Origin: a virus
Reading direction: 5' to 3' (one strand)
Length of the DNA: 64,000 nt
IMG/VR virus record: IMGVR_UViG_3300034073_002480
Span: 1 to 64,000 of that record
Of this stretch, positions 1 to 64,000 are shown piece by piece. The notes under the pieces are model-generated. The model was not told the origin of the DNA. It did not search any database and worked only from the letters and a program-made list of their open reading frames with translations. How positions within the stretch are numbered: position 1 is the first letter of the stretch; each line of letters opens with the position of its first letter. Position numbers and translations under genes: made by a program.

Positions 1-180
1 GTTAAAAAAATTCCCCTACATAAAAATAAAAAACTACCTAGTAAAAATTTAAGTAGTTTATAAAAATTCTGATGTAATAGGTATATACACCAAAGACCAT
101 ATAAAAAATCCTACCGTAAAAAAAAAAATAAAAAAAATTCCCCTAAAAAATAAAAAATAAAAAAAATCCTGCCATAAAAA
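1..180. other. Very A-rich non-coding segment with short repeats
   Basis: The segment is dominated by A-runs and has no credible reading frame. AAAAAAATTCCCCTA occurs at 4-18 and again at 131-145, with looser relatives (A-run followed by TCCTACC or TCCTGCC) near 104 and 161. It could be a replication or regulatory region, but nothing here decides that. Confidence 0.5.
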
Positions 181-189
181 ATACAACAG

Positions 190-242
190 ACCATAGAAAG
201 AAAGGGTAGTGTTATACCATGCAACCTACCTTTTTCTATGTT
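190..242. other. Facing pair of dispersed-motif copies, stem-loop
   Basis: A minus copy (190-207) faces a plus copy (228-242). The two arms can pair as an imperfect stem of about 15 bp around a loop of about 16 bases. It lies in non-coding DNA about 360 bp from the nearest gene. Confidence 0.5.
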
Positions 243-282
243 CGGCGGTTTTATATACCGTGATCTCTATAGCTGTTTTTAG

Positions 283-435
283 CGTCTCTAGCTGTTATCT
301 ATCTTTGTATGTATGTTTCCCTATAAACACAACTAACTAAGCTTACAGCGCTATTTTTTAACGTCTGTATGCTGTTGTTTTTGTATGTATGTGTAAACCA
401 CATACAGCTAGTTAGCAAGGTTTACAGCTATTTGG
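283..435. repeat. Two imperfect tandem copies of a ~79-bp unit
   Basis: Unit A begins CGTCTCTAGCTGTT at 283 and unit B begins CGTCTGTATGCTGTT at 362. Both then contain TTTGTATGTATGT, an ACTAACTAAG or GCTAGTTAGCAAG element, and a TTACAGC followed by CTATTT. A shorter relative (TCTCTATAGCTGTTTTTA) precedes unit A. No reading frame is evident. The rest of 436-599 holds two small hairpins (about 433-460 and 466-482) and nothing else I can identify. Confidence 0.6.
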
Positions 436-543
436 TGAGGTGTTTTTACTTCACCAAAAAAAGATCCTAGCTTGTGACTAGGCTATATTTTGCGTTATAG
501 CGGGAGATATATGTTTTTAGGTATGTTTGTATAGATAGGCAAT

Positions 544-576
544 AAAAAAAGCGCTTAGATTAAGTTCTAAGCGCTT
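544..576 (-). terminator. Rho-independent terminator for the 600-782 gene
   Basis: The stem AAGCGCTTAG / CTAAGCGCTT is perfect (10 bp, 8-base loop). On the minus strand it is followed directly by a run of T. It lies just past the stop codon of the small minus-strand gene. Confidence 0.85.
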
Positions 577-599
577 ATAGGTGAATTGTGCGATGATTG

Positions 600-782
600 T
601 TAATCATCTATTGGGAGAATACGATCATACCTTAATTCTGATTTATCATATTCCCATATCATGCTATTCATATTGATAATTTCAGAATAGCTAAACCAGT
701 TGAATTGTTGCGCCCAAAACATGAGCATTTTAATACAATCTATCTCAAATTGTGTAAGTGTGAATAGTGTTAATAATGGCAT
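600..782 (-). CDS. Small hypothetical protein
   Basis: Sixty residues with no family I recognise. The mix of hydrophobic and acidic residues and the acidic C-terminus (ending ILPIDD) look like a real small protein. An ATG start and a strong terminator immediately downstream on the same strand support it. It follows the gene ending at 870, but a terminator-like stem at 814-857 separates the two. Confidence 0.5.
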   Translation of the reverse strand: MPLLTLFTLTQFEIDCIKMLMFWAQQFNWFSYSEIINMNSMIWEYDKSELRYDRILPIDD

Positions 783-813
783 AGGTTAATAGTTAGGATA
801 GATTTACTGAAGG

Positions 814-857
814 AAAAACATAGAAAGAAACAACCTAGGGATCATTCTTTCTATGTT
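814..857 (-). terminator. Terminator built from two facing motif copies
   Basis: AACATAGAAAGAA (817-829) and TTCTTTCTATGTT (845-857) form a perfect 13-bp stem. On the minus strand it is followed by TTTTTCC. It lies just past the stop of the 870-1697 gene. The arms are copies of the dispersed motif, so here the motif doubles as a terminator. Confidence 0.7.
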
Positions 858-869
858 GGTTAGTTGCTG

Positions 870-1697
870 TTATTGTGCTTTCTTACCCTTGCTAGGTGCT
901 ATACCAGTTATAAGCATACGCAAGTTAGCCAGTATAGTCGTTGCATTTTTGCTGCCGCCCAGATGAGTATCAAGTCTAGATGCAATACGAAGCAATGTAA
1001 GACCATTGCAGTCAGTCTTAACAGAATGAATAACCATACCCAATAACTCACGGTTTACAAAACCATACGCAGCAGTTGGATATTCATTCTTGACAGCGAT
1101 AATTGCATCAATACCTGCCGCAGTGTCAAGAGAGCAGATAGGATTTTTAGACACCAAGTCAACAGCGCTACCCTGCAATAACAGTTTAGGACTAGCTGTA
1201 AATGCTGCGCGATATACTGACAAAATCTTGATCCTGACATTTTCGGGTAACTCATGAAGATCTAACTCTTCGTTAGTTTCAAACATTGCAGGATCAAAAG
1301 ACTTCACAAAACTGATACAGCGCTGCAAATTCTGATACTTCCGCAAAATATCATTATGCGAAAGTTTAGCTGCAACTGCCTTGATCTCATCATTGTGAAT
1401 TTTACCTGACTGCTTGTACTCATTCATTGCTTCCTTAAATTGTTTCATACCTGCCGCAGTATCGGGATAAGCGTCTACATCAGGAGCATTAATGGGAGCA
1501 GGAAGATCAAAACTCGCAACAAAATCACATTTACGAAATAGATCTTGTGTGCCTGCAAGTTTACACTGATTATCCTTCGCAACAATAAACTGCTTCAAAT
1601 TTAGATCGGCAGGCATATCTGCAAGCAAACCATATACAGGAAGCGCGATCATAGAGTCAATAGCAGCAGATACATCAGAAAGATTAATAGAGTTCAT
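870..1697 (-). CDS. Hypothetical protein, 275 aa
   Basis: This is a soluble, mostly helical protein with an ATG start, a basic lysine-rich tail (SKGKKAQ) and no membrane segment. I do not recognise its family. A stretch around residues 140-160 (NEELDLHELPENVRIKIL) resembles the acidic-helix style of phage tail-assembly chaperones, but that alone is not enough for a call. It has its own terminator-like stem downstream and about 350 bp of non-coding DNA upstream, so it appears to be a single transcription unit divergent from the packaging genes. Confidence 0.7.
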   Translation of the reverse strand: MNSINLSDVSAAIDSMIALPVYGLLADMPADLNLKQFIVAKDNQCKLAGTQDLFRKCDFVASFDLPAPINAPDVDAYPDTAAGMKQFKEAMNEYKQSGKIHNDEIKAVAAKLSHNDILRKYQNLQRCISFVKSFDPAMFETNEELDLHELPENVRIKILSVYRAAFTASPKLLLQGSAVDLVSKNPICSLDTAAGIDAIIAVKNEYPTAAYGFVNRELLGMVIHSVKTDCNGLTLLRIASRLDTHLGGSKNATTILANLRMLITGIAPSKGKKAQ

Positions 1698-2043
1698 TGA
1701 TTTTGTCCTTTAGGTAAATTTCGTTTTTGGCTTAGCCTATAGCTTTGCCACCTATAGAATAGCAAACTATGACTACCTTAAACCATCGCTTAACATTACT
1801 TATTATAAATACACAAAAGTTAACTCGGATTTATGCCATAAAATACACAGACGGATCTCTTGTGAGGATAGGTGAGTCTAAGTGAGTTTCGTATAAATTT
1901 CATGTGAGGCTATGCCCTATCGTGGACTGTAACATATAACCAACCACCAATAACTACAGCCTCGCACCTTATCTTTTATAAAAAAGCCAACATCTGTGTT
2001 TTCTATGTGATACTATAAAGATATACCCACAAACAATATAACT
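1698..2043. other. Divergent intergenic region before the packaging operon
   Basis: This 346-bp stretch holds no gene. It contains repeated TGTGAGG elements (about 1860 and 1902) and a GAGGCT / AGCCTC long-range pair. A dispersed-motif copy (1998-2010) runs into GATACTATAAAG, and the TATAAA at 2014-2019 is a candidate -10 element for the gene starting at 2044. Both flanking genes must be driven from here, but no convincing -35 is visible. Confidence 0.4.
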
Positions 2044-2211
2044 ATGTCAGATACAGGTAGACAAAAAAAGCTACCTTCACAGAAACATACCAATGTTATA
2101 AGAATAAACTTAAACACTGCTCAACTTACCAAACTAGACCGTATCTGTGCCTCCGAAGGGTTATCTTACACAGAGTACTTTAGATCTTTTTTAGCCAAAG
2201 ACAAACGATGA
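2044..2211 (+). CDS. Ribbon-helix-helix (Arc/CopG-type) protein
   Basis: Fifty-five residues. A basic N-terminal arm (about 1-16) precedes a beta strand VIRINLN (18-24), a helix beginning TAQLTKLDRI (25-), a turn at GLS, and a second helix YTEYFRSFLAK. This is the ribbon-helix-helix layout of small dimeric DNA-binding repressors. The stop overlaps the start of the small terminase gene (ATGA), so the two are translationally coupled. It may regulate the operon or assist DNA recognition in packaging. The fold call is by pattern only. Confidence 0.65.
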   Translation: MSDTGRQKKLPSQKHTNVIRINLNTAQLTKLDRICASEGLSYTEYFRSFLAKDKR

Positions 2212-2924
2212 CACCAGACCCATTAAACGAAGAACTATCTGCTATACAGCAAGAAGCTGAAGACAATGATCTTATAGTTGACCTCAGCGACACAACATTA
2301 CCCGTGCCGCGCAAACAACGCCGCCAGATACCTTATGAACAGATTCGTGCGCGTTATATCATAGGCAAACGTGACCTACAAGAAGACGGTACAGTACGCA
2401 TAACCGACTACACACTGGCGGAACTTGCAGGGTTGTACAACGTGTATCTACCATCTTTGCAACTCCGTAGTGGTAAGGAAAAATGGTCACTCCAACGAGC
2501 CGCCTACAAAGCACGGTTACAAGAAAACGCTGAAAACACAGCCCTCAACATATATCTGCATGAAGGTGCTATCGCGGACACCCAAGCTATGATAGCCACC
2601 AACAAACTCAACAAGATATACAAGATGGCTTTGACCAAGTATGATTCTGTCATCGAAGCTTATGACTCGGACAGAGCTTTAGATGATGATGAGAAAATCG
2701 ACATACGCGAACTCAAAGACCTCCTTGCCATCGGCAAAGACTTACACACTCTATCACAACAAGTTGTTAAATCACGTACAGCCTTGGTGGAGCGCGATAT
2801 GGTCAAAGACCTACAACAGTATAAGAACCGTGCTTTGCCACAGAAGAAAGCTTTGGATACCAAACAAATCACAGACAAACTCGCACACTTACAAAACATA
2901 CTCGCACCAGCACAACCACATTAA
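2208..2924 (+). CDS. terS: Terminase small subunit, probable
   Basis: 238 residues. A basic segment (PRKQRRQ, about 34-40) is followed by a helix-turn-helix region around residues 65-90 (YTLAELAGLYNVYLPSLQLR then KEKW). Phage small terminases carry such a domain to bind the packaging site. The rest is a long helical region with an acidic patch (DSDRALDDDEKIDIRELKD), suited to oligomer formation. It lies two genes upstream of the large terminase in the same direction, the usual place for this subunit. The assignment combines the fold pattern with position. Confidence 0.7.
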   Translation: MTPDPLNEELSAIQQEAEDNDLIVDLSDTTLPVPRKQRRQIPYEQIRARYIIGKRDLQEDGTVRITDYTLAELAGLYNVYLPSLQLRSGKEKWSLQRAAYKARLQENAENTALNIYLHEGAIADTQAMIATNKLNKIYKMALTKYDSVIEAYDSDRALDDDEKIDIRELKDLLAIGKDLHTLSQQVVKSRTALVERDMVKDLQQYKNRALPQKKALDTKQITDKLAHLQNILAPAQPH

Positions 2925-2934
2925 ATACATAGAA

Positions 2935-3720
2935 ATGACTGACAAAGCGCCAAGCAATGGGAAAATAATTGAAGTACAACCACGAGACTCATTACCTAGT
3001 TTTGAAGTCTTCGGCGTACAGTTTAATATACCCACATCATCACTCAACACAGTCCTACTTTTTCTTCTATGTGCGGTGAAAATCAAAGAGATACTAGAAT
3101 CTGGTACTAAAGGTTTGCAACTCGCACTGACAGCACTTGACCGTCTCGACATAACGATTATCGATGCTATGGACGACCTTGCTGTGGAAATCCGTGAAAT
3201 AACCAATGCTGACCGTGTTGTATTCTTTCTGTTACACAATGGTATAGCTAATCCTGTGTATCATTGGAAAAGACTGTCAGCCATGTCAGAGTCTGTTAGA
3301 ATCGGTGTAAAACCTATACTACGGGATATGCGTGACGTTCTTGTACCATCGATCCTCACAGAGAAAGACTACCAACTATACAAAGACTTACAGTGCCATA
3401 AGCAGTTTGTACATTTGCATCTTGAAAACCCTTTGCTGTCACGCAAGCACAAGAACTTCATGTTGGACACAGGTGTGTTCGGTCATTATGTACGTGTATT
3501 GGTCGATGAAGAAACCAACAAACCCTATGGAGCAGTATTAATCCAATACACAACACGAGAACAATGTGAAATCCATGACGGCACAGGATGGTCACAATAT
3601 ACTTATGACACCTTAGAAACAAAACTGGACATACTGTACAACCTATTTGCTAAACGTACTAATACACCAAGATTCCAGTTTATAGCTCGATGCAAAGAGT
3701 TCATGCGCTTTGGTCGTTAA
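2935..3720 (+). CDS. GAF-like domain protein with one membrane segment
   Basis: 261 residues from the ATG at 2935. The frame stays open further upstream, but that part overlaps the small terminase gene and reads as shadow sequence. A hydrophobic segment around residues 38-50 (LNTVLLFLLCAV) may span the membrane. Residues about 78-110 (DRVVFFLLHNG ... RLSAMSESVRIGVKP) resemble the GAF-like fold found in some phage proteins, with its characteristic HNG. It lies between the two terminase genes. Its role is unknown. A sensor or membrane-anchored packaging factor is only a guess. Confidence 0.6.
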   Translation: MTDKAPSNGKIIEVQPRDSLPSFEVFGVQFNIPTSSLNTVLLFLLCAVKIKEILESGTKGLQLALTALDRLDITIIDAMDDLAVEIREITNADRVVFFLLHNGIANPVYHWKRLSAMSESVRIGVKPILRDMRDVLVPSILTEKDYQLYKDLQCHKQFVHLHLENPLLSRKHKNFMLDTGVFGHYVRVLVDEETNKPYGAVLIQYTTREQCEIHDGTGWSQYTYDTLETKLDILYNLFAKRTNTPRFQFIARCKEFMRFGR

Positions 3721-3755
3721 TAGCCACTTTCTTTCTATGGTCTTCATGTACAACT

Positions 3756-5402
3756 ATGGCAAACAATAATATCTCAGCAAGAGCTTTACAAGATTACGAA
3801 GCTTTGATGCAAGAACGTATCTATGAAGCTGCGGAGAAGTCCCTATATGTTTTTATCAAGGCTGCTTGGCAGTACATTAATGGTGAAGAACTTATTGATA
3901 ACTGGCACGTTGCTTGTTTAGCCGAACATATGCAGGAGTTTTTTAAAAAGAAAGACTGTGCATTAGGCAATCGGATGTTAATCAACATATGCCCTAGATC
4001 TGGCAAAACCATGAACACTACTGTGATGGGTACAGCATGGCAGTGGATACAAGATCCTAACTATCGTATTATACACACAACACACACAGAACGGCTCTAC
4101 GTAAGGAACATAGCCTCTATACGCCAGTTATTGTCATCCCCTTGGTACAAAGATAGATGGTGCAATCCTGCATTAACAAACCACTACAGATTCTCACTGT
4201 CACAATCACAAAACACAAAAACTTGGTTACAACTTGAACAAGGTGGTGAATTTTACGGTACATCTCCAGGTTCTAGTAACGTATACGGTGCTGGTGGTGA
4301 TTTACTCTCTATTGATGACCCTACAGATGGTTCGTCTGCACATCAACCTATTGTCCTCGAACGTGCTAATCGTTTTTACTCACAAACATTGAAAACTCGT
4401 CTTAACAACAAAAAGACTGGTAAAATCATGGTTGTGCAACAAAGACTAGCTCAGAACGATCTATCAGGTTGGATACTAGAGCATGAGCGTGAAGATTATT
4501 TCCACCTTAATATCCCGATGCTGTATGACTCTCGTAGAACATTTGTGTCACCTATTGGTTTCAATGACCATAGAAGAAAAGACGGTGAGTCATTAGACCC
4601 ATTGCGTTTCCCACCAGAGTTTATTGATACAGAAAAGAAGAATTTCAGTTATTTTCAAACTCAGTACCAACAAGATCCAGTACCTGAAGGTGGCAACTTA
4701 ATACAACTTGATTGGTTACAATATTACAATAGACACGACTTCGATTCCACTTTCTCTTCTACGGTATCTCAATGGCTTTCAGTCTGGGACTTATCATTCG
4801 ATGGTGGTACTGATAATGATTACACTGTAGGTTTGGTGTTAGCATATACAACTGACGGCAAATTTGTAGTGTATGACCTCTGGCGAGAAAAAGCAACATT
4901 CACTAGACAATTGCAAATGATGCGTGAACTGGTAAACAAACACCCTCAAGTATGCTTGCACCTAGTAGAGAACCTTGCTAACGGTACAGCGTTGATAAAT
5001 ACCCTACAACGTGAAATCAACGGTTTAACACCTATTCTCCCACGTACATACGGTCATTCCAAGTCTATGCGTTTACAGGCTTGTGTACCAGCTATCATGG
5101 AAGGTCGATTGTGGATACCACGTGACACCACCTATAGTGTGGATGTTGTCAAGGAACTTGTAGGCTTTCCTTTAGCAACTAATGATGACATTGTGGACTG
5201 TATTGCTTATGCTATTAATCATTGTTTAGTAACACAAGATATAGGTGTGACATACACAGGGTTGCACAAGATGGTAGACACACCTTTAAATGCTGAAGAA
5301 AAAGCCAGAGCATTATCTACCCTAGCTTATGATTATCAAAAAGAGCGTGTTGATGTATTAGGTTCCACTAGCAACAGTAATATCCGATCCATCTTCTATT
5401 GA
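3756..5402 (+). CDS. terL: Terminase large subunit
   Basis: The packaging ATPase-nuclease, 548 residues from the ATG at 3756. An upstream in-frame ATG at 3690 would add 22 residues, overlap the previous gene and carry a signal-like stretch, so I prefer 3756. The Walker A loop is ICPRSGKT (about residues 78-85) and a Walker B-like strand is LLSIDDPTDG. The C-terminal RNase H-like nuclease shows aspartates in VWDLSFDGGTDNDYTVG, a glutamate in HLVENLANG and aspartates in TNDDIVDCIAYAI. A dispersed-motif copy lies at 3726, just before the start. The 3' end overlaps the convergent endonuclease gene by 45 bp. Confidence 0.95.
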   Translation: MANNNISARALQDYEALMQERIYEAAEKSLYVFIKAAWQYINGEELIDNWHVACLAEHMQEFFKKKDCALGNRMLINICPRSGKTMNTTVMGTAWQWIQDPNYRIIHTTHTERLYVRNIASIRQLLSSPWYKDRWCNPALTNHYRFSLSQSQNTKTWLQLEQGGEFYGTSPGSSNVYGAGGDLLSIDDPTDGSSAHQPIVLERANRFYSQTLKTRLNNKKTGKIMVVQQRLAQNDLSGWILEHEREDYFHLNIPMLYDSRRTFVSPIGFNDHRRKDGESLDPLRFPPEFIDTEKKNFSYFQTQYQQDPVPEGGNLIQLDWLQYYNRHDFDSTFSSTVSQWLSVWDLSFDGGTDNDYTVGLVLAYTTDGKFVVYDLWREKATFTRQLQMMRELVNKHPQVCLHLVENLANGTALINTLQREINGLTPILPRTYGHSKSMRLQACVPAIMEGRLWIPRDTTYSVDVVKELVGFPLATNDDIVDCIAYAINHCLVTQDIGVTYTGLHKMVDTPLNAEEKARALSTLAYDYQKERVDVLGSTSNSNIRSIFY

Positions 5403-6119
5403 CCACCAATACTTCTGTTCAGCAGCAAGTCTAGCCTCCAATGCCTCCTCATAGGTTTCATACTGACCAAGGTAAATCCGCTCTTTATTATTATAAATTT
5501 CAGCATAGAACTTTCCTGATCGTCTTGTATGAACACCTTTGCCAGACATTTTGATGTGCATACTATTTGTAAAGTTTTTCACCATCTCTTCTGAGGCTTT
5601 CTTACCTCTACGAGTAGCACTCCTTTTTTCAATAGATTCTGGACTCTTCTTTACACCTTTACGGCTTTCGGACATTTTCTTTTTACTCTCCTCAGACATC
5701 TTTTGCCCCTTCCTTGAGAATTGTTTCATGTGTTCTCTGAACTGAGGATTAAGCCATTTTGCTCTAACACCTTGAGATATTCTCAACCTAATCTCGTCTG
5801 TTGTTTCAGTGTTATTGGCAACTTTTTTCATGTTATATACATTTTCTCTCCATTCTTCATCACTGATAGCATCAAACAATTCCTGTTCTTTACTTATTAA
5901 AAACTCCCTAGTCACTTCAGCAGTGAACTCTTCTAGAATCTCAAAAGTAAACACATTAAAGCCATATTTATTATAAGATGCTTGAAGATATAAATTCTTG
6001 TGTTCATTCCTCCTTAGCTTATTTTTGTGACTGTTCCATCTCTTTACTATATTCCTACTAGAACCAATATAGTACTTACCGTTGACAGTGTTGGTAATCT
6101 TGTACAAACCTATAGTCAT
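5358..6119 (-). CDS. GIY-YIG homing endonuclease with NUMOD3 and AP2-like parts
   Basis: 253 residues. The N-terminal nuclease domain has GLYKITN and YYIGSS, spaced as in GIY-YIG enzymes, followed by the expected arginine and histidine (RWNSHKNKLR). The middle (about 130-200) has repeated SRKG / MSEESKKKMSESRKG segments typical of NUMOD3 DNA-binding modules. The C-terminal 50 residues (SGKFYAEIYNNKERIYLGQY, then EEALEAR) look like an AP2-type DNA-binding unit. It opposes the large terminase and overlaps its end. The start overlaps the stop of a tiny upstream gene (TAATG). Confidence 0.9.
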   Translation of the reverse strand: MTIGLYKITNTVNGKYYIGSSRNIVKRWNSHKNKLRRNEHKNLYLQASYNKYGFNVFTFEILEEFTAEVTREFLISKEQELFDAISDEEWRENVYNMKKVANNTETTDEIRLRISQGVRAKWLNPQFREHMKQFSRKGQKMSEESKKKMSESRKGVKKSPESIEKRSATRRGKKASEEMVKNFTNSMHIKMSGKGVHTRRSGKFYAEIYNNKERIYLGQYETYEEALEARLAAEQKYWWSIEDGSDITVASGT

Positions 6120-6256
6120 TACTTCTTACCTCCTTTTTGCAAGTTGTAGTGAGCCTTGAGTATATCACGTGCGACTTTACTAGGGACGCCATCTTGTTGC
6201 AAAGCTTCGAGCAAAGCTGTCGGTATACGTAATGCAAAAAAGTAATCGTTGTTCAT
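6119..6256 (-). CDS. Small ribbon-helix-helix-like protein upstream of the GIY-YIG gene
   Basis: Forty-five residues starting MNNDYFFALRIPTALLEALQ. A strand (YFFALRIP) is followed by a helix, a break at DGVPS and a second helix (KVARDILKAHY), consistent with a ribbon-helix-helix DNA binder. The stop overlaps the endonuclease start (TAATG) and a good extended -10 promoter lies upstream, so the pair is a two-gene operon. It may regulate the endonuclease, which is an inference from position. Confidence 0.55.
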   Translation of the reverse strand: MNNDYFFALRIPTALLEALQQDGVPSKVARDILKAHYNLQKGGKK

Positions 6257-6285
6257 GTTGGTTGTTTTTGTTTAACAATATTTAT

Positions 6286-6294
6286 ATTATAACA
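6286..6294 (-). promoter_or_regulatory. Extended -10 promoter for the RHH / GIY-YIG pair
   Basis: The minus strand reads TTCTATGTTATAATATAAAT. TGTTATAAT is a perfect extended -10, preceded by a dispersed-motif fragment. It lies about 30 bp upstream of the ATG at 6256. Confidence 0.5.
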
Positions 6295-6317
6295 TAGAAT
6301 ATCGAAACATAACCAAT

Positions 6318-6340
6318 AAAAAACCACCCTTTCGGATGGC
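6318..6340 (-). terminator. Rho-independent terminator after the HU-like gene
   Basis: On the minus strand CCATCC, a GAAA tetraloop and GGGTGG are followed by six T. It sits about 30 bp past the stop of the 6370-6687 gene. Confidence 0.8.
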
Positions 6341-6369
6341 ACAACAAACAAATAGGAGATAATCAGGAA

Positions 6370-6687
6370 CTATGCAGCTTCAACAACAGGTAATTGCTTT
6401 ACAGCTTTCTTTAAAGAAGGCACGGCGCGAAAGCGCACACGGTGAGTAGCAGGTACAGCAATAGCATCCCCAGTCTTGAGATTACGAGCAGTAGTTGCCT
6501 TGAAAAGCCGAGGTGTGAGTAATCCAACACCGTCGATACGAACCTCATCACCATTGCTAAGCTCATTAGCCATAACGTTGGAATAAGAACGTACAACAGC
6601 ATTGATTTTATCCAATGACATAGCAATTCCGAAATCAGCTTCAAGTGCTGCTTGTGTGGTACGGATAATCTGTTTCTTAGTAGACAT
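6370..6687 (-). CDS. HU/IHF-family DNA-bending protein
   Basis: 105 residues. The N-terminal helical half is followed by GDEVRIDGVGLLTPRLF and ARNLKTGDAIAVPATHRVRFRA, matching the HU/IHF beta-arm region (usual form ARNPKTGE). The C-terminal helix PSLKKAVK is also typical. Length fits the family (about 90-105). It has its own promoter and terminator. HU-type proteins bend and compact DNA. Here it may act in genome organisation, replication or packaging. Confidence 0.9.
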   Translation of the reverse strand: MSTKKQIIRTTQAALEADFGIAMSLDKINAVVRSYSNVMANELSNGDEVRIDGVGLLTPRLFKATTARNLKTGDAIAVPATHRVRFRAVPSLKKAVKQLPVVEAA

Positions 6688-6718
6688 AGTTTTTTGTTTC
6701 TTTCTTTACGATATATCT

Positions 6719-6727
6719 ACTATAGCA
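6719..6727 (-). promoter_or_regulatory. Extended -10 promoter for the HU-like gene
   Basis: The minus strand reads GGTATGCTATAGTAG. TGC followed by TATAGT is an extended -10 about 32 bp before the ATG at 6687. A dispersed-motif copy (6729-6749) abuts it upstream. Confidence 0.5.
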
Positions 6728-6800
6728 TACCTTTTCTCTTCTATGGTTGTCAGAGACTATGCAGATAACTTATAGATAAGTGGATTTGATATAAGTTTTA

Positions 6801-7880
6801 CTAATCCTCAACTGGTTTAAACTTTTTGCTGGAAACCCTATCATAAGTACGGTAAGCTTTATTACGATCTTTAGCTGTTGCTTTAGGATTCATAAGTTGT
6901 TGTGATAAACCGTCCATAGCTAGATTACGTCTTGCTATATTAGCTTTACCAGCTTTGATGTTTGCTTTCTGTTGATCTGTCAGCTTTTTGAAAGACTCAG
7001 CACTTAAATCTGTTATTCTGGCGATAGGTGACTTTTCATTTAAAGAAGAATCTGGTTTAGGATTGAACGGTAGAAAACGTCTTGATTTAGTTGTATCGAG
7101 ATCTGATGGTTTAGTATTATCAAAACGAGTTGTGTTCAAGGCTTCATAATTACGAAAACCTTTCTTTTTGAGATCTTGTATATCTCTTGCTTTTTCAAGA
7201 GGTGCTATTCCAGTTCTGATACCTTGGATTTCTATAGCATTACCCTGTCTATTAATAGCAATTTTTTTAGCTTTCTCAGTAAACTTATCTTGAGCATCAC
7301 CAAGAGCTTTTATTGTTTTGTTGTAGCGTTTAGTGCCAGCTACTAGTTTGAGAGGTTTGTAGCCAAAATCTGATGAAGAATTGTAAGAATAAGCTGAACT
7401 TACATCTAAACCAGTCAGATCTAGTTTTCTCTTAGTTCTAGGCTTCTTAATGTTTGGTTCAACATCATTAGTACCTTTCTTATTGCGTAGTGGAGGTTTT
7501 ACAGAACCTAGCCTAGTCTTGTCAGTCGTTAAATACTTTCTTCCTGATCCTGGAGTTGTTTCACCACGTCTTGCAATCTGAATAGCATCAATATACTCTC
7601 TGTTAGGATATAAATCCTTAATATCCTGTTTATAAGAATCAATCCTCTCACGAACCATTTTAGTTGTACTAGGATCAAGTTCTTTACGCCAAAAACCGCT
7701 AGGGTTTAAAGCACGTTCCTGATCTCTGATACGAGACTCAAATAGTTTTCTTTTTTCGTCCAATTTAGGTGGTAATTTAACATCAGTTATTTTCTTACCT
7801 AAACCACCTAATAATTCTGCTTGTTTTGTACGTGTTAACATACGTCTGGCTGCATTGGAAAAATCTGCAAGTATATACAT
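6801..7880 (-). CDS. Basic hypothetical protein with MYILADF N-terminus
   Basis: 359 residues from the ATG at 7880. An upstream ATG at 7913 is possible but less likely, because the MYILADF start matches other genes here. It is lysine- and arginine-rich throughout, with no membrane segment, and I know no family for it. The N-terminus (MYILADFSNAARRMLTR) is close to that of the 24356-24985 protein (MYILADFGKINLK). That suggests a shared targeting peptide on proteins that enter the virion, which is an inference. It is divergent from the head morphogenesis gene. Confidence 0.7.
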   Translation of the reverse strand: MYILADFSNAARRMLTRTKQAELLGGLGKKITDVKLPPKLDEKRKLFESRIRDQERALNPSGFWRKELDPSTTKMVRERIDSYKQDIKDLYPNREYIDAIQIARRGETTPGSGRKYLTTDKTRLGSVKPPLRNKKGTNDVEPNIKKPRTKRKLDLTGLDVSSAYSYNSSSDFGYKPLKLVAGTKRYNKTIKALGDAQDKFTEKAKKIAINRQGNAIEIQGIRTGIAPLEKARDIQDLKKKGFRNYEALNTTRFDNTKPSDLDTTKSRRFLPFNPKPDSSLNEKSPIARITDLSAESFKKLTDQQKANIKAGKANIARRNLAMDGLSQQLMNPKATAKDRNKAYRTYDRVSSKKFKPVED

Positions 7881-7926
7881 AGACCTTTTATTTTTATTAT
7901 AACCCGAAAACAACTATAATATAAGA

Positions 7927-10371
7927 ATGATAACAAATATTCTTGACCAGTCGTTTGCTGACTTTGCAAAGCAAGCCAAGACCGTACTATCGTCAGATGA
8001 AGAAAAAGCTGTTGTGTCCCCACAAAGACAACGGTTGGACACACTCGCTTCATATTATACTAACCGTGTATCAGCCAATGAAACACAACTAATAACCAAG
8101 TACGCCGATTCTCTAGTCTCTGGTGGTCAACCACGATTACCTGATCCTCGTTTGTATATGCGTAGGGATTTGTTGGGTTTGGTGCAAGACTCCTATGCAT
8201 TAGGTATTGCTGATGCTTTGCAAGATTTGGAGGATGTCCAGTTCTTTGCTTTGCAAACTGATGCGGATTTTGCTGTATCACCTGATGATAAATTACAACG
8301 TGACATCGCAAAGCTGCAACGTGATATCCAAGCCTCACAGCAAATCGTAAGACAAGCCAAGACACTCAACCAATACACAAATACACTACAAAGCTTACAA
8401 CAACAAGCTCAAGCCCTAAACAACACGCAAGCTGCACAAACATTAAACCAGCTATCAGAACAGCTTGATGCAATCAAAACTAATAACACATTACGTTCTG
8501 TAGGTAAACTAGTCAATCAACAAATACAAAAAGGGCAATCTCAACAATCACAAGCACAAGCTACAGTAAAGCAACAGATAGCTGCCCAAGGATCACCAAA
8601 CACACAAGATTACTTAGTCAAAAGAGCCATAGAAGAGAAGTTACAGTACTTGGAGAACAGACGTGATTCTCTGGCATCAACACCCCCTGTAGTATTAGAC
8701 GAGGACAAGGATTTCTTTAGGTGGTATGCTGACAAGAGATTAGTACCTATTGCTAACAGATATCAGCAGGGTTTGGTGGACAAGAATAATGAAGCTAAAG
8801 AGATTGTAACAAAATATACGGAAGAAATCAACAAAGGAACAACAACACAAGCAGCTAAAGGTACAGCAACAGATAAGATTGTCCGTAAAATGCTAAACAT
8901 AGAAGATAAAGTGATAGCTAAAGGACGACCTATCAAAAGAGTGCAACGTGTTGTAGCTACAGAACTTGCTATTGCTTACAACATAGGTAGGCTCAAAGCA
9001 TACCTCAAAGCTGGCATACAATATGTAACTATATCAACATCTAATTATAGCCCTGAAGTTTGCGACTATTGTGAAACAACAGCAAAACAGACAGAAGGTG
9101 AGCCTATTAAAATATCATCTTTATTAAAAAATGCTTACAAAAATAAAGGTTTCAACAAAGATATAAAACCTATAATATCAGATTTACGATATTTACCTAA
9201 TCACCCTCATTGTTATTGTTTTTACAAACCACATCCTAAACAAGATCCAGAAGACAAACAGGAGTCAGCAGGTGTTTATGCCGACCCTAATAGTTGGAAG
9301 TTCATTCTTGGTGCGGGGTTAGGTGTGTCTTTAGCTTTTCTTGCTTTTGCTTTGACAACAGGACGTAAAATATCTGTACCACGTACCGTGCCATCAGCTT
9401 TACCTGTTCGTGTACCAAAAGCTATACCACAGGTAGTCAGTGATATACAACCTCAATCTATACCTGTACGTGCTATTCCACAATCTGATTTAGTAAGTCT
9501 ACCTGTACTACGGCAATATATAAAAAACTTATCATCTGAACAACAACAAGATTTTGCTGACATCATAACCTCTTCTTCTATGTCTCAACAAGAGAAAATA
9601 GCTGCTCTGTATACAGAAGCTGCTGCAAAAGGTTTAAACATAGAAGAAAAAATTGGAGATATAGTTGATACGATAGCACAACAAATACCACTAGTAAAAG
9701 GTGTACAACGGCAATTTTTACAAGATCAGGTTGCCAAAATAGATAATACTTTTGCAATAAAAAGCAAACTTTTGCTAAACAATATTGACAAACAAGAACA
9801 AAGGTTGTTGTCTATTATCCCTGATAATCCTGATAAAGTCACTATCACATCTATCCGCAACGTCCTGCGTGAAACTGATCGCAAATACATACAAAATCAA
9901 CTTGCATCTATACAAAAAGTAGAGGATTTGTTGTTACAATCATACAAAAAAACACTAGGAAAAACAAAACCTAACGATATAGAGTATCGTAATGAACTAT
10001 CGGAAAACATCAATAAGTTACAAGTTTACCGACAAAATTTGCTAGAACAGCAGCAAAGAGTGAAAAGCATCCAACAACAGTTAGCGGGATTAAAACCCCT
10101 CAACAAAACACAATTACGTGCGCTGGTATCTGATCGTATAGCTCGTGTTGAAGCTGCGTTGGACAGGGATACACAAGAGGCTTCACGGTTGTATAATTCG
10201 TTATTGGAATTTCTTGTTAGTCTACCACCAGAAGAAGCTAACCGTTATGCTGCGGTTGTACGTCGTTTGCGTGACAAAATAGAACCCACACAGTACAAAC
10301 GATATACAGGTGGATTGGTTGCTTTTTCTTCTATGAATCCAAAGTATACATCAACGAAAAGCTTCTTGTGA
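7927..10371 (+). CDS. Head morphogenesis protein (Mu F / SPP1 gp7-like) with long C-terminal extension
   Basis: 814 residues. The region around 330-440 (ATELAIAYNIGRLKAYLKAGI ... VCDYCE ... LPNHPHCYCFYKPH) carries the two CxxC-like pairs and the HPHC of the Mu gpF / SPP1 gp7 minor head family. A hydrophobic segment near residue 460 (ILGAGLGVSLAFLAFAL) follows, then about 330 residues of glutamine-rich predicted coiled coil. Family members are usually much shorter, so the membrane-like segment plus coiled coil is an unusual extension, perhaps for DNA delivery. A TATAAT lies only 7 bp before the ATG, so the message may be nearly leaderless. Confidence 0.85.
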   Translation: MITNILDQSFADFAKQAKTVLSSDEEKAVVSPQRQRLDTLASYYTNRVSANETQLITKYADSLVSGGQPRLPDPRLYMRRDLLGLVQDSYALGIADALQDLEDVQFFALQTDADFAVSPDDKLQRDIAKLQRDIQASQQIVRQAKTLNQYTNTLQSLQQQAQALNNTQAAQTLNQLSEQLDAIKTNNTLRSVGKLVNQQIQKGQSQQSQAQATVKQQIAAQGSPNTQDYLVKRAIEEKLQYLENRRDSLASTPPVVLDEDKDFFRWYADKRLVPIANRYQQGLVDKNNEAKEIVTKYTEEINKGTTTQAAKGTATDKIVRKMLNIEDKVIAKGRPIKRVQRVVATELAIAYNIGRLKAYLKAGIQYVTISTSNYSPEVCDYCETTAKQTEGEPIKISSLLKNAYKNKGFNKDIKPIISDLRYLPNHPHCYCFYKPHPKQDPEDKQESAGVYADPNSWKFILGAGLGVSLAFLAFALTTGRKISVPRTVPSALPVRVPKAIPQVVSDIQPQSIPVRAIPQSDLVSLPVLRQYIKNLSSEQQQDFADIITSSSMSQQEKIAALYTEAAAKGLNIEEKIGDIVDTIAQQIPLVKGVQRQFLQDQVAKIDNTFAIKSKLLLNNIDKQEQRLLSIIPDNPDKVTITSIRNVLRETDRKYIQNQLASIQKVEDLLLQSYKKTLGKTKPNDIEYRNELSENINKLQVYRQNLLEQQQRVKSIQQQLAGLKPLNKTQLRALVSDRIARVEAALDRDTQEASRLYNSLLEFLVSLPPEEANRYAAVVRRLRDKIEPTQYKRYTGGLVAFSSMNPKYTSTKSFL

Positions 10372-12570
10372 ACCACCATTAATAACACGTCTAATTCTAT
10401 CCCAGTTTTCACGAGCAAAATACCCTTCAAACCCATGACCAGCTAATATATCTGTAGCTGTTTTTTTATTAGGTCTTTCTGTGATTATAGTGTTAATATT
10501 TTCTTTATTACCACGTGACAATACAGAGTTAGCTAACATATCATCTCTATTGATAAACGTAACTGTATCAACCACACGAGTGTCTTCTATCTTTGTGATA
10601 CCTGTATAAGGTACACCAAAACTCACAGCACGAGCTTTACTGACATTGCGTAATTTCGATAAGTCAGAAGCTGCTGCTACTGTAGCTACACCACCTGCGG
10701 AGTACCCAACCATAACTTTATTAGCGTTAGGTCGTATTTTTTCTATAGCACGTTGGTAAGCTGCAATTTCGATAGAATCTTTGTTGTAACCTTTTGTGAA
10801 AGGATTAATAGCGAATTTCTCCCACCAGTCTTTTAGTGTCTGTTTTAAAGGATTTTTACTTGTTAACCCTGTTGAGTCAAGCTCTAAGTTATCGAGGTCT
10901 AAAATAGCCCATTTGTCATCACGTTGTTGCATTTTTGACAAGTAATCATTTTTAATCAATGTACCACCCTTGCCATTCATGTTGATACCACCTTTGACGG
11001 TTATCACAGTGTCAGCATCACCTATAGCTGTACGTAGTGTCTGCCCTCGAAATAACTTACGTCCTGTGACAAGATCATCAGCCATCTCTTCAATCATACG
11101 TGCGCGTTTGGGGAGATTCGCGTCCCAATTTGAGCGTGCTAAAGTCGTCAAACCAGAGTCAATACCTTGCACCAAGAACTTACCACCTATAGCTGTGACT
11201 GTGACACCACCAACAACTAACGCCCCAGTTGCTAATTTCTGTGCGGTATCAGAACCAACGCCTTTTTCTTCTATGTTACCAGCGATGTCTGTGCGTAATT
11301 TTTGTACTAGATTTTGGTTTTCCAAAGCTTTATCACGTTTAGCTGTATATGCACGTACAAGTTTACCATTACGAATATAGGACTTTACTTTCACCTCTTG
11401 CTCAGGTGCTGCGAACTCTGCCATAGAAGGAAAAAGTCTGTGGTAGTTAGCCCAAGCTTGTTGCTCTAACCGACTATACTGTGCTTGTCTCTTTTGTTGA
11501 CGTATATATGGGTTACGAGCTATATTCTGTTGATAATCAACTTGGTAATTTTGTGGTTGGAATGGTGTTTTGTCTTGTCTGTTTCTATATATGATCTGGT
11601 CAACTTTAGATCTTGTTTCAGGATGTGATAAATACATACCGTATTCATGTTGTTTAGCCCATTCAGTTTCACCTTGGTAGGGGTCTTTTACCCACTTAAC
11701 TTTTTGCTTACCACGATCAATAACTATAGCATCTTTTTTTGACCTTAAAGGTATCCAAGCTGTCCCAGCGTCAGACTTATCCATGATAGATACGTATTTA
11801 GATCTAGGTGCAGCTAAATCCCATGTTGGCGACCCTAAACCAAAACCTTGTATATCTTTTAATCCCAAAGTATCTCCTATTTCTTGTGCTTCTTTTACAG
11901 CCATACCACCACCTGATGCTGTTACAAAAGTAATAGGTTTATCTGTTCTTTTTCTTACACTAGCCGCAAGTCCAGCTAATTCTTCAGCAGTTTTATTACC
12001 TTGAGTTGCATTACGCCACAACAAAGGTGGAACTCTTGCATATCGTTTTACTAGATCAGATTCCCATCCAAGATCGTTGTACAAATTTTCAACAGATAAT
12101 ACAAGATGGTTAGGATAATCTTTTTTAAGATATTCATGTATACCTAAAGTATGTTGCCCTTTTACACCAGCAAACCCACCTGTAGCTATAATTACACCCT
12201 CATATTGACTGAAATCATCAGGTAATTTTTGAGGATTAGCTTTAGATAAAAAACGAAGATCGGGAATATCTGGTTGTGTCAGTATCCGTGTTGCTGCGTT
12301 ACGTACCTGTGTTTGGTGTCGATTAATTACAAAAGCACGAGTACCAGCAGCTAAACCAACCAACCCTAAACCAGCAACTGCAACATTGAAAGGTACGTTA
12401 GCACCAGTTTTAATACTATTGACTAACGCATTATCTACAGCAGGGTTTTTACTTTGCTCACCTTCTCTTCTATGTTGTCTAACAGTTACTAACTTACCTT
12501 TTTGTAATCTTTGGTAAGTTTTTACCTCTTCTTTTTCAGTAAAACTAGCAAGTTCATTTGCAAATATCAT
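10351..12570 (-). CDS. Double lipase-like (alpha/beta hydrolase) membrane protein
   Basis: 739 residues made of two similar units. Unit 1 (1-385) has a tag VKTYQRLQKGKLVTV (16-30), a hydrophobic segment (62-78) and a hydrolase-like domain with TASGGGMA (Ser219), aspartates at 264/267 and His308 (KQHEYGMYL). Unit 2 (385-739) repeats the plan: VKSYIRNGKLVRAY (395-408), a hydrophobic segment (446-463), GYSAGGVA (Ser624), RDD (676-677) and AGHGFEGYF (His712). Each unit therefore has a possible Ser-Asp-His triad in lipase order. The gene overlaps the upstream paralogue by ATGA and converges on the head gene. The substrate is unknown. A phospholipase or esterase role is an inference. Confidence 0.65.
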   Translation of the reverse strand: MIFANELASFTEKEEVKTYQRLQKGKLVTVRQHRREGEQSKNPAVDNALVNSIKTGANVPFNVAVAGLGLVGLAAGTRAFVINRHQTQVRNAATRILTQPDIPDLRFLSKANPQKLPDDFSQYEGVIIATGGFAGVKGQHTLGIHEYLKKDYPNHLVLSVENLYNDLGWESDLVKRYARVPPLLWRNATQGNKTAEELAGLAASVRKRTDKPITFVTASGGGMAVKEAQEIGDTLGLKDIQGFGLGSPTWDLAAPRSKYVSIMDKSDAGTAWIPLRSKKDAIVIDRGKQKVKWVKDPYQGETEWAKQHEYGMYLSHPETRSKVDQIIYRNRQDKTPFQPQNYQVDYQQNIARNPYIRQQKRQAQYSRLEQQAWANYHRLFPSMAEFAAPEQEVKVKSYIRNGKLVRAYTAKRDKALENQNLVQKLRTDIAGNIEEKGVGSDTAQKLATGALVVGGVTVTAIGGKFLVQGIDSGLTTLARSNWDANLPKRARMIEEMADDLVTGRKLFRGQTLRTAIGDADTVITVKGGINMNGKGGTLIKNDYLSKMQQRDDKWAILDLDNLELDSTGLTSKNPLKQTLKDWWEKFAINPFTKGYNKDSIEIAAYQRAIEKIRPNANKVMVGYSAGGVATVAAASDLSKLRNVSKARAVSFGVPYTGITKIEDTRVVDTVTFINRDDMLANSVLSRGNKENINTIITERPNKKTATDILAGHGFEGYFARENWDRIRRVINGGSQEAFR

Positions 12571-13550
12571 CTGTTAATTACCTTATCTAATATTTTAATT
12601 ACTTCTGGATTTCTGAGGTAAGATCTATGATTATGTTCCATAGCTTTTATTTTTAATCTTTCTGTAATTGATAAACCATATACCCTACTAGTATCAAATG
12701 TACCACGAACACGTACAATATCTTTTTTGTTGACAGCAGGGGTTAGTTGAAATAAATCATTACCTGACATTACAGATATATAAGGTGACTTAGGTTGTGC
12801 TAATGCAAAAGTAGGACTACCAAGACCTATACCAGATATATTTTTTACATTTAGCTTATCCGTTATCTCTTGTGCATTTTTAATAGCCATCCCACCACCA
12901 CTTGTTGCTATAAATGTTATAGGTTTATCTGTTTGTTTACGTATATTATAAGCTACTTCAGCAAGATCTTCTGCTGTCTTATTCCCATTTATAGCTGACT
13001 TAAATAATAGATCTGGTGTAGCTTTAGCTCTTTGCAAAAAGTCTGTACTAGCCGTATCAAATTCTTTATTCTCTACAGATAATACTAATGATTTACGATA
13101 TTTACGTGCAAGATTAGCTCGGAGATCATTTGCACTATGCCCTAAAGCACCTGTAAAACCACCAGTAGTGATTACTATATTATCGTACTTATTAAAATCA
13201 GTAATAGTTGATGGGTTATATTTAGAGTACTTTTTAAAATCTGTTATTGGCGAAGCTTTTTCTATACGTGCAGCTGCTTTGTTTATATTCTGTGCATATT
13301 TAGTTTGTATTACTTGTTTTGTAGCAGCAGATATACCAACCAATGATAAACCAGCTAGAGCTAAAGTACCACCTACTATTGCACCTGTATTAACTTTATT
13401 TCTAAGGTCTTTATCTTGCTGTTCATTTAATTGTTCTTTTCTACCACCATCTCTTGCATGTTGTTTGACAGTGATCAAACGACCTTTAGATAACCTTGTA
13501 TAAGATTTTACTTTTTCATTTTTTTGGAAGTCAACTAATAGATATATCAT
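12567..13550 (-). CDS. Lipase-like (alpha/beta hydrolase) membrane protein, paralogue
   Basis: 327 residues, a close relative of unit 1 of the downstream gene. Its parts are the N-terminal peptide MIYLLVDF, tag VKSYTRLSKGRLITVKQH (14-31), hydrophobic segment (57-76), and a Rossmann-like core with VITTGGFTG (126-134). Further on are the nucleophile motif ATSGGGMA (Ser217), GSPTF, Asp265 in SGNDLFQL and a histidine pair in EHNHRSYL (306/308). GNKTAEDLAEVAYNIRKQTD is nearly identical to the paralogue. It overlaps both the XRE gene upstream and its paralogue downstream by ATGA, so all three form one operon. Confidence 0.65.
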   Translation of the reverse strand: MIYLLVDFQKNEKVKSYTRLSKGRLITVKQHARDGGRKEQLNEQQDKDLRNKVNTGAIVGGTLALAGLSLVGISAATKQVIQTKYAQNINKAAARIEKASPITDFKKYSKYNPSTITDFNKYDNIVITTGGFTGALGHSANDLRANLARKYRKSLVLSVENKEFDTASTDFLQRAKATPDLLFKSAINGNKTAEDLAEVAYNIRKQTDKPITFIATSGGGMAIKNAQEITDKLNVKNISGIGLGSPTFALAQPKSPYISVMSGNDLFQLTPAVNKKDIVRVRGTFDTSRVYGLSITERLKIKAMEHNHRSYLRNPEVIKILDKVINR

Positions 13551-13771
13551 AGATCACTAAAAAAATAAATTACTGGTTTCTTATACACTTGTGCAAAGCT
13601 GACAACATCTTCAACAGATATTTGTCGTTTATCAAGCTCTGACATAGAAACAAAGTCAGTAGCTCTATGTAATGCAGCAGCTACATCTTTTTGTTTAAGA
13701 TCTAAATCTTCTCTTGTTTCTCGTAGTTTTTGTGCTACTTTAGCGTTAACAGAGTATTTGGGGGACACCAT
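13547..13771 (-). CDS. XRE-family helix-turn-helix regulator
   Basis: 74 residues. VAQKLRETREDLDLKQKDVAAALHRATDFVSMSEL fits a Cro/C1-type helix-turn-helix, although the recognition helix region is slightly unusual. RQISVEDVVSFAQVYKKPVIYFF is the typical following segment of XRE proteins with short C-termini. It is the first gene of the operon with the two lipase-like genes and is divergent from the protease gene, so it probably represses its own operon. The C-terminus ends FFSDL. Confidence 0.8.
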   Translation of the reverse strand: MVSPKYSVNAKVAQKLRETREDLDLKQKDVAAALHRATDFVSMSELDKRQISVEDVVSFAQVYKKPVIYFFSDL

Positions 13772-13853
13772 GTTCGATTTTTTATCGTTTTTGTTTGCAT
13801 CTCTATATGATCTAGTATATCTTAAAAATAGTAATAAAAAACATTACTGTGAT

Positions 13854-14807
13854 ATGAATAAACAAAAATCTACCACTACATATTTTGCAGGTAAGTCAGC
13901 CTCATTGCTGTCTACCTTTACACAAGATTCTAGTGGTTGTATTACTAAAGATGCTATCCTTATGCTAGAAGGTACATTACCAGATTCTAAAGGTGTGGTA
14001 CATACTTTTACAGCAGATAGATTAGCACAAATTGCTGACAATACAAATGCAGCATTGCAAGAAGGTGTTAAACTTCCTGTTCTTTTAGAACATGAAAAAA
14101 CAGCTTTGGCAACTGTAGGTAATGCTAACAATGCAGAACTATATGTAAAAACAGTAACAGAAGAAGATATTGCAAAGATTAATCCAAAAGCAACTAAATT
14201 ACTAGGCAAGGCAGCACTATTTGTACGTAATCTAGTTATTCAAACACCTGAAGTTGTTTCTAAAGTACTGGAAGGTACAGCTAGTTCTGTTTCTATGGGT
14301 TTGGATCTTTTAACTGATTCTCTTAAGGAAATCTCTTTAGTAGGTATCCCTGCTTGGGAACACGCCACTCTATATGCTAAACATACGCAGAAAGATGCTA
14401 AATTCTCTGCGTTGACATGGGATGAAGATGGTGAACAAGAGGATACCTTAGAAGAAAAAGAAGAAGAATACGAAAAGCTTACTGAACAACTCTGGGGTTA
14501 TCTTCGCAACATCTATACTGCTGATGAAGCTGAACTGAAAGGTAAAGATCCATCACAATTAGTAGACGTTACTTTATATGGTTTTGTTGAACGTGTGAAA
14601 AAATTGCTAGACCTTGATGGTTTAGGTGCTGATTCTGATGTTGTTGCACAACAAGCACAAGCACAAGGCGTTGGAATGCCAACATATAAAGCTAGTAAGT
14701 ACAGAGCAGCTAACTTTGCATTTGCGAATATGTTGAATAAAAAGCTTATAGTAAAACCAACTGGTCGTGCTGTAAAAACAAAATACTCTGTGAGAGGTAA
14801 GAAATAA
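13854..14807 (+). CDS. Prohead maturation protease (Mu gpI-like)
   Basis: 317 residues from the ATG at 13854. An in-frame ATG at 13758 would run back into the divergent promoter region. Residues about 33-175 carry the capsid protease pattern: LLEHEKTA (His80), then ASSVSMGLD (Ser147) and LKEISLVGIPAWEHATLY (158-174), the typical strand after the serine in Mu I-type and related capsid proteases. The C-terminal acidic then basic region (KKLIVKPTGRAVKTKY) may act as scaffold or be trimmed. It heads the capsid gene row. Confidence 0.85.
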   Translation: MNKQKSTTTYFAGKSASLLSTFTQDSSGCITKDAILMLEGTLPDSKGVVHTFTADRLAQIADNTNAALQEGVKLPVLLEHEKTALATVGNANNAELYVKTVTEEDIAKINPKATKLLGKAALFVRNLVIQTPEVVSKVLEGTASSVSMGLDLLTDSLKEISLVGIPAWEHATLYAKHTQKDAKFSALTWDEDGEQEDTLEEKEEEYEKLTEQLWGYLRNIYTADEAELKGKDPSQLVDVTLYGFVERVKKLLDLDGLGADSDVVAQQAQAQGVGMPTYKASKYRAANFAFANMLNKKLIVKPTGRAVKTKYSVRGKK

Positions 14808-15662
14808 ATGAGTACTTTAGGTACATTCGCTAAATTTAGTAGTGAAGCTAATTTTGCCAGAGGTAAGAAAAAAGCAACTACATATACTGTCGATACTTCA
14901 ACTCCACCTTCGGGAATGATTGAAATGAAACCAGCACCAAAAGCTGCAACTCCAGCAGCAAAGCCAACATCTATGGTTCAGTACCCTCAAGGTGCTAATC
15001 TTCCCATGAAGTCAAAGCAACGTATGAAAGGTTCTCGATTAGAGAAGTTGCGTGGTATTAAAAACCGTAACATCATGATCGGTTCTGGTTTGGGTCTAGC
15101 TGGACTAGGTACTTTAGGTGCTATTGCATATAACAACCGTGACTCTAAGAAACGTGCTGATATGTCTGCAAATACAGCTTTTGCTAACTTTGTATCAAAA
15201 GATAAAAAAGATGCAGTAAAAGCTATGACACAAACAGGTAATGCTGATGCTGATGCGGTTATTAAAAAAGTACGTGACGAAACCCGCAAAGCACGTAGAA
15301 AAGAACTTGGTAATTTGAAAAAACAACAAGGTTTTGAATCTGCTGCTGATCGTGGGGATGTTTACAAAAATGCTAAAGGTGGTGAATACATCAATCGTAC
15401 TTTAGCAGCTGCTGGTAGTCCTGAACGTGCTTTGATTGCTCAAGGTAAACGTAGCAAGAATGAATTTGTTCAGAATATTGCTAAAGGTGCTGAAAACATC
15501 GGTGGTGCTGGCTATAAAGCTGGTGCAACAGGTTTACGCAAAGTAGGTAACGCGATTGCAGGTCGTACTTTAACAGGTAAGGCTGTACGCTTAGGTGCTG
15601 CTGGTATTGGCTTGTCAGCAATTGGTGGTGCTATGAAGCGCAACCGTCAAGAAAATCAATAA
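14808..15662 (+). CDS. Basic internal head protein candidate
   Basis: 284 residues starting one base after the protease stop. The N-terminus (FAKFSSEANFARGKKK) is followed by a proline/alanine-rich linker, a short hydrophobic segment (MIGSGLGLAGLGTLGAIAY, about 97-115) and a strongly basic helical region. Basic proteins beside the protease are often internal head proteins packaged with DNA. AxF motifs (ANFARG, FANFVSK) resemble those in neighbouring capsid proteins and may be cleavage sites. I do not recognise a family. Confidence 0.7.
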   Translation: MSTLGTFAKFSSEANFARGKKKATTYTVDTSTPPSGMIEMKPAPKAATPAAKPTSMVQYPQGANLPMKSKQRMKGSRLEKLRGIKNRNIMIGSGLGLAGLGTLGAIAYNNRDSKKRADMSANTAFANFVSKDKKDAVKAMTQTGNADADAVIKKVRDETRKARRKELGNLKKQQGFESAADRGDVYKNAKGGEYINRTLAAAGSPERALIAQGKRSKNEFVQNIAKGAENIGGAGYKAGATGLRKVGNAIAGRTLTGKAVRLGAAGIGLSAIGGAMKRNRQENQ

Positions 15663-15671
15663 GAGGTAAAA

Positions 15672-16478
15672 ATGTATAATATTGAACCAGGCAACAAATA
15701 CGGAGAAGCGTTATTAGCGTTGATCCAAGATGAATATGAAACAGTTGATGATGGTTTGTTTACTATCGCATCTGTTCTGCAAGAAGAAGGTTATGAGGTT
15801 ACTGACGAAGATATCGTAGCTATCATTGAAGACGGTTCTATTGAAGATCTAGAGCAAGAAACTTTTGATCTTATCTCATCTGTTTTTGACCAAACACAAG
15901 ATGAAGATGTTTACAATGGTTTGTTAGCTACTGCTATGGACGCTAGTGGTTTGTTAGACCTTGATGCAGAACTCAGCGATGAGGATAATGACATTCAAGA
16001 AGAATATGAGACTGTAGAAGAAAATGCTCCTGTAGGTGCTTATTCTGCATCTCGTGGTCGTACCGCATCTTTCTCTGCTCCAGATCCCCGTGTAGCAGAA
16101 CTCGAAGCTCGTCTTGCAACTGTTGAAACTTTCAGCGTTGTTAAAGATCGGTTGGCGAACATCAATGCTAAGGCTGAGTTTGGTGTTCAAGAAGGTTGGT
16201 TGCCTCCTGTAGCTAAACAAGCTCTTGTTGCTAATTTCAACCGTGAAGAAGATATGGTTGCTTCTTTTTCTATGTTAGCTGACAAAAATGGTGTTGACCT
16301 CGATACTCAACTACACGCTATGGAATTTGCATTGGAACTATTCAAGCGTTGTGGTAATCTCGTGGATTTCAACCAATACGTCAACGAAGATATTGATCCT
16401 GAAGAAGAAGCTCGTTTCTCTGCTATTGATGCAGCCGCTAAGCGTTCTTTGCAAGCCATTGGTTTATTTAATAAGTAA
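15672..16478 (+). CDS. Capsid scaffold-like acidic protein
   Basis: 268 residues, very acidic in the first 120 (EDGSIEDLEQETFDLIS, SDEDNDIQEEYETVEE), with a probable coiled coil at about 138-160 (APDPRVAELEARLATVETF). Position between protease and capsid protein, acidity and helical content fit a scaffolding protein. TASFSAPD, ARFSAID and ASFSML may be protease sites. A Shine-Dalgarno AGAGG precedes the ATG. Confidence 0.7.
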   Translation: MYNIEPGNKYGEALLALIQDEYETVDDGLFTIASVLQEEGYEVTDEDIVAIIEDGSIEDLEQETFDLISSVFDQTQDEDVYNGLLATAMDASGLLDLDAELSDEDNDIQEEYETVEENAPVGAYSASRGRTASFSAPDPRVAELEARLATVETFSVVKDRLANINAKAEFGVQEGWLPPVAKQALVANFNREEDMVASFSMLADKNGVDLDTQLHAMEFALELFKRCGNLVDFNQYVNEDIDPEEEARFSAIDAAAKRSLQAIGLFNK

Positions 16479-16487
16479 GAGGTAGAA

Positions 16488-17366
16488 ATGTCTTATATCA
16501 AACGTGAAAATCCTATTGTACAGGATCTTCCTATTTTATTTAACAAAGATGGGGCGCAATATCCTCGCTCTGTTGTTGTTTCGGGTGCTGATGTTGCTGC
16601 TGATGCTAACGGCAATAAAATCATCCCTGCTGGTTCTTTTGTCACCAAGACTGGTTCTGTAGCTCGATTTCTAGCACGTTCCACTGTTACGGTTGCTTTC
16701 ACAACTGGTGCAGCAACTGGTACTGTCGCTGCTCCTTTTAATACGTTCAAAGCTGGTGATGCTTTGTACTTAGTTGAGCCATTTGCAACTGTTACAATTG
16801 GTGGTACATACCTAGCAACTGAACGTGTCAAAGTCACAATCGGTGGTTATGCTGTTACTCCTGTTACTGGTTCCACTGTTAACGCCACTATCGCTTCTAC
16901 GGTTGCAGCTGCTATTAATGCTGACCCTAATCAATCTGTTTTGGTTAAGGCTATTGCTAGTGGTGCTGTTATCTACATCTATGGTAAGGACGGTGTTACT
17001 GCTCATTCTCTAACCACTGCTGCTCGTAACGCAGCGGATAGCGGTGCATCTGCAAGTGGTACTTCTACTGCTTCTGATTCTGCTTTGGTCTACAGCAACA
17101 CTCCTTTAGGTACTATTAGTAGCGTATCAACTGCTGGTGTTATTACTCTCGGTGCTAACTCTGCTGTAGCTGCTCCTGTTGGCGCTCGTGTAGGTGTTCG
17201 TTTTGGTGAACTTCTCGGTGTCTTTGAACATAGTATTGACTTCAATACCTTGCCTTCTAAGGATATCGCCCCTGTATTTGGTTGTGACACTGGTATCTAT
17301 ACTGTGAACCTACCTTATGTTGATGAAGACATCAAGCGTCGTCTCAACCGCTTTGTATTTTATTAA
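16488..17366 (+). CDS. Capsid decoration or head fibre-type protein
   Basis: 292 residues, rich in Ala, Thr, Gly, Ser and Val and clearly beta. NGNKIIPAGSFVTKTGS (about 43-59) resembles phage head decoration proteins, and the final 60 residues (GVRFGELLGVFEHSIDF ... IYTVNLPYVDEDIKRRLNRFV) form a separate block. It lies directly before the major capsid gene, the usual position of a decoration protein. An AGAGG Shine-Dalgarno precedes the start. Confidence 0.7.
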   Translation: MSYIKRENPIVQDLPILFNKDGAQYPRSVVVSGADVAADANGNKIIPAGSFVTKTGSVARFLARSTVTVAFTTGAATGTVAAPFNTFKAGDALYLVEPFATVTIGGTYLATERVKVTIGGYAVTPVTGSTVNATIASTVAAAINADPNQSVLVKAIASGAVIYIYGKDGVTAHSLTTAARNAADSGASASGTSTASDSALVYSNTPLGTISSVSTAGVITLGANSAVAAPVGARVGVRFGELLGVFEHSIDFNTLPSKDIAPVFGCDTGIYTVNLPYVDEDIKRRLNRFVFY

Positions 17367-17385
17367 TTTGAAAGGAGAATGAAAA

Positions 17386-18519
17386 ATGGCTTATATTGCC
17401 ACTTGGTTAAATGAAGAATTACAAAGTCGTCAAGCTGACATGGTTGTTGACGAAACTTTGTGGGAGTTGCAACAACGATCCAAATGGTTGGATCAGTTCG
17501 TAGAAACAAAGATGTATGACAATCGTAACTTCTTGGCTTATATCACCAAGCAGATCAATACGATGGCATCTGTCGTAGCTCCTAACGGTGCTATTCCTTC
17601 TACTCGTAAGGGTCAATTCCGTAAGATCACCGCCGAATCCTTCAAAGTTGGTCTTCGTCACGATTATGATGAAGAAGATCAATGGGAACTACGTGATGCT
17701 ATTGCTCTTGCAGAAGCTCGTGGTATTACTGTTCAAAATATGATGGGTGCTGACGGTAAGGTTATTGAAGGTAGCAACAATAGCTTAGCTGCTTTGTTGT
17801 TCGGTAACTTAAGCGGTCTTGTACGTTCTGTCGGTGAACTCTTGGAGTACATGACTTGGCAAGTTATTCAGTTTGGTGCGGTGAATTATACTGACCCTCG
17901 TACTGGTATGACTGTTGATCTCGATTGGAAAGATCCTTCGTTGGTAACTGCTGGCGATCATTTCCCTTCCGCAACTGTTGATATCCCTTGGACTGCCGCT
18001 AACCGTGCAACCGCTAACGGTATTCAGGATTTGTACAATGACATCAACTTGTATTACGACACCAACGGTATGGCTCCCGACGCTATCGTTATGTCTCGTA
18101 AGCTATGGCAAGAGCTTTTGCAACAAAAGTCTACTAAGGAAGCGGCTTCTAGCTTATTTCTAGATGGTGGTACTGCTTTGCAAGGTGTTGTTGCTCCTGA
18201 ACGTTTACAAGCTGTTTTGGAAACACGTGGTATCCCCAAAGTACACACTTTCGATGAACGTACTGAAATGGATGTAACTCCAGGCACTAGTGGTGGTAAT
18301 ATTCGCTTCTTGAATGCAGATAGATACTGCTTTATTAAGAAGGGTAAGATTATCAAGGCTATGGGTGGAGTAATTGAGCAGCAAGGTCGTAGTGGAATTT
18401 ACCAACGTACTTATCAAGATCCTCTTGTACAGACAAAGGATGTGAGTGAAGTGATTGCCAGACTGCTACCAGTTTCGGTCGAGTGTTCAAAATGGGGACT
18501 CAGCCGCCGCGTCCTGTAA
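17386..18519 (+). CDS. Major capsid protein
   Basis: 377 residues. The strongest Shine-Dalgarno of the region (AAAGGAGA) precedes it. The start MAYIATWLNEELQSRQAD, the region around 75-105 (TRKGQFRKITAESFKVGLRHDYDEEDQWELR) and the LETRGIPKVHTFDE segment (about 280) are typical of HK97-fold capsid proteins of the GpE-like type. It lies after protease, scaffold and decoration genes. The length fits the family. No AxF motif was seen at the N-terminus, so it may not be trimmed. Confidence 0.85.
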   Translation: MAYIATWLNEELQSRQADMVVDETLWELQQRSKWLDQFVETKMYDNRNFLAYITKQINTMASVVAPNGAIPSTRKGQFRKITAESFKVGLRHDYDEEDQWELRDAIALAEARGITVQNMMGADGKVIEGSNNSLAALLFGNLSGLVRSVGELLEYMTWQVIQFGAVNYTDPRTGMTVDLDWKDPSLVTAGDHFPSATVDIPWTAANRATANGIQDLYNDINLYYDTNGMAPDAIVMSRKLWQELLQQKSTKEAASSLFLDGGTALQGVVAPERLQAVLETRGIPKVHTFDERTEMDVTPGTSGGNIRFLNADRYCFIKKGKIIKAMGGVIEQQGRSGIYQRTYQDPLVQTKDVSEVIARLLPVSVECSKWGLSRRVL

Positions 18520-18568
18520 AGGTTTCAGCCATTTTCACTATATTAATTAAAAATAATTAGTGAAACTA

Positions 18569-18598
18569 TTGACAGACTAGACTAAGTAAAGGTAAGAT
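18569..18598 (+). promoter_or_regulatory. Sigma70-type promoter before the GIY-YIG gene
   Basis: TTGACA (18569) and TAAGAT (18593) are separated by 18 bp. An imperfect inverted repeat of the capsid gene's 3' region (TTTCACTA / TAGTGAAA, about 18534-18566) lies just upstream and could end the capsid message. Confidence 0.55.
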
Positions 18599-18633
18599 AG
18601 AAGAGTAAACAAATCCTCCTCTATCTTATTTTT
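18593..18633 (+). terminator. Hairpin and T-run directly before an endonuclease start codon
   Basis: TAAGATAGAAGAG and CTCCTCTATCTTA pair over 13 positions with one mismatch. TTTTT follows and then the ATG at 18634. It may end transcripts from the capsid genes or hide the endonuclease ribosome site in long messages. Confidence 0.65.
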
Positions 18634-20217
18634 ATGTCTTCAATTTTTAATATTCCTCAAGAGCAAGCAAAACTATCTGGTATTTATGTAATTCGTAATA
18701 CAACCAATAATAAAATCTATGTTGGTTCTGCTGTAAATTTGCAAAATCGATTCTGGATTCATTTCTCAAGACTTCGTGCTAACAATCATATTAATAAACA
18801 CCTACAAGCATCATTTAATAAAAATGGTGAGAATAGTTTTACTTTCAACTTATTAGAGATTGTTGAAGATAAAGATGAGCTTATTAATCGTGAACAACAT
18901 TATATTGATACTTTACAACCTCATTATAATATTGCTAAACAAGCAGGTCGTCCACCTCTAGTTGAATGGACAGATGAAATGCGTCAAAAACACAGTGATA
19001 TGATGCGTAATCGTGTCCTACCAAAAGAAACTAAAGCTAAAATACTAGATGCTCTGAATCGTGGTCGTGCTAATTATTTTGCTAGACCTGAAGAGGATAG
19101 AGTAGAACATCGAAAGAAGATTTCACAAGCTTTGACAGGTCGTACACTATCTGAGGAACATAGAAAGAAATGTGGGCTTGCTATGTTAGGCAAAAAATTG
19201 ACAGAGGAGCATAAGCAACAGATTCGTGAAGTCCACAGTAAAGATTATATTGTTATCAGCCCTACTGGTGAGCATCATGAAATTAGTGGGTTGTTTTTGT
19301 TTGCCCAACAATATGAACTTGATGAATCAGCACTAGCATCTTGTGCGAGAGGTGAATATAAACACCACAAAGGATGGCAATGTTTCCGTGTTGAAGATTT
19401 CAGTGAAGATAAGATACAAGATCCAACAACTTTTCATATTAAAGGTGTTACAACTTATATTGTAACAAAACCAGATGGCACTGAAGAGACAACAACTAAT
19501 CTGTATGAGTTCGCAAGACAAAATGGATTAGATGGTTCATCAATGCGTAAAGTTGTTTTAGGAAAACTTGCACATTATAAACAGTATAGGGTGCGTGAAG
19601 AGGGTACAGAACTACAACCATTGCCAAAGCGCAAAAAACCAACTATTGATCCAACAAATACACATCACTTTGTTTGCACAGCACCTGATGGTACAGAATA
19701 CACGACGACAAATATGCCAGAATTTGCTCGTGAGCATGGTATTTGCAAAGAAGCTATGCGTAATGCAGCGAAGGGACGTTTACGCCAATACAAAGGTTGG
19801 CTTTGTCGTTATACACCAGAGACTTTAGCCAAACTAACTCCCGAACAACAAGCGGAAGTACAAGCTAACTTTGCCTACCAAGCTCAGTACCCCGATGGTA
19901 AACCCCAATCACCTGAAGATAGGCAACGTATGATTGATCTCTCTCGCACACCTGAAGCTCTAGCAAAAAGAAGTGCTTCTAGGAAAGGTAAGCGACCTAA
20001 TGCTGAGCAATTACAAAATCTGTCTCTTGGGCATTGTAAACGTACTTTTGTAGTGACAACACCAGAAGGTGAAGAAATCATAACCAAACAACTTGTACAG
20101 TTTGCTAAATCTGTAGGATCACATGGATCAGGTTTTTATAAGTCTTTAAAAACTGGTCAACCACATAAAGGTTATACAGTGCGTGAGATCACTGACCAAC
20201 AACAATCTGTGGTATAA
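18634..20217 (+). CDS. GIY-YIG homing endonuclease with four repeated DNA-binding modules
   Basis: 527 residues. The nuclease domain (about 15-100) has GIYVIRN, IYVGSA and the RFWIHFSRLR helix. NUMOD3-like segments follow (GRTLSEEHRKK, GKKLTEEHKQQ). Four modules of about 50 residues then recur, starting near 205, 272, 342 and 468, each of the form (Y/F)xVxxPxGxxxxxxxLxxFAxxxGL then GxxxxxKGWxC or YRV. These look like NUMOD1/IENR1 recognition units. Being downstream of the capsid gene is a common site for free-standing homing endonucleases. Confidence 0.9.
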   Translation: MSSIFNIPQEQAKLSGIYVIRNTTNNKIYVGSAVNLQNRFWIHFSRLRANNHINKHLQASFNKNGENSFTFNLLEIVEDKDELINREQHYIDTLQPHYNIAKQAGRPPLVEWTDEMRQKHSDMMRNRVLPKETKAKILDALNRGRANYFARPEEDRVEHRKKISQALTGRTLSEEHRKKCGLAMLGKKLTEEHKQQIREVHSKDYIVISPTGEHHEISGLFLFAQQYELDESALASCARGEYKHHKGWQCFRVEDFSEDKIQDPTTFHIKGVTTYIVTKPDGTEETTTNLYEFARQNGLDGSSMRKVVLGKLAHYKQYRVREEGTELQPLPKRKKPTIDPTNTHHFVCTAPDGTEYTTTNMPEFAREHGICKEAMRNAAKGRLRQYKGWLCRYTPETLAKLTPEQQAEVQANFAYQAQYPDGKPQSPEDRQRMIDLSRTPEALAKRSASRKGKRPNAEQLQNLSLGHCKRTFVVTTPEGEEIITKQLVQFAKSVGSHGSGFYKSLKTGQPHKGYTVREITDQQQSVV

Positions 20218-20241
20218 TAAAACAAATAACAACACACAATT

Positions 20242-20466
20242 ATGCCTGACAAATACTTTTGCTTAACTTTACTAGAAGAAGATCCAATTAAACTTGTAGA
20301 GTGGTTGACTGACTACGGTACACAGAAAATGGTTAACCATGCTTTCCACAATCGCTACCAAGCATTTCACAAAGATACAAGTGGTGATATTTTAGTACAT
20401 AATAATCTGAAACTCTGTTACCGACTTTGGTTTGATACAGATAACCAGTTACGGGAGTTAGGTTAG
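20242..20466 (+). CDS. Small hypothetical protein
   Basis: 74 residues with aromatic and charged composition (LVEWLTDYGTQKMVNHAF, ending YRLWFDTDNQLRELG). No recognised family. It follows the endonuclease after 25 bp and looks like a soluble small phage protein. Confidence 0.55.
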   Translation: MPDKYFCLTLLEEDPIKLVEWLTDYGTQKMVNHAFHNRYQAFHKDTSGDILVHNNLKLCYRLWFDTDNQLRELG

Positions 20467-20521
20467 GCTCGATTAACATCCCCTACCTTCTTTTCTATGT
20501 TATACTGAAAATAAAAGAGCT

Positions 20522-20710
20522 ATGAAGAGAATTTGGGGATTTATTTTAGCTACATTAGCTATTATTGGCACTTATATAGGTGTCAATCAACTTACAAACA
20601 GAAAAGGTATATCACAACCAGAACCCCCTGAAACAGAGGAGTACGGTTTAGGTATGCCCAAATCTGGTGGTACTGGTGCTGGTACAAGGAATACAAATAA
20701 GGTACAATAA
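20522..20710 (+). CDS. Small membrane protein
   Basis: 62 residues. An N-terminal hydrophobic segment (IWGFILATLAIIGTYIGV, about 4-21) precedes a polar, proline/glycine-rich tail. One membrane span with the tail on the other side is likely. A dispersed-motif copy runs into TTATACT, a plausible -10 about 20 bp upstream. The function is unknown. A lysis or DNA-entry role would be a guess. Confidence 0.55.
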   Translation: MKRIWGFILATLAIIGTYIGVNQLTNRKGISQPEPPETEEYGLGMPKSGGTGAGTRNTNKVQ

Positions 20711-20731
20711 AGGTAGTATATACAAAAGATT

Positions 20732-20863
20732 ATGTTACACAAACAAGGTTCATTACAGAGATTACCTTTACCACAAAAAATTACTAGTCTGCAAGACAAA
20801 CAACAACCAACAGCTCTGTACAGATACGAAGGGACAGAATGGAAACTGGTACAAAGCAAATAG
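20732..20863 (+). CDS. Tiny hypothetical protein
   Basis: 43 residues starting MLHKQGSLQRLPLPQKI and ending YEGTEWKLVQSK. The end resembles the short strand-turn-strand seen at the end of small phage structural proteins. It overlaps the next gene by 25 bp. Confidence 0.45.
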   Translation: MLHKQGSLQRLPLPQKITSLQDKQQPTALYRYEGTEWKLVQSK

Positions 20864-21069
20864 TTGCTGCGTTGAAAGCACAAATCCAGAGCATCAGAGA
20901 CATACCCAAAGTTACTTTGGCGCTTTGGCAATTTGGTTTGACAGAAGATCAGAGAGAATTAGCTAAACAAAGTCTCAAAACCTATATCATGTCACAAGTT
21001 ATAGGTCGTAACAAAAACAGACGTGATTCCGAAGAAGTTGATCGTATTCTAAACAAGAAACCACTATGA
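20839..21069 (+). CDS. Small helical hypothetical protein
   Basis: 76 residues, almost fully helical (QIVAALKAQIQSIRD, TEDQRELAKQSLKTY), basic at the end. ATGA overlap with the next gene. No family recognised. Confidence 0.55.
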   Translation: METGTKQIVAALKAQIQSIRDIPKVTLALWQFGLTEDQRELAKQSLKTYIMSQVIGRNKNRRDSEEVDRILNKKPL

Positions 21070-21599
21070 AACAATATATTTTACACCGCACATTTGTATC
21101 TCAAGACGGCTCTGTGTACCCTCAACGTACCAAACCATATTATGAGTCGGAATTACCTGCTCTTGCCTTACAGAGCGCATTTGCTACCCTTGTGGATGCT
21201 GGAACAACAGTAACAGCAGAGACCAAGACCATAGAAAAAAATGTGGTGGAGTCTGTGTACAACCCTGTCTCCGACCCTAACGTTGTGGCATCACATTTTG
21301 AGCCTAAGTACCACCAAGCGGAAATCCCACAAGAACCTATTGCTGAAATTGACCTCAAGCATTTGAACTCACCTGATCATGTGGTAGCTGAACCAAAACC
21401 TGTTGTATTAGGACAAGCAACTGTTGAAGAAATTGCTGCGTTGCCTTATATCAGTAAGAAGGTGGCTGAGCGTTTAGTGCAAGCTTTGGCTGACGGTCAG
21501 ACTTTTGCTTCTTATGAAGAACTAGATCGCTGGCAGAAATTAGGTTTCGGTAAGAGTTTCGAGTCAACAGGTCTTTTATTACCACAAACAGATGGCTAG
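21066..21599 (+). CDS. Helix-hairpin-helix domain protein
   Basis: 177 residues. The C-terminal 55 residues (ATVEEIAALPYISKKVAERLV, then FASYEELDRW) fit a helix-hairpin-helix unit, a non-sequence-specific DNA-binding motif. The N-terminal 110 residues start with a short beta-rich segment and continue as a linker. It sits between head genes, so a head completion or DNA-contact role is possible. ATGA overlap upstream and an 8-bp overlap downstream. Confidence 0.6.
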   Translation: MKQYILHRTFVSQDGSVYPQRTKPYYESELPALALQSAFATLVDAGTTVTAETKTIEKNVVESVYNPVSDPNVVASHFEPKYHQAEIPQEPIAEIDLKHLNSPDHVVAEPKPVVLGQATVEEIAALPYISKKVAERLVQALADGQTFASYEELDRWQKLGFGKSFESTGLLLPQTDG

Positions 21600-22134
21600 T
21601 TTACAATCATTTTTAGCAGAGGCAAAAGATATGGCAAAACCAAAAGTATATATGGACAACAATGGTCAGTATCGTAAATACAGTCTAGCACCGAAAAAGA
21701 AAAAGAATATGGCTAACATGTCCTCTTCTATGTTCTTTATGTCTGACTTTGGAGTTCCATTATGGCAACGTTGGGCTATCGAAGCTAAAGAGGGTGCTAA
21801 AACTATTGGTGGTGTTGTTAAAGACATTGCAACTAAAAAAGCTTATACTGATCCCCGCAAAAACAAAATGTGGACTGAAGATTTAGGTAGAGGTTACGCT
21901 GAAGCTCGTAACCGTGTCAAACAAAGTCTCCGTAAAGCTAACGATGCTAACATAGAAAAAGAACTTATGAAGAACAGAGCATTGGATCTCCAAGTTGACA
22001 AAATGCGTCAGGCAGCTAAAAAGAAATATGCTGCTGGTGGCTTACGTGATCTTGCTCCACTTACACGTAGCGAAAATGATGGTGTCCTTGCACTTGATAA
22101 GCGTTATGGTGTAGGTAAAAAAGCTAAAAAGTAG
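21592..22134 (+). CDS. Basic hypothetical protein with internal MFFMSDFG peptide
   Basis: 180 residues, lysine-rich. After a basic stretch (LAPKKKKNMANM) comes SSSMFFMSDFGVPLW, which resembles the MYILADF-type peptides at other termini in this window. The true start might therefore be an internal methionine near residue 40. The remainder is basic helices. No family recognised. It lies in the structural gene row. Confidence 0.6.
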   Translation: MASLQSFLAEAKDMAKPKVYMDNNGQYRKYSLAPKKKKNMANMSSSMFFMSDFGVPLWQRWAIEAKEGAKTIGGVVKDIATKKAYTDPRKNKMWTEDLGRGYAEARNRVKQSLRKANDANIEKELMKNRALDLQVDKMRQAAKKKYAAGGLRDLAPLTRSENDGVLALDKRYGVGKKAKK

Positions 22135-22173
22135 TTACAATTTGATGCTCACTTTCTCTTCTATGGTGGTTAT

Positions 22174-22503
22174 ATGTCACAGCACGGTCTTGAGCTATAT
22201 GTGCCTCGTCAACATAAAGCATATGCAAAGAAGATGTTAAAAGAAGAATGGAATTATGAGTGTGCTTATTGTGGAATCAAAGAACGTCACAAAGAACTCA
22301 CGCTAGATCATATTATCCCGATCAAGAAGGGTGGTGACGATTCTTACTCGAATTTAATACCAGCTTGCCGTTCCTGTAATCTATCTAAGGGACATAGTGG
22401 TGTAAGACAATGGTATTTTGACCATGAGGAGTACTCTACTGAACGTTGGCTGAAGATTAAAAACCATATGAACAGGAAAACTGAAGATGTATTTGCTGCA
22501 TGA
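22174..22503 (+). CDS. HNH endonuclease
   Basis: 109 residues. CAYCG, then LTLDHIIPIKKGGDDSYSN, then CRSCNLSKG form the zinc-bound HNH site (two Cys pairs, the DH and the N). The start is preceded by a dispersed-motif copy at 22151, and the stop overlaps the next gene by 17 bp. It is probably a free-standing homing-type nuclease inserted in the structural row. Confidence 0.9.
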   Translation: MSQHGLELYVPRQHKAYAKKMLKEEWNYECAYCGIKERHKELTLDHIIPIKKGGDDSYSNLIPACRSCNLSKGHSGVRQWYFDHEEYSTERWLKIKNHMNRKTEDVFAA

Positions 22504-22909
22504 CCTTTGTAGCTTCGGCTATAAACCACCTGACTACAACAAAATATTAGACAAGTGGTTGCGTATAAGCAAAGCAACTGAACCTATGAACAGCACAACA
22601 GCTTATCATCGCCAGATGCTCTTGCAATCTATGCGTAATAGACCTAACACAGAGTTGCTCACCAAGACATACAAGGATGGTAACAAAACAAGACGTGTAG
22701 CTACAGGAATAATGGTTGGTAAACAAAAACCAGACCGTTTACGTGTTGATTATATAGCTGGTAATCCTTTTAGCGCGAAAGATAAGAGGTTTAAAGGTGC
22801 GTTATCGTCAGTACGCGAGAAAGCTGGTGGCAGAGCAGTGGAAATCGACAGTATAACACCAGTGGTTGACCGTTTGTACAACAGAAAATTAGGAGACAAG
22901 CGGATATGA
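22487..22909 (+). CDS. Hypothetical protein with MYLLHDL N-terminus
   Basis: 140 residues, basic, soluble. The start MYLLHDLCSFGYKPPDYNK carries the short [IL]LxD[FL] peptide shared with several genes here. The body (VRVDYIAG-like strands and KRFKGALSSVREKAGGRAVEI) is alpha/beta. I do not recognise a family. It overlaps the next gene by 4 bp. Confidence 0.65.
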   Translation: MYLLHDLCSFGYKPPDYNKILDKWLRISKATEPMNSTTAYHRQMLLQSMRNRPNTELLTKTYKDGNKTRRVATGIMVGKQKPDRLRVDYIAGNPFSAKDKRFKGALSSVREKAGGRAVEIDSITPVVDRLYNRKLGDKRI

Positions 22910-24006
22910 AAAACCTAGTGCCTAGACCAGCACAATTAAGTCGTGACGGCAAAAGATTAGTCAGAGATTGGATGGGTTCTGATGGTAAGTCATTTCGCTT
23001 ACCACTAAACACAAATAAGAATGCTAAATCATCTATAGTTGACATCTATGGTGAAGCATTTACATCTGTTGTTGGTAAGAACCCAACAATGAAAGTTGAT
23101 GACTACGGCAAATCTATAAGACCTTACAACAGTAAAGTCGAGCCAGCAACAACTAAATCCAATTTATTTCGTAGCATAGGTCGTTGGAAACCTGACCTTG
23201 ACTCAGATAAACCTCTAGATGTATCTGGTCTAGCCTCTATTTCTGTAAGCGCTGATCGTAAGAAGGTTATTGATGCTTTTACTAAAGGTAAAATAAGCAA
23301 AGAAGAGTATGAAGATAGATTGAAAAAGTTAGGAAGATCACCAGCTATTGTAAGTGTTAAAAACAGTAAAGGTGAGCATATTTACGCAAAAAATGTTAAG
23401 TACAGTGCTGACTCTAAAAAAGGTGGTTTGTATCTACCGCAGTCACCCGATGAGCCTCGACAAGTTATAGCTACATTAAAAGGTAAAAAGAAAACTAACA
23501 TTGACCCTGACTCCCAAGAACCAGCAGGATATATTAAAACAGCAAAAGGACGTAAACCTGTGTATGAAACTCTAGGTATTGGCTTCTCTTATAACCCTTT
23601 TCTTCTATGTGACTTCATTGCACAAGCAACCTTTGATGCTGGTCATCCGCAACACATTAGTATTCCCAAAGAAAAATGGGTTGTCATACCAAGTAAACTA
23701 CGCCGCCAAATCCGTACCATAGAAAGAAAAGGTAAGGGTGATCTAGAGGGCATTTATGACCAAGCACGTCACTATGTAGATTTTGCTGGCGAAGCCAAAA
23801 AGAAAAACCCTAAAAAATGGGCGGCAACTGTTGCCTCTGTAAAAGCACAAGATGTCGGTGGTACACCTGCTGGTAAATGGTCAGCTGTAAAAGCATCGAT
23901 AGCTGTGCGTAAGTACAAAGCTAGTGGTGGTAAATATAAAACAAAAGAACGTGGTGCGCTAAGCAACGCTAATTGGTTTCAACAACAAAAGGTTAACAAA
24001 AAATGA
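22906..24006 (+). CDS. Basic hypothetical structural protein, 366 aa
   Basis: A lysine-rich protein, with an AGGAGA Shine-Dalgarno before the ATG. An internal peptide NPFLLCDFIAQATFDAG (about 233-249) matches the terminal LLCDL peptides of neighbours. The C-terminal 60 residues (KKNPKKWAATVASVKAQ, then GKWSAVKASIAVRKYKASGGKYK) are a distinct basic block. No family is known to me. ATGA overlap with the next gene. Confidence 0.65.
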   Translation: MKNLVPRPAQLSRDGKRLVRDWMGSDGKSFRLPLNTNKNAKSSIVDIYGEAFTSVVGKNPTMKVDDYGKSIRPYNSKVEPATTKSNLFRSIGRWKPDLDSDKPLDVSGLASISVSADRKKVIDAFTKGKISKEEYEDRLKKLGRSPAIVSVKNSKGEHIYAKNVKYSADSKKGGLYLPQSPDEPRQVIATLKGKKKTNIDPDSQEPAGYIKTAKGRKPVYETLGIGFSYNPFLLCDFIAQATFDAGHPQHISIPKEKWVVIPSKLRRQIRTIERKGKGDLEGIYDQARHYVDFAGEAKKKNPKKWAATVASVKAQDVGGTPAGKWSAVKASIAVRKYKASGGKYKTKERGALSNANWFQQQKVNKK

Positions 24007-24356
24007 TTTCTCTTCTGTGTGACTTGGCTTTGTTTGCCGAAATAGCCAGTGTAGATAAGTTAAATACAACACGTGCCAAAACTGTTAAGTACAATGGCTC
24101 CAAGTACAAAATCAGTGAACCGTCTCGTTCTGCAAGAAAAGGTAAGAAATACCAAGTGACTGTAGAAAGAAGTGATGGCAAAAAGAAAACTGTAGCTTGG
24201 GGTGACTCTAGCCGAGAAGATTATCTTATACACAAAGATAAGAAACGCCGTGATAATTTTCAGAAACGATTTGGTGGGATAAAGAAAAAAGATGGCTCTT
24301 TAGCTAAGAATGATCCTATGTCACCAGCTTTTTACGCGACCCGTTATAATTGGTGA
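24003..24356 (+). CDS. DUF5754-like small basic protein
   Basis: 117 residues. After MISLLCDLALFAEIAS comes a block KKYQVTVERSDGKKKTVAWGDSSREDYLIHKDKKRRDNFQKRF and an aromatic end FYATRYNW. It matches the plan I remember for DUF5754-type proteins (a K/R strand, then FGxxxxxDYxxHxDxxRRxxYxxRH, then W). The match is from memory. The N-terminal LLCDL peptide is encoded by a degenerate motif copy. Confidence 0.55.
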   Translation: MISLLCDLALFAEIASVDKLNTTRAKTVKYNGSKYKISEPSRSARKGKKYQVTVERSDGKKKTVAWGDSSREDYLIHKDKKRRDNFQKRFGGIKKKDGSLAKNDPMSPAFYATRYNW

Positions 24357-24985
24357 TGACTATGTATATACTGGCTGATTTTGGTAAAATCAACTTAAAG
24401 AATTTGCAAAAACTACAAAAGTTAGATGTTGAAAATTCTAAAAAAGTTTTTATAAGTAGATCTAAAGTTCCTAGTAAACATCCTATGTTTACTGATGAAA
24501 TGATGAGTCTCCATGATGGACTTACACATACTAAAGTAAAACCTTCTTTAATGAAATATCTCCCACAAGTCAATTACAAAAATACTCCGAGAGATTTTTT
24601 ACATTTGAATCCAGATTACACTGACAAAAATAATAAGAAATTCAATAATGCAATAGAATCAATAGCTGTTGGTATTGAAGGTAAAGGTAGGAAGAGTGGA
24701 AATTCTTTAGTTATATTAGGCAACTCTATCCGAAAAAGAGATTTGAATGATGTTGAAAAATTGGCAACATCTTGGCAACAAGTTCCAGAGATAGTGGCAG
24801 TTAAAAATAAATCAACACCTGCAACTGAAGATGATGTAAGTCTTTTAATAAAAGCATTTAAAGATAATAGATCAAGATATACAAATAAAGATAGAGGTGT
24901 TAGAAAAATAAAAGGATTAAAAGCGCCAGAAAGAGATTTAGAATATAAAAAAGCTATTCTACAAGGTAGGTATATATCAGATTAA
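24356..24985 (+). CDS. Hypothetical protein with MYILADF N-terminus
   Basis: 209 residues from the ATG at 24356, which overlaps the upstream stop (TGATG). The ATG at 24362 would give exactly MYILADFGKINLKNLQK. It is a lysine-rich alpha/beta protein with the same N-terminal peptide as the 6801-7880 protein. The base composition is slightly more AT-rich than its neighbours. No family recognised. Confidence 0.6.
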   Translation: MTMYILADFGKINLKNLQKLQKLDVENSKKVFISRSKVPSKHPMFTDEMMSLHDGLTHTKVKPSLMKYLPQVNYKNTPRDFLHLNPDYTDKNNKKFNNAIESIAVGIEGKGRKSGNSLVILGNSIRKRDLNDVEKLATSWQQVPEIVAVKNKSTPATEDDVSLLIKAFKDNRSRYTNKDRGVRKIKGLKAPERDLEYKKAILQGRYISD

Positions 24986-24986
24986 T

Positions 24987-25376
24987 ATGTTACAGCTATC
25001 CAAACCACCCCGCCCTAATCTACAAAAACCGAAGAAACCACATGAGCGTTTGTTTGTGGACTCTGTATGCAAGACCTTAGAAGAGAAAGGGGTTCAGTAC
25101 CAGCGTGAAGTGTCCACGCCAGTGGGTTATATTGATGTGCTTACAGATGACATACTGTACGAAGCTAAACACTGGTCGGGAATCAAACATGCACTTGGAC
25201 AAATTCTTTTCTATGGTCACTATTACCCACGTCCTCAGCTAGTAATAGTCGTTTTTGCTAAAGAAAACAATAAGGATCGTATTGACCACTGTTATTTAGG
25301 TACATGTATGGCTGTGATAGACAGTTTGGGTTTGTCTGTGCAAATAAAAACAAAAGAAGATTTTATGTTATCATGA
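24987..25376 (+). CDS. PD-(D/E)XK-type nuclease
   Basis: 129 residues. The core fits this fold: a glutamate helix (HERLFVDSVCKTLEEKG), then YIDVLTDD-ILYEAKHW with D...ExK, then a GQILFYGHYY helix and LVIVVFAK strand. Such small enzymes include restriction-like and Holliday-junction-type nucleases. No extra DNA-binding domain is visible, so the substrate is unknown. It lies between structural genes. Confidence 0.7.
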   Translation: MLQLSKPPRPNLQKPKKPHERLFVDSVCKTLEEKGVQYQREVSTPVGYIDVLTDDILYEAKHWSGIKHALGQILFYGHYYPRPQLVIVVFAKENNKDRIDHCYLGTCMAVIDSLGLSVQIKTKEDFMLS

Positions 25377-25396
25377 AATAATAAAGGTATATAACA

Positions 25397-25975
25397 ATGG
25401 CATTAGCAGATAATTTAACAGAAGAGAAAGCAAGGCTAACAACCTTACTAGAAGCTGAGTATAGCGATCAAAATCTGCGCGATCATCTATTAGATCGTTT
25501 GTTTCTAGTACGTTCTTTATTAGGAGAACTTGCTGGTGTTGGAGGTTCCGTTACTATTAATGGTGGGGATGCTTCAGCAGCTAATCAAACAGCAGTACAG
25601 GCTAATGCTGGTAGTGATGCTAGTAAGGCTGTTACTGTTCAAGGTGTTACAGGCGGTAAAGCTATTCCTGTAACTTTAGACGCATTACCTGCGTTTAGTG
25701 CTGATCCAACAGTGAATATAGGTACGGCTCCAGACCTGACTATATCCAGTACAGAGAGAACCCCATCATTAACTTCTGTAACTAATGCAGGTACAATTGT
25801 TTTTGGTGCAAGGTCTGTTTCTATTGCTAATGTTGGTTCTGCGGCAGGTACTATTCTAGGTACATCTGTTGATGCGGGTATGACAGTAAACTTTACAGCT
25901 CAAGGTTCAGACACATTAGCAGCAATTGCCTACAATGCAACAGGTACGACCTTTTTAATTGCTGAGGTGCGCTAA
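25397..25975 (+). CDS. Tail fibre-associated or virion surface protein
   Basis: 192 residues. A helical N-terminus (about 1-50) is followed by a beta-rich part. The last 65 residues (GARSVSIANVGSAAGTILG, then DTLAAIAYNATGTTFLIAEVR) match the small beta-sandwich found next to fibre genes in many phages. It is the first gene of a three-gene fibre-like cassette ending in a terminator. Overlap with the next gene is one base (TAATG). Confidence 0.65.
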   Translation: MALADNLTEEKARLTTLLEAEYSDQNLRDHLLDRLFLVRSLLGELAGVGGSVTINGGDASAANQTAVQANAGSDASKAVTVQGVTGGKAIPVTLDALPAFSADPTVNIGTAPDLTISSTERTPSLTSVTNAGTIVFGARSVSIANVGSAAGTILGTSVDAGMTVNFTAQGSDTLAAIAYNATGTTFLIAEVR

Positions 25976-26556
25976 TGACTTCTATTATTTTACCTAGCAA
26001 TGCTACTGACCCATCACAAATCACAAGCGAAATAGTCCCAACTACTCGCGTAAATCCTAGCACTGGGCTTCCTTCTGGGGGTGACCCTTTGCAGATAGGT
26101 GATAGGTGGTACAAGCCAAGTCTGTTAAGAGAAGGCTTTTACGATGGCGCTATATGGTTGTCAGCGCCAATTACCGTAACATCTGGGCGATTTACTATAT
26201 CGGCGACTACGGCTATAGCCAGTGGCGCACAGGTAAGCGCTCCTACACTGCCGCCAGACTCGATAAAGATTATCAGTGGGCAAATATCTATAGCGGTGGC
26301 ATCAGTTCCTAATGCTACAGACTATTGGAGCGCTCAGATGGGGTACTTTACTCAGCTTACTGGCGGGGCTACCTTACTAGGAAGCGCTCAGAATTTTTTG
26401 ACTGCATCTAATACCATTACGCAAAATTTCACTATTAACACTGTGATTGCTGCTAGCGCTAACCACAGACTGCAAGGCGCCGCATTTACCAGATTTGGAG
26501 CCGCACCAACAATAAGCTGCGCCCTCACTTACATTTACGCATATGTGCTGTCATGA
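25975..26556 (+). CDS. Putative tail fibre / receptor-binding protein
   Basis: 193 residues, beta-rich and Ala/Thr/Ser-rich, with an N-terminal GDRWYKPSL motif seen in phage proteins of fibre clusters. Base use differs from the surrounding genes (GCG, AGCGCT and GGCG-containing codons are common) and no dispersed motif occurs, which suggests recent acquisition. It is probably a surface-exposed fibre piece. Confidence 0.5.
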   Translation: MTSIILPSNATDPSQITSEIVPTTRVNPSTGLPSGGDPLQIGDRWYKPSLLREGFYDGAIWLSAPITVTSGRFTISATTAIASGAQVSAPTLPPDSIKIISGQISIAVASVPNATDYWSAQMGYFTQLTGGATLLGSAQNFLTASNTITQNFTINTVIAASANHRLQGAAFTRFGAAPTISCALTYIYAYVLS

Positions 26557-26981
26557 AAAGAGATTCTACTACTTTGTTCCTATTGCTCTTAAATGGCACT
26601 ATCCTACCTGTGCCTTGGGCTGGCATTGAGAATGTGATTGCTAATATCCAATCCGCATATCAATCCCCTACAAAGGAAGTCGCAATTACATCATGGGAAA
26701 CTTTTGTGGCAAGTGGGCAAGAATTAGAGGTAATCCCCAATCCATTGCCTCCAACTCCTGTTGTGCGTTCAATTGATATGCGGCGATTACGATTGGCGCT
26801 GCTACAGATGAATTTGCTTGATGATATTGATGCAGTGGTCGCCGCACAACCAAGATCAGCACAAATTGAATGGGAATTTGCCACGGAAGTTAAATCTGAT
26901 CATCCTTTGGTGGTGCAGTTTGTCGCTGCCTTAAATCTGGATATTGACGCGATTATTGATTTAGCAGAGAGCTTCACCTGA
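26553..26981 (+). CDS. Small fibre-cluster protein (tail fibre assembly-like)
   Basis: 142 residues. The C-terminal part DMRRLRLALLQMNLLDDIDA, then IEWEFATEVKSDHPLV, matches a short helical domain commonly encoded right after fibre genes. The N-terminal 60 residues are different and unassigned. Its start overlaps the fibre gene stop, and a strong terminator follows. Confidence 0.55.
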   Translation: MKRDSTTLFLLLLNGTILPVPWAGIENVIANIQSAYQSPTKEVAITSWETFVASGQELEVIPNPLPPTPVVRSIDMRRLRLALLQMNLLDDIDAVVAAQPRSAQIEWEFATEVKSDHPLVVQFVAALNLDIDAIIDLAESFT

Positions 26982-26982
26982 T

Positions 26983-27017
26983 GCGATCATGCACTGTTGC
27001 TCAAGGTGCATGATCGC
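26983..27017 (+). terminator. Strong hairpin ending the fibre cassette
   Basis: GCGATCATGCAC and GTGCATGATCGC form a perfect 12-bp stem with an 11-base loop, directly after the stop codon. The T-tract after it is weak. The half-site GCGATC on each side resembles half of the cyanobacterial HIP1 octamer. Confidence 0.7.
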
Positions 27018-27068
27018 TCTTGATATATCTCTTTAATTTACTGATAGCATACCTACCTTCAGAATACT

Positions 27069-27881
27069 ATGTTGATTAAAAATGGGCAGTTAAAAATAAA
27101 AACGATCAACGGGAAAATTGTTGCCAAACCTGATCTTAAAACAGCGATAGGTTCTGGTGCAACACGTAAATACGCTGTAGCAAAAAAAGGTGTAAGATAT
27201 AGAAAGATATATAAAACAAATCAATCACGTTATATGCTTTTATTAGAAGATATAGCTGACTTCAATAAATCAGCGACCATAGAAAAAAAACAAAAGATAG
27301 ATGTTAAAGATGCTGCTCTAACAGGTGCTACAACAGGTATTGGTGGTGGCTTGGGATCAGGTTTTCTAATTGGTGAATATTTAGCTCGTAATAAGAATAA
27401 AGCTGCTAAAACTAAGTATGGTGTTGGTGGTGCTATTGCAGGTACTGTGGGACTTGGAACTTTGGGCGCTTATCAATCAGCAAGACAACAAAAGAAAGCA
27501 CTGAAAAGCAATAATTCTTCTTCTACAGTCTTAGCTTCGTTTAGTAGTAGCGGTGAAACCAAAAAGAAAAAGAAGATAGTCAAACCTTACACACGAGAAG
27601 GTCGTCAGGTACGTGGTTATACAGTAGATAGTGATGGCAAGAAGCGATATCTGACACCAGAAGAAATGCACTATGAAAAGAATCAGAGAGCAAAAGAAGA
27701 GTTGCAATACAAACAGCGAAGACTAGATCAAGCTAAGGCACGTGAAGAAAGACTGCAACGTGAAGATAAACGTCGTCCAGTAGAAGATGTACGCAAGAAC
27801 GTATCTGCTGCTGTCAACGTATCACGTGAAGCAAAAGGTTGGATAAATACAGGTCACAAAATATTCGGATGGTTCAAATAA
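27069..27881 (+). CDS. Basic membrane protein with shared VKxY tag
   Basis: 270 residues. The first 60 are basic beta-like (ING KIVAKP). The segment MLLLEDIADFNKSA (about 56-69) resembles the peptide at other gene starts. Two glycine-rich hydrophobic spans follow (AALTGATTGIGGGLGSGFLIG and VGGAIAGTVGLGTLGAY). Then come an ASFSSSGE motif, a KKKKKIVKPYTREGRQVRGYT tag like those of the lipase-like proteins, and a charged coiled coil. It is probably a virion protein able to insert in membranes. The function is unknown. Confidence 0.65.
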   Translation: MLIKNGQLKIKTINGKIVAKPDLKTAIGSGATRKYAVAKKGVRYRKIYKTNQSRYMLLLEDIADFNKSATIEKKQKIDVKDAALTGATTGIGGGLGSGFLIGEYLARNKNKAAKTKYGVGGAIAGTVGLGTLGAYQSARQQKKALKSNNSSSTVLASFSSSGETKKKKKIVKPYTREGRQVRGYTVDSDGKKRYLTPEEMHYEKNQRAKEELQYKQRRLDQAKAREERLQREDKRRPVEDVRKNVSAAVNVSREAKGWINTGHKIFGWFK

Positions 27882-27882
27882 A

Positions 27883-28467
27883 ATGAAATATACAACAACA
27901 GCAAATTTCGCTATGGCAGGTGCGTTAGGTGGAGGCATTAAAACTGGTGTTCTCAGCCGTATTACAGGTCAATTAGGTTCAACCGTTGACAAAGCTAAAA
28001 ATTGGCTACAAAAGGCTAAACAAACTAAGCAACAAGTAGGTTCAGCAACACAAGCTAAAAACCGACTCAAGCCACAACCCTATGTATCACCTAATCTTAA
28101 AGCTGAAGAAATTGCAAGACGTAAGTATGGACAACCAGCAGTACCTACAGTTAATCAGGGAGCATTAGATCGTGGTCAAACCATGAAATCTAATCTTGGT
28201 GCTAACGCTAAACAACGTGTAGAACAACAAGCAAGAAATACTACACAAGCAAGTCAAGCTCTTAGTGCTAATACCCGTAACAATAACTACCAATACGCTA
28301 AAAATGCTGAAGCAAAAGGTGTTCTTGCTAATGCTGGTAGTGGTTCTAGAACAGATGGTCTTCGCAACCAACAATCTTTACGTTTGCGCTACACCAAAGA
28401 TCCTCGTACTGGTAAGCTTGTATCTGCTGCTTACTCCGCACCTATTTCTCTTCTATGTGACCTCTAA
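27883..28467 (+). CDS. Hypothetical virion protein ending PISLLCDL
   Basis: 194 residues, basic, Gln/Asn-rich, starting MKYTTTANFAMAGALGGG. The ANFA motif near the start resembles the possible protease sites of the capsid cluster. The C-terminus PISLLCDL is encoded by a motif copy and matches the start of the 24003 protein (MISLLCDL). One-base overlap with the next gene. Confidence 0.6.
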   Translation: MKYTTTANFAMAGALGGGIKTGVLSRITGQLGSTVDKAKNWLQKAKQTKQQVGSATQAKNRLKPQPYVSPNLKAEEIARRKYGQPAVPTVNQGALDRGQTMKSNLGANAKQRVEQQARNTTQASQALSANTRNNNYQYAKNAEAKGVLANAGSGSRTDGLRNQQSLRLRYTKDPRTGKLVSAAYSAPISLLCDL

Positions 28468-29111
28468 TGCTCAAATACACTGACATAACAGATATCAAGG
28501 AAGTTCTTGCACCTCGTCTTGCTATTGATGATAACAGTGGTGTGGTTGTGCCTACTATTGGTGGTCAGCAAACCGTCACATATCGAACCGTAGAAAGAAT
28601 AGGGTTGGAAGTTGAGGAGTGGATGGACTCTCACCTAAGATTGATATACGAAATGCCTTTGTTGCAAGAACACTATATACTCAAAAATATAGCTAAGAAA
28701 CTTGTGATATCTGACCTAATGTTCTACTATTTTGAAGGGCAAGTACAGTTGTCAGGTGACTCTAACGTAATGGCTAGTTCTAGGTTAGCTGCTTTGGATT
28801 TATTTCAGTCTTTGTTTATGGGTACTGGTATTGTCATAGCTGGTGCTACAGCAACACCACAAAACCAAGCAGGACAACAACAACTACAAGCACGTTTCAT
28901 ACCTTTAGCTGGTGAGATCCTCAAAACATCTATCGGTATTGAAGGTCAAGATCTCCAATTGTTCACCACGACTGAAACCCCCCAATCTTACTATATTGGT
29001 GAGCAAAACAAAACTGATCCTAACGTGCAGTCTTATGACCGTTCTAGAGTTAAGATTGACTTCTATGAAGATAGATATACCAACCAAGCAGGGTCTTACA
29101 GATGTCCGTAG
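28467..29111 (+). CDS. Head-tail connector protein (Mu gp36 / DUF1320-like)
   Basis: 214 residues. The start MLKYTDITDIKEVLAPRLA and the helical middle (GLEVEEWMDSHLRLIYEMPL, then ILKNIAKKLVISDLMFYYFEG) match Mu gp36-type head completion proteins. Members are usually about 140-150 residues, so this one carries an extra C-terminal part. It overlaps the next gene by 10 bp and starts the tail-joining block. Confidence 0.7.
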   Translation: MLKYTDITDIKEVLAPRLAIDDNSGVVVPTIGGQQTVTYRTVERIGLEVEEWMDSHLRLIYEMPLLQEHYILKNIAKKLVISDLMFYYFEGQVQLSGDSNVMASSRLAALDLFQSLFMGTGIVIAGATATPQNQAGQQQLQARFIPLAGEILKTSIGIEGQDLQLFTTTETPQSYYIGEQNKTDPNVQSYDRSRVKIDFYEDRYTNQAGSYRCP

Positions 29112-29602
29112 CAATACAAGTACAAACAAACAGATCAGTAACAGGGCAAGTACCTTTGCCACCTATAATTGACGACCCTTATCTGGAACCATTGGTTAAA
29201 TATATTTATGAGCAGTTGGTGTACGCTTTTGATCCGATAGTCATTGTCCGTAGCTACAAGGCTTACAATAGTTACCAAGAATCTCTGAACAACTACCCTC
29301 TACTCAAAGCTTATAGACAAAGTGACCAATATGCACCAAACACACTCTGGGCTTCTTCGACTATTGCTATACAACACTGCATGTCATATCCTATTAATGC
29401 CGATCTTGCAAAATACGGCGTTCAGGTTGGTAATGCAATAGCCCAGTGTCTGTTGATGCCAGATTTATTGGAAAAAACAAAAGTGCAAGTGGATCTCTCT
29501 GTACCTTTGCAGATCCAGTATGACACCCAACTCAATGCTAACTATGAACCTGTTATGCAATTCGTAACCGCAACGTGTAATATCTACACTAGTGCGCTAT
29601 AA
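29102..29602 (+). CDS. Tail terminator / completion-like protein
   Basis: 166 residues. IDDPYLEPLVKYIYEQL, then PIVIVRSYKAYNSYQESLNNYPLLKAYRQ, and an alpha/beta end resemble tail completion proteins. Position between connector and tail tube candidate supports this. The assignment is mainly from order. Confidence 0.5.
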   Translation: MSVAIQVQTNRSVTGQVPLPPIIDDPYLEPLVKYIYEQLVYAFDPIVIVRSYKAYNSYQESLNNYPLLKAYRQSDQYAPNTLWASSTIAIQHCMSYPINADLAKYGVQVGNAIAQCLLMPDLLEKTKVQVDLSVPLQIQYDTQLNANYEPVMQFVTATCNIYTSAL

Positions 29603-29629
29603 TTACTATATATCACTCATGAGGTTAAA

Positions 29630-30481
29630 ATGACTGTTTCTATTTCTACCACTGGTACTCGTACATCGGCAACGCTATCTGTGCCTTTAACTATTAACAT
29701 CGGTGTATTACCTGCTGTTGGTAATGATACTACTGATTCTTTATATCTACCTGTTGTTTATCGTGATTTCACGCCTACATCTTTTGTTTTGACAGGTCAA
29801 ACTGTTGTATCTGGTGCAGCCACCTTCACACCTTCTGCTATCGATTTTGCTAATCTCCGTGTAGGTGATATTGTATCGGCTGTTTCTGCTGGTACTGTTA
29901 CTATCCCCTCACCTGCTACTTTTACTCGCACAGCTAAAGTGTATGAGGGTTTGGACTTTATTGTTCTTACAGGCACATCTGCCCTACCTAAAGATGGTGA
30001 TGCTATTAGTGGTACTGGGATCGGTTCTGGTGCTATTGTAAAACGTGTTGACACTGCAAGTCGTACTGTTTATCTTACTGTTGTTAATACAGAATCTTCT
30101 GTTGTTGCTTCACCTGTGACGATTACAGTTACTCCTGCTGTACGAATCACTGCTTTGAATACCACCACACGTTTGGTTACGCTCAACGCTAACTTTGCTG
30201 GTACTGGTACTGATGTTGCGGGTTCTTTAACTTTTACACCATCCCCATTTGATGCTGTTTTATATTACCTTGAATGTGTACATACAGCTACCACTGTTGA
30301 CCGTTTAAACATTGCTGTACGTACTTACTCACAAACAGGTACTTTGGCATTTGATGCTGACGGTACTGGTACTGATGACACTACTTTAGCAAGCGTTGGA
30401 CAGCAACCAGTTGGTAATTTCTTCATCAATACTGATACCTTCTTGACTAATGCCCGTAAACCTCGTGTAAACCCTTCATAG
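29630..30481 (+). CDS. Major tail tube protein candidate
   Basis: 283 residues, almost entirely beta, Thr/Val/Ala-rich, with a GAGG Shine-Dalgarno. It begins MTVSISTTGTRTSATLSVPLTINIG and has a central Ig-like stretch. It sits after the head-tail joining genes and before the frameshifted tail chaperones, the classic place of the tube gene. No sheath gene is adjacent. Confidence 0.6.
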   Translation: MTVSISTTGTRTSATLSVPLTINIGVLPAVGNDTTDSLYLPVVYRDFTPTSFVLTGQTVVSGAATFTPSAIDFANLRVGDIVSAVSAGTVTIPSPATFTRTAKVYEGLDFIVLTGTSALPKDGDAISGTGIGSGAIVKRVDTASRTVYLTVVNTESSVVASPVTITVTPAVRITALNTTTRLVTLNANFAGTGTDVAGSLTFTPSPFDAVLYYLECVHTATTVDRLNIAVRTYSQTGTLAFDADGTGTDDTTLASVGQQPVGNFFINTDTFLTNARKPRVNPS

Positions 30482-30482
30482 C

Positions 30483-30887
30483 ATGATCCGTGTTTTAGAC
30501 ACAAAATATAAATCTATAGGTAATATTTTACTAATCCCTGCTTCTGATGAAGCACCGTTTTATGTAAAATCACCTATAGATTTTACCATAGAAGAAAAAG
30601 ATAAAGTGTATCATATGGTAATGCGTTATACAAATTACAACGATACTTTTGATCTTTTGTCATGCAAGATGGTAATATCTTTACAAACTTATGACCAACG
30701 TGTGTGTCTATTGCATATGCATAACTACATAACACCAGATCCTGACCACAAAGAATATGGGTCTGGTTATGTTTTAAGTTGGATTGTAGGTTATAATAAA
30801 GACAAAGGCGTAAACGACGACCTATACAAACTATATATTTCTGAACCACTATGTCTAACAAAATCACAACAAGAACAGAAAAGCTAA
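30483..30887 (+). CDS. Hypothetical tail-region protein
   Basis: 134 residues, alpha/beta (YVKSPIDFTIEEKDKVYHMV, VLSWIVGYNKDKG). No recognised family. It overlaps the chaperone gene by 37 bp. A small tail assembly or head-joining role would fit the position. Confidence 0.55.
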   Translation: MIRVLDTKYKSIGNILLIPASDEAPFYVKSPIDFTIEEKDKVYHMVMRYTNYNDTFDLLSCKMVISLQTYDQRVCLLHMHNYITPDPDHKEYGSGYVLSWIVGYNKDKGVNDDLYKLYISEPLCLTKSQQEQKS

Positions 30888-31288
30888 CATACAATGATGG
30901 TACTACAGTATTTGTAAAACGTGTACCTCGCGCACAGTTAGCTGAACTACAAGAGCTACAAGATGAACTTTTGCGTATTTTTGTTGATAACCAAGCATCT
31001 TTTGCAGCTTTGGTTCTCGATGATAATGCTTACACTATCATGGAAACTATCTTTTCTATGTTGCCTACTGTATCTGGTCAGCCTGTTGACTTTAGCAAAC
31101 TCGAAGATGACTATGAACAATTAGTGCGCTTCTTCTGTTCTCGCAGTGTTCGTGATGATGGCACTTATGATAAACTCGAACCATCTATTTTATCTTCTTT
31201 GCACCACTTTAACTATGCTGGTACAATGGGGGAGTTGGTGGAAGAGAGTACAAAGAAGAGGCTTGCAGAACTAGAGGACTCCGAGTAA
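30851..31288 (+). CDS. Tail assembly chaperone G-type
   Basis: 145 residues. A beta N-terminus (LTYNDGTTVFVKRVPRA) precedes an all-helical acidic C-terminus. The following frame is -1 relative to this gene and has no plausible ATG start. That indicates a lambda G/GT-type arrangement upstream of the tape measure. The product should prevent premature tape measure aggregation. Confidence 0.75.
   Translation: MSNKITTRTEKLTYNDGTTVFVKRVPRAQLAELQELQDELLRIFVDNQASFAALVLDDNAYTIMETIFSMLPTVSGQPVDFSKLEDDYEQLVRFFCSRSVRDDGTYDKLEPSILSSLHHFNYAGTMGELVEESTKKRLAELEDSE
31213..31288 (+). promoter_or_regulatory. Probable -1 ribosomal frameshift window
   Basis: The -1 frame is closed by TAA at 31210-31212 and open afterwards, while the zero frame stops at 31286-31288. 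A shift must therefore occur between these points. The best slip site is ATGGGGGAG at 31226-31234 (P-site GGG can re-pair with GGG). The AAG-AAG run at 31253-31258 is a weaker choice. Confidence 0.6.
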
Positions 31289-31680
31289 GTTCTGGTGATC
31301 CTGAAGCTGACTTCTTTGCTCAACTTTTGGAACTAAATCCTAAAACTGGTATAGATTTGTATAGCACATATGACCACGTGTTTTTAGAGAATGTTGTATC
31401 AACACAAGTACAAATGCGTACACCACCAGAAGATCGTGAACAAGAGAACAACAACATAGAATATAAAAAACTTCTGTCTGAAGTTGTCTCCAACGATCTA
31501 CAACTTGATTTTGGTGGTGTATTCACAAAATATGAAGATCTGGTAGAGAAATGTGTAGAATACAAACCTATACAAAAAATAATACCAGCAGAGATTCAAG
31601 CTAAAATTTTAACTGGGCAAGAATTAACACCAGAAGAGATAGAGATACTAACAAATGGCAGTAACACCACTACAACCTAG
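31231..31680 (+). CDS. Tail assembly chaperone T-part, made by frameshift
   Basis: About 149 residues in the -1 frame. The only in-frame start downstream would be a TTG at 31327, so expression as an extension of the G-type protein (fusion of about 276 residues) is more likely. The segment is acidic and helical (NNIEYKKLLSEVVSNDLQL, then ILTGQELTPEEIEIL). It overlaps the tape measure start by 26 bp. Confidence 0.65.
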   Translation, partial: GVGGREYKEEACRTRGLRVSSGDPEADFFAQLLELNPKTGIDLYSTYDHVFLENVVSTQVQMRTPPEDREQENNNIEYKKLLSEVVSNDLQLDFGGVFTKYEDLVEKCVEYKPIQKIIPAEIQAKILTGQELTPEEIEILTNGSNTTTT

Positions 31681-34600
31681 TCTTATAGCTAACCGTATAC
31701 CTACCCCACAATCTGTTGTACCAAACTTGGATTTCAGTAAGATCCAGAAACAGTTTGCTGATGCCAGTAAAATAACGGTTGACTATATAAAAAGTTTAGG
31801 TGGGTTAACAAAGGCTTTTGGCACTGTAGGAAAATCAACTGCTGCAACAACTAAATCTGTAAAAGAGGTTGACCGTTCTTTTAACTTGTTGGGTGTTACT
31901 GTTAAAGGTACGGCTAAAGAACTCATACAAGTTGGTACAGCTTTAACTACACTATCAGGCTCTTTCTTTGACCTTCAACAAAGAGTAGGTTTGGTAACAG
32001 CACCCTTAAAAGGTGTGGTCGATGCTCTAGGTGCAATATCTGATAAAGCAAAAGGTGTGGAAATCGCCCAAGCTATTGGTATTGACACATCAGGTATCCA
32101 AAAGTTAGAGTTGTTTCGTGCTGGTATTTTTGGTAACACCGAAGCTTTACAACAATTTCGCACAGTCTCTCAGACTGCTGGTGTTACATTCACCCTCAAC
32201 TTAACAAAGTTGAACACTATTCTTAAGGCATCAAAAGAAGAGTTACGAGATGTTGGGCAAGAGGCGCGTAAACTCTCAAAAGAACTTAACGGTGCGGTAT
32301 CATCTGTTGACATTTTAGCTGGTCAATATCAGATTGCTTCTGCTGGTTTTACAAAAGCTATTGATTCTAATGCAATCGCTAAAGCTGCTGGTGTTTTGTC
32401 AACAGTTGGCTTCAATGATTTCTTTTCTACGGCTGATCTTGTCACGAAGTCACTAAGAGCTTATGGTTTAGAAGCAAGCAAAGCTGGTGAAGTAGCTGCT
32501 AAACTTAATGCTGTTGTTGAAGTTGGTATTACTACTATACCTGAACTTGCTGCTGGATTTGGTGAAACTGCTGTTGTGGCTAATGCATTTGGTATTAGTT
32601 TAGATCAACTTGGTGCTGCTATTGCGACTATTACCACACAAGGTTCTTCTACACCTGAAGCTTTGACAGGTATCGAAGCTTTATTGAGAACTTTGGCAAA
32701 CCAGTCACCTCAAGCAACAGAAGCTTTAGCTAAACTTACTTTAAATGGTCAGCGCGTAAAATTTGATATTGCCACTGTGCAAGCTAAAGGTTTGGGTGGA
32801 GCTTTAACTGATGTCTTTAAAGCTGCTAACGGTAATGTAGAAATTCTGCGGGAAATCATACCAGAGTCTCGTGCTTTACAAGCTGCATTGGCACTAGCAG
32901 CACAAGGTGGTTCTTTGTTTGCTAAATCTCTTAATGAAATATCTCAATCGTCACCAGAAAAACTAAGCAACATTTTTGGAGAGGTACAAGAAGATCCATC
33001 GATTAAACTAAAAGCTATTGCAACAAGAGCAGAAGAACTGGTATCATCTTTATCAGGTTCTTTTGATAATCTCACAAACTCTGCATTAGGATCTTTAGCT
33101 AACTTTGTATCTGTTACAGAGAGTATAGCTAATAACCCTGTGATTCAAAAGTTAGGTGAAGGTTTTCTTTTTGTTTCTGACATTATAAGTAAACTTACTG
33201 GGGTTTTTGGTGCATTAGGTGGTGCTGGTTTATCTGTATTAGGCACTCTGATATCTTTGAACCTCACCAATACATTGTTTGGCAAAGGTTTAGCTGGTAT
33301 TGCACAACAAGGTTCGTTGTTGAAAGAATCTATATTTGGTGTTCGTAATTTTGGTTTAGCTGTACAACAACTGGTGGGTATAGATACAACTAAATCTGTT
33401 ATTACAAACCTACAAACACAAATAGAGGATCTTGAAATAAAAGGTAAGGCTCTTCGATTACTGCCGTTAGCAGATCAAGATGCTGCACAAATACAAGAAG
33501 TTGATGACAGAGTTGAAACACTAAAAAATAAGATTGTTGAACTCCAACAACAAGCTAATAAACCCACAGAGTTAGCCTTACAAGGTGTAAAAGAAGCTAT
33601 TGCTGAAGTACAAGCCCTTGACCAAGAGTTAGAAGGATTAGCAGCAAATGATCCCAAACGTGCAGATCTACTCAACAAACAAGCTGATGCTATCGGTCGC
33701 GCTGGTGAAGAAAGACTGAAGCTAGAGCAAGAGATCAACAATCAACAGAAAGCTCAAACTATAACAGCAGCAGAAGCTGAAGCCCGTAGAAGAGAAGGTT
33801 CTGATTTGTTGGCATCTTTGGGTTCTAAAGGTCAAGGTATAGCGGCATTTGATACAGCTACCCAAACCACAACACTTAAAGATATACAACAAGAGCTTGA
33901 AAAAGAAAAAGCAAAAGGTACAGCCGCAGATGCAACACGTGTAGCTAACCTAGCAGCTTCTATAAAACAACTAGATAGCGGTGTTTTAGGCGTTCTAGAC
34001 AAGAATGGGCGGTTGACGGACACTTATAGGCGACAAGAGACAATCGGGCGTACAGCCGCGCTTACAGTGGCAAAAGCGTATGATTTTTTAACAGGACGGT
34101 TGGGACGTACACGTGCAGAGCTACAAGGTATAGATGCTGCACAAAGGGCAGTGCTAAGTTCTCAAAACATAAATAACGCGGGTGCTGCATTTGGTAAGTT
34201 ATTTTCTACGTTACCAAGTTTGACTATAGGTGCTTTTAATGGTTTGTGGAAACTCACAGGAGCTACTGTTCGATTTGGTGCGGATTTATTGTCACAGTTT
34301 CTTAACCCGTTGACATTAGGGCTTGCAGCTATTAGTCTAGCTTCATCAGCTTTCGATGCTTACAACAAAGGTCTGGCATTTCAACAATCAGTCACAGAGA
34401 AGTTAGCTGAAGCACAAAACAGAAGAACAGAGGCTATACGAGACACCACAAAAGCATTAGAAGATCAAGCTCGTGTACAGAAACTAGTTGCAAGTGGTTT
34501 CACAGAAAAACAAGCTACAAAGATAGTTGATGAAGATAACAAACGTGCAGAATTACGTGCTGGTTTGGAGTCTGGTGTATCAGCAGAAAGACAGTCTAGA

Positions 34601-37600
34601 ATATCAAAACAGTTAGCGACAAATGACCTTCGTAGTGCTGATGTGTTTTTAAGAGAAGAAACACTAAAAACATCAGCTAATAGGTTGGGGTTGGGTACAG
34701 ACAACGGTGAAGCTGTTGGTAAAACAACTGCACGTAACATCACAACCGCTTTGCTGACAGGTGGTGGTGCTATTGCTGTTGGTACAGCTTATGGTGGGGC
34801 TATTGCATCAGCTTTTGCCGCAGCAGGTACTGTTGTAGCGCCAGGTATCGGTACTATTATTGGTGGTGCTATAGGTGCGATAGCTGGTCTTGCTATAGCT
34901 GAAGCTGTAAGAAAAGCTCAAGGTGAAGCTGAGTCACAAGCTATTATTGCAGAAGCATCGGCACGTAAACGTCTAGAACTTGAGCAGAAATTCAAGCCAA
35001 ATGAAGCTGCAACAGCCCAAGAACGGACAGCAAGACAAGCTCGTGTTGACCAAGGTGTATCTTTATTTGAAGCACAAGCAAAGGCATTGCAAAGCCAAGC
35101 AGGTGCAGATGCTAACGTAATCGAACAACTTAAAAATAAAACGACTGGGTTTTTAGCTGGTCAAGGTGAAGTTGCAAAACAAATACAAAATGTAATAACT
35201 GCTAATAACAAGTTAATAGAAGATGTTAATACAAGCTTAGAAAAAAATCAAATACCAGAATCTCTGTTCAATGATGCAGATCTCACTAACAAAGTCAACA
35301 GTTTGTTAAAAGGTTCTTCAACTATTGATAACAATGCTTTAATACAAGTTGAAGCTAGACTGGAAGCTGAGAAAAAAGCACTACAAGACCAGAAACAAGC
35401 TGCACAACAGTTTTTAGATAAAGCTACAGAGGATGGTGACAAAGCGGCAATACAAGTAGCAAAATCCCAAGTTGAGAAACTGGTAGCACAAGAATCTGAG
35501 TTTGACAGAATCAGAAGAAACATAGATAAAAAAGTAAAAATAGCTAACACGCAGATCCAAAATGCTTTTGCCTTAGGGCAAGGTGCTGCTGAGTTGGTTA
35601 AAACTGACGAGATTAAATCTATAACAAGTGCTTTACAGGATTTCAACAAAGCTATTTCTTCTACGGCTACTGATGAAGATATAAACAAGCTGCCTAGTTT
35701 AGTACAAAGCTTAGGTTCTAGTTTTGAGCAATTGTCAGCTATCAGTACAGAAGATACTTTAGGCGCACTTGCTGAAATCCAAAAATTATTGGCGAACAAA
35801 GATATAGTTAATGCTGGTAAACAGCCTGTACTTGCATTACAGAATATTGTCACACAAACAACTCGTTCTGTAGCACAAAGACAGGTGGTGTTAGCTGAGA
35901 ATGCTGTACGTAGAATACAAGGGTTAGCAAATGCACAAGATGCATCTACAGCACGTGCAGGTCAAGAAGCACAGACACAAGCAGAGTTAAAAGTTATCGA
36001 GGCAAGAATACAAGCTGCTGAGAAAGAAGTTGCTATTGCCCAAGGTGCTAACCAAAAAGAAGTTGCAGCTAATGAACTAGCACTTGCACAACAAGAAAAG
36101 AAAAACAAACTTGCTGAACAGAAAGCACAGACAGAACTTAATGCAGCTAACCTAGTTTTTGAACGTCAGAAAGCTATATTTGACCTTGAGAAAGCACGGT
36201 TGGATCTCACAAGAACTGACCTTGAGTTAAAAAAACAAGTATTTGAAAAGTTTGGATTAGCCACAGAGTCCACTGACGTTGAGATAGCACGTAATCGTCT
36301 GGCACAGTTGGAGTCTGATGCTGGTAAACAAAGACTTGAGCTTGCTAAAGAACGTGCAGACCTGTTGCGTGTACAACAAGAAGGGTTGGCAAAGCAAAGA
36401 GCAGCACAGGAAACATTAGTGTCCACTGCTGTACAAAAGACAAACATAGAAAGAAAAGAGTTTGACCCCAAACAGTTTGCTGATGCTCGTGCGTCTATAA
36501 CAAAACAAGAACAAGAATCTATAGCTAAAGCCAGACAAAATACAACAAGTGGGATATCACCTGATGCTATAAAAGCTTCAACTGAAGGTGTAAATAGTAA
36601 TTATGCTGATGTAAGAAAAGCCTCACAATTTACACTTGATAAAGTAAAGAAAGCTGAAGAAGCTGCGGAACAAAAAGTAACAGCCATACGTAAACAAGCT
36701 GCTGCTGAACGTCAAAAAATTGATCTTGCGGAGTACAACGCACGATTAGATTTCAGTGATAAACAAGCAAAAGAAGAAAATGCACGTACAAACAAAAAAA
36801 GTTCTACAGCACAGAAATTAGGTGAGGGTAAAATCGTAGTAACTGTACGTGATAACCGTGTACAGCAAGAGCAATCTGAAGAACTGAAAAGACTAGATGA
36901 ACGCAACAAACTAATAGACGAAGGTTTAAAAAAGAAAAAAGCAGAAGCACAGTTACAAATTGACATCGCGGAAGCTTATGATGGTGTGCTAAATCCTCTT
37001 GACCGTCAATCAAAGAAATTAGTGGAGGTCAACACTAATACTACACAAGTATTGGCGGCGTTACAACAGATTAACCCTTTGTATGTATCACAAGAAGCTT
37101 TATTAGGTGGAATACAGTCTAGCGCTGGTTTACAAATACTTAATGCCAAGCGTACTCTTGACGTAGAAAAGCAAAAGCTAGATGTGCAAGAAAAACTGTT
37201 GAAGAAAAACGGTTTGTTAACAGCCGAAGCTAAAAAGCAAATTGATGACCAGAGGCAATTAATACAAACACAGTTCCAACAAGAAGTTGTGAGCATCCAA
37301 TTTGAAGCGCGACAAGCAAGTATTGATGCGTTTGCACGTAAAATAGCTGTTGGTATAGAACAGAAGATCAAAGGTTTGGACATCACACGTAATGCTTTAG
37401 GTGTGTTTGCTGAATCATTTGAAGACTCTGACAGTAAAGAAGCTGTTGATGCTAGAAAACAAGCTGCTGCCATTGGTATAGATATTGCTACAAGACAAGC
37501 TGCTCTTGCAGAACAGACACTAAAAATAGAGCAAGAAAAGACACTTAACCAGCTTAAACAAAATGATTTGCAGTTGCAGTTCCTTGACATCCAACTGAAG

Positions 37601-38146
37601 ATCCAAGGCACACAAACCAAAGATAAGGATCTACTAGATGCTATAACAAGCGCACGAGGTTCAATATCTGGTTTGAGGGCAAACATTGGTGCGGAAATAC
37701 AAAATGCACCTGCACGTTTTGCTGAAGAGCAGAAACTACAAAGACAACAATCTGTGTTAGATGTTTCTTCTACGGCTCTGAGATTCCAGTCACAGTTTGG
37801 AAAACCAGATGAACTCAAAAAAGCACAGGAAGAATTTAAACGTGTTAATAATTTGAACCTAAATCGTCCTGTGGGTAATACAGGTGTTAATAATGCTGTG
37901 CAAGTTCTACAGGAGCGTAGTACACAACAACAAGAACAGTTTACACAAGCTTTTGGTTCTGGTATTCAAAGACAACCTGTACAGCAAACACCTATACGTC
38001 GCCAAGCCGATGGCTCTATAACCAACCAACCACCAAATTATACGGTGAACATCAACGTTGCTGGTACAAATGCAACACCACAAGAAATTGGTAAAGTAGT
38101 GCGTGAGCAGATGCTTAATACCACAAAAGAGTTGCTACGTCGGTAG
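31655..38146 (+). CDS. Tail tape measure protein
   Basis: 2163 residues. The N-terminal third is a tape-measure-like helical domain. A glycine/alanine-rich hydrophobic stretch of about 55 residues begins around residue 1030 (TALLTGGGAIAVGTAYGGAI), and a very long charged and glutamine-rich coiled coil follows. At about 0.15 nm per residue it predicts a tail near 320 nm, pointing to a siphovirus. The C-terminus (NYTVNINVAGTNATPQEIGK) looks like a small fold for tail-tip contact. Many antisense reading frames here are shadows. Six motif copies fall inside. Confidence 0.9.
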   Translation: MAVTPLQPSLIANRIPTPQSVVPNLDFSKIQKQFADASKITVDYIKSLGGLTKAFGTVGKSTAATTKSVKEVDRSFNLLGVTVKGTAKELIQVGTALTTLSGSFFDLQQRVGLVTAPLKGVVDALGAISDKAKGVEIAQAIGIDTSGIQKLELFRAGIFGNTEALQQFRTVSQTAGVTFTLNLTKLNTILKASKEELRDVGQEARKLSKELNGAVSSVDILAGQYQIASAGFTKAIDSNAIAKAAGVLSTVGFNDFFSTADLVTKSLRAYGLEASKAGEVAAKLNAVVEVGITTIPELAAGFGETAVVANAFGISLDQLGAAIATITTQGSSTPEALTGIEALLRTLANQSPQATEALAKLTLNGQRVKFDIATVQAKGLGGALTDVFKAANGNVEILREIIPESRALQAALALAAQGGSLFAKSLNEISQSSPEKLSNIFGEVQEDPSIKLKAIATRAEELVSSLSGSFDNLTNSALGSLANFVSVTESIANNPVIQKLGEGFLFVSDIISKLTGVFGALGGAGLSVLGTLISLNLTNTLFGKGLAGIAQQGSLLKESIFGVRNFGLAVQQLVGIDTTKSVITNLQTQIEDLEIKGKALRLLPLADQDAAQIQEVDDRVETLKNKIVELQQQANKPTELALQGVKEAIAEVQALDQELEGLAANDPKRADLLNKQADAIGRAGEERLKLEQEINNQQKAQTITAAEAEARRREGSDLLASLGSKGQGIAAFDTATQTTTLKDIQQELEKEKAKGTAADATRVANLAASIKQLDSGVLGVLDKNGRLTDTYRRQETIGRTAALTVAKAYDFLTGRLGRTRAELQGIDAAQRAVLSSQNINNAGAAFGKLFSTLPSLTIGAFNGLWKLTGATVRFGADLLSQFLNPLTLGLAAISLASSAFDAYNKGLAFQQSVTEKLAEAQNRRTEAIRDTTKALEDQARVQKLVASGFTEKQATKIVDEDNKRAELRAGLESGVSAERQSRISKQLATNDLRSADVFLREETLKTSANRLGLGTDNGEAVGKTTARNITTALLTGGGAIAVGTAYGGAIASAFAAAGTVVAPGIGTIIGGAIGAIAGLAIAEAVRKAQGEAESQAIIAEASARKRLELEQKFKPNEAATAQERTARQARVDQGVSLFEAQAKALQSQAGADANVIEQLKNKTTGFLAGQGEVAKQIQNVITANNKLIEDVNTSLEKNQIPESLFNDADLTNKVNSLLKGSSTIDNNALIQVEARLEAEKKALQDQKQAAQQFLDKATEDGDKAAIQVAKSQVEKLVAQESEFDRIRRNIDKKVKIANTQIQNAFALGQGAAELVKTDEIKSITSALQDFNKAISSTATDEDINKLPSLVQSLGSSFEQLSAISTEDTLGALAEIQKLLANKDIVNAGKQPVLALQNIVTQTTRSVAQRQVVLAENAVRRIQGLANAQDASTARAGQEAQTQAELKVIEARIQAAEKEVAIAQGANQKEVAANELALAQQEKKNKLAEQKAQTELNAANLVFERQKAIFDLEKARLDLTRTDLELKKQVFEKFGLATESTDVEIARNRLAQLESDAGKQRLELAKERADLLRVQQEGLAKQRAAQETLVSTAVQKTNIERKEFDPKQFADARASITKQEQESIAKARQNTTSGISPDAIKASTEGVNSNYADVRKASQFTLDKVKKAEEAAEQKVTAIRKQAAAERQKIDLAEYNARLDFSDKQAKEENARTNKKSSTAQKLGEGKIVVTVRDNRVQQEQSEELKRLDERNKLIDEGLKKKKAEAQLQIDIAEAYDGVLNPLDRQSKKLVEVNTNTTQVLAALQQINPLYVSQEALLGGIQSSAGLQILNAKRTLDVEKQKLDVQEKLLKKNGLLTAEAKKQIDDQRQLIQTQFQQEVVSIQFEARQASIDAFARKIAVGIEQKIKGLDITRNALGVFAESFEDSDSKEAVDARKQAAAIGIDIATRQAALAEQTLKIEQEKTLNQLKQNDLQLQFLDIQLKIQGTQTKDKDLLDAITSARGSISGLRANIGAEIQNAPARFAEEQKLQRQQSVLDVSSTALRFQSQFGKPDELKKAQEEFKRVNNLNLNRPVGNTGVNNAVQVLQERSTQQQEQFTQAFGSGIQRQPVQQTPIRRQADGSITNQPPNYTVNINVAGTNATPQEIGKVVREQMLNTTKELLRR

Positions 38147-38205
38147 TACACAAAACTTGCCGTCATGGTAAGATTATAATAGTAGAATAAAAAGGAAAAA
38201 CACAC

Positions 38206-38583
38206 ATGGCAATTTCGCTAGTATTTGATAAGTTTGGTACTCACCCTATTGATCCAGGTGATATAACCCAAAATAACGAATCTGTATATACTCTTAGAGC
38301 GCCCTCTGGAGATTATTTAACAGATCTCAATTTCGCACGGATCACTCAGCAGGTATCTTTAAAAGGTGTTCCTGCCGCATTAGCTGATACAATCGAAGGA
38401 TATCTTAGTGACTATGCAACGTCTGTTGTTACTGGTGCATTACCAACACCAAATGTCACCCTCGATGGTAAATCTTATGCTGTTAAAACTGTAGAAAAAG
38501 GTTCTAGTATCACAGTAAACTCGGCAAAAGTTTATCCAAATCTCACATTTACCTGCATCTCCAATGAGCTTACTATTGTATAA
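38206..38583 (+). CDS. Small tail protein after the tape measure
   Basis: 125 residues, mostly beta (ISLVFDKFGTHPIDPGD, NVTLDGKSYAVKTVEKG). An AAGGA Shine-Dalgarno precedes the start. Position suggests a distal tail or baseplate component. No family recognised. Confidence 0.6.
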   Translation: MAISLVFDKFGTHPIDPGDITQNNESVYTLRAPSGDYLTDLNFARITQQVSLKGVPAALADTIEGYLSDYATSVVTGALPTPNVTLDGKSYAVKTVEKGSSITVNSAKVYPNLTFTCISNELTIV

Positions 38584-38612
38584 TTAAAGCTTATATAGTA
38601 AACCTTGTTTTA

Positions 38613-38661
38613 TACCCTTACTTGTGCTATATTATGTTTATAGCTCATTAAGGGTATTTTT
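38613..38661 (+). terminator. Hairpin and T-run before the LAGLIDADG gene
   Basis: TACCCTTA (38613) and TAAGGGTA (38649) pair perfectly and are followed by TTTTT and the ATG at 38663. An extended -10 lies inside the loop, so a message started there would not form the hairpin, while a long read-through message would. Confidence 0.55.
38625..38633 (+). promoter_or_regulatory. Extended -10 promoter for the LAGLIDADG gene
   Basis: TGC followed by TATATT, about 30 bp upstream of the ATG at 38663, between the arms of the hairpin. Confidence 0.4.
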
Positions 38662-38662
38662 C

Positions 38663-39799
38663 ATGGTTGGTTACGATTTAGTTTGGTCAGATGCAGAGAT
38701 TGCTTTGCTGGAGACAACAGTTGGTCTGACTAATGATCAAAGCTTACAAGTTTTAGTGGACAGTGGTTTTACAGATAAAAATATTTATGGTGTAAAACGC
38801 AAACGCGCTAAGATGGGTATTACTAATAATAATAAGTGGTCTGTTGAAGATATTGCTTTACTTGAAGCAAATTATCAGGGTATGACTGATGAAGAGCTTG
38901 CAGCTACATTTTTCCCTAACAGGCATTGGCATGGTGTTGCAGCTAAACGTTTGAAACTAGGCTTGCTCAAAGAAGCTCAATGGACTAATGAAGAAATTGA
39001 AATTCTGAAAGCTGAGTACCACAAAGGTATAGAACACTGTATGACTTTGTTTCCTCAGTACAGTAAAGGGTCGATTAAATGGTTGGGTAAAACACTTAAT
39101 CTATCTGTCAACACAAGAGAACTTAGGCGCAAGTATGACTATAAACGAGATTATTTTACCGAACTAACACTAGAAAACTGCTACGTAGCTGGTTTTATTG
39201 CTGCTGATGGTTGTTTACATGAGAAAAAAGAAACTTTAACTATACAGCTTCACCAGCAAGATAAGATTATCTTGGAAAGATTTAAACAGTTTTTTGGATA
39301 TACAGGTAATATTATTGACAGCACCCCTGAAGAAAAAAGAGCAGATGGTTCTACAAGAACTGCTTTAAAAACAACACTATCTCTACATGGTGTTTTACCT
39401 TGGTTTAGAGATCTTAATAAACACTTCAACATCACCCCTGCAAAAACCAAAACTCTGCAAGCACCTAACCTTTCTTCTATGGATCACAAAATTGCATTTA
39501 TTACAGGTTATATAGATGGTGATGGAACTATTTTTGAATCAGATGGTAAGTTATATTTAGGCGTACTTGGTACAGAATCAGTTGTCAAGTTTATCAAAGA
39601 AGTTTTTGATGAGATTGTGCCTATACCAGAAAACGGTAAAGGTCGTGGTTCACTTACAAATATGGAAGGTAAGTATAGTTTTCCGTTATATAAATACACT
39701 TTATCTGGTGTAAGAGCAATCGCTATATGCCAATACATCAAACAATACGATCTCCCATTTCTAGAACGTAAATGGAATAAGGTTCCTAGCCTAGAATAA
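38663..39799 (+). CDS. LAGLIDADG homing endonuclease with three SANT/Myb-like repeats
   Basis: 378 residues from the ATG at 38663, which follows a weak AAGGG. The N-terminal 140 residues contain three repeats of the form W(S/T)xx(E/D)IxLLExxY...GxxxKRxxLGL (starting near 6, 57 and 105), like SANT or Myb-type helix-turn-helix units. The nuclease part has the two LAGLIDADG helices AGFIAADG (about 174-181) and TGYIDGDG (about 280-287). A terminator follows. It lies between tail genes and is probably free-standing. Confidence 0.9.
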   Translation: MVGYDLVWSDAEIALLETTVGLTNDQSLQVLVDSGFTDKNIYGVKRKRAKMGITNNNKWSVEDIALLEANYQGMTDEELAATFFPNRHWHGVAAKRLKLGLLKEAQWTNEEIEILKAEYHKGIEHCMTLFPQYSKGSIKWLGKTLNLSVNTRELRRKYDYKRDYFTELTLENCYVAGFIAADGCLHEKKETLTIQLHQQDKIILERFKQFFGYTGNIIDSTPEEKRADGSTRTALKTTLSLHGVLPWFRDLNKHFNITPAKTKTLQAPNLSSMDHKIAFITGYIDGDGTIFESDGKLYLGVLGTESVVKFIKEVFDEIVPIPENGKGRGSLTNMEGKYSFPLYKYTLSGVRAIAICQYIKQYDLPFLERKWNKVPSLE

Positions 39800-39833
39800 T
39801 CAATTATGTTACTATAGTAACAGAAGACATAGT

Positions 39834-39858
39834 AGCATCTCGGAAGAGGTGCTTTTTT
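39834..39858 (+). terminator. Rho-independent terminator after the LAGLIDADG gene
   Basis: AGCATCTC, GGAA loop, GAGGTGCT (one G-T pair) and six T. Confidence 0.85.
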
Positions 39859-39893
39859 GTGTTACTATAGAGAAAGAATCGTAGAAAAGAAAA

Positions 39894-42275
39894 ATGACAA
39901 CACAGTTTGCAAGTGGTCGAGATAGCGTTTTATCATTAGCTGTATACAATACAGGTAGTGGATCTGTAATGGGCGGCAACCAAGTATATTATTGGTGGTT
40001 ACAGTGTAGGAATCGACTAGGGTACAACAACCCATCGTTACCTTTTTCACTAATAGTCCCTGATAATTGTTCATTAGGTTGCGTTATACCTAATTTATCC
40101 TACCTCGACAGTGAAGATTGGCACGAGTTCCTTGTCTACACAAGCACCACAAATGATTTCACCACATCACGACTGGTCGGTGTCTACAAAGCTCTGCAAA
40201 GCGACCAAATCACACGTACAACTCTTGGCAGTGACACACCTCTCAGCACAGACCCTAAACAACTGGTCTTCACACTCGACAACCAAATCAACTTCTCTTC
40301 TACGGTAGCTACGCCATCTGCTTTACCTGCAACACCTATCAACGGTGCAAGACGATTTGTCACAAGCTTATCGCGTACTTATCGCTATGACTCTACAAGC
40401 ACAGCTACAGCAGATGGTGACACGGTTTTAACAGCCACTACAGGTCGTTGGCTTTACAGTGCTTCCTCGAACCTTATAGAAAACCCCACAAACTTAGCAA
40501 CGGATATCAATGGTTGCAACCAAAACATAAATCTTGCAGACGAAAGCCTTGACCTGATCTATGCTGTTTATGATGTGTCAGGGAATACAGGTACTCCTAT
40601 CAGGTATTACCTCAAGTCTGCTTCTAATACAACGGTAGCCAAAGGTACACGGATATCTTTGTCTGTTCGTGTTGATGGCGTTGACCGTACTGATGATTTT
40701 TCAGGTTTGTTGGATATTACTGTGGAAGGTAAAGTATCTACAAGCAATTACAGTCTCAGCACAACTAACATGCCCTCTGCTGGCTCTGTTGTACCATACG
40801 ACCATTTTGCTCGGAATATACTACTGGAGGATGATCTCCCACCAGACACTTATTTGTTGCTGTCGATTACACCTCGTTTTGCAGCCACTGACCTTGACAC
40901 ATCTTTGACACCATCAGTAGGGCTTTCGATTTACCCTTACTTTGACTCTAATACTTCTTCTTACAATGAAACTAATTTAGCTGTCGGGGATCTCATTTTT
41001 GCTGACTCTAACAGACGTTTGGTAGTGCCTTATGGTTTGGGTGTGTTACGAGCCTTGGAAGGGTCAGGATGTGTCAACCTCTACACGTTTCGCAATGCTG
41101 GTGTAGAGGATCTTACTGTGTCTGTTGAAAATACAGCTAACCAAACAGTGAGAATCGCCCGTACAGGTGTGTGTACTGTTGGTACACAGACAACAACACA
41201 ACCTCGACGTGCTTCTTTTTCTACGGTATCACGTTATACAAAACCATCGGCGTTCAGTACACCATCTACGTTGACGACAGGGCAGACCGTCCAATATACC
41301 ATAACCATAGAAAAAAATGGCTCAAGCAACCCTATTAACCCTCTGTATGCTGACGAAGCTCTTAGGGGTGTTGATAACCAAGCGCGGTTGAACACTGACA
41401 AAGTGCAAGTAGTAATCAATGCTGGTGGTGTATATAAAGGTTTCACTGTCGTGGTTGACCCTACACAAGCAGTCATATCTGGTACGATCTCTGACTGGTC
41501 ATCAGGTACAACGCTGACGCTAGAGACTCTACAAGCACGTGTGGAAGGTTTGTTCCGTTGTGCGTCTACTGCACACACAACATCTGGTACTGGCGGTAGT
41601 ATCCCTGCTGGCGCTGTATCTGTGGCATATTCTTTCTTTTATGATGGCACATCCGTGTCTGACATCTCACACTCAACAGACGATGGTTGCATCACCACAG
41701 AGTTCTTGCAATACAAAGATACTTATAACCGTGCGCTTTATTATGCTGAACCCACACCGACTTTGACAACCCTTAAAGCATTGGTCTACCCTGCGAGAAG
41801 CAATGAACAGCAAAGGAAAGTTATAGCGAATGGTTTGTCATACACTTATAAACAAACAGATACACGCACAGCCGATGGTTTGTATGTTGTAACACCTGAC
41901 GACCTACAAGGACGGTGGGTTCATGAATATTTCCAAGTTGATCAGTCACAGATCTTCACCAAACCACAGTATGTTTTACGCAATACAGTTACTCCTTCTT
42001 CTGTCTTATCTGTCTCTCTCAGCAATGGTAATTTGGATTTTGTCTTAACCAGCAATATGTCTCTCACACTTACAGACGTACAAGACGGTGGATGTTGGGT
42101 TTTGTTCTTTGAGCAAGGTGGTACAGGTGGTTATACGGTGGCTTTTACCAATGTGGACTTCGGTATTATCGGCACACCTTTTCTTTCTACGGCGGTTGGT
42201 GCTTTGGATATTGTGACTGTTATAGCTCGTGGTTCGTCTTTGTATGGTATATTAGGATTAGGTTTTACAGCATAA
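39894..42275 (+). CDS. Large tail-tip or fibre-support protein
   Basis: 793 residues, beta-rich, Thr/Ser-rich. Two related segments occur: NGARRFVTSLSRTYRYDSTS near 150 and KVIANGLSYTYKQTDTRTA near 650, each followed by a GRW(L/V) sequence, suggesting a duplicated capping domain. The last 80 residues are a separate beta unit. A minus motif copy forms its leader (39879-39893). No named family is known to me. Position and composition favour the tail tip or side fibre base. Confidence 0.6.
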   Translation: MTTQFASGRDSVLSLAVYNTGSGSVMGGNQVYYWWLQCRNRLGYNNPSLPFSLIVPDNCSLGCVIPNLSYLDSEDWHEFLVYTSTTNDFTTSRLVGVYKALQSDQITRTTLGSDTPLSTDPKQLVFTLDNQINFSSTVATPSALPATPINGARRFVTSLSRTYRYDSTSTATADGDTVLTATTGRWLYSASSNLIENPTNLATDINGCNQNINLADESLDLIYAVYDVSGNTGTPIRYYLKSASNTTVAKGTRISLSVRVDGVDRTDDFSGLLDITVEGKVSTSNYSLSTTNMPSAGSVVPYDHFARNILLEDDLPPDTYLLLSITPRFAATDLDTSLTPSVGLSIYPYFDSNTSSYNETNLAVGDLIFADSNRRLVVPYGLGVLRALEGSGCVNLYTFRNAGVEDLTVSVENTANQTVRIARTGVCTVGTQTTTQPRRASFSTVSRYTKPSAFSTPSTLTTGQTVQYTITIEKNGSSNPINPLYADEALRGVDNQARLNTDKVQVVINAGGVYKGFTVVVDPTQAVISGTISDWSSGTTLTLETLQARVEGLFRCASTAHTTSGTGGSIPAGAVSVAYSFFYDGTSVSDISHSTDDGCITTEFLQYKDTYNRALYYAEPTPTLTTLKALVYPARSNEQQRKVIANGLSYTYKQTDTRTADGLYVVTPDDLQGRWVHEYFQVDQSQIFTKPQYVLRNTVTPSSVLSVSLSNGNLDFVLTSNMSLTLTDVQDGGCWVLFFEQGGTGGYTVAFTNVDFGIIGTPFLSTAVGALDIVTVIARGSSLYGILGLGFTA

Positions 42276-42276
42276 T

Positions 42277-43110
42277 ATGTTTCCTCAATTACCTTTCTCT
42301 TATTTCGATAACACAGATTTTTGTTTTGCAAAGTTGATTACAAAAAACTATGCAGAACGTGATAACGGGGTATTCCTACGATTATTGAATCACAACTACG
42401 GTCTAGTAGCAGGATTAAAAGGATTAAATGACAAGATTTTAGCTTACTGGAATTTTCAATCAGTGAATCTAGATGGCGATTTTGAGAATCAGGTCAACAT
42501 TGCCGATCTGCCATTAGTCGCAACTACTTCTGATACTGTCGCGGGTATTATTGGCAATGGATTATGGGGGAATGGGAATAATTATGCTGAAAGCACCGAC
42601 ACCAGATTAGATCCTCAGGTAGCAAGGTTTTTAGGGTTCGGCGGATGGGTAAACACAGCTATAGATACAGGCAGTTTGTCCACATCTACAACTTACGAAG
42701 AGCCAATATTATCAGGATTTGCAACTAGCGGGTATTACTTGAGAGTCCGCGCCGTGACCGATGACCCCGTTGATATAGGCACTATTACCTATTCAGTTGT
42801 ACTGCAAATTGAATATGATAGCAGCCCCCTTGAAGTGGCGATTGCGACTGCGGCTGTCGGTTGGAATTTCTTCTATTTTGAGATTAATTTTGCGGCTGGA
42901 GAAGCAAAACTATCAGTAAATGCAGGGGCATTTAGCACCATATCATTCAGCGAAATAGATACTATTGTCAGCAATTTCTACGTTGGCGGCGATACAAGTA
43001 ACGATCTTATCCCCACTATAGATGAAATTTTTGTCTCCGATGAAGCGCTAGACTTAGCGGATCTAGCAGTAATTTATAATTCTGGCAGTGCCAATGCTTA
43101 CCCATTTTAG
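42277..43110 (+). CDS. LamG/lectin-like tail fibre protein
   Basis: 277 residues. From residue 60 on (ILAYWNFQS ... GIIGNGLWGNG ... FLGFGGWV ... GWNFFYFEINF ... IDEIFVSDEAL) it has the pattern of a concanavalin-like laminin-G fold: a jelly roll that binds glycans or cell surfaces. It uses GGG/GGA and GCG codons more than its neighbours and has no motif copy, so it may be a recent arrival. It is probably a receptor-binding protein. Confidence 0.65.
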   Translation: MFPQLPFSYFDNTDFCFAKLITKNYAERDNGVFLRLLNHNYGLVAGLKGLNDKILAYWNFQSVNLDGDFENQVNIADLPLVATTSDTVAGIIGNGLWGNGNNYAESTDTRLDPQVARFLGFGGWVNTAIDTGSLSTSTTYEEPILSGFATSGYYLRVRAVTDDPVDIGTITYSVVLQIEYDSSPLEVAIATAAVGWNFFYFEINFAAGEAKLSVNAGAFSTISFSEIDTIVSNFYVGGDTSNDLIPTIDEIFVSDEALDLADLAVIYNSGSANAYPF

Positions 43111-43119
43111 GAGCGAAAA

Positions 43120-43896
43120 ATGACTCAATCAACTTACCTTAGAAACCAAGATGCAAACTGGGTAAAGGGGACTGCTTACCCCGCAGCCCCTACGGTTTAC
43201 ATCACCTTGCACACCGCCGATCCTGCTCTCACTGGAGCTAACGAACTAGCATTCAATGCTCGTATTGCAGTTTCTGTTTTTGGTGCAATCACAACTGTTG
43301 GTAATACAAGAGAGATGCCTGTTAATGAGACAATTACATTCACAAATGCACCTTCTACTGGCACTGCACCTTATTGGGGTGCTTGGGATTCATTAACAGG
43401 TGGTAATTTTTTAGGTGGTGGTATTTTTGTAGATGACACAGGAACACCAGATCCTATTACTTTTTCTATAACAGAATCTGTTGTGATTAATGAAGGCACA
43501 ATAAGATTTGCATATGCTATCGACGTTTTTTCTATTTATTTTGTAGATGCTAAGCTTAACTGGTTAGCAGGTACAGCAATGCCAACAGCACCTACTAATA
43601 TATATGCAATAGCAGGTTTTAATCTTACAATGACTACTGGTACTGAAGCTGTGTTACCACGAGAGCTTGTTAGTTGGGGTTCTATTATAACCATAGGTGC
43701 TTACAAAAGAATAAGAAATAGTGTTGATCTTGTCTTTGACTCGTTGACAGAGCCACCTCTAAGTTTTAATAGTTTACGTTTTTATGATGCAATAACTGCT
43801 GGTAATCTTTTGTTTATAGGTCGTGGAAAACAAAAAAACTATACTGTAGGGCAACAACCTTCTTGGTTAACAACACGTATTAATGTAGATTTTTAG
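43120..43896 (+). CDS. Tail fibre protein with duplicated domain
   Basis: 258 residues in two similar halves. The first (NWVKGTAYPAAPTVYITLHTADP, then ITFTNAPSTGTAPYWGAWDS, then GGNFLGGG) and second (NWLAGTAMPTAPTNIYAIAG, then VDLVFDSLTEPPLSFNSLRFYDA, then AGNLLFIG) share the layout of a small phage fibre protein family, usually one copy. An AGGAG Shine-Dalgarno precedes it. Confidence 0.65.
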   Translation: MTQSTYLRNQDANWVKGTAYPAAPTVYITLHTADPALTGANELAFNARIAVSVFGAITTVGNTREMPVNETITFTNAPSTGTAPYWGAWDSLTGGNFLGGGIFVDDTGTPDPITFSITESVVINEGTIRFAYAIDVFSIYFVDAKLNWLAGTAMPTAPTNIYAIAGFNLTMTTGTEAVLPRELVSWGSIITIGAYKRIRNSVDLVFDSLTEPPLSFNSLRFYDAITAGNLLFIGRGKQKNYTVGQQPSWLTTRINVDF

Positions 43897-43897
43897 T

Positions 43898-44599
43898 ATG
43901 TACAAAATCCCAACCATAGAAGAGAAAAATGACAAACGTAAACCGACTGTAACCTCTGCACATACAGCTACAGGTTTTGTGCGTTTGGAACCATCTGTCT
44001 ATACTGTGCAGCAATACCCTTTGGTAGAACTTTATGGTTATACTGTGTCGTTATTTAATCCTTTCACTGTCGTGCCGTCAAGTTGGCGATTGTTGTCTGT
44101 ACAAAACACCACAGATAGCTCTTTTTTGCCCTCTGTCGCGTCTTTATCTGGTTTAGGTACAAACACATATTACAAGAAACTAAATGCCTTGTACCCGTTG
44201 TTAAACGCCACTGGTGTGACAATACGCCTAGAGTTTGTTGTTTTTACAGATTTGGTTGGGCTTACGAACGATATCTCTATTTTTACTGACCGAGGTGCTG
44301 TTCTGACGCAAGTAAATATCACAGGGCATATAGCTACCTTTTCTTCTACGGTTCGAGAGTTCACGTTGGAGTCTCTGATAGCCACCAAGACAGAGTTCCC
44401 CGTACCAGCTGCTTTGACGTTTACTATGGATATTGACCTTGGTGCTTACACATACTACACTGTTTATAATGTGCCTGTAAGTATAGGTTCTGTAGATTAT
44501 GTTCTGTACAACAACAAGATGTACAATAGGTCACGCACAGTAATACCTGCTGCTGGTACTTTTACAACAAGATCTGGTGGAGGTTTACTGTGGATCTAA
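43898..44599 (+). CDS. Hypothetical tail protein
   Basis: 233 residues, beta-rich. After TIEEKND (a motif copy) come strands and two short homologous-looking segments (VYTVQQYPLVELYGYTVSL; YTYYTVYNVPVSIGSV). No recognised family. It overlaps the hub-like gene by 10 bp. Confidence 0.55.
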   Translation: MYKIPTIEEKNDKRKPTVTSAHTATGFVRLEPSVYTVQQYPLVELYGYTVSLFNPFTVVPSSWRLLSVQNTTDSSFLPSVASLSGLGTNTYYKKLNALYPLLNATGVTIRLEFVVFTDLVGLTNDISIFTDRGAVLTQVNITGHIATFSSTVREFTLESLIATKTEFPVPAALTFTMDIDLGAYTYYTVYNVPVSIGSVDYVLYNNKMYNRSRTVIPAAGTFTTRSGGGLLWI

Positions 44600-47250
44600 G
44601 GAATGTCACACGTATTTTTGTTAACACCCCTGTAGTCAATGGTCGGAAACTAGCTACTGGGGTTCTGCCTGTGGGTGTGCCTACGCAAGTTGAAGGGTCG
44701 CTCAGTATCACCCATACAATCAATGAAGGGTCGGAAATCCGTTTGTCATTCACTACTGTACCTTCTTTTCGTATTGCCCAGTTACGTGCGGAGTTCAAAG
44801 AAGGGTCGTTGCACAGTTACGACTCTAACCAGTATATAGTCACGAACTACGGTGAAACAACTGACACCCAACCACTACAACAATTTGGCATTATCACAAC
44901 TTACACAGTAGAAGTTGTGTTGTTGGTCTACAGTTTTCTCAAAGCACAGATAGCGGTGCGATTACCTTTTCCTTCTACAGGTTCACCTTTTATACCTGCA
45001 CGTGACATCGCTACCAAAGCTGGTGTTGTCTACAACGGTTTTGATTTTCAGATCCCTGTGACGCGTGATTCTGCCGATACATTTTTTACTTTTGTTTTAC
45101 GCGACGAAATAGAGTCTCGTGCTTTTGAGTACCAACATTTTATCTTCTATGGTTCTGGCGTTGTCCAAACAAAACCTTTGCAGTACACACGACCTGTAAG
45201 TGGTGTCATCAGCCCTGTGCAAATATCAGGATCGCCACCTGTTCAGTACAAAAATGCTGTTGTGACATGGGCTAACAATACGCTAGACCCTTTTCGTAAC
45301 GACCCTGATTATCTCAAACCAACCCCGCAAGTATTATATCTAGTAGAGGGTGATCTTTCTGTTTCACAACCACCTGACAATATCACAGCTTTTCGCGATC
45401 AAAAAGGTAATTTTATATCTAGTGTTGGTCTAAACAACCCTGTATCACCTAAAGAAACACCGTTAGACAACCAAACAGGAACTTGGTATCAAGCTACTCG
45501 TGCCTTGCATTTAGTATTTGACAATGGTGGTCAGACAAAAGAAGTACGTATCACCAAAAAAGTAGATGGTGTGACCGAATATGTAGAATCTTACAAATAT
45601 GGATTTATGTTTACTGCTTTTAAATTTGCAACAGCAGGTGGTTCACCATCTAATTATTGGCTGCCTATAGAGTACAAGAAAACTGTCTATAACTACACAA
45701 AAGTAGATCGTGATTTCGACAGCATCAAATACCAAGATCGTAAAGGTATATGGCGTTCCACAGTAATAGCTCCCGAACTCAAAGCTCTGTTGCAAGCATC
45801 ACGTGTAGGTTATTTGACCTCAACTGTAACAACAGGCTACAAGTATTTACGTTTTCAGAACGAAAGCCAAGGTGGTTGGGACATAACCAAGGACACATCT
45901 ATCGCTGGTTCTGTGTTCTGGGGTAAAAGAGTCAAAGGTGGTATAAATGGTGGTACGGGTGGCAATAACACAGCCGAAGCCAATTATTGCCAAGATATGT
46001 TGCAGCTTTATTTGTTTAGGAAAGTACCTATCAACGGCAAAACGCAGTATTATCTAGTAGAATCTGAGTCTATTTACAATGATACATATACCAATACCAA
46101 TAAAGAAATCAACGCCAACATAGAAAAAATAGCATGGTCGGCATTACCTGAATCCCTCCGTAACACAACAACGCCTGATTCCGAAGGATTTGTTGGTATA
46201 GCACGACCTGACCCCGATTCATACAAAGAATATTTAGTGATTAGCGAACGTACTGAAGAGATTGCACTGGCATGGCGTACTAATCCTTTGGCGAAGCTAT
46301 ATGATGGTGAAAACCAAACAGTTGCGGAAAAAGCACCTGTGGTCAAACCTAATGCACTACCTTCGACTTATTTACCTTCGTTGGAACCATATGTGATAGG
46401 TGAAAACACAATAGCGACCGTAGAAAGAAAGGTTATCCCCAACCGTAATACAACAGGTAATCACAACAACATACTACAAGAAAACGATAAATATAAACTG
46501 CCACCTCAAGCTATCCAAAATGCCACTCGCTTCATAGGAACAAATAAGACATCTGATCGCATCGACAAATATGTAGAGTACACAACAACAAATACTAGCA
46601 GAGGCACTAACTTTGATGAGCAAGCGGCTTTAACAACTTTTGCTGAATACGAAGGTCGTCCCCCTCTGGCAACTGTCCAACGCACAGCAGCTTTACAATC
46701 TGACATCCAAGACGACCCCTTCTATAAGAAAGACAAAGAGTACTACTACACAGCTTTGTTGGACTCCGATTATCCTACAGATGACTCCACAGCTTCTTTT
46801 ACTTTACTCGAAACCAAACAGTCGGATCTTGCTGGTACACGAAGAGCGTTAGATTTTCGGTTGCAGTTAGAGAATGCTTCATCCACACAAGAATTAACAG
46901 TTGACCTTGGTTATTACCGACCTGAGTATAAGGTAGGTTCATTGACGACTATAGCTGAATACGATGGACAATGGTTGATTCGTAAAGTAGAACATGGTTT
47001 TGACTTTAGTGGTGCTTTCATGACGAACAAACCAACACGGTTGACACTTGGCTATTGGTACTTTGTACAGTCACAAATAACTACATCCGAGTTTACAAAG
47101 CAGTCACCTACAGCATTACCTTATAATCCTTCCCGTTATAATGTAATTGGTGGTAAGTACCCGTTAGATTTTCAGAAATTGCCTAACATGCCTTCTCTCA
47201 CAGGCTCTAGAGGTAACGAACAACCCTCATTAGCTTTCGTGGATTTTTAA
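44590..47250 (+). CDS. Tail hub / baseplate-like protein
   Basis: 886 residues from a GTG start, since no early in-frame ATG exists. The first 90 residues form a beta start. A long linker region with basic and tyrosine-rich stretches follows. The C-terminal 110 residues (STQELTVDLGYYRPEYKVGSLTTIAEYDGQ, then IRKVEHGFDFSG) match the ending of phage hub proteins of the gpD/Tal type, where a strand precedes WxVxxVxH. The function is inferred from this ending and position. Confidence 0.55.
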   Translation: MDLRNVTRIFVNTPVVNGRKLATGVLPVGVPTQVEGSLSITHTINEGSEIRLSFTTVPSFRIAQLRAEFKEGSLHSYDSNQYIVTNYGETTDTQPLQQFGIITTYTVEVVLLVYSFLKAQIAVRLPFPSTGSPFIPARDIATKAGVVYNGFDFQIPVTRDSADTFFTFVLRDEIESRAFEYQHFIFYGSGVVQTKPLQYTRPVSGVISPVQISGSPPVQYKNAVVTWANNTLDPFRNDPDYLKPTPQVLYLVEGDLSVSQPPDNITAFRDQKGNFISSVGLNNPVSPKETPLDNQTGTWYQATRALHLVFDNGGQTKEVRITKKVDGVTEYVESYKYGFMFTAFKFATAGGSPSNYWLPIEYKKTVYNYTKVDRDFDSIKYQDRKGIWRSTVIAPELKALLQASRVGYLTSTVTTGYKYLRFQNESQGGWDITKDTSIAGSVFWGKRVKGGINGGTGGNNTAEANYCQDMLQLYLFRKVPINGKTQYYLVESESIYNDTYTNTNKEINANIEKIAWSALPESLRNTTTPDSEGFVGIARPDPDSYKEYLVISERTEEIALAWRTNPLAKLYDGENQTVAEKAPVVKPNALPSTYLPSLEPYVIGENTIATVERKVIPNRNTTGNHNNILQENDKYKLPPQAIQNATRFIGTNKTSDRIDKYVEYTTTNTSRGTNFDEQAALTTFAEYEGRPPLATVQRTAALQSDIQDDPFYKKDKEYYYTALLDSDYPTDDSTASFTLLETKQSDLAGTRRALDFRLQLENASSTQELTVDLGYYRPEYKVGSLTTIAEYDGQWLIRKVEHGFDFSGAFMTNKPTRLTLGYWYFVQSQITTSEFTKQSPTALPYNPSRYNVIGGKYPLDFQKLPNMPSLTGSRGNEQPSLAFVDF

Positions 47251-47253
47251 CCT

Positions 47254-47424
47254 ATGGACAATACACAAGCACAAGTTTTACATAATTTCCGTTCTTTATT
47301 TGGTCGTTACAAAGCTGTAGTAACACAAAATGAACGTACAACACGGATCACTGTTGATAACAAAACTGTAGAGGTCAATAAGATTCGTACAAGACAAACA
47401 CAGCAGCAGACTATAAGATTATGA
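47254..47424 (+). CDS. Tiny basic tail-region protein
   Basis: 56 residues starting MDNTQAQVLHNFRSLFGRYK and ending in a basic glutamine-rich stretch. It starts 4 bp after the hub-like gene stop and overlaps the next gene by ATGA, so it is a real member of the operon. Confidence 0.6.
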   Translation: MDNTQAQVLHNFRSLFGRYKAVVTQNERTTRITVDNKTVEVNKIRTRQTQQQTIRL

Positions 47425-48941
47425 CACAACCTCAAGAAGTGCTGAGAAATTACCAACAGTTGTTATTAGATAACAACACTGTGCAACAAGGATCATTTTC
47501 TTCTGTGGTTTTGAATGACGCTGAGATACAAGGTGGTAATAATAAAGTAGCACAACAGACAAAAATAACTCAACGTAGAAAGAAAAATCCAATACAAAGA
47601 TTTGATGCGCCGCTTGTTGTTGTTTTTAAAGATATAGTTGAAGGTAGTCCATCTTACCTTAGGTATTTGATAAGTGATGGTGAAACAACACCTGAAGAAG
47701 TGCTTAATGATATAAACTCTAGTATTTTAACAGCTTCAAAAACTTTTGGGGGATATTATGTACATGCTTATAAAAATGATCCTGATTTGACTTTAGGATT
47801 ATTAACAGAAGGTAGTTTAGAGTTTACAAATTTTACAGCATTGTCAGGTAATAGTTTTCAAGTTTTTCAACATGGTTTATATGTAACTTTAGGGGTAGGT
47901 GTTGAAGTCGATTTCCCTATCCTCGGATGTTTAACTACATCTTTTTATTTTCGTGAAAAAGATAGTTCTGGTAATATAAATACTGGTGATACTTTAAGAA
48001 AAAATACCAGACTAGTCCAAACAGATCCAGAAGGTAACAAAAGACATTTTTTGATTTATTTACCATCTGATGCAAGTACATCTGTAACAATAACAAACTC
48101 CGAAATAACCGTAACTATAGATGGTTTTGACGAGATATTAGATTTAGAGGATATGATTGAAGTAAGAGTCGAAGGCTCTTTAGAAGAGTATTGGTACGGA
48201 GATTATAGTACAGAGCTTAACCCTGTAAGACTAGGAGATGAATACACATGGGAGATTATAACTTGCACATTTCCTGATGGTTGGCAATATCCAGCTCCTC
48301 CTGATTTCTCTACGCCAATATGGATACCTGCTAATCAAATTGGTGTATCTAAAGCAATAACCGCTACATATGATCTCACAGGTAATTTCTCATATGATGA
48401 TGAACAAGATGCCAGTTTTACAAGATCAGCTGCACCTGCACCACCATTCTCTATCCAATGGTCGCCACCATTACCATCATTTACTGTACCTTTAGCACTT
48501 TCTCCTGGTAATATCATAAATGTAAATACATCATCTGGTATTTTTCAGTTACTGTGCATAGGTTTGGATCAAGCTGATTTTATATTCCAAGAGTTATCAG
48601 GTGAAAATACTGTATATGCGTACTACAACGGGAGTAACAGAAAAGAGTTTGATGTTGAATCTTTTCGCACACCAGTTGATCTATTCCCTGAAGAAGATGA
48701 TCCTAGAAACGATGAATATATTGTTTTTAATCGTGTTTCTGGTATAAATTACACGCCTAACCTTGTAGATGGGGTTATATATGCGTTAACCAAGCACAGA
48801 AGTGAAGATGAAATAATCAAAAAACAGTGGGCTGCGATTGTAGTTAATCTATCTGGTTCAGCACCTTCCTTCAGTGTTGAATATTTTGACTACACTTTAA
48901 ATACAGACTTAGAAATAGAGGATATGAGCTGTATCTTGTAA
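47421..48941 (+). CDS. Hypothetical tail protein, 506 aa
   Basis: A beta-rich acidic protein. The N-terminal helix (QEVLRNYQQLLLDNN) is followed by repeated beta blocks including a proline-rich stretch (PAPPFSIQWSPPLPSF, about 337-352). The gene is somewhat richer in AT than neighbours. It lies directly before the portal gene. No family recognised. A fibre or tip role is possible. Confidence 0.6.
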   Translation: MTQPQEVLRNYQQLLLDNNTVQQGSFSSVVLNDAEIQGGNNKVAQQTKITQRRKKNPIQRFDAPLVVVFKDIVEGSPSYLRYLISDGETTPEEVLNDINSSILTASKTFGGYYVHAYKNDPDLTLGLLTEGSLEFTNFTALSGNSFQVFQHGLYVTLGVGVEVDFPILGCLTTSFYFREKDSSGNINTGDTLRKNTRLVQTDPEGNKRHFLIYLPSDASTSVTITNSEITVTIDGFDEILDLEDMIEVRVEGSLEEYWYGDYSTELNPVRLGDEYTWEIITCTFPDGWQYPAPPDFSTPIWIPANQIGVSKAITATYDLTGNFSYDDEQDASFTRSAAPAPPFSIQWSPPLPSFTVPLALSPGNIINVNTSSGIFQLLCIGLDQADFIFQELSGENTVYAYYNGSNRKEFDVESFRTPVDLFPEEDDPRNDEYIVFNRVSGINYTPNLVDGVIYALTKHRSEDEIIKKQWAAIVVNLSGSAPSFSVEYFDYTLNTDLEIEDMSCIL

Positions 48942-48975
48942 TGTGATATCATAAGATTATATATATACAAAAATT

Positions 48976-50481
48976 ATGGCACTATTCCCCCATGTAATCA
49001 CATCCAAGAACATAGAAAGAAGAGATGGCAATCCTCTGTATGAGGAGTTCCAGCCATCTTTATATGTACCTACTAATGCCCGTCTGACATCATCTGTACA
49101 GGCGTTGACAGGACGTTATATCACAGAGTTGTATTCACCGAAGCGTCGTGTGTATAACGAATGGATTAAGATGCTTGATAAAGATCCTATCGCGGCATTT
49201 TGTGCAGGTATCAAGGTGTTACGCGCACAGATTACTTTTGGGGAATATACACATCCTAACAAAGACTACCAGCAGTTCATACGCCAGAACTTTGCCAATA
49301 TGGAAGGTAGTTTCCGCAACGTATTGGCACGTCTTGCAAGCGCTATGACTTTTGGTTGTTCTGTAGCTGAGGTTAACTTCTCTTCTACGGTTCCAGGTTT
49401 TAGAGGCAAGTGGATGTTGAAAGACATCAATGTGCTGGATATCCGTAACTTATCTGCTCGTGGTAAATGTGGTCGTGTCACAGAATGGGGTTATAGAGAC
49501 AGATACAACAACACAGTATATATTGACCATCGCAAGTGCCTACATATTACAAATACAGATCTTATACCTTTTAATACAGACTTGATATGGGGATCTGCTG
49601 ATTGTGAACGTGCATTGAATTGGTATAAGCTGAGACAGTTGGTAGCTACTGAATTTGCTATTGCTGCGAAGAACAATGCTACAGGTATATTGTGGGGGCA
49701 GACTAGTAGTTCAGCAAAAATGCAGCTTTATGATGCAAATGATCAATTAAGATTAGATTCTTCGGGTAAAGCTTTAACTGTATCTAAACAGAAAGCATTA
49801 TATATGCAGTTGAAAGAACTTGACCAAAATGATTTAATTGTTACTGATCTTGATACAGATTTAAAAATCTTGCAAACCCAGACTGGGGAAGCTTTTTGGT
49901 CTTATGCTTTCGATTTAATTGAGAAGAACCTTGCCCTCAGCTTCCATGTCCCAGTTACGCTCTTTAGAGAGTCAGTGTCGGGTAGTTTTGGCAATACAGG
50001 TCTCTCACAGAATCATAAATCCATGTTAGATTCAGGAGTAGAAAGCGTAGTACAATGTATTAGAGAATCGATTCTAGAGCGTGTAGTTAAACCATTACTT
50101 ATATGGGAATTTGGAAAGATACCTGAAGATAATTATGGTTCCTTTGAGTTCTTAGTTCCTGAATCTGCTGTTGATAGGAACAGTTTGGTGAGTACGGCGC
50201 TAAGTGCGGTCGCGAGTGGGGTTATAGATGCCAATGACAAGGGACTACAAAACTTTGTAAGAAAATCTATTGGGCTAGATCCTCAAACAGATGCAGAGAA
50301 GGCTGACGCAGAAAAACTTCAGCAACTTGATATTGTCACGAAGTGGTTGAACAGCCATGCTAGTCAACAAGCAGCTAAATCTCAGATAGATGAAGCACAA
50401 GTGAAACAAAAAGAGTTACAACAAGTAGACCCTAACTTAGAAGAAAAGTCTGTTGATCCTGATAACCAGCAATATCCATAA
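48976..50481 (+). CDS. Portal protein (Mu gp29 / DUF935-like)
   Basis: 501 residues. The clip/stem pattern is recognisable: KMLDKDPIAAFCAGIKVLRAQI (about 67-88), AMTFGCSVAEVNFSS (about 127-141), DIRNLSARGKCGRVTEWGYRD, GSADCERALNWYKLRQLVATEF. Then come LIEKNLALSFHVPVTLFRESVSGSFGNTG, the typical DUF935 signature, and ESAVDRNSLVSTALSAVASGV. A glutamine-rich acidic tail follows. The portal is the DNA gate at the head vertex. It normally follows terL, but here it sits after the tail genes. Confidence 0.85.
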   Translation: MALFPHVITSKNIERRDGNPLYEEFQPSLYVPTNARLTSSVQALTGRYITELYSPKRRVYNEWIKMLDKDPIAAFCAGIKVLRAQITFGEYTHPNKDYQQFIRQNFANMEGSFRNVLARLASAMTFGCSVAEVNFSSTVPGFRGKWMLKDINVLDIRNLSARGKCGRVTEWGYRDRYNNTVYIDHRKCLHITNTDLIPFNTDLIWGSADCERALNWYKLRQLVATEFAIAAKNNATGILWGQTSSSAKMQLYDANDQLRLDSSGKALTVSKQKALYMQLKELDQNDLIVTDLDTDLKILQTQTGEAFWSYAFDLIEKNLALSFHVPVTLFRESVSGSFGNTGLSQNHKSMLDSGVESVVQCIRESILERVVKPLLIWEFGKIPEDNYGSFEFLVPESAVDRNSLVSTALSAVASGVIDANDKGLQNFVRKSIGLDPQTDAEKADAEKLQQLDIVTKWLNSHASQQAAKSQIDEAQVKQKELQQVDPNLEEKSVDPDNQQYP

Positions 50482-50483
50482 TA

Positions 50484-50492
50484 TGCTATAAT
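50484..50492 (+). promoter_or_regulatory. Extended -10 promoter for the third GIY-YIG gene
   Basis: TATGCTATAAT: TGC followed by a perfect TATAAT, immediately after the portal stop and about 110 bp before the endonuclease ATG. Confidence 0.5.
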
Positions 50493-50539
50493 ATACTGAA
50501 GAGAGTAGGTGGAATTAATTACCCCACTGACAAGAAATC

Positions 50540-50594
50540 CCAGTTAAGTTTCTCTCTCTTTTCCTTATTAACTGAATCCCCACATCTTAACTGG
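50540..50594 (+). promoter_or_regulatory. Inverted repeat in the leader of the third GIY-YIG gene
   Basis: CCAGTTAAG (50540) and CTTAACTGG (50586) pair perfectly; the second arm ends 8 bp before the ATG at 50603. The structure could hide the start region. No good Shine-Dalgarno is visible. Confidence 0.5.
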
Positions 50595-50602
50595 TAACAA
50601 AA

Positions 50603-51736
50603 ATGCAATACAAGATTTGTGACTTTAATAATAAGCAAATTCTTCCTGAGCTTAAAAAACAAGGAATTTACAAGATCGAGACATCTGATAACAGATGTTA
50701 TGTAGGTAGCGCAGGACGTAATTTTAGACATAGATGGACTGGGCATCTACATTCCTTACGAAACAACAAACATCATTCTCAGTATTTGCAGAATATCTTC
50801 AATAAATATGGTGAAGATTTTCTACAGTTTTCTATTTTGGAAGTCGTTACTAAAGATAAAGAGCAGCTTATAAGTCGTGAACAGTATTGGATTGATTTGC
50901 TACAACCTTGTCTGAATATTTGCCCTAATGCTGGTAACAATCTTGGTTACAAACACACAGAAGAATTTAAATTAAATAGGTCAAAACAGTCTAGAGAAAA
51001 GAGTGATTTTGAAGGTGTTGTAATAACACAGACAGGTAGATTCAGCGCTCAAATCTATGTACGTGGTAACAGAGTAGGTCTAGGGTGCTATGGCACACGT
51101 GAGGAAGCATTACAAGCTAGAGAAGAAGGTAAACTAACTTTCTGGAATGACTCCGTAGATGCAATGTCTGAAGAAGAGTTGGCTGTTTTTATAAAGCAAC
51201 GTAAAGAAAGTAGAAATGGTTATCTGATGATGCCATCAAAAACTGGTGAGTACTATATAGATTTCCAGCGAAATAGGTATATTTTTAAACATACTAGACC
51301 TAAATACCACTGTAAGTATTTTAAAACTCTTGAAGAGGCAGTAATCTACAGGGATGCATATCTGGCTTCAGGTTGTAGTTTAGAAACACCTAAAAAAGTT
51401 GCAAACTCTGGCGAGAAGCATATTAGAGTTACTGATTGTGGTAACTATAGATTCTATATTAGAAAGCCTAATTATAGTCAGATTTTTAAGACATTAGAAG
51501 AAGCTGTTGCCGCGAGAGATGCTTATTTTGCAAAAGACTATAAAGAAACTAGCTCTAGAAAACCACCAAAATCTGGTCATAAACTTATAAGAGAGACTCG
51601 CTATAACACTTACGAGTTTAGGCACAGTCCAACTAAACATCATAAATACTTCCCAACACTTGAAGAAGCAGTCGCGTACAAACAACAGTACCTCGAAAAT
51701 CTAAAAGCCTCACACCAGAATCCAACTGATGACTAG
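50603..51736 (+). CDS. GIY-YIG homing endonuclease with repeated AP2-like modules
   Basis: 377 residues. The nuclease domain (about 18-105) has GIYKIET, CYVGSA and RHRWTGHLHSLR. After a short NUMOD-like segment come three or four AP2-like units: GRFSAQIYVRGNRVGLGCYG (about 147-166), GEYYIDFQRNRYIFKHTRPK, NYRFYIRKPNYSQIFKT and TYEFRHSPTKHHKYFPTLEE. Each ends with a TLEEAV(I/A) helix. The gene sits between portal and tRNA cluster. Confidence 0.9.
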   Translation: MQYKICDFNNKQILPELKKQGIYKIETSDNRCYVGSAGRNFRHRWTGHLHSLRNNKHHSQYLQNIFNKYGEDFLQFSILEVVTKDKEQLISREQYWIDLLQPCLNICPNAGNNLGYKHTEEFKLNRSKQSREKSDFEGVVITQTGRFSAQIYVRGNRVGLGCYGTREEALQAREEGKLTFWNDSVDAMSEEELAVFIKQRKESRNGYLMMPSKTGEYYIDFQRNRYIFKHTRPKYHCKYFKTLEEAVIYRDAYLASGCSLETPKKVANSGEKHIRVTDCGNYRFYIRKPNYSQIFKTLEEAVAARDAYFAKDYKETSSRKPPKSGHKLIRETRYNTYEFRHSPTKHHKYFPTLEEAVAYKQQYLENLKASHQNPTDD

Positions 51737-51779
51737 GGATTACAAAACCCTTGTTTTAAGCACTAAACTAGTGAGGCAT

Positions 51780-51856
51780 TGGCTTGTCAGGAAGGATTTG
51801 AACCTTCGACATCCGAGGTAGAAGCTCGGTGTTCTTATCCGCTGAACTACTGACAA
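51780..51856 (-). tRNA. tRNA-Arg (anticodon UCU)
   Basis: Acceptor TTGTCAG pairs with CTGACAA, discriminator G, and CCA is encoded. The anticodon stem is CCGAG/CTCGG with loop CTTCTAC. The T-arm is GAAGG TTCAAAT CCTTC. The 5' end abuts the tRNA-Gln 3' end with no spacer. It reads AGA codons, which are common in this genome. Confidence 0.9.
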
Positions 51857-51927
51857 TTCCTTCGCTACGGGTCGAACGTAGAATAGAAGATCCAAATTCT
51901 TCTGTGATACCATTTCACTACAAAGGA
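51857..51927 (-). tRNA. tRNA-Gln (anticodon UUG), no encoded CCA
   Basis: Acceptor TCCTTTG/CGAAGGA, D-stem GTG/CAC, anticodon stem GAAGA/TCTTC with loop ATTTGGA (TTG), T-arm CTACG TTCGACC CGTAG. The discriminator A is followed directly by the first base of tRNA-Arg, so the CCA must be added after cutting. Confidence 0.9.
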
Positions 51928-51928
51928 T

Positions 51929-52007
51929 TGGACGCAGGTGTTGGAATTGCACCAACTGATATCCAAGTTATGAGCATGGCAAGCCTGTCTGTCGCTCCGT
52001 ACCTGCT
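51929..52007 (-). tRNA. tRNA-Met-like (anticodon CAU), atypical
   Basis: The anticodon loop is CTCATAA, the T-arm GTTGG TGCAATT CCAAC, and the 3' end TCCA is encoded. The acceptor AGCAGGT/ACCTGCG pairs over six positions with A1-G72 unpaired. The anticodon stem CCATG/CTTGG has one mismatch, and the D-arm joint is one base long. The CAU anticodon could also be a modified Ile tRNA. An unpaired 1-72 is an initiator trait. Confidence 0.6.
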
Positions 52008-52015
52008 TGTCTATT

Positions 52016-52024
52016 ATCATAACA
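52016..52024 (-). promoter_or_regulatory. Extended -10 promoter of the tRNA cluster
   Basis: The minus strand reads GTGTGTTATGATAATAG. TGT followed by TATGAT lies 9 bp before the first tRNA base, the distance expected for initiation at the tRNA 5' end. Confidence 0.5.
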
Positions 52025-52026
52025 CA

Positions 52027-52302
52027 CTATTTATCAATTTTAACAATATCAACCATCGAGAAGTCACGATAAGCTTTCTTTTCTACGTCCCAACAAGTTA
52101 ACAACCAGTTAGGTTTTGGATGGTACTCTGTCGTGCCATACCACACGTTGATTGGTATAATAACACGTTCACTGGTTTGCCCCTTGTAATTCTTGTATAA
52201 AATGTGCAGTCCTGATACCCAGCTCAAACCGTCAAAATAGTAGGTCTTAGTATCTTTATCGGTGAAAGAGTCACCTAGTTTGTAGTTAGCTTTATCTTGC
52301 AT
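52027..52302 (-). CDS. Hypothetical protein, 91 aa
   Basis: From the ATG at 52302. A beta-rich small protein, aromatic (YYFDGLSWVSGLHILY, VWYGTTEYHPKPNWLLTCWD). No family recognised. It is the last protein gene before the tRNA cluster, whose promoter lies at its 3' end. Confidence 0.55.
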   Translation of the reverse strand: MQDKANYKLGDSFTDKDTKTYYFDGLSWVSGLHILYKNYKGQTSERVIIPINVWYGTTEYHPKPNWLLTCWDVEKKAYRDFSMVDIVKIDK

Positions 52303-52320
52303 TTTAATCAAAATCTACAC

Positions 52321-52398
52321 CTACTTGTTTGACCACTCTTTACGTGTACGTACCTTAGCAGTACCAGCCATAACTTCCTCTAGCTTTAGTTTTTTCAT
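52321..52398 (-). CDS. Possible 25-aa peptide
   Basis: MKKLKLEEVMAGTAKVRTR and a short basic end. It overlaps the 52355-52450 frame. Either or both could be real. Weak. Confidence 0.25.
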   Translation of the reverse strand: MKKLKLEEVMAGTAKVRTRKEWSNK

Positions 52399-52450
52399 TA
52401 GGAAACATCTCTTCCAAATCTTCTACTGGTAGCCCTGTCAATACAGACAT
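52355..52450 (-). CDS. Possible 31-aa peptide
   Basis: MSVLTGLPVEDLEEMFPNEK followed by a short basic and aromatic end (SYGWYC). The sequence looks protein-like and lies 10 bp after the previous stop, but nothing else supports it. Confidence 0.3.
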   Translation of the reverse strand: MSVLTGLPVEDLEEMFPNEKTKARGSYGWYC

Positions 52451-52460
52451 ACACTCAATT

Positions 52461-52691
52461 TTACTTTGTGTCACGCAACAACCTCCGCAACTCTTCTGTT
52501 GGTGCAGGTGGATTTTCCATAAGCCCTACAAACTTCTCTGCATCTTTGGTGGACAAACGTAGCACAGAGTTATCTTTTAGAGGTGTAGTTTCTAACCATT
52601 CTTTATAACCAACAATCGCGTCAAGCTGACCACTGTGTATTGCCGAAGTCACGAATGATTCATACTGTAATCTGTTTTGTTCTTCTGTCAT
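52461..52691 (-). CDS. Small hypothetical protein, 76 aa
   Basis: Helical, acidic (LDAIVGYKEWLETT, APTEELRRLLRDTK). It overlaps the RuvC gene stop by 4 bp, so it is co-translated. No recognised family. Confidence 0.6.
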   Translation of the reverse strand: MTEEQNRLQYESFVTSAIHSGQLDAIVGYKEWLETTPLKDNSVLRLSTKDAEKFVGLMENPPAPTEELRRLLRDTK

Positions 52692-53191
52692 AGTTTTATT
52701 TTATGTTTGTCAACCAAGTAGGTCAAACCGATTGCCACTGCATCAGCAGCATGATTATGTGTTTTGGTAAAGACCGTAGAAGGAAAAACTAAACGGACTT
52801 TATCAATTATATCTTGCTTATCAGCAGTGGATTTACCTGTGATTACAAGTTTAATGTGTTTTGGTGTATAGGATTGTTCCGTAAGACCTTTCTTGTAAGC
52901 GATCAACCGTGTGATTCCAAGTGCCTGTTGAATACCGACCCCAACCCCAGCCGCATTCCTACCCTTAAATACTACAGATTCATAAGCGAATACTGAGGGT
53001 TTATGTGTGTCTATATACTGTTTCAAAAACTGGGCTAAACTATCTAACTGCTCAGGAATTGACACACCTTTACTGACAAAATGAGTTGCATCTAAACATT
53101 GCATTTCTTGTGTTTCAGTGTTGTAGTCTATAATAGCTAGACCCGTATTGCGACTTCCAATATCCTCAGATAAAACTCGTATAATAGACAC
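52688..53191 (-). CDS. ruvC: RuvC-type Holliday junction resolvase
   Basis: 167 residues from a GTG start. SEDIGSRNTGLAIID places the first catalytic Asp at 10, VFAYESVVF gives Glu71, and HNHAADAVAIGLTYL gives the C-terminal His/Asp pair (Asp150). Length matches bacterial RuvC. It resolves four-way junctions, which in phages trims branched DNA before packaging. The helix VGVGIQQALGITRLIAYKKG is typical. First enzyme of the right-hand minus-strand replication block. Confidence 0.9.
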   Translation of the reverse strand: MSIIRVLSEDIGSRNTGLAIIDYNTETQEMQCLDATHFVSKGVSIPEQLDSLAQFLKQYIDTHKPSVFAYESVVFKGRNAAGVGVGIQQALGITRLIAYKKGLTEQSYTPKHIKLVITGKSTADKQDIIDKVRLVFPSTVFTKTHNHAADAVAIGLTYLVDKHKIKL

Positions 53192-53214
53192 GACATAAAC
53201 CTTATATCTTACTA

Positions 53215-53685
53215 CTATATTGTAGCACGATATAACTGCAACAAGTACTGGTTCGGTATAGCTTGTGGTCTTACACGCAGAACTTCTGCAATAGCTTCTT
53301 GTTCAGATAAACCTAACTCTTCTAAAATAATCTGTGCTGTAGCTGTTGACCTCGATATACCAACTTCACAATGCACAAGTACTATTGGTCTTGTCAAGCC
53401 ATCTATATAAGCAGGTCTGATATTATTCTGCACAAAAAACAAGATACGTTGCACATCCTCTACTGTAGGTGGATAAGGTTGCTGTGCAATTTGAGCATAA
53501 TCTTGTGGTTCACCTATATAGTCATAAAATGTTAACTTCAGTTTGCGTTCTGGTGGGAACCTGTGATATCCCGAAGGAGGATCACGGTCAGGACATCCGA
53601 TACTTACAAGAAAATCTATATGGCGATTAGGATTGTTCAGGATTTTACCTGCTAATGCTCTTGAACTAATAATAAGGTCAATCAT
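53215..53685 (-). CDS. Dual-specificity / tyrosine phosphatase-like protein
   Basis: 156 residues. VLVHCEVGISRSTATAQII contains the HCx5RS loop (Cys106, Arg112) of cysteine phosphatases, and DVQRILFFVQNNI precedes it. TFYDYIGEPQDYA around 52-64 has the general-acid region. It sits between RuvC and the dNMP kinase. Its substrate, protein or nucleotide, cannot be read from the sequence. Confidence 0.8.
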   Translation of the reverse strand: MIDLIISSRALAGKILNNPNRHIDFLVSIGCPDRDPPSGYHRFPPERKLKLTFYDYIGEPQDYAQIAQQPYPPTVEDVQRILFFVQNNIRPAYIDGLTRPIVLVHCEVGISRSTATAQIILEELGLSEQEAIAEVLRVRPQAIPNQYLLQLYRATI

Positions 53686-53687
53686 AG

Positions 53688-54401
53688 TTAAACCGTAGAA
53701 AGAAAAAGGAGCAAATCTTGTAAAGGTTGTTTGTTATTGTAGTCACTGTTGTCAAGCACATAGTCAGCTTGGATACGACCATAATGCATATCCCAAACCA
53801 GCTTCTCACTTTGATGGATAATACCATTTTCTTTTTTGTGTTGATTAATAGCTGCATTACGATTATCAATATAAATAATAATACCACCGCTAGTTTTTAT
53901 AAACTCAAATTCATTCTGAAAACGTAAATCTGAAATAATGTGTAGTGTGTCAGGATCATTGTACTCACGAGCAAAAGCATCAACCCAAATATTATCACCT
54001 AATAACTGACGACAGATATCAGTCCCAATAATCTTTTGTGCTTCACGAGCAGAAATAAGCTTACCATTACCATCCAACCCGTCTACACACCCATACCATA
54101 AAAACTGTTGCTTTTCCTTCCATTCGCGGTTTTGAAACAACGAAAGATCATCAACACCTAAAATAGCACCAACAACTTCCGTCAACTTCGTTGCAAACTT
54201 TACAACCTCACATTTTCTTTCTAAGGTCTTCGCTAAATAATTAGCTACATAATCTTTACCTCCACCAATGTGGCTACACAATCCTACAAATCTCAGTTTA
54301 CTTTGTTTTTGCTGAGAGCGTGTTAATTCATCAATCTGTGTTTGTGATAATTCCAAACATCCTCGTGCAACAGAATCGATTATTGCTTTATTTCTTACCA
54401 T
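53688..54401 (-). CDS. Deoxynucleoside monophosphate kinase
   Basis: 237 residues. FVGLCSHIGGGKDYVANYLA (about 38-57) is a P-loop of the T4 gp1 type with GGGKD. HIISDLRFQNEFEFIKTSGG (about 154-173) is the second diagnostic block. It makes dNDPs for phage DNA synthesis. Start ATG. A motif copy lies near its 3' end. Overall length equals T4 gp1. Confidence 0.85.
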   Translation of the reverse strand: MVRNKAIIDSVARGCLELSQTQIDELTRSQQKQSKLRFVGLCSHIGGGKDYVANYLAKTLERKCEVVKFATKLTEVVGAILGVDDLSLFQNREWKEKQQFLWYGCVDGLDGNGKLISAREAQKIIGTDICRQLLGDNIWVDAFAREYNDPDTLHIISDLRFQNEFEFIKTSGGIIIYIDNRNAAINQHKKENGIIHQSEKLVWDMHYGRIQADYVLDNSDYNNKQPLQDLLLFLSTV

Positions 54402-54478
54402 TCTTTGCCACCTCTAAGGCATTTTTCTATCTTTTACTTGGAAACATACGTACACAATATAAAACGTCTTGGTGCGTC

Positions 54479-54664
54479 TTACAGAGGCGTTACATCAATA
54501 GTCACCCATTTTTCAGTTTCTGTGGGTATGTAAAAAGAACAGTGTGAACCGTACAAAGGAAAATTACCCCAAGCTTGTCTATAAAGGTTAGATACAGCAG
54601 TTTTACGGTAACAACTACCTGCCAGTGGACAGTCGGGAGTAGAACATTTAGTTATATCAGCCAT
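54479..54664 (-). CDS. Small cysteine-containing protein
   Basis: 61 residues. Four cysteines and a histidine (KCSTPDCPLAGSCYRK, then GSHCSFYIP) suggest a small zinc site. Overlap of 8 bp with the upstream gene. Function unknown. Confidence 0.6.
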   Translation of the reverse strand: MADITKCSTPDCPLAGSCYRKTAVSNLYRQAWGNFPLYGSHCSFYIPTETEKWVTIDVTPL

Positions 54665-55028
54665 TCTCTAACCTCTTCTTTATTGTAAGCTCATGAATCA
54701 ATCTGTTAACAACATCGCTAGATGTATGCCCATCCCATTCAGGTGCTTTTGACACCCAAACTGATGATGGTAAAAGATTCTCATATTTGTCTGGTAAATG
54801 ATATGTAATCATACCACCGTCTAGCTTAATACCAGCAATAAACCAACCATCCCAGACTGTCCCATCACTATGCCAATGTGAAGCAAAAGATAAGTCTTGA
54901 TAACACCACATCAAATGTGTAAACAACAAACAACGATGGTCATATAGTTCACCAAAAGTGTGATAACCATCTGACACTTCATTAGGGTTGCAAGCAATAA
55001 AGTTGCCATTAACTGTAATTCCTTCCAT
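54657..55028 (-). CDS. Hypothetical protein, 123 aa
   Basis: An alpha/beta protein with many aromatic residues (YHTFGELYDHRCLLFTHLMW, FASHWHSDGTVWDGWFIAG). Phage and bacterial small proteins of this style exist but I cannot name a family. ATG start. It overlaps the next gene by 8 bp. Confidence 0.6.
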   Translation of the reverse strand: MEGITVNGNFIACNPNEVSDGYHTFGELYDHRCLLFTHLMWCYQDLSFASHWHSDGTVWDGWFIAGIKLDGGMITYHLPDKYENLLPSSVWVSKAPEWDGHTSSDVVNRLIHELTIKKRLENG

Positions 55029-55082
55029 AATACTCCTTTAATTAGTTTCAAAATGTTCTATAACCAGCAACACACTTCTGTC

Positions 55083-55325
55083 TTACCTTGTGAGAGGGTT
55101 ATGTCTGCCATATTGTAACCTCTCAAATACAAAACCTTGATCTGTTTTTCTCCAAATTCTATAGTAGCGTTCAGAGGCTCTTTTGACTGCAAAATCTTCA
55201 ATATTATGCAAGATGTATATCAAAGTACCTAGACTTATACCCATGTATGTTTTTGATGTTTCTAGATATAAGCGGTCTTTTTGTAGTTGTTCTTGTGTTA
55301 CACTTTCTCGTTCGGTTTCAGCCAT
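55083..55325 (-). CDS. Small helical protein, 80 aa
   Basis: From MAETERESVTQEQLQKDRLY at 55325; an ATG at 55364 would add 13 residues inside the upstream gene. A charged helix precedes an aromatic C-terminus (YYRIWRKTDQGFVFERLQYG). No family known. Confidence 0.55.
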   Translation of the reverse strand: MAETERESVTQEQLQKDRLYLETSKTYMGISLGTLIYILHNIEDFAVKRASERYYRIWRKTDQGFVFERLQYGRHNPLTR

Positions 55326-55552
55326 CTGTACTTCTTGTTGTATTGCCCTGTTGTGTTGATGCATTTGTGCAAAGCAAGAGGTTCAAGGTCAGTCTCACCT
55401 TCCTCGGTACGTTTCTTTTGTGCATTAATAGCGGAAATACATACTCTGGTATAAACAGCATCTTTGCTAATAGGTTGATCTGGTCGATACGAAAATCTGT
55501 AGCTACCATCAATAAACTCTACACCACACAACGAACAGACTTGATTATCCAT
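55298..55552 (-). CDS. Small zinc-finger-like protein
   Basis: 84 residues from the ATG at 55552, which begins just past the ligase stop. VCSLCGVEF (CxxC) near the start and CISA...HKC further on could bind zinc. FSYRPDQPISKDAVYTRVC is a typical linker. The role is unknown. Confidence 0.6.
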   Translation of the reverse strand: MDNQVCSLCGVEFIDGSYRFSYRPDQPISKDAVYTRVCISAINAQKKRTEEGETDLEPLALHKCINTTGQYNKKYRWLKPNEKV

Positions 55553-55553
55553 A

Positions 55554-56636
55554 CTAAAAGACCCTCGCAAATTCTTTTATAACACCAAATCTAGGTTTAC
55601 CAGCAGGTGTAAAACCATTATACTTCACAGTTGTTGGTTTACCAATGTACAGATGTTTGTTTGCTAAAATATCATGACATACAGACTGTGTATTGGCAAC
55701 CGAAGCCTCAAATTCCACACCATCTTCTGTAACTAACAATGCTTTCTTAGCTAAACCTGCCCAATTACCTTGACCTTCTTGTATGTCCAGTAACAAAAAT
55801 TCATCTGTGTTATCAACCTTGTATTTGAGGAGATTATTTGACCTTTTATTTTCATAGTAAGACTCAGTACGAACTATCACACCTTCATACCCTTGCTCTA
55901 AATACAAACCCAAAAAATCATCTACTTGTTGATGATCTAAAGCCTGAACTGTAGGTACAACTACTACATAGTCATAATCAACTAAACACTCCAAGAACTC
56001 TAGTCTTTCACTGTACACCACAGGTAAAAAACAGTCGTAACCATAGAAAAGAATTGTGTTTTGTGATTTGGTTATGTCCTCTGGTGTCGGTTTTAATTTC
56101 TTGACGACAGAACAGATAGTATTGAAATCATCTTTGTATTGGTGGTTGTATAGTTCACCGTCCAACACAAGATCGGGGTTTGTTGCAAACACAGGTGATA
56201 ACGACTGCAAAATGTGTGGCACAGTGATGATCGGTTCACCTTTACGTGACCAAGCTCCTTGTTTATTGATTACACAACGAATTCCATCGTATTTAGGTTG
56301 TACAAAAACAGGATATTTAATCTTGTGTACACAGTCTTTGTAGTTTTTAGCTAGCATAGGTTTGAAATAACCACTAACACCTATCTCTTCTATGTTAGTC
56401 GTGTATCCACCTGCTGTCAGTTTTTTCTGGTAGTTCGCTGCAACCTCTTTTTGACATTGTTGTTCTGCTGTTGTTGCGTTGGCTCTACCTTGGTTTTTAG
56501 GTGTACAGATATGCCACTCAGACGTTGTAAGTTGTCCGTTGACCTGCCCCGTGATTGTCCTGTATCTATCACCTTGGATCTCTTGTGACCATTGTTGAAT
56601 AGCACCTGTACCTGTTTTCTTATATAAAATCTGCAT
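55554..56636 (-). CDS. ATP-dependent DNA ligase with N-terminal WGR-like domain
   Basis: 360 residues. PKYDGIRC (Lys115) is the nucleotidyl-transfer motif, DLVLDGELYNH motif III, and EGVIVRTESYYENKRSNNLLKYK covers motifs IV-V, followed by the OB-fold end. The first 75 residues (LYKKTGTGAIQQWSQEI ... QCQKEVAANYQKKLTAGG) match a WGR-type domain seen on some phage and bacterial ligases. It seals nicks in phage DNA. It overlaps the methyltransferase gene by 17 bp. Confidence 0.9.
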   Translation of the reverse strand: MQILYKKTGTGAIQQWSQEIQGDRYRTITGQVNGQLTTSEWHICTPKNQGRANATTAEQQCQKEVAANYQKKLTAGGYTTNIEEIGVSGYFKPMLAKNYKDCVHKIKYPVFVQPKYDGIRCVINKQGAWSRKGEPIITVPHILQSLSPVFATNPDLVLDGELYNHQYKDDFNTICSVVKKLKPTPEDITKSQNTILFYGYDCFLPVVYSERLEFLECLVDYDYVVVVPTVQALDHQQVDDFLGLYLEQGYEGVIVRTESYYENKRSNNLLKYKVDNTDEFLLLDIQEGQGNWAGLAKKALLVTEDGVEFEASVANTQSVCHDILANKHLYIGKPTTVKYNGFTPAGKPRFGVIKEFARVF

Positions 56637-57363
56637 TTCTTAATCTCTCTACAATAATGTCACAGTAACCACGATCTAATTCCACTCCGATAGCTCGTCT
56701 TTTATTTTGCTTAGCTGCAACTAAACTAGATCCTGAACCAGCGAAAGGATCAACCATTAACATATCGGCATTGGTATACGTTTTTATCATATACTCACAA
56801 AGCGCAACTGGTTTTTGTGTAGGATGCCATCTTTTGGTGTCATATTTGAAATCTAGAACCGACAAAGGATATCTATCACCTGTTGTATTCACTGTTTGAT
56901 TGACTTTAGATTTACCATATACACGATTCAACCGAGGATTATTAGTTGTTGTATAAGGTTTACCAGCAGTCATCTGTGGGTTATATACAGGTTGCTTGCC
57001 ATAGAAGATAAGTATGTTTTCATGGTTTTTCAAAGCCATACGTTTGCAATTCATATGACCTGTTCCTTGTGTTTTACGCCATATAAGTTCTTGTTTGAAC
57101 TCTTTGTAATTAGACGCTACAAGTTTGCTAGTGAAAGGTTGTGCGCCTGTAGCTATATAAACTGTATTAAGATGCCCTGTTTGATGCATTTGAAACCATA
57201 GAAGAGAAAGGTCTATGTGTTCAGAATCCCAGTCACAACGAACCATTTTGCCATAAGGCGCATCAAAAAAGTACATATCTACCTTTTCTTCTATGTTAGG
57301 TAGGATATCAAAGCAGTTGGCATTATACAACTGCACAAATTCATCTTGGTAGTATGGCTGCAT
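56620..57363 (-). CDS. DNA methyltransferase, N4/N6 beta class
   Basis: 247 residues. The catalytic motif is DAPY (34-37) in the place of DPPY, followed by the KRMALKNHENILIFYG block. The SAM motif DPFAGSGSSLVAAK lies near the C-terminus, as in the beta-class order. HPTQKPVALCEYMIKTYT is the usual segment before it. The target sequence is unknown. It resembles the second methyltransferase at 59298 along its whole length. Confidence 0.85.
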   Translation of the reverse strand: MQPYYQDEFVQLYNANCFDILPNIEEKVDMYFFDAPYGKMVRCDWDSEHIDLSLLWFQMHQTGHLNTVYIATGAQPFTSKLVASNYKEFKQELIWRKTQGTGHMNCKRMALKNHENILIFYGKQPVYNPQMTAGKPYTTTNNPRLNRVYGKSKVNQTVNTTGDRYPLSVLDFKYDTKRWHPTQKPVALCEYMIKTYTNADMLMVDPFAGSGSSLVAAKQNKRRAIGVELDRGYCDIIVERLRNADFI

Positions 57364-57376
57364 TAATAAAAATCTG

Positions 57377-57766
57377 CTACTTTGTTTTTACTATTGTAGC
57401 ATAATACCAAGACATATCATTTTCAATACCTTTAAAAATTAAGTCTGGATTCTCACCTTTATTCAACAAATTCTCAATAAACTCTTCCTTAAACATAAAC
57501 CCTTCTTTAACACCATTACGCCACTCAGTAATATGCCAGTCTCGTAGTGTTTTCCCTTGTATATAACGAGCCAATAGTAATGGGTCTGTACAACTGTCAG
57601 GTATCTTTATACCTTGAGATTCCCAGTCACGCATAATAACTTCTGGTTGTAAAGCATTAGGATCTTCTTTTAATAAAGGTATAGGCATAAATAGATTATC
57701 ACAACCAATAGTCCATGCTAAATAACGATCAAGAACAGCTTGGTATTTAGGTTTAATTTTAGTCAT
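57377..57766 (-). CDS. Hypothetical protein, 129 aa
   Basis: From the ATG at 57766; a longer frame exists only with a TTG. An acidic, helical protein (CDNLFMPIPLLKEDPNALQPEV, then LLARYIQGKTLRDWHITEW). Its start overlaps the stop of the tiny upstream frame. No family recognised. Confidence 0.6.
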   Translation of the reverse strand: MTKIKPKYQAVLDRYLAWTIGCDNLFMPIPLLKEDPNALQPEVIMRDWESQGIKIPDSCTDPLLLARYIQGKTLRDWHITEWRNGVKEGFMFKEEFIENLLNKGENPDLIFKGIENDMSWYYATIVKTK

Positions 57767-57878
57767 TAAATATAAGTGGTACTTGTTTATCAAAAAACTC
57801 TGCAATTCTGTGCATAGCGATCAACGATGGTTGTTTATGTCGATTGCGACGTACCCATCTTTTTCTATGGTGTTTCAT
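57759..57878 (-). CDS. Tiny very basic protein, 39 aa
   Basis: Starts MKHHRKRWVRRNRHKQPSLI and continues AMHRIAEFFDKQVP. It is overlapped by both neighbours (14 bp and 8 bp), like other genes in this train. Strongly basic, so nucleic-acid binding is possible. A motif copy covers its start. Confidence 0.45.
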   Translation of the reverse strand: MKHHRKRWVRRNRHKQPSLIAMHRIAEFFDKQVPLIFND

Positions 57879-58098
57879 ACAACCATCCTTTTTGAATACA
57901 AGCATCTGTATGTACGCCATGATCCATACCACTTACATCTAAACATTCACCATTAATCTCTATAGACAAGTATTTATCACCAAACCAAAATTCAGCTATA
58001 AGTTCATTGTTAAAACCTATATTTAACAAAGGTTCTGTATATAAACCTAATTCTTGCATAACAGCAAACAATCGTCTTACTTTATTCAGTGGAACCAT
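57865..58098 (-). CDS. Small hypothetical protein, 77 aa
   Basis: Begins MVPLNKVRRLFAVMQELGLY and has a beta part with an acidic face (IAEFWFGDKYLSIEINGECL). Overlaps both neighbours (14-17 bp). No family known. Confidence 0.6.
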   Translation of the reverse strand: MVPLNKVRRLFAVMQELGLYTEPLLNIGFNNELIAEFWFGDKYLSIEINGECLDVSGMDHGVHTDACIQKGWLYETP

Positions 58099-58372
58099 AA
58101 ACCTCTCTTGCGACTACGGACATTAGATCAGCATCAGTTATTGCACACCAATAGTTTAAAATTGAGTCAGGTGTATCATTTTGTTTGTTGATACCCCAAT
58201 CTTCAGTTAAAAGTTTTTGAAATAAATCTAGAATATATTGTTTGTTGCCACTCTCGTAGAGAAGATATAATAAAGCACAACAAAACTCTACATCTAGCAA
58301 ACAGTTATTTTCACCATGAGCATCAGTAACTGCTTCATAGAGATAATTAGTTATAATCTCTAAATACACCAT
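58082..58372 (-). CDS. Small hypothetical protein, 96 aa
   Basis: All-helical and acidic (YLEIITNYLYEAVTDAHGEN, YLLYESGNKQYILDLFQKLL), which could be a small interaction domain. It overlaps both neighbours (13-17 bp). Confidence 0.6.
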   Translation of the reverse strand: MVYLEIITNYLYEAVTDAHGENNCLLDVEFCCALLYLLYESGNKQYILDLFQKLLTEDWGINKQNDTPDSILNYWCAITDADLMSVVAREVYGSTE

Positions 58373-58563
58373 TTCGTCTCTTTTTTGTAACGTAAAGGTT
58401 TACCAACACGAGCATATTCACCTGTACAACGATTTACAGAGTACCATTTCTGGTCTGTCAGTTGAACTTCATATAAAGCAGGTCTGTTAAATACAACAGT
58501 TCTTTTTACAGAACATACTAATAATTGACCATAGATATTAGCACAAATAAAAGCTGAAATCAT
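58360..58563 (-). CDS. Small hypothetical protein, 67 aa
   Basis: A hydrophobic N-terminus (MISAFICANIYGQLLVCSV) may be a strand or short membrane segment, followed by a beta part with CTGEYARVGKPLRYKK. ATGA-type overlap upstream. Confidence 0.55.
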   Translation of the reverse strand: MISAFICANIYGQLLVCSVKRTVVFNRPALYEVQLTDQKWYSVNRCTGEYARVGKPLRYKKETKWCI

Positions 58564-58826
58564 TTATGTACTCGCAAACAAATAAATAAAATTGGTAGAC
58601 TCAAATCGAACCGTAGAAGAGAAGTAAGAATTTCTGTTCTCAATTTACACTTTAGTAGCCATGCTTGTACAGGTCGAAAAGCTATATCAAGTGTACCCCA
58701 TTCAAACCAAAATTGCCAATAATCATGGTACTCAGGTATACTGTGAAAAGCACCAATCTGTAGCGTCTTGGTTGCATCCGCGTATATTGTGATCTCATTA
58801 TTAGGTTGAAAATCAAAGTATGGCAT
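58560..58826 (-). CDS. Small hypothetical protein, 88 aa
   Basis: Aromatic alpha/beta protein (YHDYWQFWFEWGTLDIAFRP) with a hydrophobic C-terminus (DLSLPILFICLRVHK). Overlaps on both sides (4 and 14 bp). No family recognised. Confidence 0.55.
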   Translation of the reverse strand: MPYFDFQPNNEITIYADATKTLQIGAFHSIPEYHDYWQFWFEWGTLDIAFRPVQAWLLKCKLRTEILTSLLRFDLSLPILFICLRVHK

Positions 58827-59076
58827 ATTCTATATGTAAAGTAGGTAGAATTATTTCCCAACAATAATGAGCAAACCAAGGTGTACAACTATTCATTGTA
58901 ACTGGTTGTTTTTGTATATCAAATGACCAATGCCAACTCGACAGAGGATAAAAATACAAAGCTATACCTACATGACCACATCTAATGTCTATGATATCAG
59001 GTAACGAAAGAAGTCTTGCTGGTGTAAGCGGTAATAAGTCACGGACTTCTAACAATGGTGAGAATTTAGTTTCCAT
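58813..59076 (-). CDS. Small hypothetical protein, 87 aa
   Basis: Proline/leucine-rich start (EVRDLLPLTPARLLSLPD) then aromatic strands (GIALYFYPLSSWHWSFDI). Overlaps both neighbours (11-14 bp). Its core recalls the 58560 protein in aromatic content, but homology is unproven. Confidence 0.55.
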   Translation of the reverse strand: METKFSPLLEVRDLLPLTPARLLSLPDIIDIRCGHVGIALYFYPLSSWHWSFDIQKQPVTMNSCTPWFAHYCWEIILPTLHIEYAIL

Positions 59077-59269
59077 ATTTATGTGCCTCAGCCACTACGG
59101 TATCACCTTCAGTTATATAAAATAGATCATCGGGTAAAACCAAGTCTCTGACCACCAATAACTCTAGCTCTGCGTAGGTGCGTACTTGTTGTGGAAAATG
59201 CAACACCACAGAGTATAGTTCAACAAGTCGTTTGCCTAAAGCAGACAACCATTTCAGTTGTATTTTCAT
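59066..59269 (-). CDS. Small hypothetical protein, 67 aa
   Basis: MKIQLKWLSALGKRLVELYS, then acidic strands ending VAEAHKYGN. It is first of the train of small overlapping genes downstream of the second methyltransferase, with a 28-bp gap before it. Confidence 0.55.
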   Translation of the reverse strand: MKIQLKWLSALGKRLVELYSVVLHFPQQVRTYAELELLVVRDLVLPDDLFYITEGDTVVAEAHKYGN

Positions 59270-59297
59270 AATAAACCTCTAAAAACAAAAGCAGAAA

Positions 59298-60050
59298 TTA
59301 ACATAATCTTTGTCTCCCTATTTCACAATATTGTAACTCTTTTTCGATACACAACCACCGTCTATTTGTATTTTCACAAGCCACACCTGTTGTACATGAA
59401 CCAGCACAGTTATCTAGAACCAAAGCACCTTCTTGTGTGTACGTTTGTATAAGATAGGCACATAATTCTACAGGTTTTTGTGTTGGGTGTAGTTGATCTT
59501 GTCTGCGCCATTTTTGTTGGAAAAATTGCACAGTCGTAGGATATCTAACACCAGTATTTGTTGTCATAGCTTCTTTTTTATTGAAGCCTAATTTATGGTT
59601 ATTAATATCCGTGTCTGCGACTCTATGTGTTCTTGTGTAAGGGTCACCTTCTGTCATCTGTGGGTAATAAGGTAAACGACCTTCACCAAACACCAGTATG
59701 TTCTCATGTTTATTAACAGGTCTATATTGTGCTGTGAAAGCAGAGCCAGATTTACTTTTATGCCAAATCCATTCATATTTAAACATCTTTATATTAGATG
59801 CAACTAACATAGAAGAAAAAGGTTGTGAGCCAAATAAAACGATAGGGTGATTAGGTTTGATTACTCTTTTATATTGAGTCCACAGTTGCTCAAAAGGTAT
59901 TATAGAATCCCAAGCACATTTTGTAGTCCCATAAGGTAAATCGCACAGGATCAAATATACACTGTGATCAGGAATATCAGACATCAAATGCAAACAATCC
60001 CCATGCCATATTTGCCCTAGTGCCGTAGAAAAGAAAGGTGTTACTGACAT
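59298..60050 (-). CDS. Second DNA methyltransferase, N4/N6 beta class, altered SAM motif
   Basis: 250 residues, alignable with the 56620 enzyme (GSQPFSSMLVASN, PVNKHENILVFGEG, LHPTQKPVELCAYLIQTYT). The catalytic motif is DLPY (37-40). The SAM site reads DNCAGSCTTG in place of DPFAGSGT, with Asn-Cys-Ala, which might weaken cofactor binding. Whether it is active is uncertain. A motif copy lies at its start. It overlaps the next small gene by 10 bp. Confidence 0.8.
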   Translation of the reverse strand: MSVTPFFSTALGQIWHGDCLHLMSDIPDHSVYLILCDLPYGTTKCAWDSIIPFEQLWTQYKRVIKPNHPIVLFGSQPFSSMLVASNIKMFKYEWIWHKSKSGSAFTAQYRPVNKHENILVFGEGRLPYYPQMTEGDPYTRTHRVADTDINNHKLGFNKKEAMTTNTGVRYPTTVQFFQQKWRRQDQLHPTQKPVELCAYLIQTYTQEGALVLDNCAGSCTTGVACENTNRRWLCIEKELQYCEIGRQRLC

Positions 60051-60214
60051 GTGATTTTTACCCCTTCTATCGGTTCTTCGATTAATTTGATACTACCATT
60101 ATGCAACTGTGTCAACAATGATAACACCCACTCCTCTTGATCTTTGGTTAGTGCAACTTGGTACACAAGATCGTTATCTGCTTGGATAATGATGCCGAGA
60201 GATTTAGTTTTCAT
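60041..60214 (-). CDS. Small hypothetical protein, 57 aa
   Basis: MKTKSLGIIIQADNDLVYQV, then a helix (KDQEEWVLSLLTQLHNG) and a strand end. A compact beta-alpha-beta look. The start overlaps the upstream stop at 60214 and the end overlaps the methyltransferase start, so it belongs to the operon. Confidence 0.6.
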   Translation of the reverse strand: MKTKSLGIIIQADNDLVYQVALTKDQEEWVLSLLTQLHNGSIKLIEEPIEGVKITCQ

Positions 60215-60876
60215 TATTCACCTATTTTAGTAAAATATTTTGTCCGACAAGTACCATACTGTGTAACTTTCCAACCTCTCTCTAACAAGAAACTTTCTAT
60301 TTCTTTCGAGGATAATCGCAAAGAAGGTAGTCTTTTTTTAATTTCAGGTATAGAGAATTTTCTAGTAAAAGAGTTAGCAATCTCGATAATAGCTGCATCA
60401 ACACTTATAGAAGCACTGTTTAAATCGGAATTTTCCCAATGATATGCTTTTAAAATAGCATTAGTAATAGTAGAGAATTTAATCTCAATAGCACCAAATA
60501 CAGGTAATAGTTTCTGTGTTAAAACGTTGTAAGCTTCTGTAATTGTTATGCGATCAGATTTACCATCAAAAGTTATTACCCAATTACAACTATCATCATC
60601 TCTTTCTACGTCAAAACCAGATAATACTTGAGGGTTATTTCTAAAGTATAAAGCTAGTTTAGAATCACTAAGTCTAATACCTTTTTCTTGTTGTGCAATA
60701 ATGTGATCCAACTTCATCTGTGCTTCAACTTGAAGTTGGATTAAAACAGGAAGCATTTCAGCAACTATTTTTTCAGTGTTTTCTCTACTACAGGCTGTTG
60801 CCTCAACTAAAACTTGAACTGCTAATTCTGTATCCACTGGCTTTCTGCTTAAAGCAGTTAGTAATTTATCACTCAT
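60214..60876 (-). CDS. Hypothetical protein with possible winged-helix end
   Basis: 220 residues, helical. The last 60 (SFTRKFSIPEIKKRLPSLRLSSKEIESFLLERGWKVTQYGT) look like a winged helix-turn-helix, as in some phage DNA-binding proteins. The upstream region carries repeated GTATG boxes, so it may be a regulator acting on them. That is an inference. Confidence 0.55.
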   Translation of the reverse strand: MSDKLLTALSRKPVDTELAVQVLVEATACSRENTEKIVAEMLPVLIQLQVEAQMKLDHIIAQQEKGIRLSDSKLALYFRNNPQVLSGFDVERDDDSCNWVITFDGKSDRITITEAYNVLTQKLLPVFGAIEIKFSTITNAILKAYHWENSDLNSASISVDAAIIEIANSFTRKFSIPEIKKRLPSLRLSSKEIESFLLERGWKVTQYGTCRTKYFTKIGE

Positions 60877-60895
60877 CTAGTATACCTTAAAATCT

Positions 60896-61060
60896 GTATG
60901 ACTTTATTATATCATACTTTTTTAAAATAAAAATCATACAAAAAATAAAAAGTATGTTTTGATATAGCTTCTAGCCTCAAAAGTATGAAATACTTATCAT
61001 AATTAATATATGTATGAGCTTGAAAACGTTGCAGTAAGCCAATATTGAAAAAGTATGATG
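60896..61060. repeat. Cluster of AAAAGTATGAT boxes upstream of the 60876 gene
   Basis: GTATG boxes on both strands: 60896 (+), 60911 (-), 60933 (-), 60947 (+), 60979 (+), 61012 (+) and 61048 (+), four of them with an A-run before GTATG(A). Spacing is 15-36 bp and the DNA is very AT-rich. This could be an operator array or replication iterons. The rest of 60877-61136 shows no gene. Confidence 0.6.
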
Positions 61061-61136
61061 GCTGGCTTTTATCTATTCTCTCTGAAAAAAACAAACATCC
61101 GTCCGATAGGACATCCTTGCCACAACAAACATAGTC

Positions 61137-61238
61137 TCATCCTAGTGCATAGTCCTCTAACTCATCATAAAAAGCAAAAGTACGTTCCAAAACTTCTGTA
61201 CCATCAGTACAAACCCAAATCAAATACCACATACCCAT
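61137..61238 (-). CDS. Possible 33-aa protein
   Basis: MGMWYLIWVCTDGTEVLERT continuing FAFYDELEDYALG. Coding-like codon use, but short, and it lies in the 3' region after the tmRNA, so it may share its transcript. No relative recognised. Confidence 0.35.
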   Translation of the reverse strand: MGMWYLIWVCTDGTEVLERTFAFYDELEDYALG

Positions 61239-61284
61239 AAACCGAAACTGTGTAAGATAGGAAACTGTGTTCATAAATGCAAAG

Positions 61285-61577
61285 ATCATAGAAAGGGAAG
61301 ATGAAGACAACAAAGGGATAGCTTTTACACTACCCCTTCATTTTCTAAGCTGCTACCAAGGTGGATTTACGGGCTTTGAAAGATACGATATTGTTCGCAT
61401 TTACTTTTTGCTATCTAGTGATATTGCTCATAAAACTCACACATGAATCTAGTTTTAATTACCAGTCGAGACCCTTATACCCACTTATAAAAGTCCTAAC
61501 ACCTTGGTAGCTAATGTAGGTAGCTGGAGTCGAACCAGCGTGTTGCTAATCTCCCTAGATTCCTCAATAACACTACT
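61285..61577 (-). ncRNA. ssrA: Permuted two-piece tmRNA (ssrA), phage-borne
   Basis: On the minus strand the 3' tRNA half comes first: T-arm GCTGG TTCGACT CCAGC (61523-61539), then acceptor strand TACCTAC (61516-61522), discriminator A, and no CCA. About 30 bases later the 5' half starts with GTGGGTA (61478-61484), which pairs with TACCTAC (seven pairs, one G-U). GGGTCTCGACTGG (61462-61474) corresponds to the conserved D-loop region. Helix P2 forms between CTAGATTC (61445-61452) and GAATCTAG (61555-61562), extended by TAAT/ATTA. The tag frame runs 61398 to 61345: ANNIVSFKARKSTLVAA then TAG, preceded by AAAGTAAAT. Downstream, AAGGGGTAG / CTATCCCTT and ATGAAG / CTTCAT may form a pseudoknot. The tag is cyanobacterial in type. 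The exact ends, chiefly the 3' end, are not seen. Confidence 0.88.
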
Positions 61578-62208
61578 ATATTAATTCTTTTTCTATGTTG
61601 GTGTCAATATCATAGAAAAAACAATCGGTGTCGGCAGAAACCCATCTATCACCCATAACTTCAACACTTAGGAAAGAAGTATCAACTTTCCATTTAGATA
61701 GTTTTTGTATATCCTTGTTAGTCACCCAATTACTATCGCGCCACAATAACCTGTTGTTAGGCATCAGATACAGCCGACCATCATCTCCAGCAAGCAAGTG
61801 TCCACACTTATAATCTTGAGGCTCATCACTGTAGCTATTATCGAACCAATCAATAGTGAACATATAAGTTGCTTCGATATACGTCCTGTCTTTAAGTGTG
61901 ATTTGGCACTTATGATACTTCAGAAAATCATAGGTAACAACATGAGCATTTTCACTAAACATATCCCATAGCTGGTGATAGTGGAAAGGTATGTCAGGGG
62001 TAGTGGGTACTTTAGTATAGACTTCAGAAATAGGTACTCTACTTCTCATAGCGCCATTATCGGCAAGCACATGGAACGTCAGTATCTTGCCACTGATGGA
62101 CTGTACAGCAAAGCATATAACTTCATACCAGTTATCTTTGTCCTGTTCATTCTTTGTGAACCAAGATTCACGTACCAAAGCACGAAAATGAGGGATGTTA
62201 AAGTTCAT
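61576..62208 (-). CDS. Hypothetical protein, 210 aa
   Basis: From the ATG at 62208; a TTG upstream would add four residues. An alpha/beta, tryptophan-rich protein (WYEVICFAVQSISGKILTFHVLADNG, then YDFLKYHKCQITLKDRTYIEATYMF). Its end carries the tmRNA promoter. The start overlaps the nucleotidyltransferase region by none and follows within 2 bp. No family recognised. Confidence 0.6.
   Translation of the reverse strand: MNFNIPHFRALVRESWFTKNEQDKDNWYEVICFAVQSISGKILTFHVLADNGAMRSRVPISEVYTKVPTTPDIPFHYHQLWDMFSENAHVVTYDFLKYHKCQITLKDRTYIEATYMFTIDWFDNSYSDEPQDYKCGHLLAGDDGRLYLMPNNRLLWRDSNWVTNKDIQKLSKWKVDTSFLSVEVMGDRWVSADTDCFFYDIDTNIEKELI
61578..61607 (-). promoter_or_regulatory. Promoter of the tmRNA gene
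   Basis: The minus strand shows TTGACA (61602-61607), 18 bp, then TAATAT (61578-61583). It lies inside the end of the 61576-62208 gene. The spacer is a copy of the dispersed motif. Initiation would fall near 61570, just before the P2 strand of the 3' half. Confidence 0.5.
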
Positions 62209-62209
62209 A

Positions 62210-62764
62210 CTAAAATTCAAAATCTTCTATATCTTGACTCAAACCAACAAAACCATAGTCAGGGAATTTCGCCCGTATTTTATCTATATAACCAACACCA
62301 AAGGCTTCTTGTACCTGTCTAATTGTTTTCTCTTCTACGGTCTTCAGAAATTCTGGTGTAAAATAAGTAGTTTGATTTTTATACCATATACGACAGATAG
62401 ATAAAGAAAAATGTGATAACACAGACTCAATGACAGGTTTACGCATTACCATAACTTGCACTTTTTGACTATCATAATAAAAAGTTAAGATCCACTTCAA
62501 TCTATCACTTTTTATATAATCATCATCGTCAATAAAGTCAGCACTGTGAGCTTGGCTATTATCAATTAAACCTAAGTCGTATAGTCTCCGATGTAATTCT
62601 GATAATGACATACTGCCTATATACATATAGAAGTCAAGATCGGTAGCTTCACGACCAAAATACCAGTCTCTAGGCGCACCACCAGCTAAAATACAGAAGG
62701 GGTCAATAGCTTCTAGTTTTGTCAGGAGAATATTAGCTATAAGTTGTTGTTTTTGGATGTCCAT
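62210..62764 (-). CDS. Nucleotidyltransferase (poly(A) polymerase / CCA-adding head domain)
   Basis: 184 residues from the ATG at 62764; longer frames run into the upstream gene. ILAGGAPRDWYFGREATDLDFYMY (about 25-48) is the catalytic signature: GG (28-29), RD (32-33) and DLD (42-44) chelating metal. The C-terminal RNA-binding part typical of CCA enzymes is not visible (usual length about 400), so the substrate is uncertain. A CCA-adding or tRNA-repair role would suit the tRNA-Gln and tmRNA, which lack CCA. Confidence 0.8.
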   Translation of the reverse strand: MDIQKQQLIANILLTKLEAIDPFCILAGGAPRDWYFGREATDLDFYMYIGSMSLSELHRRLYDLGLIDNSQAHSADFIDDDDYIKSDRLKWILTFYYDSQKVQVMVMRKPVIESVLSHFSLSICRIWYKNQTTYFTPEFLKTVEEKTIRQVQEAFGVGYIDKIRAKFPDYGFVGLSQDIEDFEF

Positions 62765-62765
62765 A

Positions 62766-62999
62766 TTAACCTGCATCATATAAACGATTACCAGCAAGAT
62801 CGAGAGATGGTTCAGCATCAGAAGATAGTGTAGAGTCCCATTTGAATTTTGGATGAAAATCACCATCACCATCAGCATATATAGCTACTTCTCTAGAAAT
62901 ACCTGCTCTGCCAAGTTTTTCCATATGTTTAAGCATCGATAGGAAATGTGGAATCCATCGGTTCTCCATTTCGATTTCAATTGTAAATTTAGTTACCAT
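62766..62999 (-). CDS. Small hypothetical protein, 77 aa
   Basis: A compact beta-alpha-beta protein (MVTKFTIEIEMENRWIPHFL, then GISREVAIYADGDGDFHPKF). It resembles small phage proteins that follow immunity or host-takeover genes, but I cannot name it. A motif copy covers its start; it is translationally adjacent to the nucleotidyltransferase. Confidence 0.55.
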   Translation of the reverse strand: MVTKFTIEIEMENRWIPHFLSMLKHMEKLGRAGISREVAIYADGDGDFHPKFKWDSTLSSDAEPSLDLAGNRLYDAG

Positions 63000-63000
63000 A

Positions 63001-63038
63001 GAAAAGAAAAAAGAGGCTAGTTGTTAGCTGCCTCTTTT
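63001..63038 (-). terminator. Rho-independent terminator after the Hsp20-like gene
   Basis: On the minus strand AAAAGAGGC and GCCTCTTTT form a perfect 9-bp arm, followed by TTTTTTCTTTTC. The T-run is part of a dispersed-motif copy (62995-63010). Confidence 0.8.
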
Positions 63039-63058
63039 ATTGTATGTTGTGTGTTTGA

Positions 63059-63538
63059 TTATGCTAACGATTCGAGATCAGACAAACGTGCGCTGAGTGC
63101 CTGTTTTTTCGTTTGTACAGGGCGTTGCAAGGGAATTTCAACTACAAGTACACCTTGGGAATAATAGAGCTTTAGAGAGCCATCTAAAGCCACTTGTTGT
63201 GAGTACAAAATAAAATCCTGTTGATAAGGTTTAGCAGTCTCTTGTTTACTGTGATCTGGTACAGAATAGTTGCCCAAAGGTTCTTGTGTAGCTTTGATTG
63301 CAATTTTGTGAGCCGATGTTTTGTACTGGGATGTAGTTGGTTCTACAGTGACAGTGATAGAGTCTTTAATCAAACGTGGAATTTCAAAAGCAAGTGTGTA
63401 TCTAGCGCCATCACTGGATACCGAGCCTGTATATGTTAAAGCTTCTGTGAACGGTGCAAAAAATGCATCAAAAACATTAGGGATCGATGATGTGTTTTTG
63501 CGCTTGTCAGTAAAATCGGGGATTGATCCATAAATCAT
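63059..63538 (-). CDS. Hsp20 / alpha-crystallin-like small chaperone
   Basis: 159 residues. GARYTLAFEIPRLIKDSITVTVEP (about 44-67) and VALDGSLKLYYSQGVLVVEIPL (about 116-137) match the two ends of the alpha-crystallin domain, where a short strand and the GVLxVxIP pattern are diagnostic. It keeps proteins soluble. Cyanophages often carry an Hsp20, as I recall. A terminator follows. Confidence 0.8.
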   Translation of the reverse strand: MIYGSIPDFTDKRKNTSSIPNVFDAFFAPFTEALTYTGSVSSDGARYTLAFEIPRLIKDSITVTVEPTTSQYKTSAHKIAIKATQEPLGNYSVPDHSKQETAKPYQQDFILYSQQVALDGSLKLYYSQGVLVVEIPLQRPVQTKKQALSARLSDLESLA

Positions 63539-63634
63539 AGTTATAATGTTCGTAGTGTTACGTTCATCTTTTATTCTACGGTCTTGGTCTGTAATATGGG
63601 TACGGTTGTTGCGAAATAATTTGTAGTGTTTACT

Positions 63635-63940
63635 CTACAAAGGGCTGTAGTAATCAAAAATACTTTCTGTGATTACACCATCCTCTAACATACGGTCGAG
63701 CAGCAGTTGTTCATAGTTGTCTTTTTGTTTGACTAGATGTTGTGCTTGTTCAATGTAATCCAGTATAATGTCACAAGCTATTCCGACAGACCTTTTATAA
63801 CGTTCAGCATCATTTCTAACGTCACTATAACCAGAGTTAAAAGTAAACTGTAGTTCAAATTCTTGGATAGCTTTTAATCTGCTTATAATAGTGTCAAGAA
63901 AGATGTCCTCTAACTCTCGATCTTTAGTCTTCCTCGTCAC
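63635..63940 (-). CDS. Hypothetical protein, 101 aa
   Basis: Starts at a GTG with a strong Shine-Dalgarno (AAGGAGG) about 6 bp before. Helical and charged (RKTKDRELEDIFLDTIISRL, CDIILDYIEQAQHLVKQKDN). It overlaps the upstream gene end. No family recognised. Confidence 0.65.
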   Translation of the reverse strand: MTRKTKDRELEDIFLDTIISRLKAIQEFELQFTFNSGYSDVRNDAERYKRSVGIACDIILDYIEQAQHLVKQKDNYEQLLLDRMLEDGVITESIFDYYSPL

Positions 63941-64000
63941 AGTACTCCTCCTTATATAATAAGTACAAACGATCCCAGTCTATGTTTACACATATAGGAC
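63924..64000 (-). CDS. Partial CDS running off the right edge
   Basis: The frame with stop at 63924-63926 ends VNIDWDRLYLLYKEEYCDEE plus a final D. Only 24 complete codons are in the window. It overlaps the next gene by 17 bp. The identity cannot be told. Confidence 0.5.
   Translation of the reverse strand, partial: PICVNIDWDRLYLLYKEEYCDEED

Follow-up and report, generated by a model that had tools for sequence, protein, structure and literature searches.

A cassette of three minus-strand genes lies within the head gene cluster of the virus recorded as IMGVR_UViG_3300034073_002480. The sequence analysed, hereafter the window, comprises 64,000 nt (positions 1-64,000) of the 138,722-bp record. 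The cassette encodes an XRE regulator, a stand-alone unit (A) and a fused polypeptide with two further units (B+C, or BC), with a 4-bp overlap at each junction, and is placed between the plus-strand genes of a MuF-like minor head protein and a prohead protease (Table 1). Genes for TerL, a scaffold-like protein and the major capsid protein (MCP), together with a decoration-like gene, also surround the cassette, and the minor head gene converges on BC with a 21-bp overlap. A sequence-only reading of this region had described antisense units within a head gene cluster and an XRE gene heading their operon; the flanking genes and the overlap of the XRE gene with unit A confirmed both points.

The window TerL was found to be nearest to those of the Pseudanabaena phages Pam2 and PA-SR01 (~31% identity), which makes a cyanobacterial host likely, and the prohead protease shares 32% identity with a Mu-I-like protein of PA-SR01. 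The minor head protein is weakly similar to Pam2_10/SR01 by BLASTP and was not matched by PF04233 in a Pfam scan; its assignment as MuF-like rests partly on inspection by eye of a TE..AYN.G..C..C pattern. The scaffold role of the gene at 15672..16478 was inferred from its place before the MCP gene. Gene calls for the window virus and the L010 virus (a relative described below) are longest-ORF picks, made without a trained gene finder. A promoter scan of the XRE-protease interval, with one site found and 3.1 expected, was uninformative. Three GIY-YIG homing-endonuclease-like genes are present within the structural module (5358-6119, minus strand; 18634-20217 and 50603-51736, plus strand). An HU-like gene lies antisense in the interval between TerL and the minor head gene both in the window (6370-6687, minus strand) and in a second lineage (L040:3784-4134, minus strand), and an HU gene is also present near the portal gene of Aphanizomenon phage vB_AphaS-CL131 (CL131).

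Table 1. Features of the cassette and of the structural module in the window (a slash within a motif marks the putative cleavage point).
Feature	Position	Strand	Evidence
Antisense gene, leader MYILADFSN	6801..7880	-
MuF-like minor head protein, with hydrophobic segment and long C-terminus	7927..10371	+	BLASTP 2.7e-11 to L040 homologue (tiny set)
Fused B+C polypeptide, 739 aa	10351..12570	-
Unit C, residues 379-739: tag VKSYIRNGKLVRAYTAKR, hydrophobic segment, hydrolase, GYSAGG nucleophile	10351..11436	-
Putative prohead-protease site at B/C boundary, MAEF/AAPE	11401..11424	-	motif enrichment in structural proteins
Unit B, residues 1-378: leader MIFANELASF, tag, hydrophobic segment, hydrolase, TASGGG nucleophile	11437..12570	-
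Unit A, stand-alone tagged membrane-linked alpha/beta hydrolase (predicted), 327 aa; S217, D265, H306	12567..13550	-	model and triad alignment
Unit A hydrophobic segment, residues 56-76, mean KD 1.78	13323..13385	-
Unit A tag VKSYTRLSKGRLITVKQHAR, beta hairpin in model (strands 14-21 and 24-31)	13452..13511	-
XRE/HTH regulator, 74 aa, first gene of antisense operon; TGA overlaps unit A ATG	13547..13771	-
Prohead (head maturation) protease	about 13854..14807	+	phrog_976 3.6e-7
Scaffold-like protein	15672..16478	+	putative sites TASF/SA, KAEF/GV, VASF/SM, ARF/SA
Major capsid protein	17386..18519	+	phrog_29, 2.1e-19
DUF5754 small basic protein, leader MISLLCDLALFAE	24003..24356	+	DUF5754 4.6e-11
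Basic protein, leader MYILADFGK	24362..24985	+
Tag VKPYTREGRQVRGYTVDS on non-hydrolase structural-module protein g27069 (27069-27881), after LASF/SSSGE	27579..27632	+

Architecture and predicted fold of the three units

Units A, B and C follow one plan, in which a VK-x-Y-x-R tag and a hydrophobic segment (mean KD 1.59-1.78) are followed by Ser, Asp and His in lipase order. Pairwise BLAST, in a very small set, revealed 42% identity between A and B over 327 aa (E 2.5e-78) and 26.5% between C and A over 200 aa (E 5e-4). Unit C gave a profile-profile match with E 3e-5 over 308 columns, yet with an hhalign probability of 73.5%, and matched unit L30a at 8e-11 by BLASTP within a very small set of 21 sequences. 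By these comparisons, C is a more distant member of the unit family than A and B. The division of two overlapping genes into three units of this plan is as the sequence-only reading had proposed.

The AlphaFold model of unit A (pLDDT 79.2, pTM 0.79) consists of a tag hairpin, hydrophobic helices and an alpha/beta hydrolase domain. A VIA structure search with this model returned 2o2g as the top match (Z 12.0), and many hydrolases exceeded Z 10; dienelactone hydrolase, acyl-protein thioesterase, phospholipase A1, lipases and cutinases were matched at Z of about 10.6-12.0. In the predicted structure, unit A has the alpha/beta hydrolase fold, with the core sheet, the nucleophile elbow and the Ser-Asp-His order, which bears out the earlier assignment to the lipase type. 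The model of unit C (pLDDT 34.5) was unusable, so that the fold of this unit rests on homology.

The fold, nucleophile elbow and triad order of the units are those of the Lipase_3, Cutinase, DUF676 and dienelactone hydrolase families; the window units themselves pass no Pfam cut-off. For Lipase_3 (PF01764), unit C of BC scored 17.1 bits, below the cut-off of 22, and unit A gave no match, whereas a related 276-aa unit of L010, with a canonical GHSLGG motif, reached 28.3 bits. Nothing scored above the cut-offs of NCBIfam, PADLOC left the hydrolase unmatched, and a PDB sequence search with query A2 gave one chance match only.

Ser217, Asp265 and His306 (unit A numbering) were aligned in 20 of the 21 family members collected, the sole exception being a CL131 unit that lacks the Ser. 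A hydrophobic segment is carried by the stand-alone units (KD 1.24-2.09), at 131-177 residues from the nucleophile, and is missing from the L010 276-aa unit, the degenerate CL131 unit and units fused to tape measure proteins. The dN/dS of BC against L010 (0.20) indicates purifying selection. This value, the retention of the cassette in three independent contigs, and the modelled hydrolase fold of unit A together place the units beyond chance.

Near and distant relatives

Close relatives retain BC at the equivalent position, namely L009, L010 (65% amino acid identity) and L011, the last with ~96% DNA identity to the window. Unit A is missing from L009 and L010, and L010 carries two other units, of 342 aa (2290-3318) and 276 aa (3311-4141); the number of units is thus variable. 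In Pam2 and PA-SR01, the interval from the MuF-like gene to the protease gene holds an antisense XRE homologue, which shares 38% identity with that of the window (24.4 bits for HTH_31, just under the cut-off of 27) and is not accompanied by a hydrolase; two other genes separate it from the protease in Pam2. The Pam2 record (ON014754.1; L028, L043) also holds several CDS with implausible automatic product names (neurotoxin, neurexin and the like), which are likely misannotated.

A different arrangement was found in L040, L041 and L042, where a hydrolase of 384-395 aa is encoded in sense in the equivalent slot, with an 11-bp overlap with the minor head gene, and carries a tag of the same type as in the window (VKGFFRKGKFVRAFNR). 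The L040 module comprises TerL, the antisense HU gene, the minor head gene, the protease, a small motif-bearing protein, a scaffold-like protein and MCP (phrog_29, 1.6e-34). In L040 and L041, an antisense XRE-like gene stands alone, with no hydrolase behind it. Judged by gene order, the conserved feature is the slot adjoining the minor head gene rather than the pairing with XRE. Because XRE occurs without a hydrolase behind it in Pam2, PA-SR01 and L040, constant XRE-effector pairing fails, and a toxin-antitoxin interpretation was rejected.

The same comparison bears on whether the cassette might be an XRE-controlled operon made in the infected cell and never packaged, acting in superinfection exclusion, membrane remodelling or as a late lysis aid. 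An antisense position within a structural module is a usual one for accessory genes, and the window-clade hydrolases, which overlap XRE by 4 bp and run antisense to structural genes, fit such a position. However, XRE is retained without hydrolases in Pam2 and PA-SR01, and the L040 hydrolase belongs to a sense operon and is not downstream of XRE, which weakens the superinfection-exclusion option of the sequence-only reading. Hydrolase fusions to MuF and tape measure proteins, and a leader and tag common to structural-module proteins (see below), argue further against expression confined to the infected cell, which we consider unlikely.

Other relatives were found in fusion with virion proteins. 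L035 encodes a 1650-aa protein in which Phage_Mu_F (PF04233; 39.0 bits, cut-off 29.6) is followed by a hydrophobic segment, a GYSAGG hydrolase and a long, probably coiled-coil region. In L031, a contig of a Pleurocapsa MAG, a tape measure protein (TMP_3, 47.5 bits, cut-off 41) carries two hydrolases in fusion. CL131 (MG209611) encodes four hydrolase units in gp047 (330 aa) and gp048 (1811 aa), both annotated as hypothetical. As in BC, homologous tag, hydrophobic segment and hydrolase units are repeated in one polypeptide of the structural module; unlike BC, these genes are in sense, directly precede the tape measure gene, and bear a Cys-rich tag (CK-G-CGD-CIPK-C) in place of VKxYxR. This Cys tag is also present on the neighbouring gp044 and gp045. 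The gp048 protein passes the cut-offs of DUF676, Lipase_3 and DUF900. LC-MS/MS of CL131 virions identified 23 proteins (PMC6293099). The last unit of gp048 (L029:42705-48140) has AHGYGG in place of the Ser motif and is probably inactive. In the CL131-related contig L030, one unit of an array (6948-11579) shows a J-domain-like stretch by eye, suggesting exchangeable cargo, and a 1562-aa protein (L038:7173-11861) has two hydrolase-like sites (GFSGGG, GHSLGG).

Searching phage records by tblastn gave no match for BC at E 0.01 and only CL131 for unit A (3e-4), after the fold search had pointed to CL131. The first scan of bacterial genomes yielded no relative, and the second a single Pleurocapsa MAG contig. 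Within the literature collection searched, no paper was found that describes a lipase domain as part of a MuF or tape measure protein.

The degenerate CL131 unit and the non-hydrolase cargo with a Cys tag in CL131 and L030 would be expected if the hydrolase fold were purely structural, so that minor proteins of the head or tail used it as a scaffold or for binding and it catalysed little. Such a role is very improbable given that 20 of 21 units, though strongly diverged in other respects, retain Ser, Asp and His.

Leaders, tags and a putative protease site

Many structural-module proteins of the window virus and the L010 virus open with leaders resembling M-x-[YF]-[IL]-L-x-D-F (Table 1). A leader profile of 13 non-hydrolase members, chosen by eye, was scored by leave-one-out against 432 genes and ranked unit A 8th, the L010 342-aa unit 11th and the L010 276-aa unit 27th; it does not single out BC (140/432) or its L010 orthologue (122/432). 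Since the members were picked by eye, the ranking is only suggestive of a shared cargo leader. A DNA-level signal in the leader was rejected because the codons differ while the residues are kept. Within the window virus, the tag pattern is confined to the hydrolases and g27069.

A motif chosen by inspection, A[DNEKSQ]F[AGST], was scored against shuffled sequences. In the window, non-hydrolase structural proteins contain 19 occurrences versus 4.6 expected, a count reached in none of 300 shuffles, and the other proteins of this virus contain 7 versus 5.8. The corresponding counts were 12 versus 4.0 (1/300 shuffles) for structural proteins and 10 versus 5.4 (9/300) elsewhere in the L010 virus, and 14 versus 1.4 (0/500) for head genes and 5 versus 3.4 elsewhere in Pam2. 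Enrichment was marginal in the L042 head genes (2 versus 0.45; 29/500 shuffles) and not significant in those of L040 (2 versus 0.7; 88/500). The B/C boundary site has counterparts in L010 (DADF/AS) and L009 (TGEF/AA). BC also bears the motif at residue 8 (ASF/T), and unit A contains VDF/Q, which lies outside the strict motif. By analogy with the head cargo of T4 and SPN3US, which is cut at a short motif (PMC7411985), we infer that the prohead protease cuts at A-x-F/small and that BC is made as a polyprotein.

Proposed virion delivery and comparison with known systems

The sense-oriented slot in L040-L042, the MuF and tape measure fusions, and the shared leader, tag and site indicate that the hydrolases are probably packaged. 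That A, B and C are virion-delivered, membrane-anchored enzymes, an option already raised in the sequence-only reading and favoured by the same observations, is the best reading and a reasonably probable one; carriage in the virion, its best-supported step, is quite likely. Counting against delivery is the antisense position of the window-clade genes behind XRE, unlike the flanking structural genes.

In the proposed mechanism, three alpha/beta-fold serine hydrolases of the lipase/esterase type would be carried in the virion, each synthesised with a leader and a beta-hairpin tag ahead of its hydrophobic segment and hydrolase. By means of the leader and tag, the unit would enter the prohead or become attached to the MuF/tape-measure apparatus. 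The prohead protease would probably cut at A-x-F/[AGST], trimming leaders, and may split B from C to give two enzymes; prohead cleavage is slightly favoured overall. At infection, the enzymes would exit the particle with the DNA, use the hydrophobic segment to insert into the host membrane, and cleave lipid (or acyl-thioester) bonds, by which DNA entry would be helped or the host crippled. Hydrolysis of lipid or acyl bonds within the host membrane is about as likely as not, and membrane attack, a further role offered by the sequence-only reading, is an inferred one. More tentatively, cyanobacterial phages could share a modular loading system, in which a virus-specific tag (VKxYxR hairpin in one lineage, Cys motif in another) and a membrane helix are combined with cargo that can be exchanged and consists mostly of lipid hydrolases. 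The units would be encoded in tandem as polyproteins, cut apart by the prohead protease while still in the capsid, and then injected into the host membrane.

To our knowledge, the way in which the DNA of large cyanophages passes through the envelope and past the thylakoid membranes is poorly known. If true, a conserved virion-linked family of membrane-anchored hydrolases, whether stand-alone, MuF-fused or tape-measure-fused, would be a concrete entry factor and would provide a function for many hypothetical genes in the structural modules of cyanophages. With the shared leader and the putative A-x-F/small site, sequence would suffice to predict which proteins these phages carry as head cargo.

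The same packaging step could serve a different purpose, the enzymes being virion-borne toxins that harm competing bacteria or lysogens rather than aid DNA entry. Secretion systems commonly deploy lipase domains as toxins, and weak Tle3 matches were found. The MuF-hydrolase fusion in L035 also speaks for such a role, and MuF has been proposed, in work on the MuF polymorphic toxins Bxa and Apk2, to be a capsid-targeting domain for toxins (PMC11699363). However, no immunity gene was recognised beside the units, which are flanked only by XRE, MuF-like and protease genes; the window virus has no MuF fusion; and a lytic lifestyle is described for PA-SR01, whereas MuF toxins are associated with temperate phages (Jamet 2017, PMC5576092). 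A toxin role is accordingly held to be rather unlikely.

MuF polymorphic toxins are the closest described kind. Their genes lie in the head morphogenesis region and join an enzyme to a MuF minor head protein, a pattern that L035 matches with a hydrolase, whereas the window enzymes are separate tagged genes with three units and are membrane-linked. PF04233, found in L035, was not found in unit A or BC by Pfam scan, and the window units, which lack a fused MuF domain, fall outside the definition of MuF toxins. Neither "lipase" nor "hydrolase" appears in the main text of PMC5576092. The earlier statement that no phage system of this form had been described is thus partly right, with MuF polymorphic toxins standing as a close described kind (PMC5576092, PMC11699363).

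A second likeness is to ejected internal head proteins, which include the IPs and Alt of T4 with their capsid targeting sequences, DarB of P1 and the E proteins of SPN3US (PMC7411985, PMC9024508). There, as is proposed here, several cargo proteins have a common short leader, which in T4 and SPN3US is cut at a short motif by the prohead protease. The differences lie in the site, which is AXE in SPN3US and A-x-F/small here, and in the window cargo, which is a membrane-linked hydrolase with putative cleavage.

What the first reader, a model, noticed from the sequence alone, without database searches (positions are those of the whole stretch)
61285..61577. Phage-encoded permuted two-piece tmRNA with a cyanobacterial-type tag
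The minus strand encodes a tRNA-like T-arm and acceptor strand first, then about 30 bases later the other acceptor strand, the conserved D-loop region and a tag frame ANNIVSFKARKSTLVAA-stop. Acceptor pairing (seven pairs), P2 pairing (eight plus four pairs) and the tag ending VAA all agree, and none was used to find the others. Permuted tmRNA is known from cyanobacteria and alphaproteobacteria, and one-piece tmRNA from mycobacteriophage Bxz1 relatives. A permuted one in a phage is, to my knowledge, rare or undescribed. A phage tag could steer host trans-translation or rescue ribosomes late in infection.
Basis: partly seen in the sequence, partly recalled or inferred. Interest (0 to 1): 0.96.

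Follow-up and report, generated by a model that had tools for sequence, protein, structure and literature searches.

The report
Cyanophage-encoded two-piece tmRNA gene
A virus of cyanobacteria carries its own circularly permuted (two-piece) tmRNA, the RNA that frees stuck ribosomes and tags unfinished proteins; such phage genes are already known, but this one belongs to an overlooked lineage whose relatives show unusual variants.

Summary
Window 61345-61572 (minus) matches Rfam tmRNA_permuted (RF04321) at 54.7 bits, above its curated cut-off of 47. It has a seven-pair acceptor stem with the alanine-identity pair G3-U70, a canonical T-arm, P2 helices and the tag ANNIVSFKARKSTLVAA. ARAGORN misses it. 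The record is a 138.7-kb phage, distantly related to the Pseudanabaena siphophages PA-SR01 and Pam2.

The claim that a permuted phage tmRNA is rare or undescribed does not hold. Buchholz et al. 2022 (PMC9004378) counted 53 two-piece tmRNAs in phage genomes, and I confirmed cyanobacterial-type ones in S-CAM1, S-SSM7 and Sf-FS3.

The window's gene belongs to a separate phage clade with members in PA-SR01, Pam2 and several viral contigs, unannotated in both isolates. Acceptor stems vary, yet all keep seven pairs and G3-U70. Three genes carry a group-I-like intron in the T-loop, a combination absent from the published list of tmRNA gene forms; one spacer holds a tRNA gene; several tags end in V instead of A. 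Most likely function: extra ribosome rescue during infection, using host SmpB (inferred). The window gene is a new member of a known kind; its intron-bearing relatives are the most novel part.

The parts
61578..61607 (-). sigma-70-like promoter: TTGACA, 18 nt, TAATAT (10 of 12), directly upstream of the acceptor piece
   Evidence: Best-scoring site of the six found in 60800-62400; shuffles give 6.7 by chance, so weak alone. Relatives have a TA-rich box at a similar distance before the conserved start of the gene.
61515..61571 (-). acceptor piece of the permuted tmRNA: P2 3' strands, T-arm, acceptor 3' strand and discriminator A73 (CCA not encoded; the next bases are TTA)
   Evidence: RF04321 match 61572-61345; direct reading. 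The 5' end is inferred from conservation.
61555..61562 (-). P2 outer helix, 3' strand GAATCTAG
   Evidence: 8 of 8 pairs with 61445-61452
61544..61551 (-). P2 inner helix, 3' strand GATTAGCA
   Evidence: 7 of 8 pairs with 61457-61464 (direct reading)
61523..61539 (-). T-arm GCTGG TTCGACT CCAGC
   Evidence: 5 of 5 pairs, canonical seven-base T-loop
61516..61522 (-). acceptor 3' strand TACCTAC
   Evidence: 7 of 7 pairs with 61478-61484, G3-U70
61485..61514 (-). intervening spacer of 30 nt, expected to be removed by processing
   Evidence: direct reading; removal is inferred
61478..61484 (-). acceptor 5' strand GTGGGTA (start of the coding piece)
61462..61477 (-). D-region TAAGGGTCTCGACTGG
   Evidence: matches the conserved AAUGGUUUCGAC region in the RF04321 alignment
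61445..61464 (-). P2 5' strands TGGTAATT and CTAGATTC
61345..61398 (-). tag reading frame ANNIVSFKARKSTLVAA plus TAG stop; resume codon GCG
   Evidence: RF04321 alignment
61309..61342 (-). 14-pair hairpin just after the tag; a comparable stem follows the tag in the relatives
   Evidence: -19.8 kcal/mol, z = -4.0, 0 of 200 shuffles as stable; relatives read

Best explanation
It is a complete phage gene for a permuted, two-piece tmRNA. It is probably transcribed from its own promoter as one precursor. Host RNase P should cut before G1 (61484) and host tRNA 3'-processing and CCA addition should finish the end at A73, leaving an acceptor piece and a coding piece held together by the acceptor and P2 helices. 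Host alanyl-tRNA synthetase would charge it through G3-U70, and host SmpB and EF-Tu would deliver it to stalled ribosomes. The broken protein would receive the charged alanine plus ANNIVSFKARKSTLVAA and be degraded. For the phage this keeps ribosomes available while host DNA and mRNA are being destroyed. Shown here: sequence, structure, conservation of structure under changing sequence, no SmpB gene found in the phage. Inferred: transcription, processing, charging, tagging and the benefit.
For: RF04321 above cut-off. Seven different acceptor stems in the phage clade, each with 7 of 7 pairs and all with G3-U70. Tag frame open and cyanobacteria-like in the window and nine other genes. TA-rich box at a similar distance upstream although the neighbouring genes differ. 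Nine phage genes group together (96/97) apart from host genes, which speaks for long maintenance. No SmpB in seven phage records, while SmpB is found in 11 of 14 control genomes.
Against: No expression data. The closest co-linear relative, G001 (major capsid protein 90% identical), has no tmRNA at the same place, so the gene is dispensable. The promoter match alone is no better than chance. Pam2 and G015 have a non-canonical T-loop, so some members of the clade may be impaired.
Confidence: 0.75

Rival explanations
1. It is a decoy or competitor: made in quantity during infection, it binds host SmpB and stalled ribosomes and blocks or redirects the host's own trans-translation, rather than helping it.
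For: A tagless tmRNA-like RNA of mycobacteriophage DS6A inhibits endogenous tmRNA when expressed in E. coli (as cited in PMC11915505). 177 of 194 sampled Cyanobacteriota genomes have a one-piece form over the cut-off and 12 a permuted form, so the phage RNA may differ in form from its host's. Some relatives have altered tag ends or T-loops.
Against: The window gene keeps the whole set of features needed for charging and tagging, including an open tag frame that ends LVAA. A decoy would not need the tag.
Confidence: 0.09
2. The tag itself is the point: the phage re-labels unfinished (host or phage) proteins with its own tag to change how fast or by which protease they are degraded.
For: The tag differs from the host tags sampled. 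In the clade, tags end VAV, VAVAV or VVV in five of the ten genes, an end not seen in 119 cyanobacterial tags of the ANNIV/ANKIV type.
Against: The window's own tag ends LVAA, like many host tags. No degradation data.
Confidence: 0.1
3. A passenger: a host tmRNA gene picked up by accident and decaying.
For: Absent from the co-linear relative G001. Pam2 and G015 have an abnormal T-loop.
Against: All acceptor, T-arm and P2 helices are intact although the sequence has changed heavily. Tag frames are open. The gene is found in 7 of 10 records longer than 100 kb in this phage group.
Confidence: 0.06

Closest known systems
Rfam RF04321 tmRNA_permuted (merged alpha, beta and cyano permuted tmRNA)
   Same: Gene order, tRNA-like domain, D-region, tag; score above the curated cut-off
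   Different: CCA not encoded; modest score (54.7 against 147.6 for Synechococcus WH7803)
Rfam RF01851 cyano_tmRNA (Prochlorococcus / marine Synechococcus type)
   Same: Same order, tag ANNIV...VAA
   Different: Only 35.5 bits, under the cut-off of 70; the window's clade is separate from these genes in the tree
Permuted tmRNAs of marine cyanophages S-CAM1, S-SSM7, Sf-FS3
   Same: Phage-borne, permuted, cyanobacterial-type tag
   Different: They group with the marine host genes (100/100), not with the window's clade; their tags, with AANNIVAFSR inside, are longer
Permuted tmRNA of OM43 phage Melnitz and pelagimyophages (PMC9004378)
   Same: Phage-borne two-piece tmRNA in aquatic phages
   Different: Alphaproteobacterial type, in Melnitz with a glutamine riboswitch; no riboswitch match in the window
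tmRNAs of the relatives PA-SR01, Pam2 and IMG/VR contigs
   Same: Same clade, promoter-like box, P2 and following hairpin
   Different: Three have an intron-like insert in the T-loop, one has a tRNA in the spacer, two have an 11-base T-loop, five have tags ending in V

Membership tests
permuted tmRNA (RF04321) | Covariance-model score above the curated cut-off (47 bits) | tested here: met
   54.7 bits
permuted tmRNA (RF04321) | Acceptor 3' strand and T-arm encoded before the acceptor 5' strand, with a spacer | tested here: met
permuted tmRNA (RF04321) | Seven-pair acceptor stem with G3-U70 (alanine identity) | tested here: met
permuted tmRNA (RF04321) | TTCRANY T-loop and conserved TCGAC D-region | tested here: met
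   TTCGACT and GGTCTCGAC
permuted tmRNA (RF04321) | Tag frame starting at an Ala resume codon and ending in a small hydrophobic degron before a stop | tested here: met
   GCG...LVAA-TAG
permuted tmRNA (RF04321) | Mature RNA is two pieces | not testable with these tools
   needs northern blot or RNA-seq
permuted tmRNA (RF04321) | Works with SmpB and is charged with alanine | not testable with these tools
   no SmpB gene found in the phage; host SmpB presumed
cyano_tmRNA (RF01851) | Score above the curated cut-off (70 bits) | tested here: not met
   35.5 bits
cyano_tmRNA (RF01851) | Grouping with the Prochlorococcus/Synechococcus permuted genes | tested here: inconclusive
   Separate phage clade, but one origin of all permuted genes is not rejected (p-AU 0.69 and 0.49)
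group I intron (RF00028), for the inserts in PA-SR01, G022 and L355 | Covariance-model match | tested here: not met
   No RF00028 match at E up to 5 in the tmRNA region of PA-SR01, up to 10 in the whole PA-SR01 and G022 records, or up to 0.05 in L355
group I intron (RF00028), for the inserts in PA-SR01, G022 and L355 | U at -1 paired with G in P1, terminal G, and removal restoring the T-arm | tested here: met
   GUUCGAU/GUCGAAC P1, terminal G, restored GAGGG-TTCGATT-CCCTC; P9-like stem kept with other bases in L355 (direct reading)

The most novel reading that the evidence does not exclude
The window's gene belongs to a distinct cyanophage lineage of permuted tmRNAs, in a phylum where most sampled genomes have the one-piece form. 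In this lineage a mobile group-I-like intron sits in the T-loop of the permuted gene in PA-SR01, G022 and L355. 'Permuted plus intron' is not among the published gene forms (standard, intron, permuted), and the insert sits at what I read as the same T-loop position as most known tmRNA introns. The intron is about 88% identical between PA-SR01 and L355 although their tmRNA exons differ, which suggests intron transfer. Tags ending in V add a second departure.
Probability: 0.5. Interest if true: 0.62.

Novelty: new member of a known kind. Interest (0 to 1): 0.45.

Why it matters
Phage tmRNAs are undercounted: ARAGORN misses the window's gene and those of PA-SR01, Pam2, G015, G022, L323 and L355, and the two isolates' records do not annotate one. 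PA-SR01 and Pam2 are cultured phages on cultured Pseudanabaena hosts, so it is directly testable whether a phage-borne two-piece tmRNA works in a host, whether its tag changes protein turnover, and whether a T-loop intron splices in a permuted precursor.

Tried and rejected
A first DNA pattern gave 84 stretches in viral contigs; a filter for a tag ending AA or a T-arm upstream left only the window's own gene. Marker search with the major capsid protein and then whole-record RF04321 scans worked. G001, the closest co-linear relative, was inspected at the homologous site and has no tmRNA. A pseudoknot after the tag (AACCG/CGGTT in PA-SR01) was rejected by eye because relatives break it. Weak RF04321 rows at E = 0.02-1 were not followed and are treated as chance. 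A single origin of all permuted genes could be neither shown nor rejected. The insert was sought in plasmids (none) and in 194 Cyanobacteriota genomes (only short weak matches). The tmRNA form of Pseudanabaena itself could not be tested because no genome named so came up. The strand-dealing control is partly circular, since helices were chosen by eye.

Full report
Observation. The minus strand at 61285-61577 was read directly. It holds, in order, P2 3' strands, a T-arm GCTGG-TTCGACT-CCAGC, the acceptor strand TACCTAC with A73, a 30-nt spacer, the acceptor strand GTGGGTA, a D-region with TCTCGAC, P2 5' strands, and a tag frame ANNIVSFKARKSTLVAA-stop. The acceptor stem is seven of seven pairs with G3-U70, the alanine identity pair (identity role from general knowledge). 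Infernal gives RF04321 (tmRNA_permuted) 54.7 bits, cut-off 47, E = 6.6e-8, and RF01851 (cyano_tmRNA) 35.5 bits, cut-off 70. ARAGORN does not report the gene. A promoter-like TTGACA-18-TAATAT lies directly upstream (not significant alone) and a strong hairpin follows the tag (z = -4.0).

The virus. The window is the first 64 kb of a 138,722-base virus record. Terminase, major capsid, tape-measure and other proteins match the Pseudanabaena siphophages PA-SR01 and Pam2, mostly at about 25-50% identity. That the host is a cyanobacterium is inferred from these relatives and from the tag. A co-linear relative, G001 (about 75% DNA identity over matching parts, capsid 90%), lacks the tmRNA at the homologous site. 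No SmpB gene was found in seven of these phage records, while the control genomes rang, so host SmpB would be needed.

The phage clade. Scans of the relatives' records and DNA patterns found permuted tmRNAs in PA-SR01 (tag AKNNICQFSRKAAPVAA), Pam2 (AKNQIVKFARKSTPVAVAV), G015 (ANNNIVKFARKSALVAVAV), G018 and the near-identical L322 (VNNIVSFSRKATPVAA), G020 (AKNQIVKFARKSTPVAVAV), G022 (AKNNICRLVRKAAPVAV), L323 (AKNNICQFSRKAALVAA) and L355 (GKSNNIVNFSRKSAVVV). Seven different acceptor stems each have 7 of 7 pairs and each keep G3-U70; T-stems are 5 of 5 in all. Of ten records over 100 kb in this group, seven have the gene. The published descriptions of PA-SR01 (PMC10286775) and Pam2 (PMC9382816) do not report one, and their records carry no annotation there. 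L323 and L355 have no detectable capsid match (both are fragments), so their membership in the phage family is open.

Variants in the clade. PA-SR01, G022 and L355 have about 220-230 nt inserted between T59 and T60. Removing it restores a canonical T-arm. The insert has a P1-like helix with U paired to G at the splice site, a terminal G, and a P9-like stem kept with other bases in L355. These are the usual boundary rules for group I introns, and the place matches the main known tmRNA intron site (position 7) as I read PMC11915505. Rfam's general group I model does not match it, so the class is likely but not proven. The aligned part is 88% identical between PA-SR01 and L355 while the exons differ. 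L323 has a tRNA-Trp(CCA) gene inside the spacer; PMC11915505 reports one such case with tRNA-Ala. Pam2 and G015 have an 11-base T-loop and an encoded CCA. Five of the ten genes have tags ending in V; none of 119 cyanobacterial tags of the ANNIV/ANKIV type do.

Relation to hosts. Among 194 sampled Cyanobacteriota genomes, 12 have a permuted tmRNA over the cut-off and 177 a one-piece tmRNA over the cut-off; the E-values show the twelve are not among the 177. A tree of the acceptor-to-tag stretch puts the nine phage genes together (96/97), apart from the permuted Prochlorococcus/Synechococcus genes. Marine cyanophage genes group with the marine hosts instead (100/100). Whether all permuted genes share one origin is undecided (p-AU 0.69 and 0.49). 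The alignment is short and some branches are long.

Literature. Permuted phage tmRNAs are known. PMC9004378 lists 53 two-piece structures among 133 unique phage tmRNAs, 50 of them aquatic, and its Figure 5 legend says that cyanobacterial-lineage genes are shared with associated phages. I confirmed S-CAM1, S-SSM7 and Sf-FS3. PMC11915505 holds 79 bacteriophage tmRNA sequences and defines three main gene forms: standard, intron and permuted.

Verdict. The finding is a real gene and a new member of a known kind, in an overlooked lineage. The more surprising material lies in its relatives: a likely intron inside a permuted tmRNA, and tags with altered ends.

Noticed in passing
L002 4342-4770 minus (PA-SR01, MT234670.1, about 116341-116770): Unannotated permuted tmRNA whose T-loop is interrupted by about 227 nt with group-I-like features; the combination permuted plus intron is not among the published gene forms.
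   Followed up: partly
L138 1154-1576 (G022) and L355 (minus strand, roughly 810-1220): Two more intron-bearing permuted tmRNAs; the intron is 88% identical between L355 and PA-SR01 while the tmRNA exons differ, suggesting intron transfer.
   Followed up: partly
L323 13618-13893: Permuted tmRNA with a tRNA-Trp(CCA) gene inside the spacer between its two acceptor strands.
   Followed up: partly
L094 3900-4110 (Pam2), L137 1500-1720 (G015): Permuted tmRNA with an 11-base non-canonical T-loop, encoded CCA, and tags ending VAVAV.
   Followed up: partly
L356, L357, L358: Permuted tmRNAs in Synechococcus phages S-CAM1, S-SSM7 and Sf-FS3 that the records leave unannotated or cover with a hypothetical protein; tags are long, with an internal ANNIVAFSR.
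   Followed up: partly
window 51706-51927 minus: Cluster of three tRNA genes (Thr-TGT, Arg-TCT, Gln-TTG).
   Followed up: no
window 61576-62220 minus: Protein directly upstream of the tmRNA; matches PHROG 3704 labelled 'ferredoxin' (E = 1e-37) but no Pfam family. Relatives lie 3-5 kb upstream of the tmRNA in PA-SR01 and G018.
   Followed up: partly
window 18634-20217 plus: GIY-YIG homing-endonuclease-like protein just after the major capsid gene.
   Followed up: no
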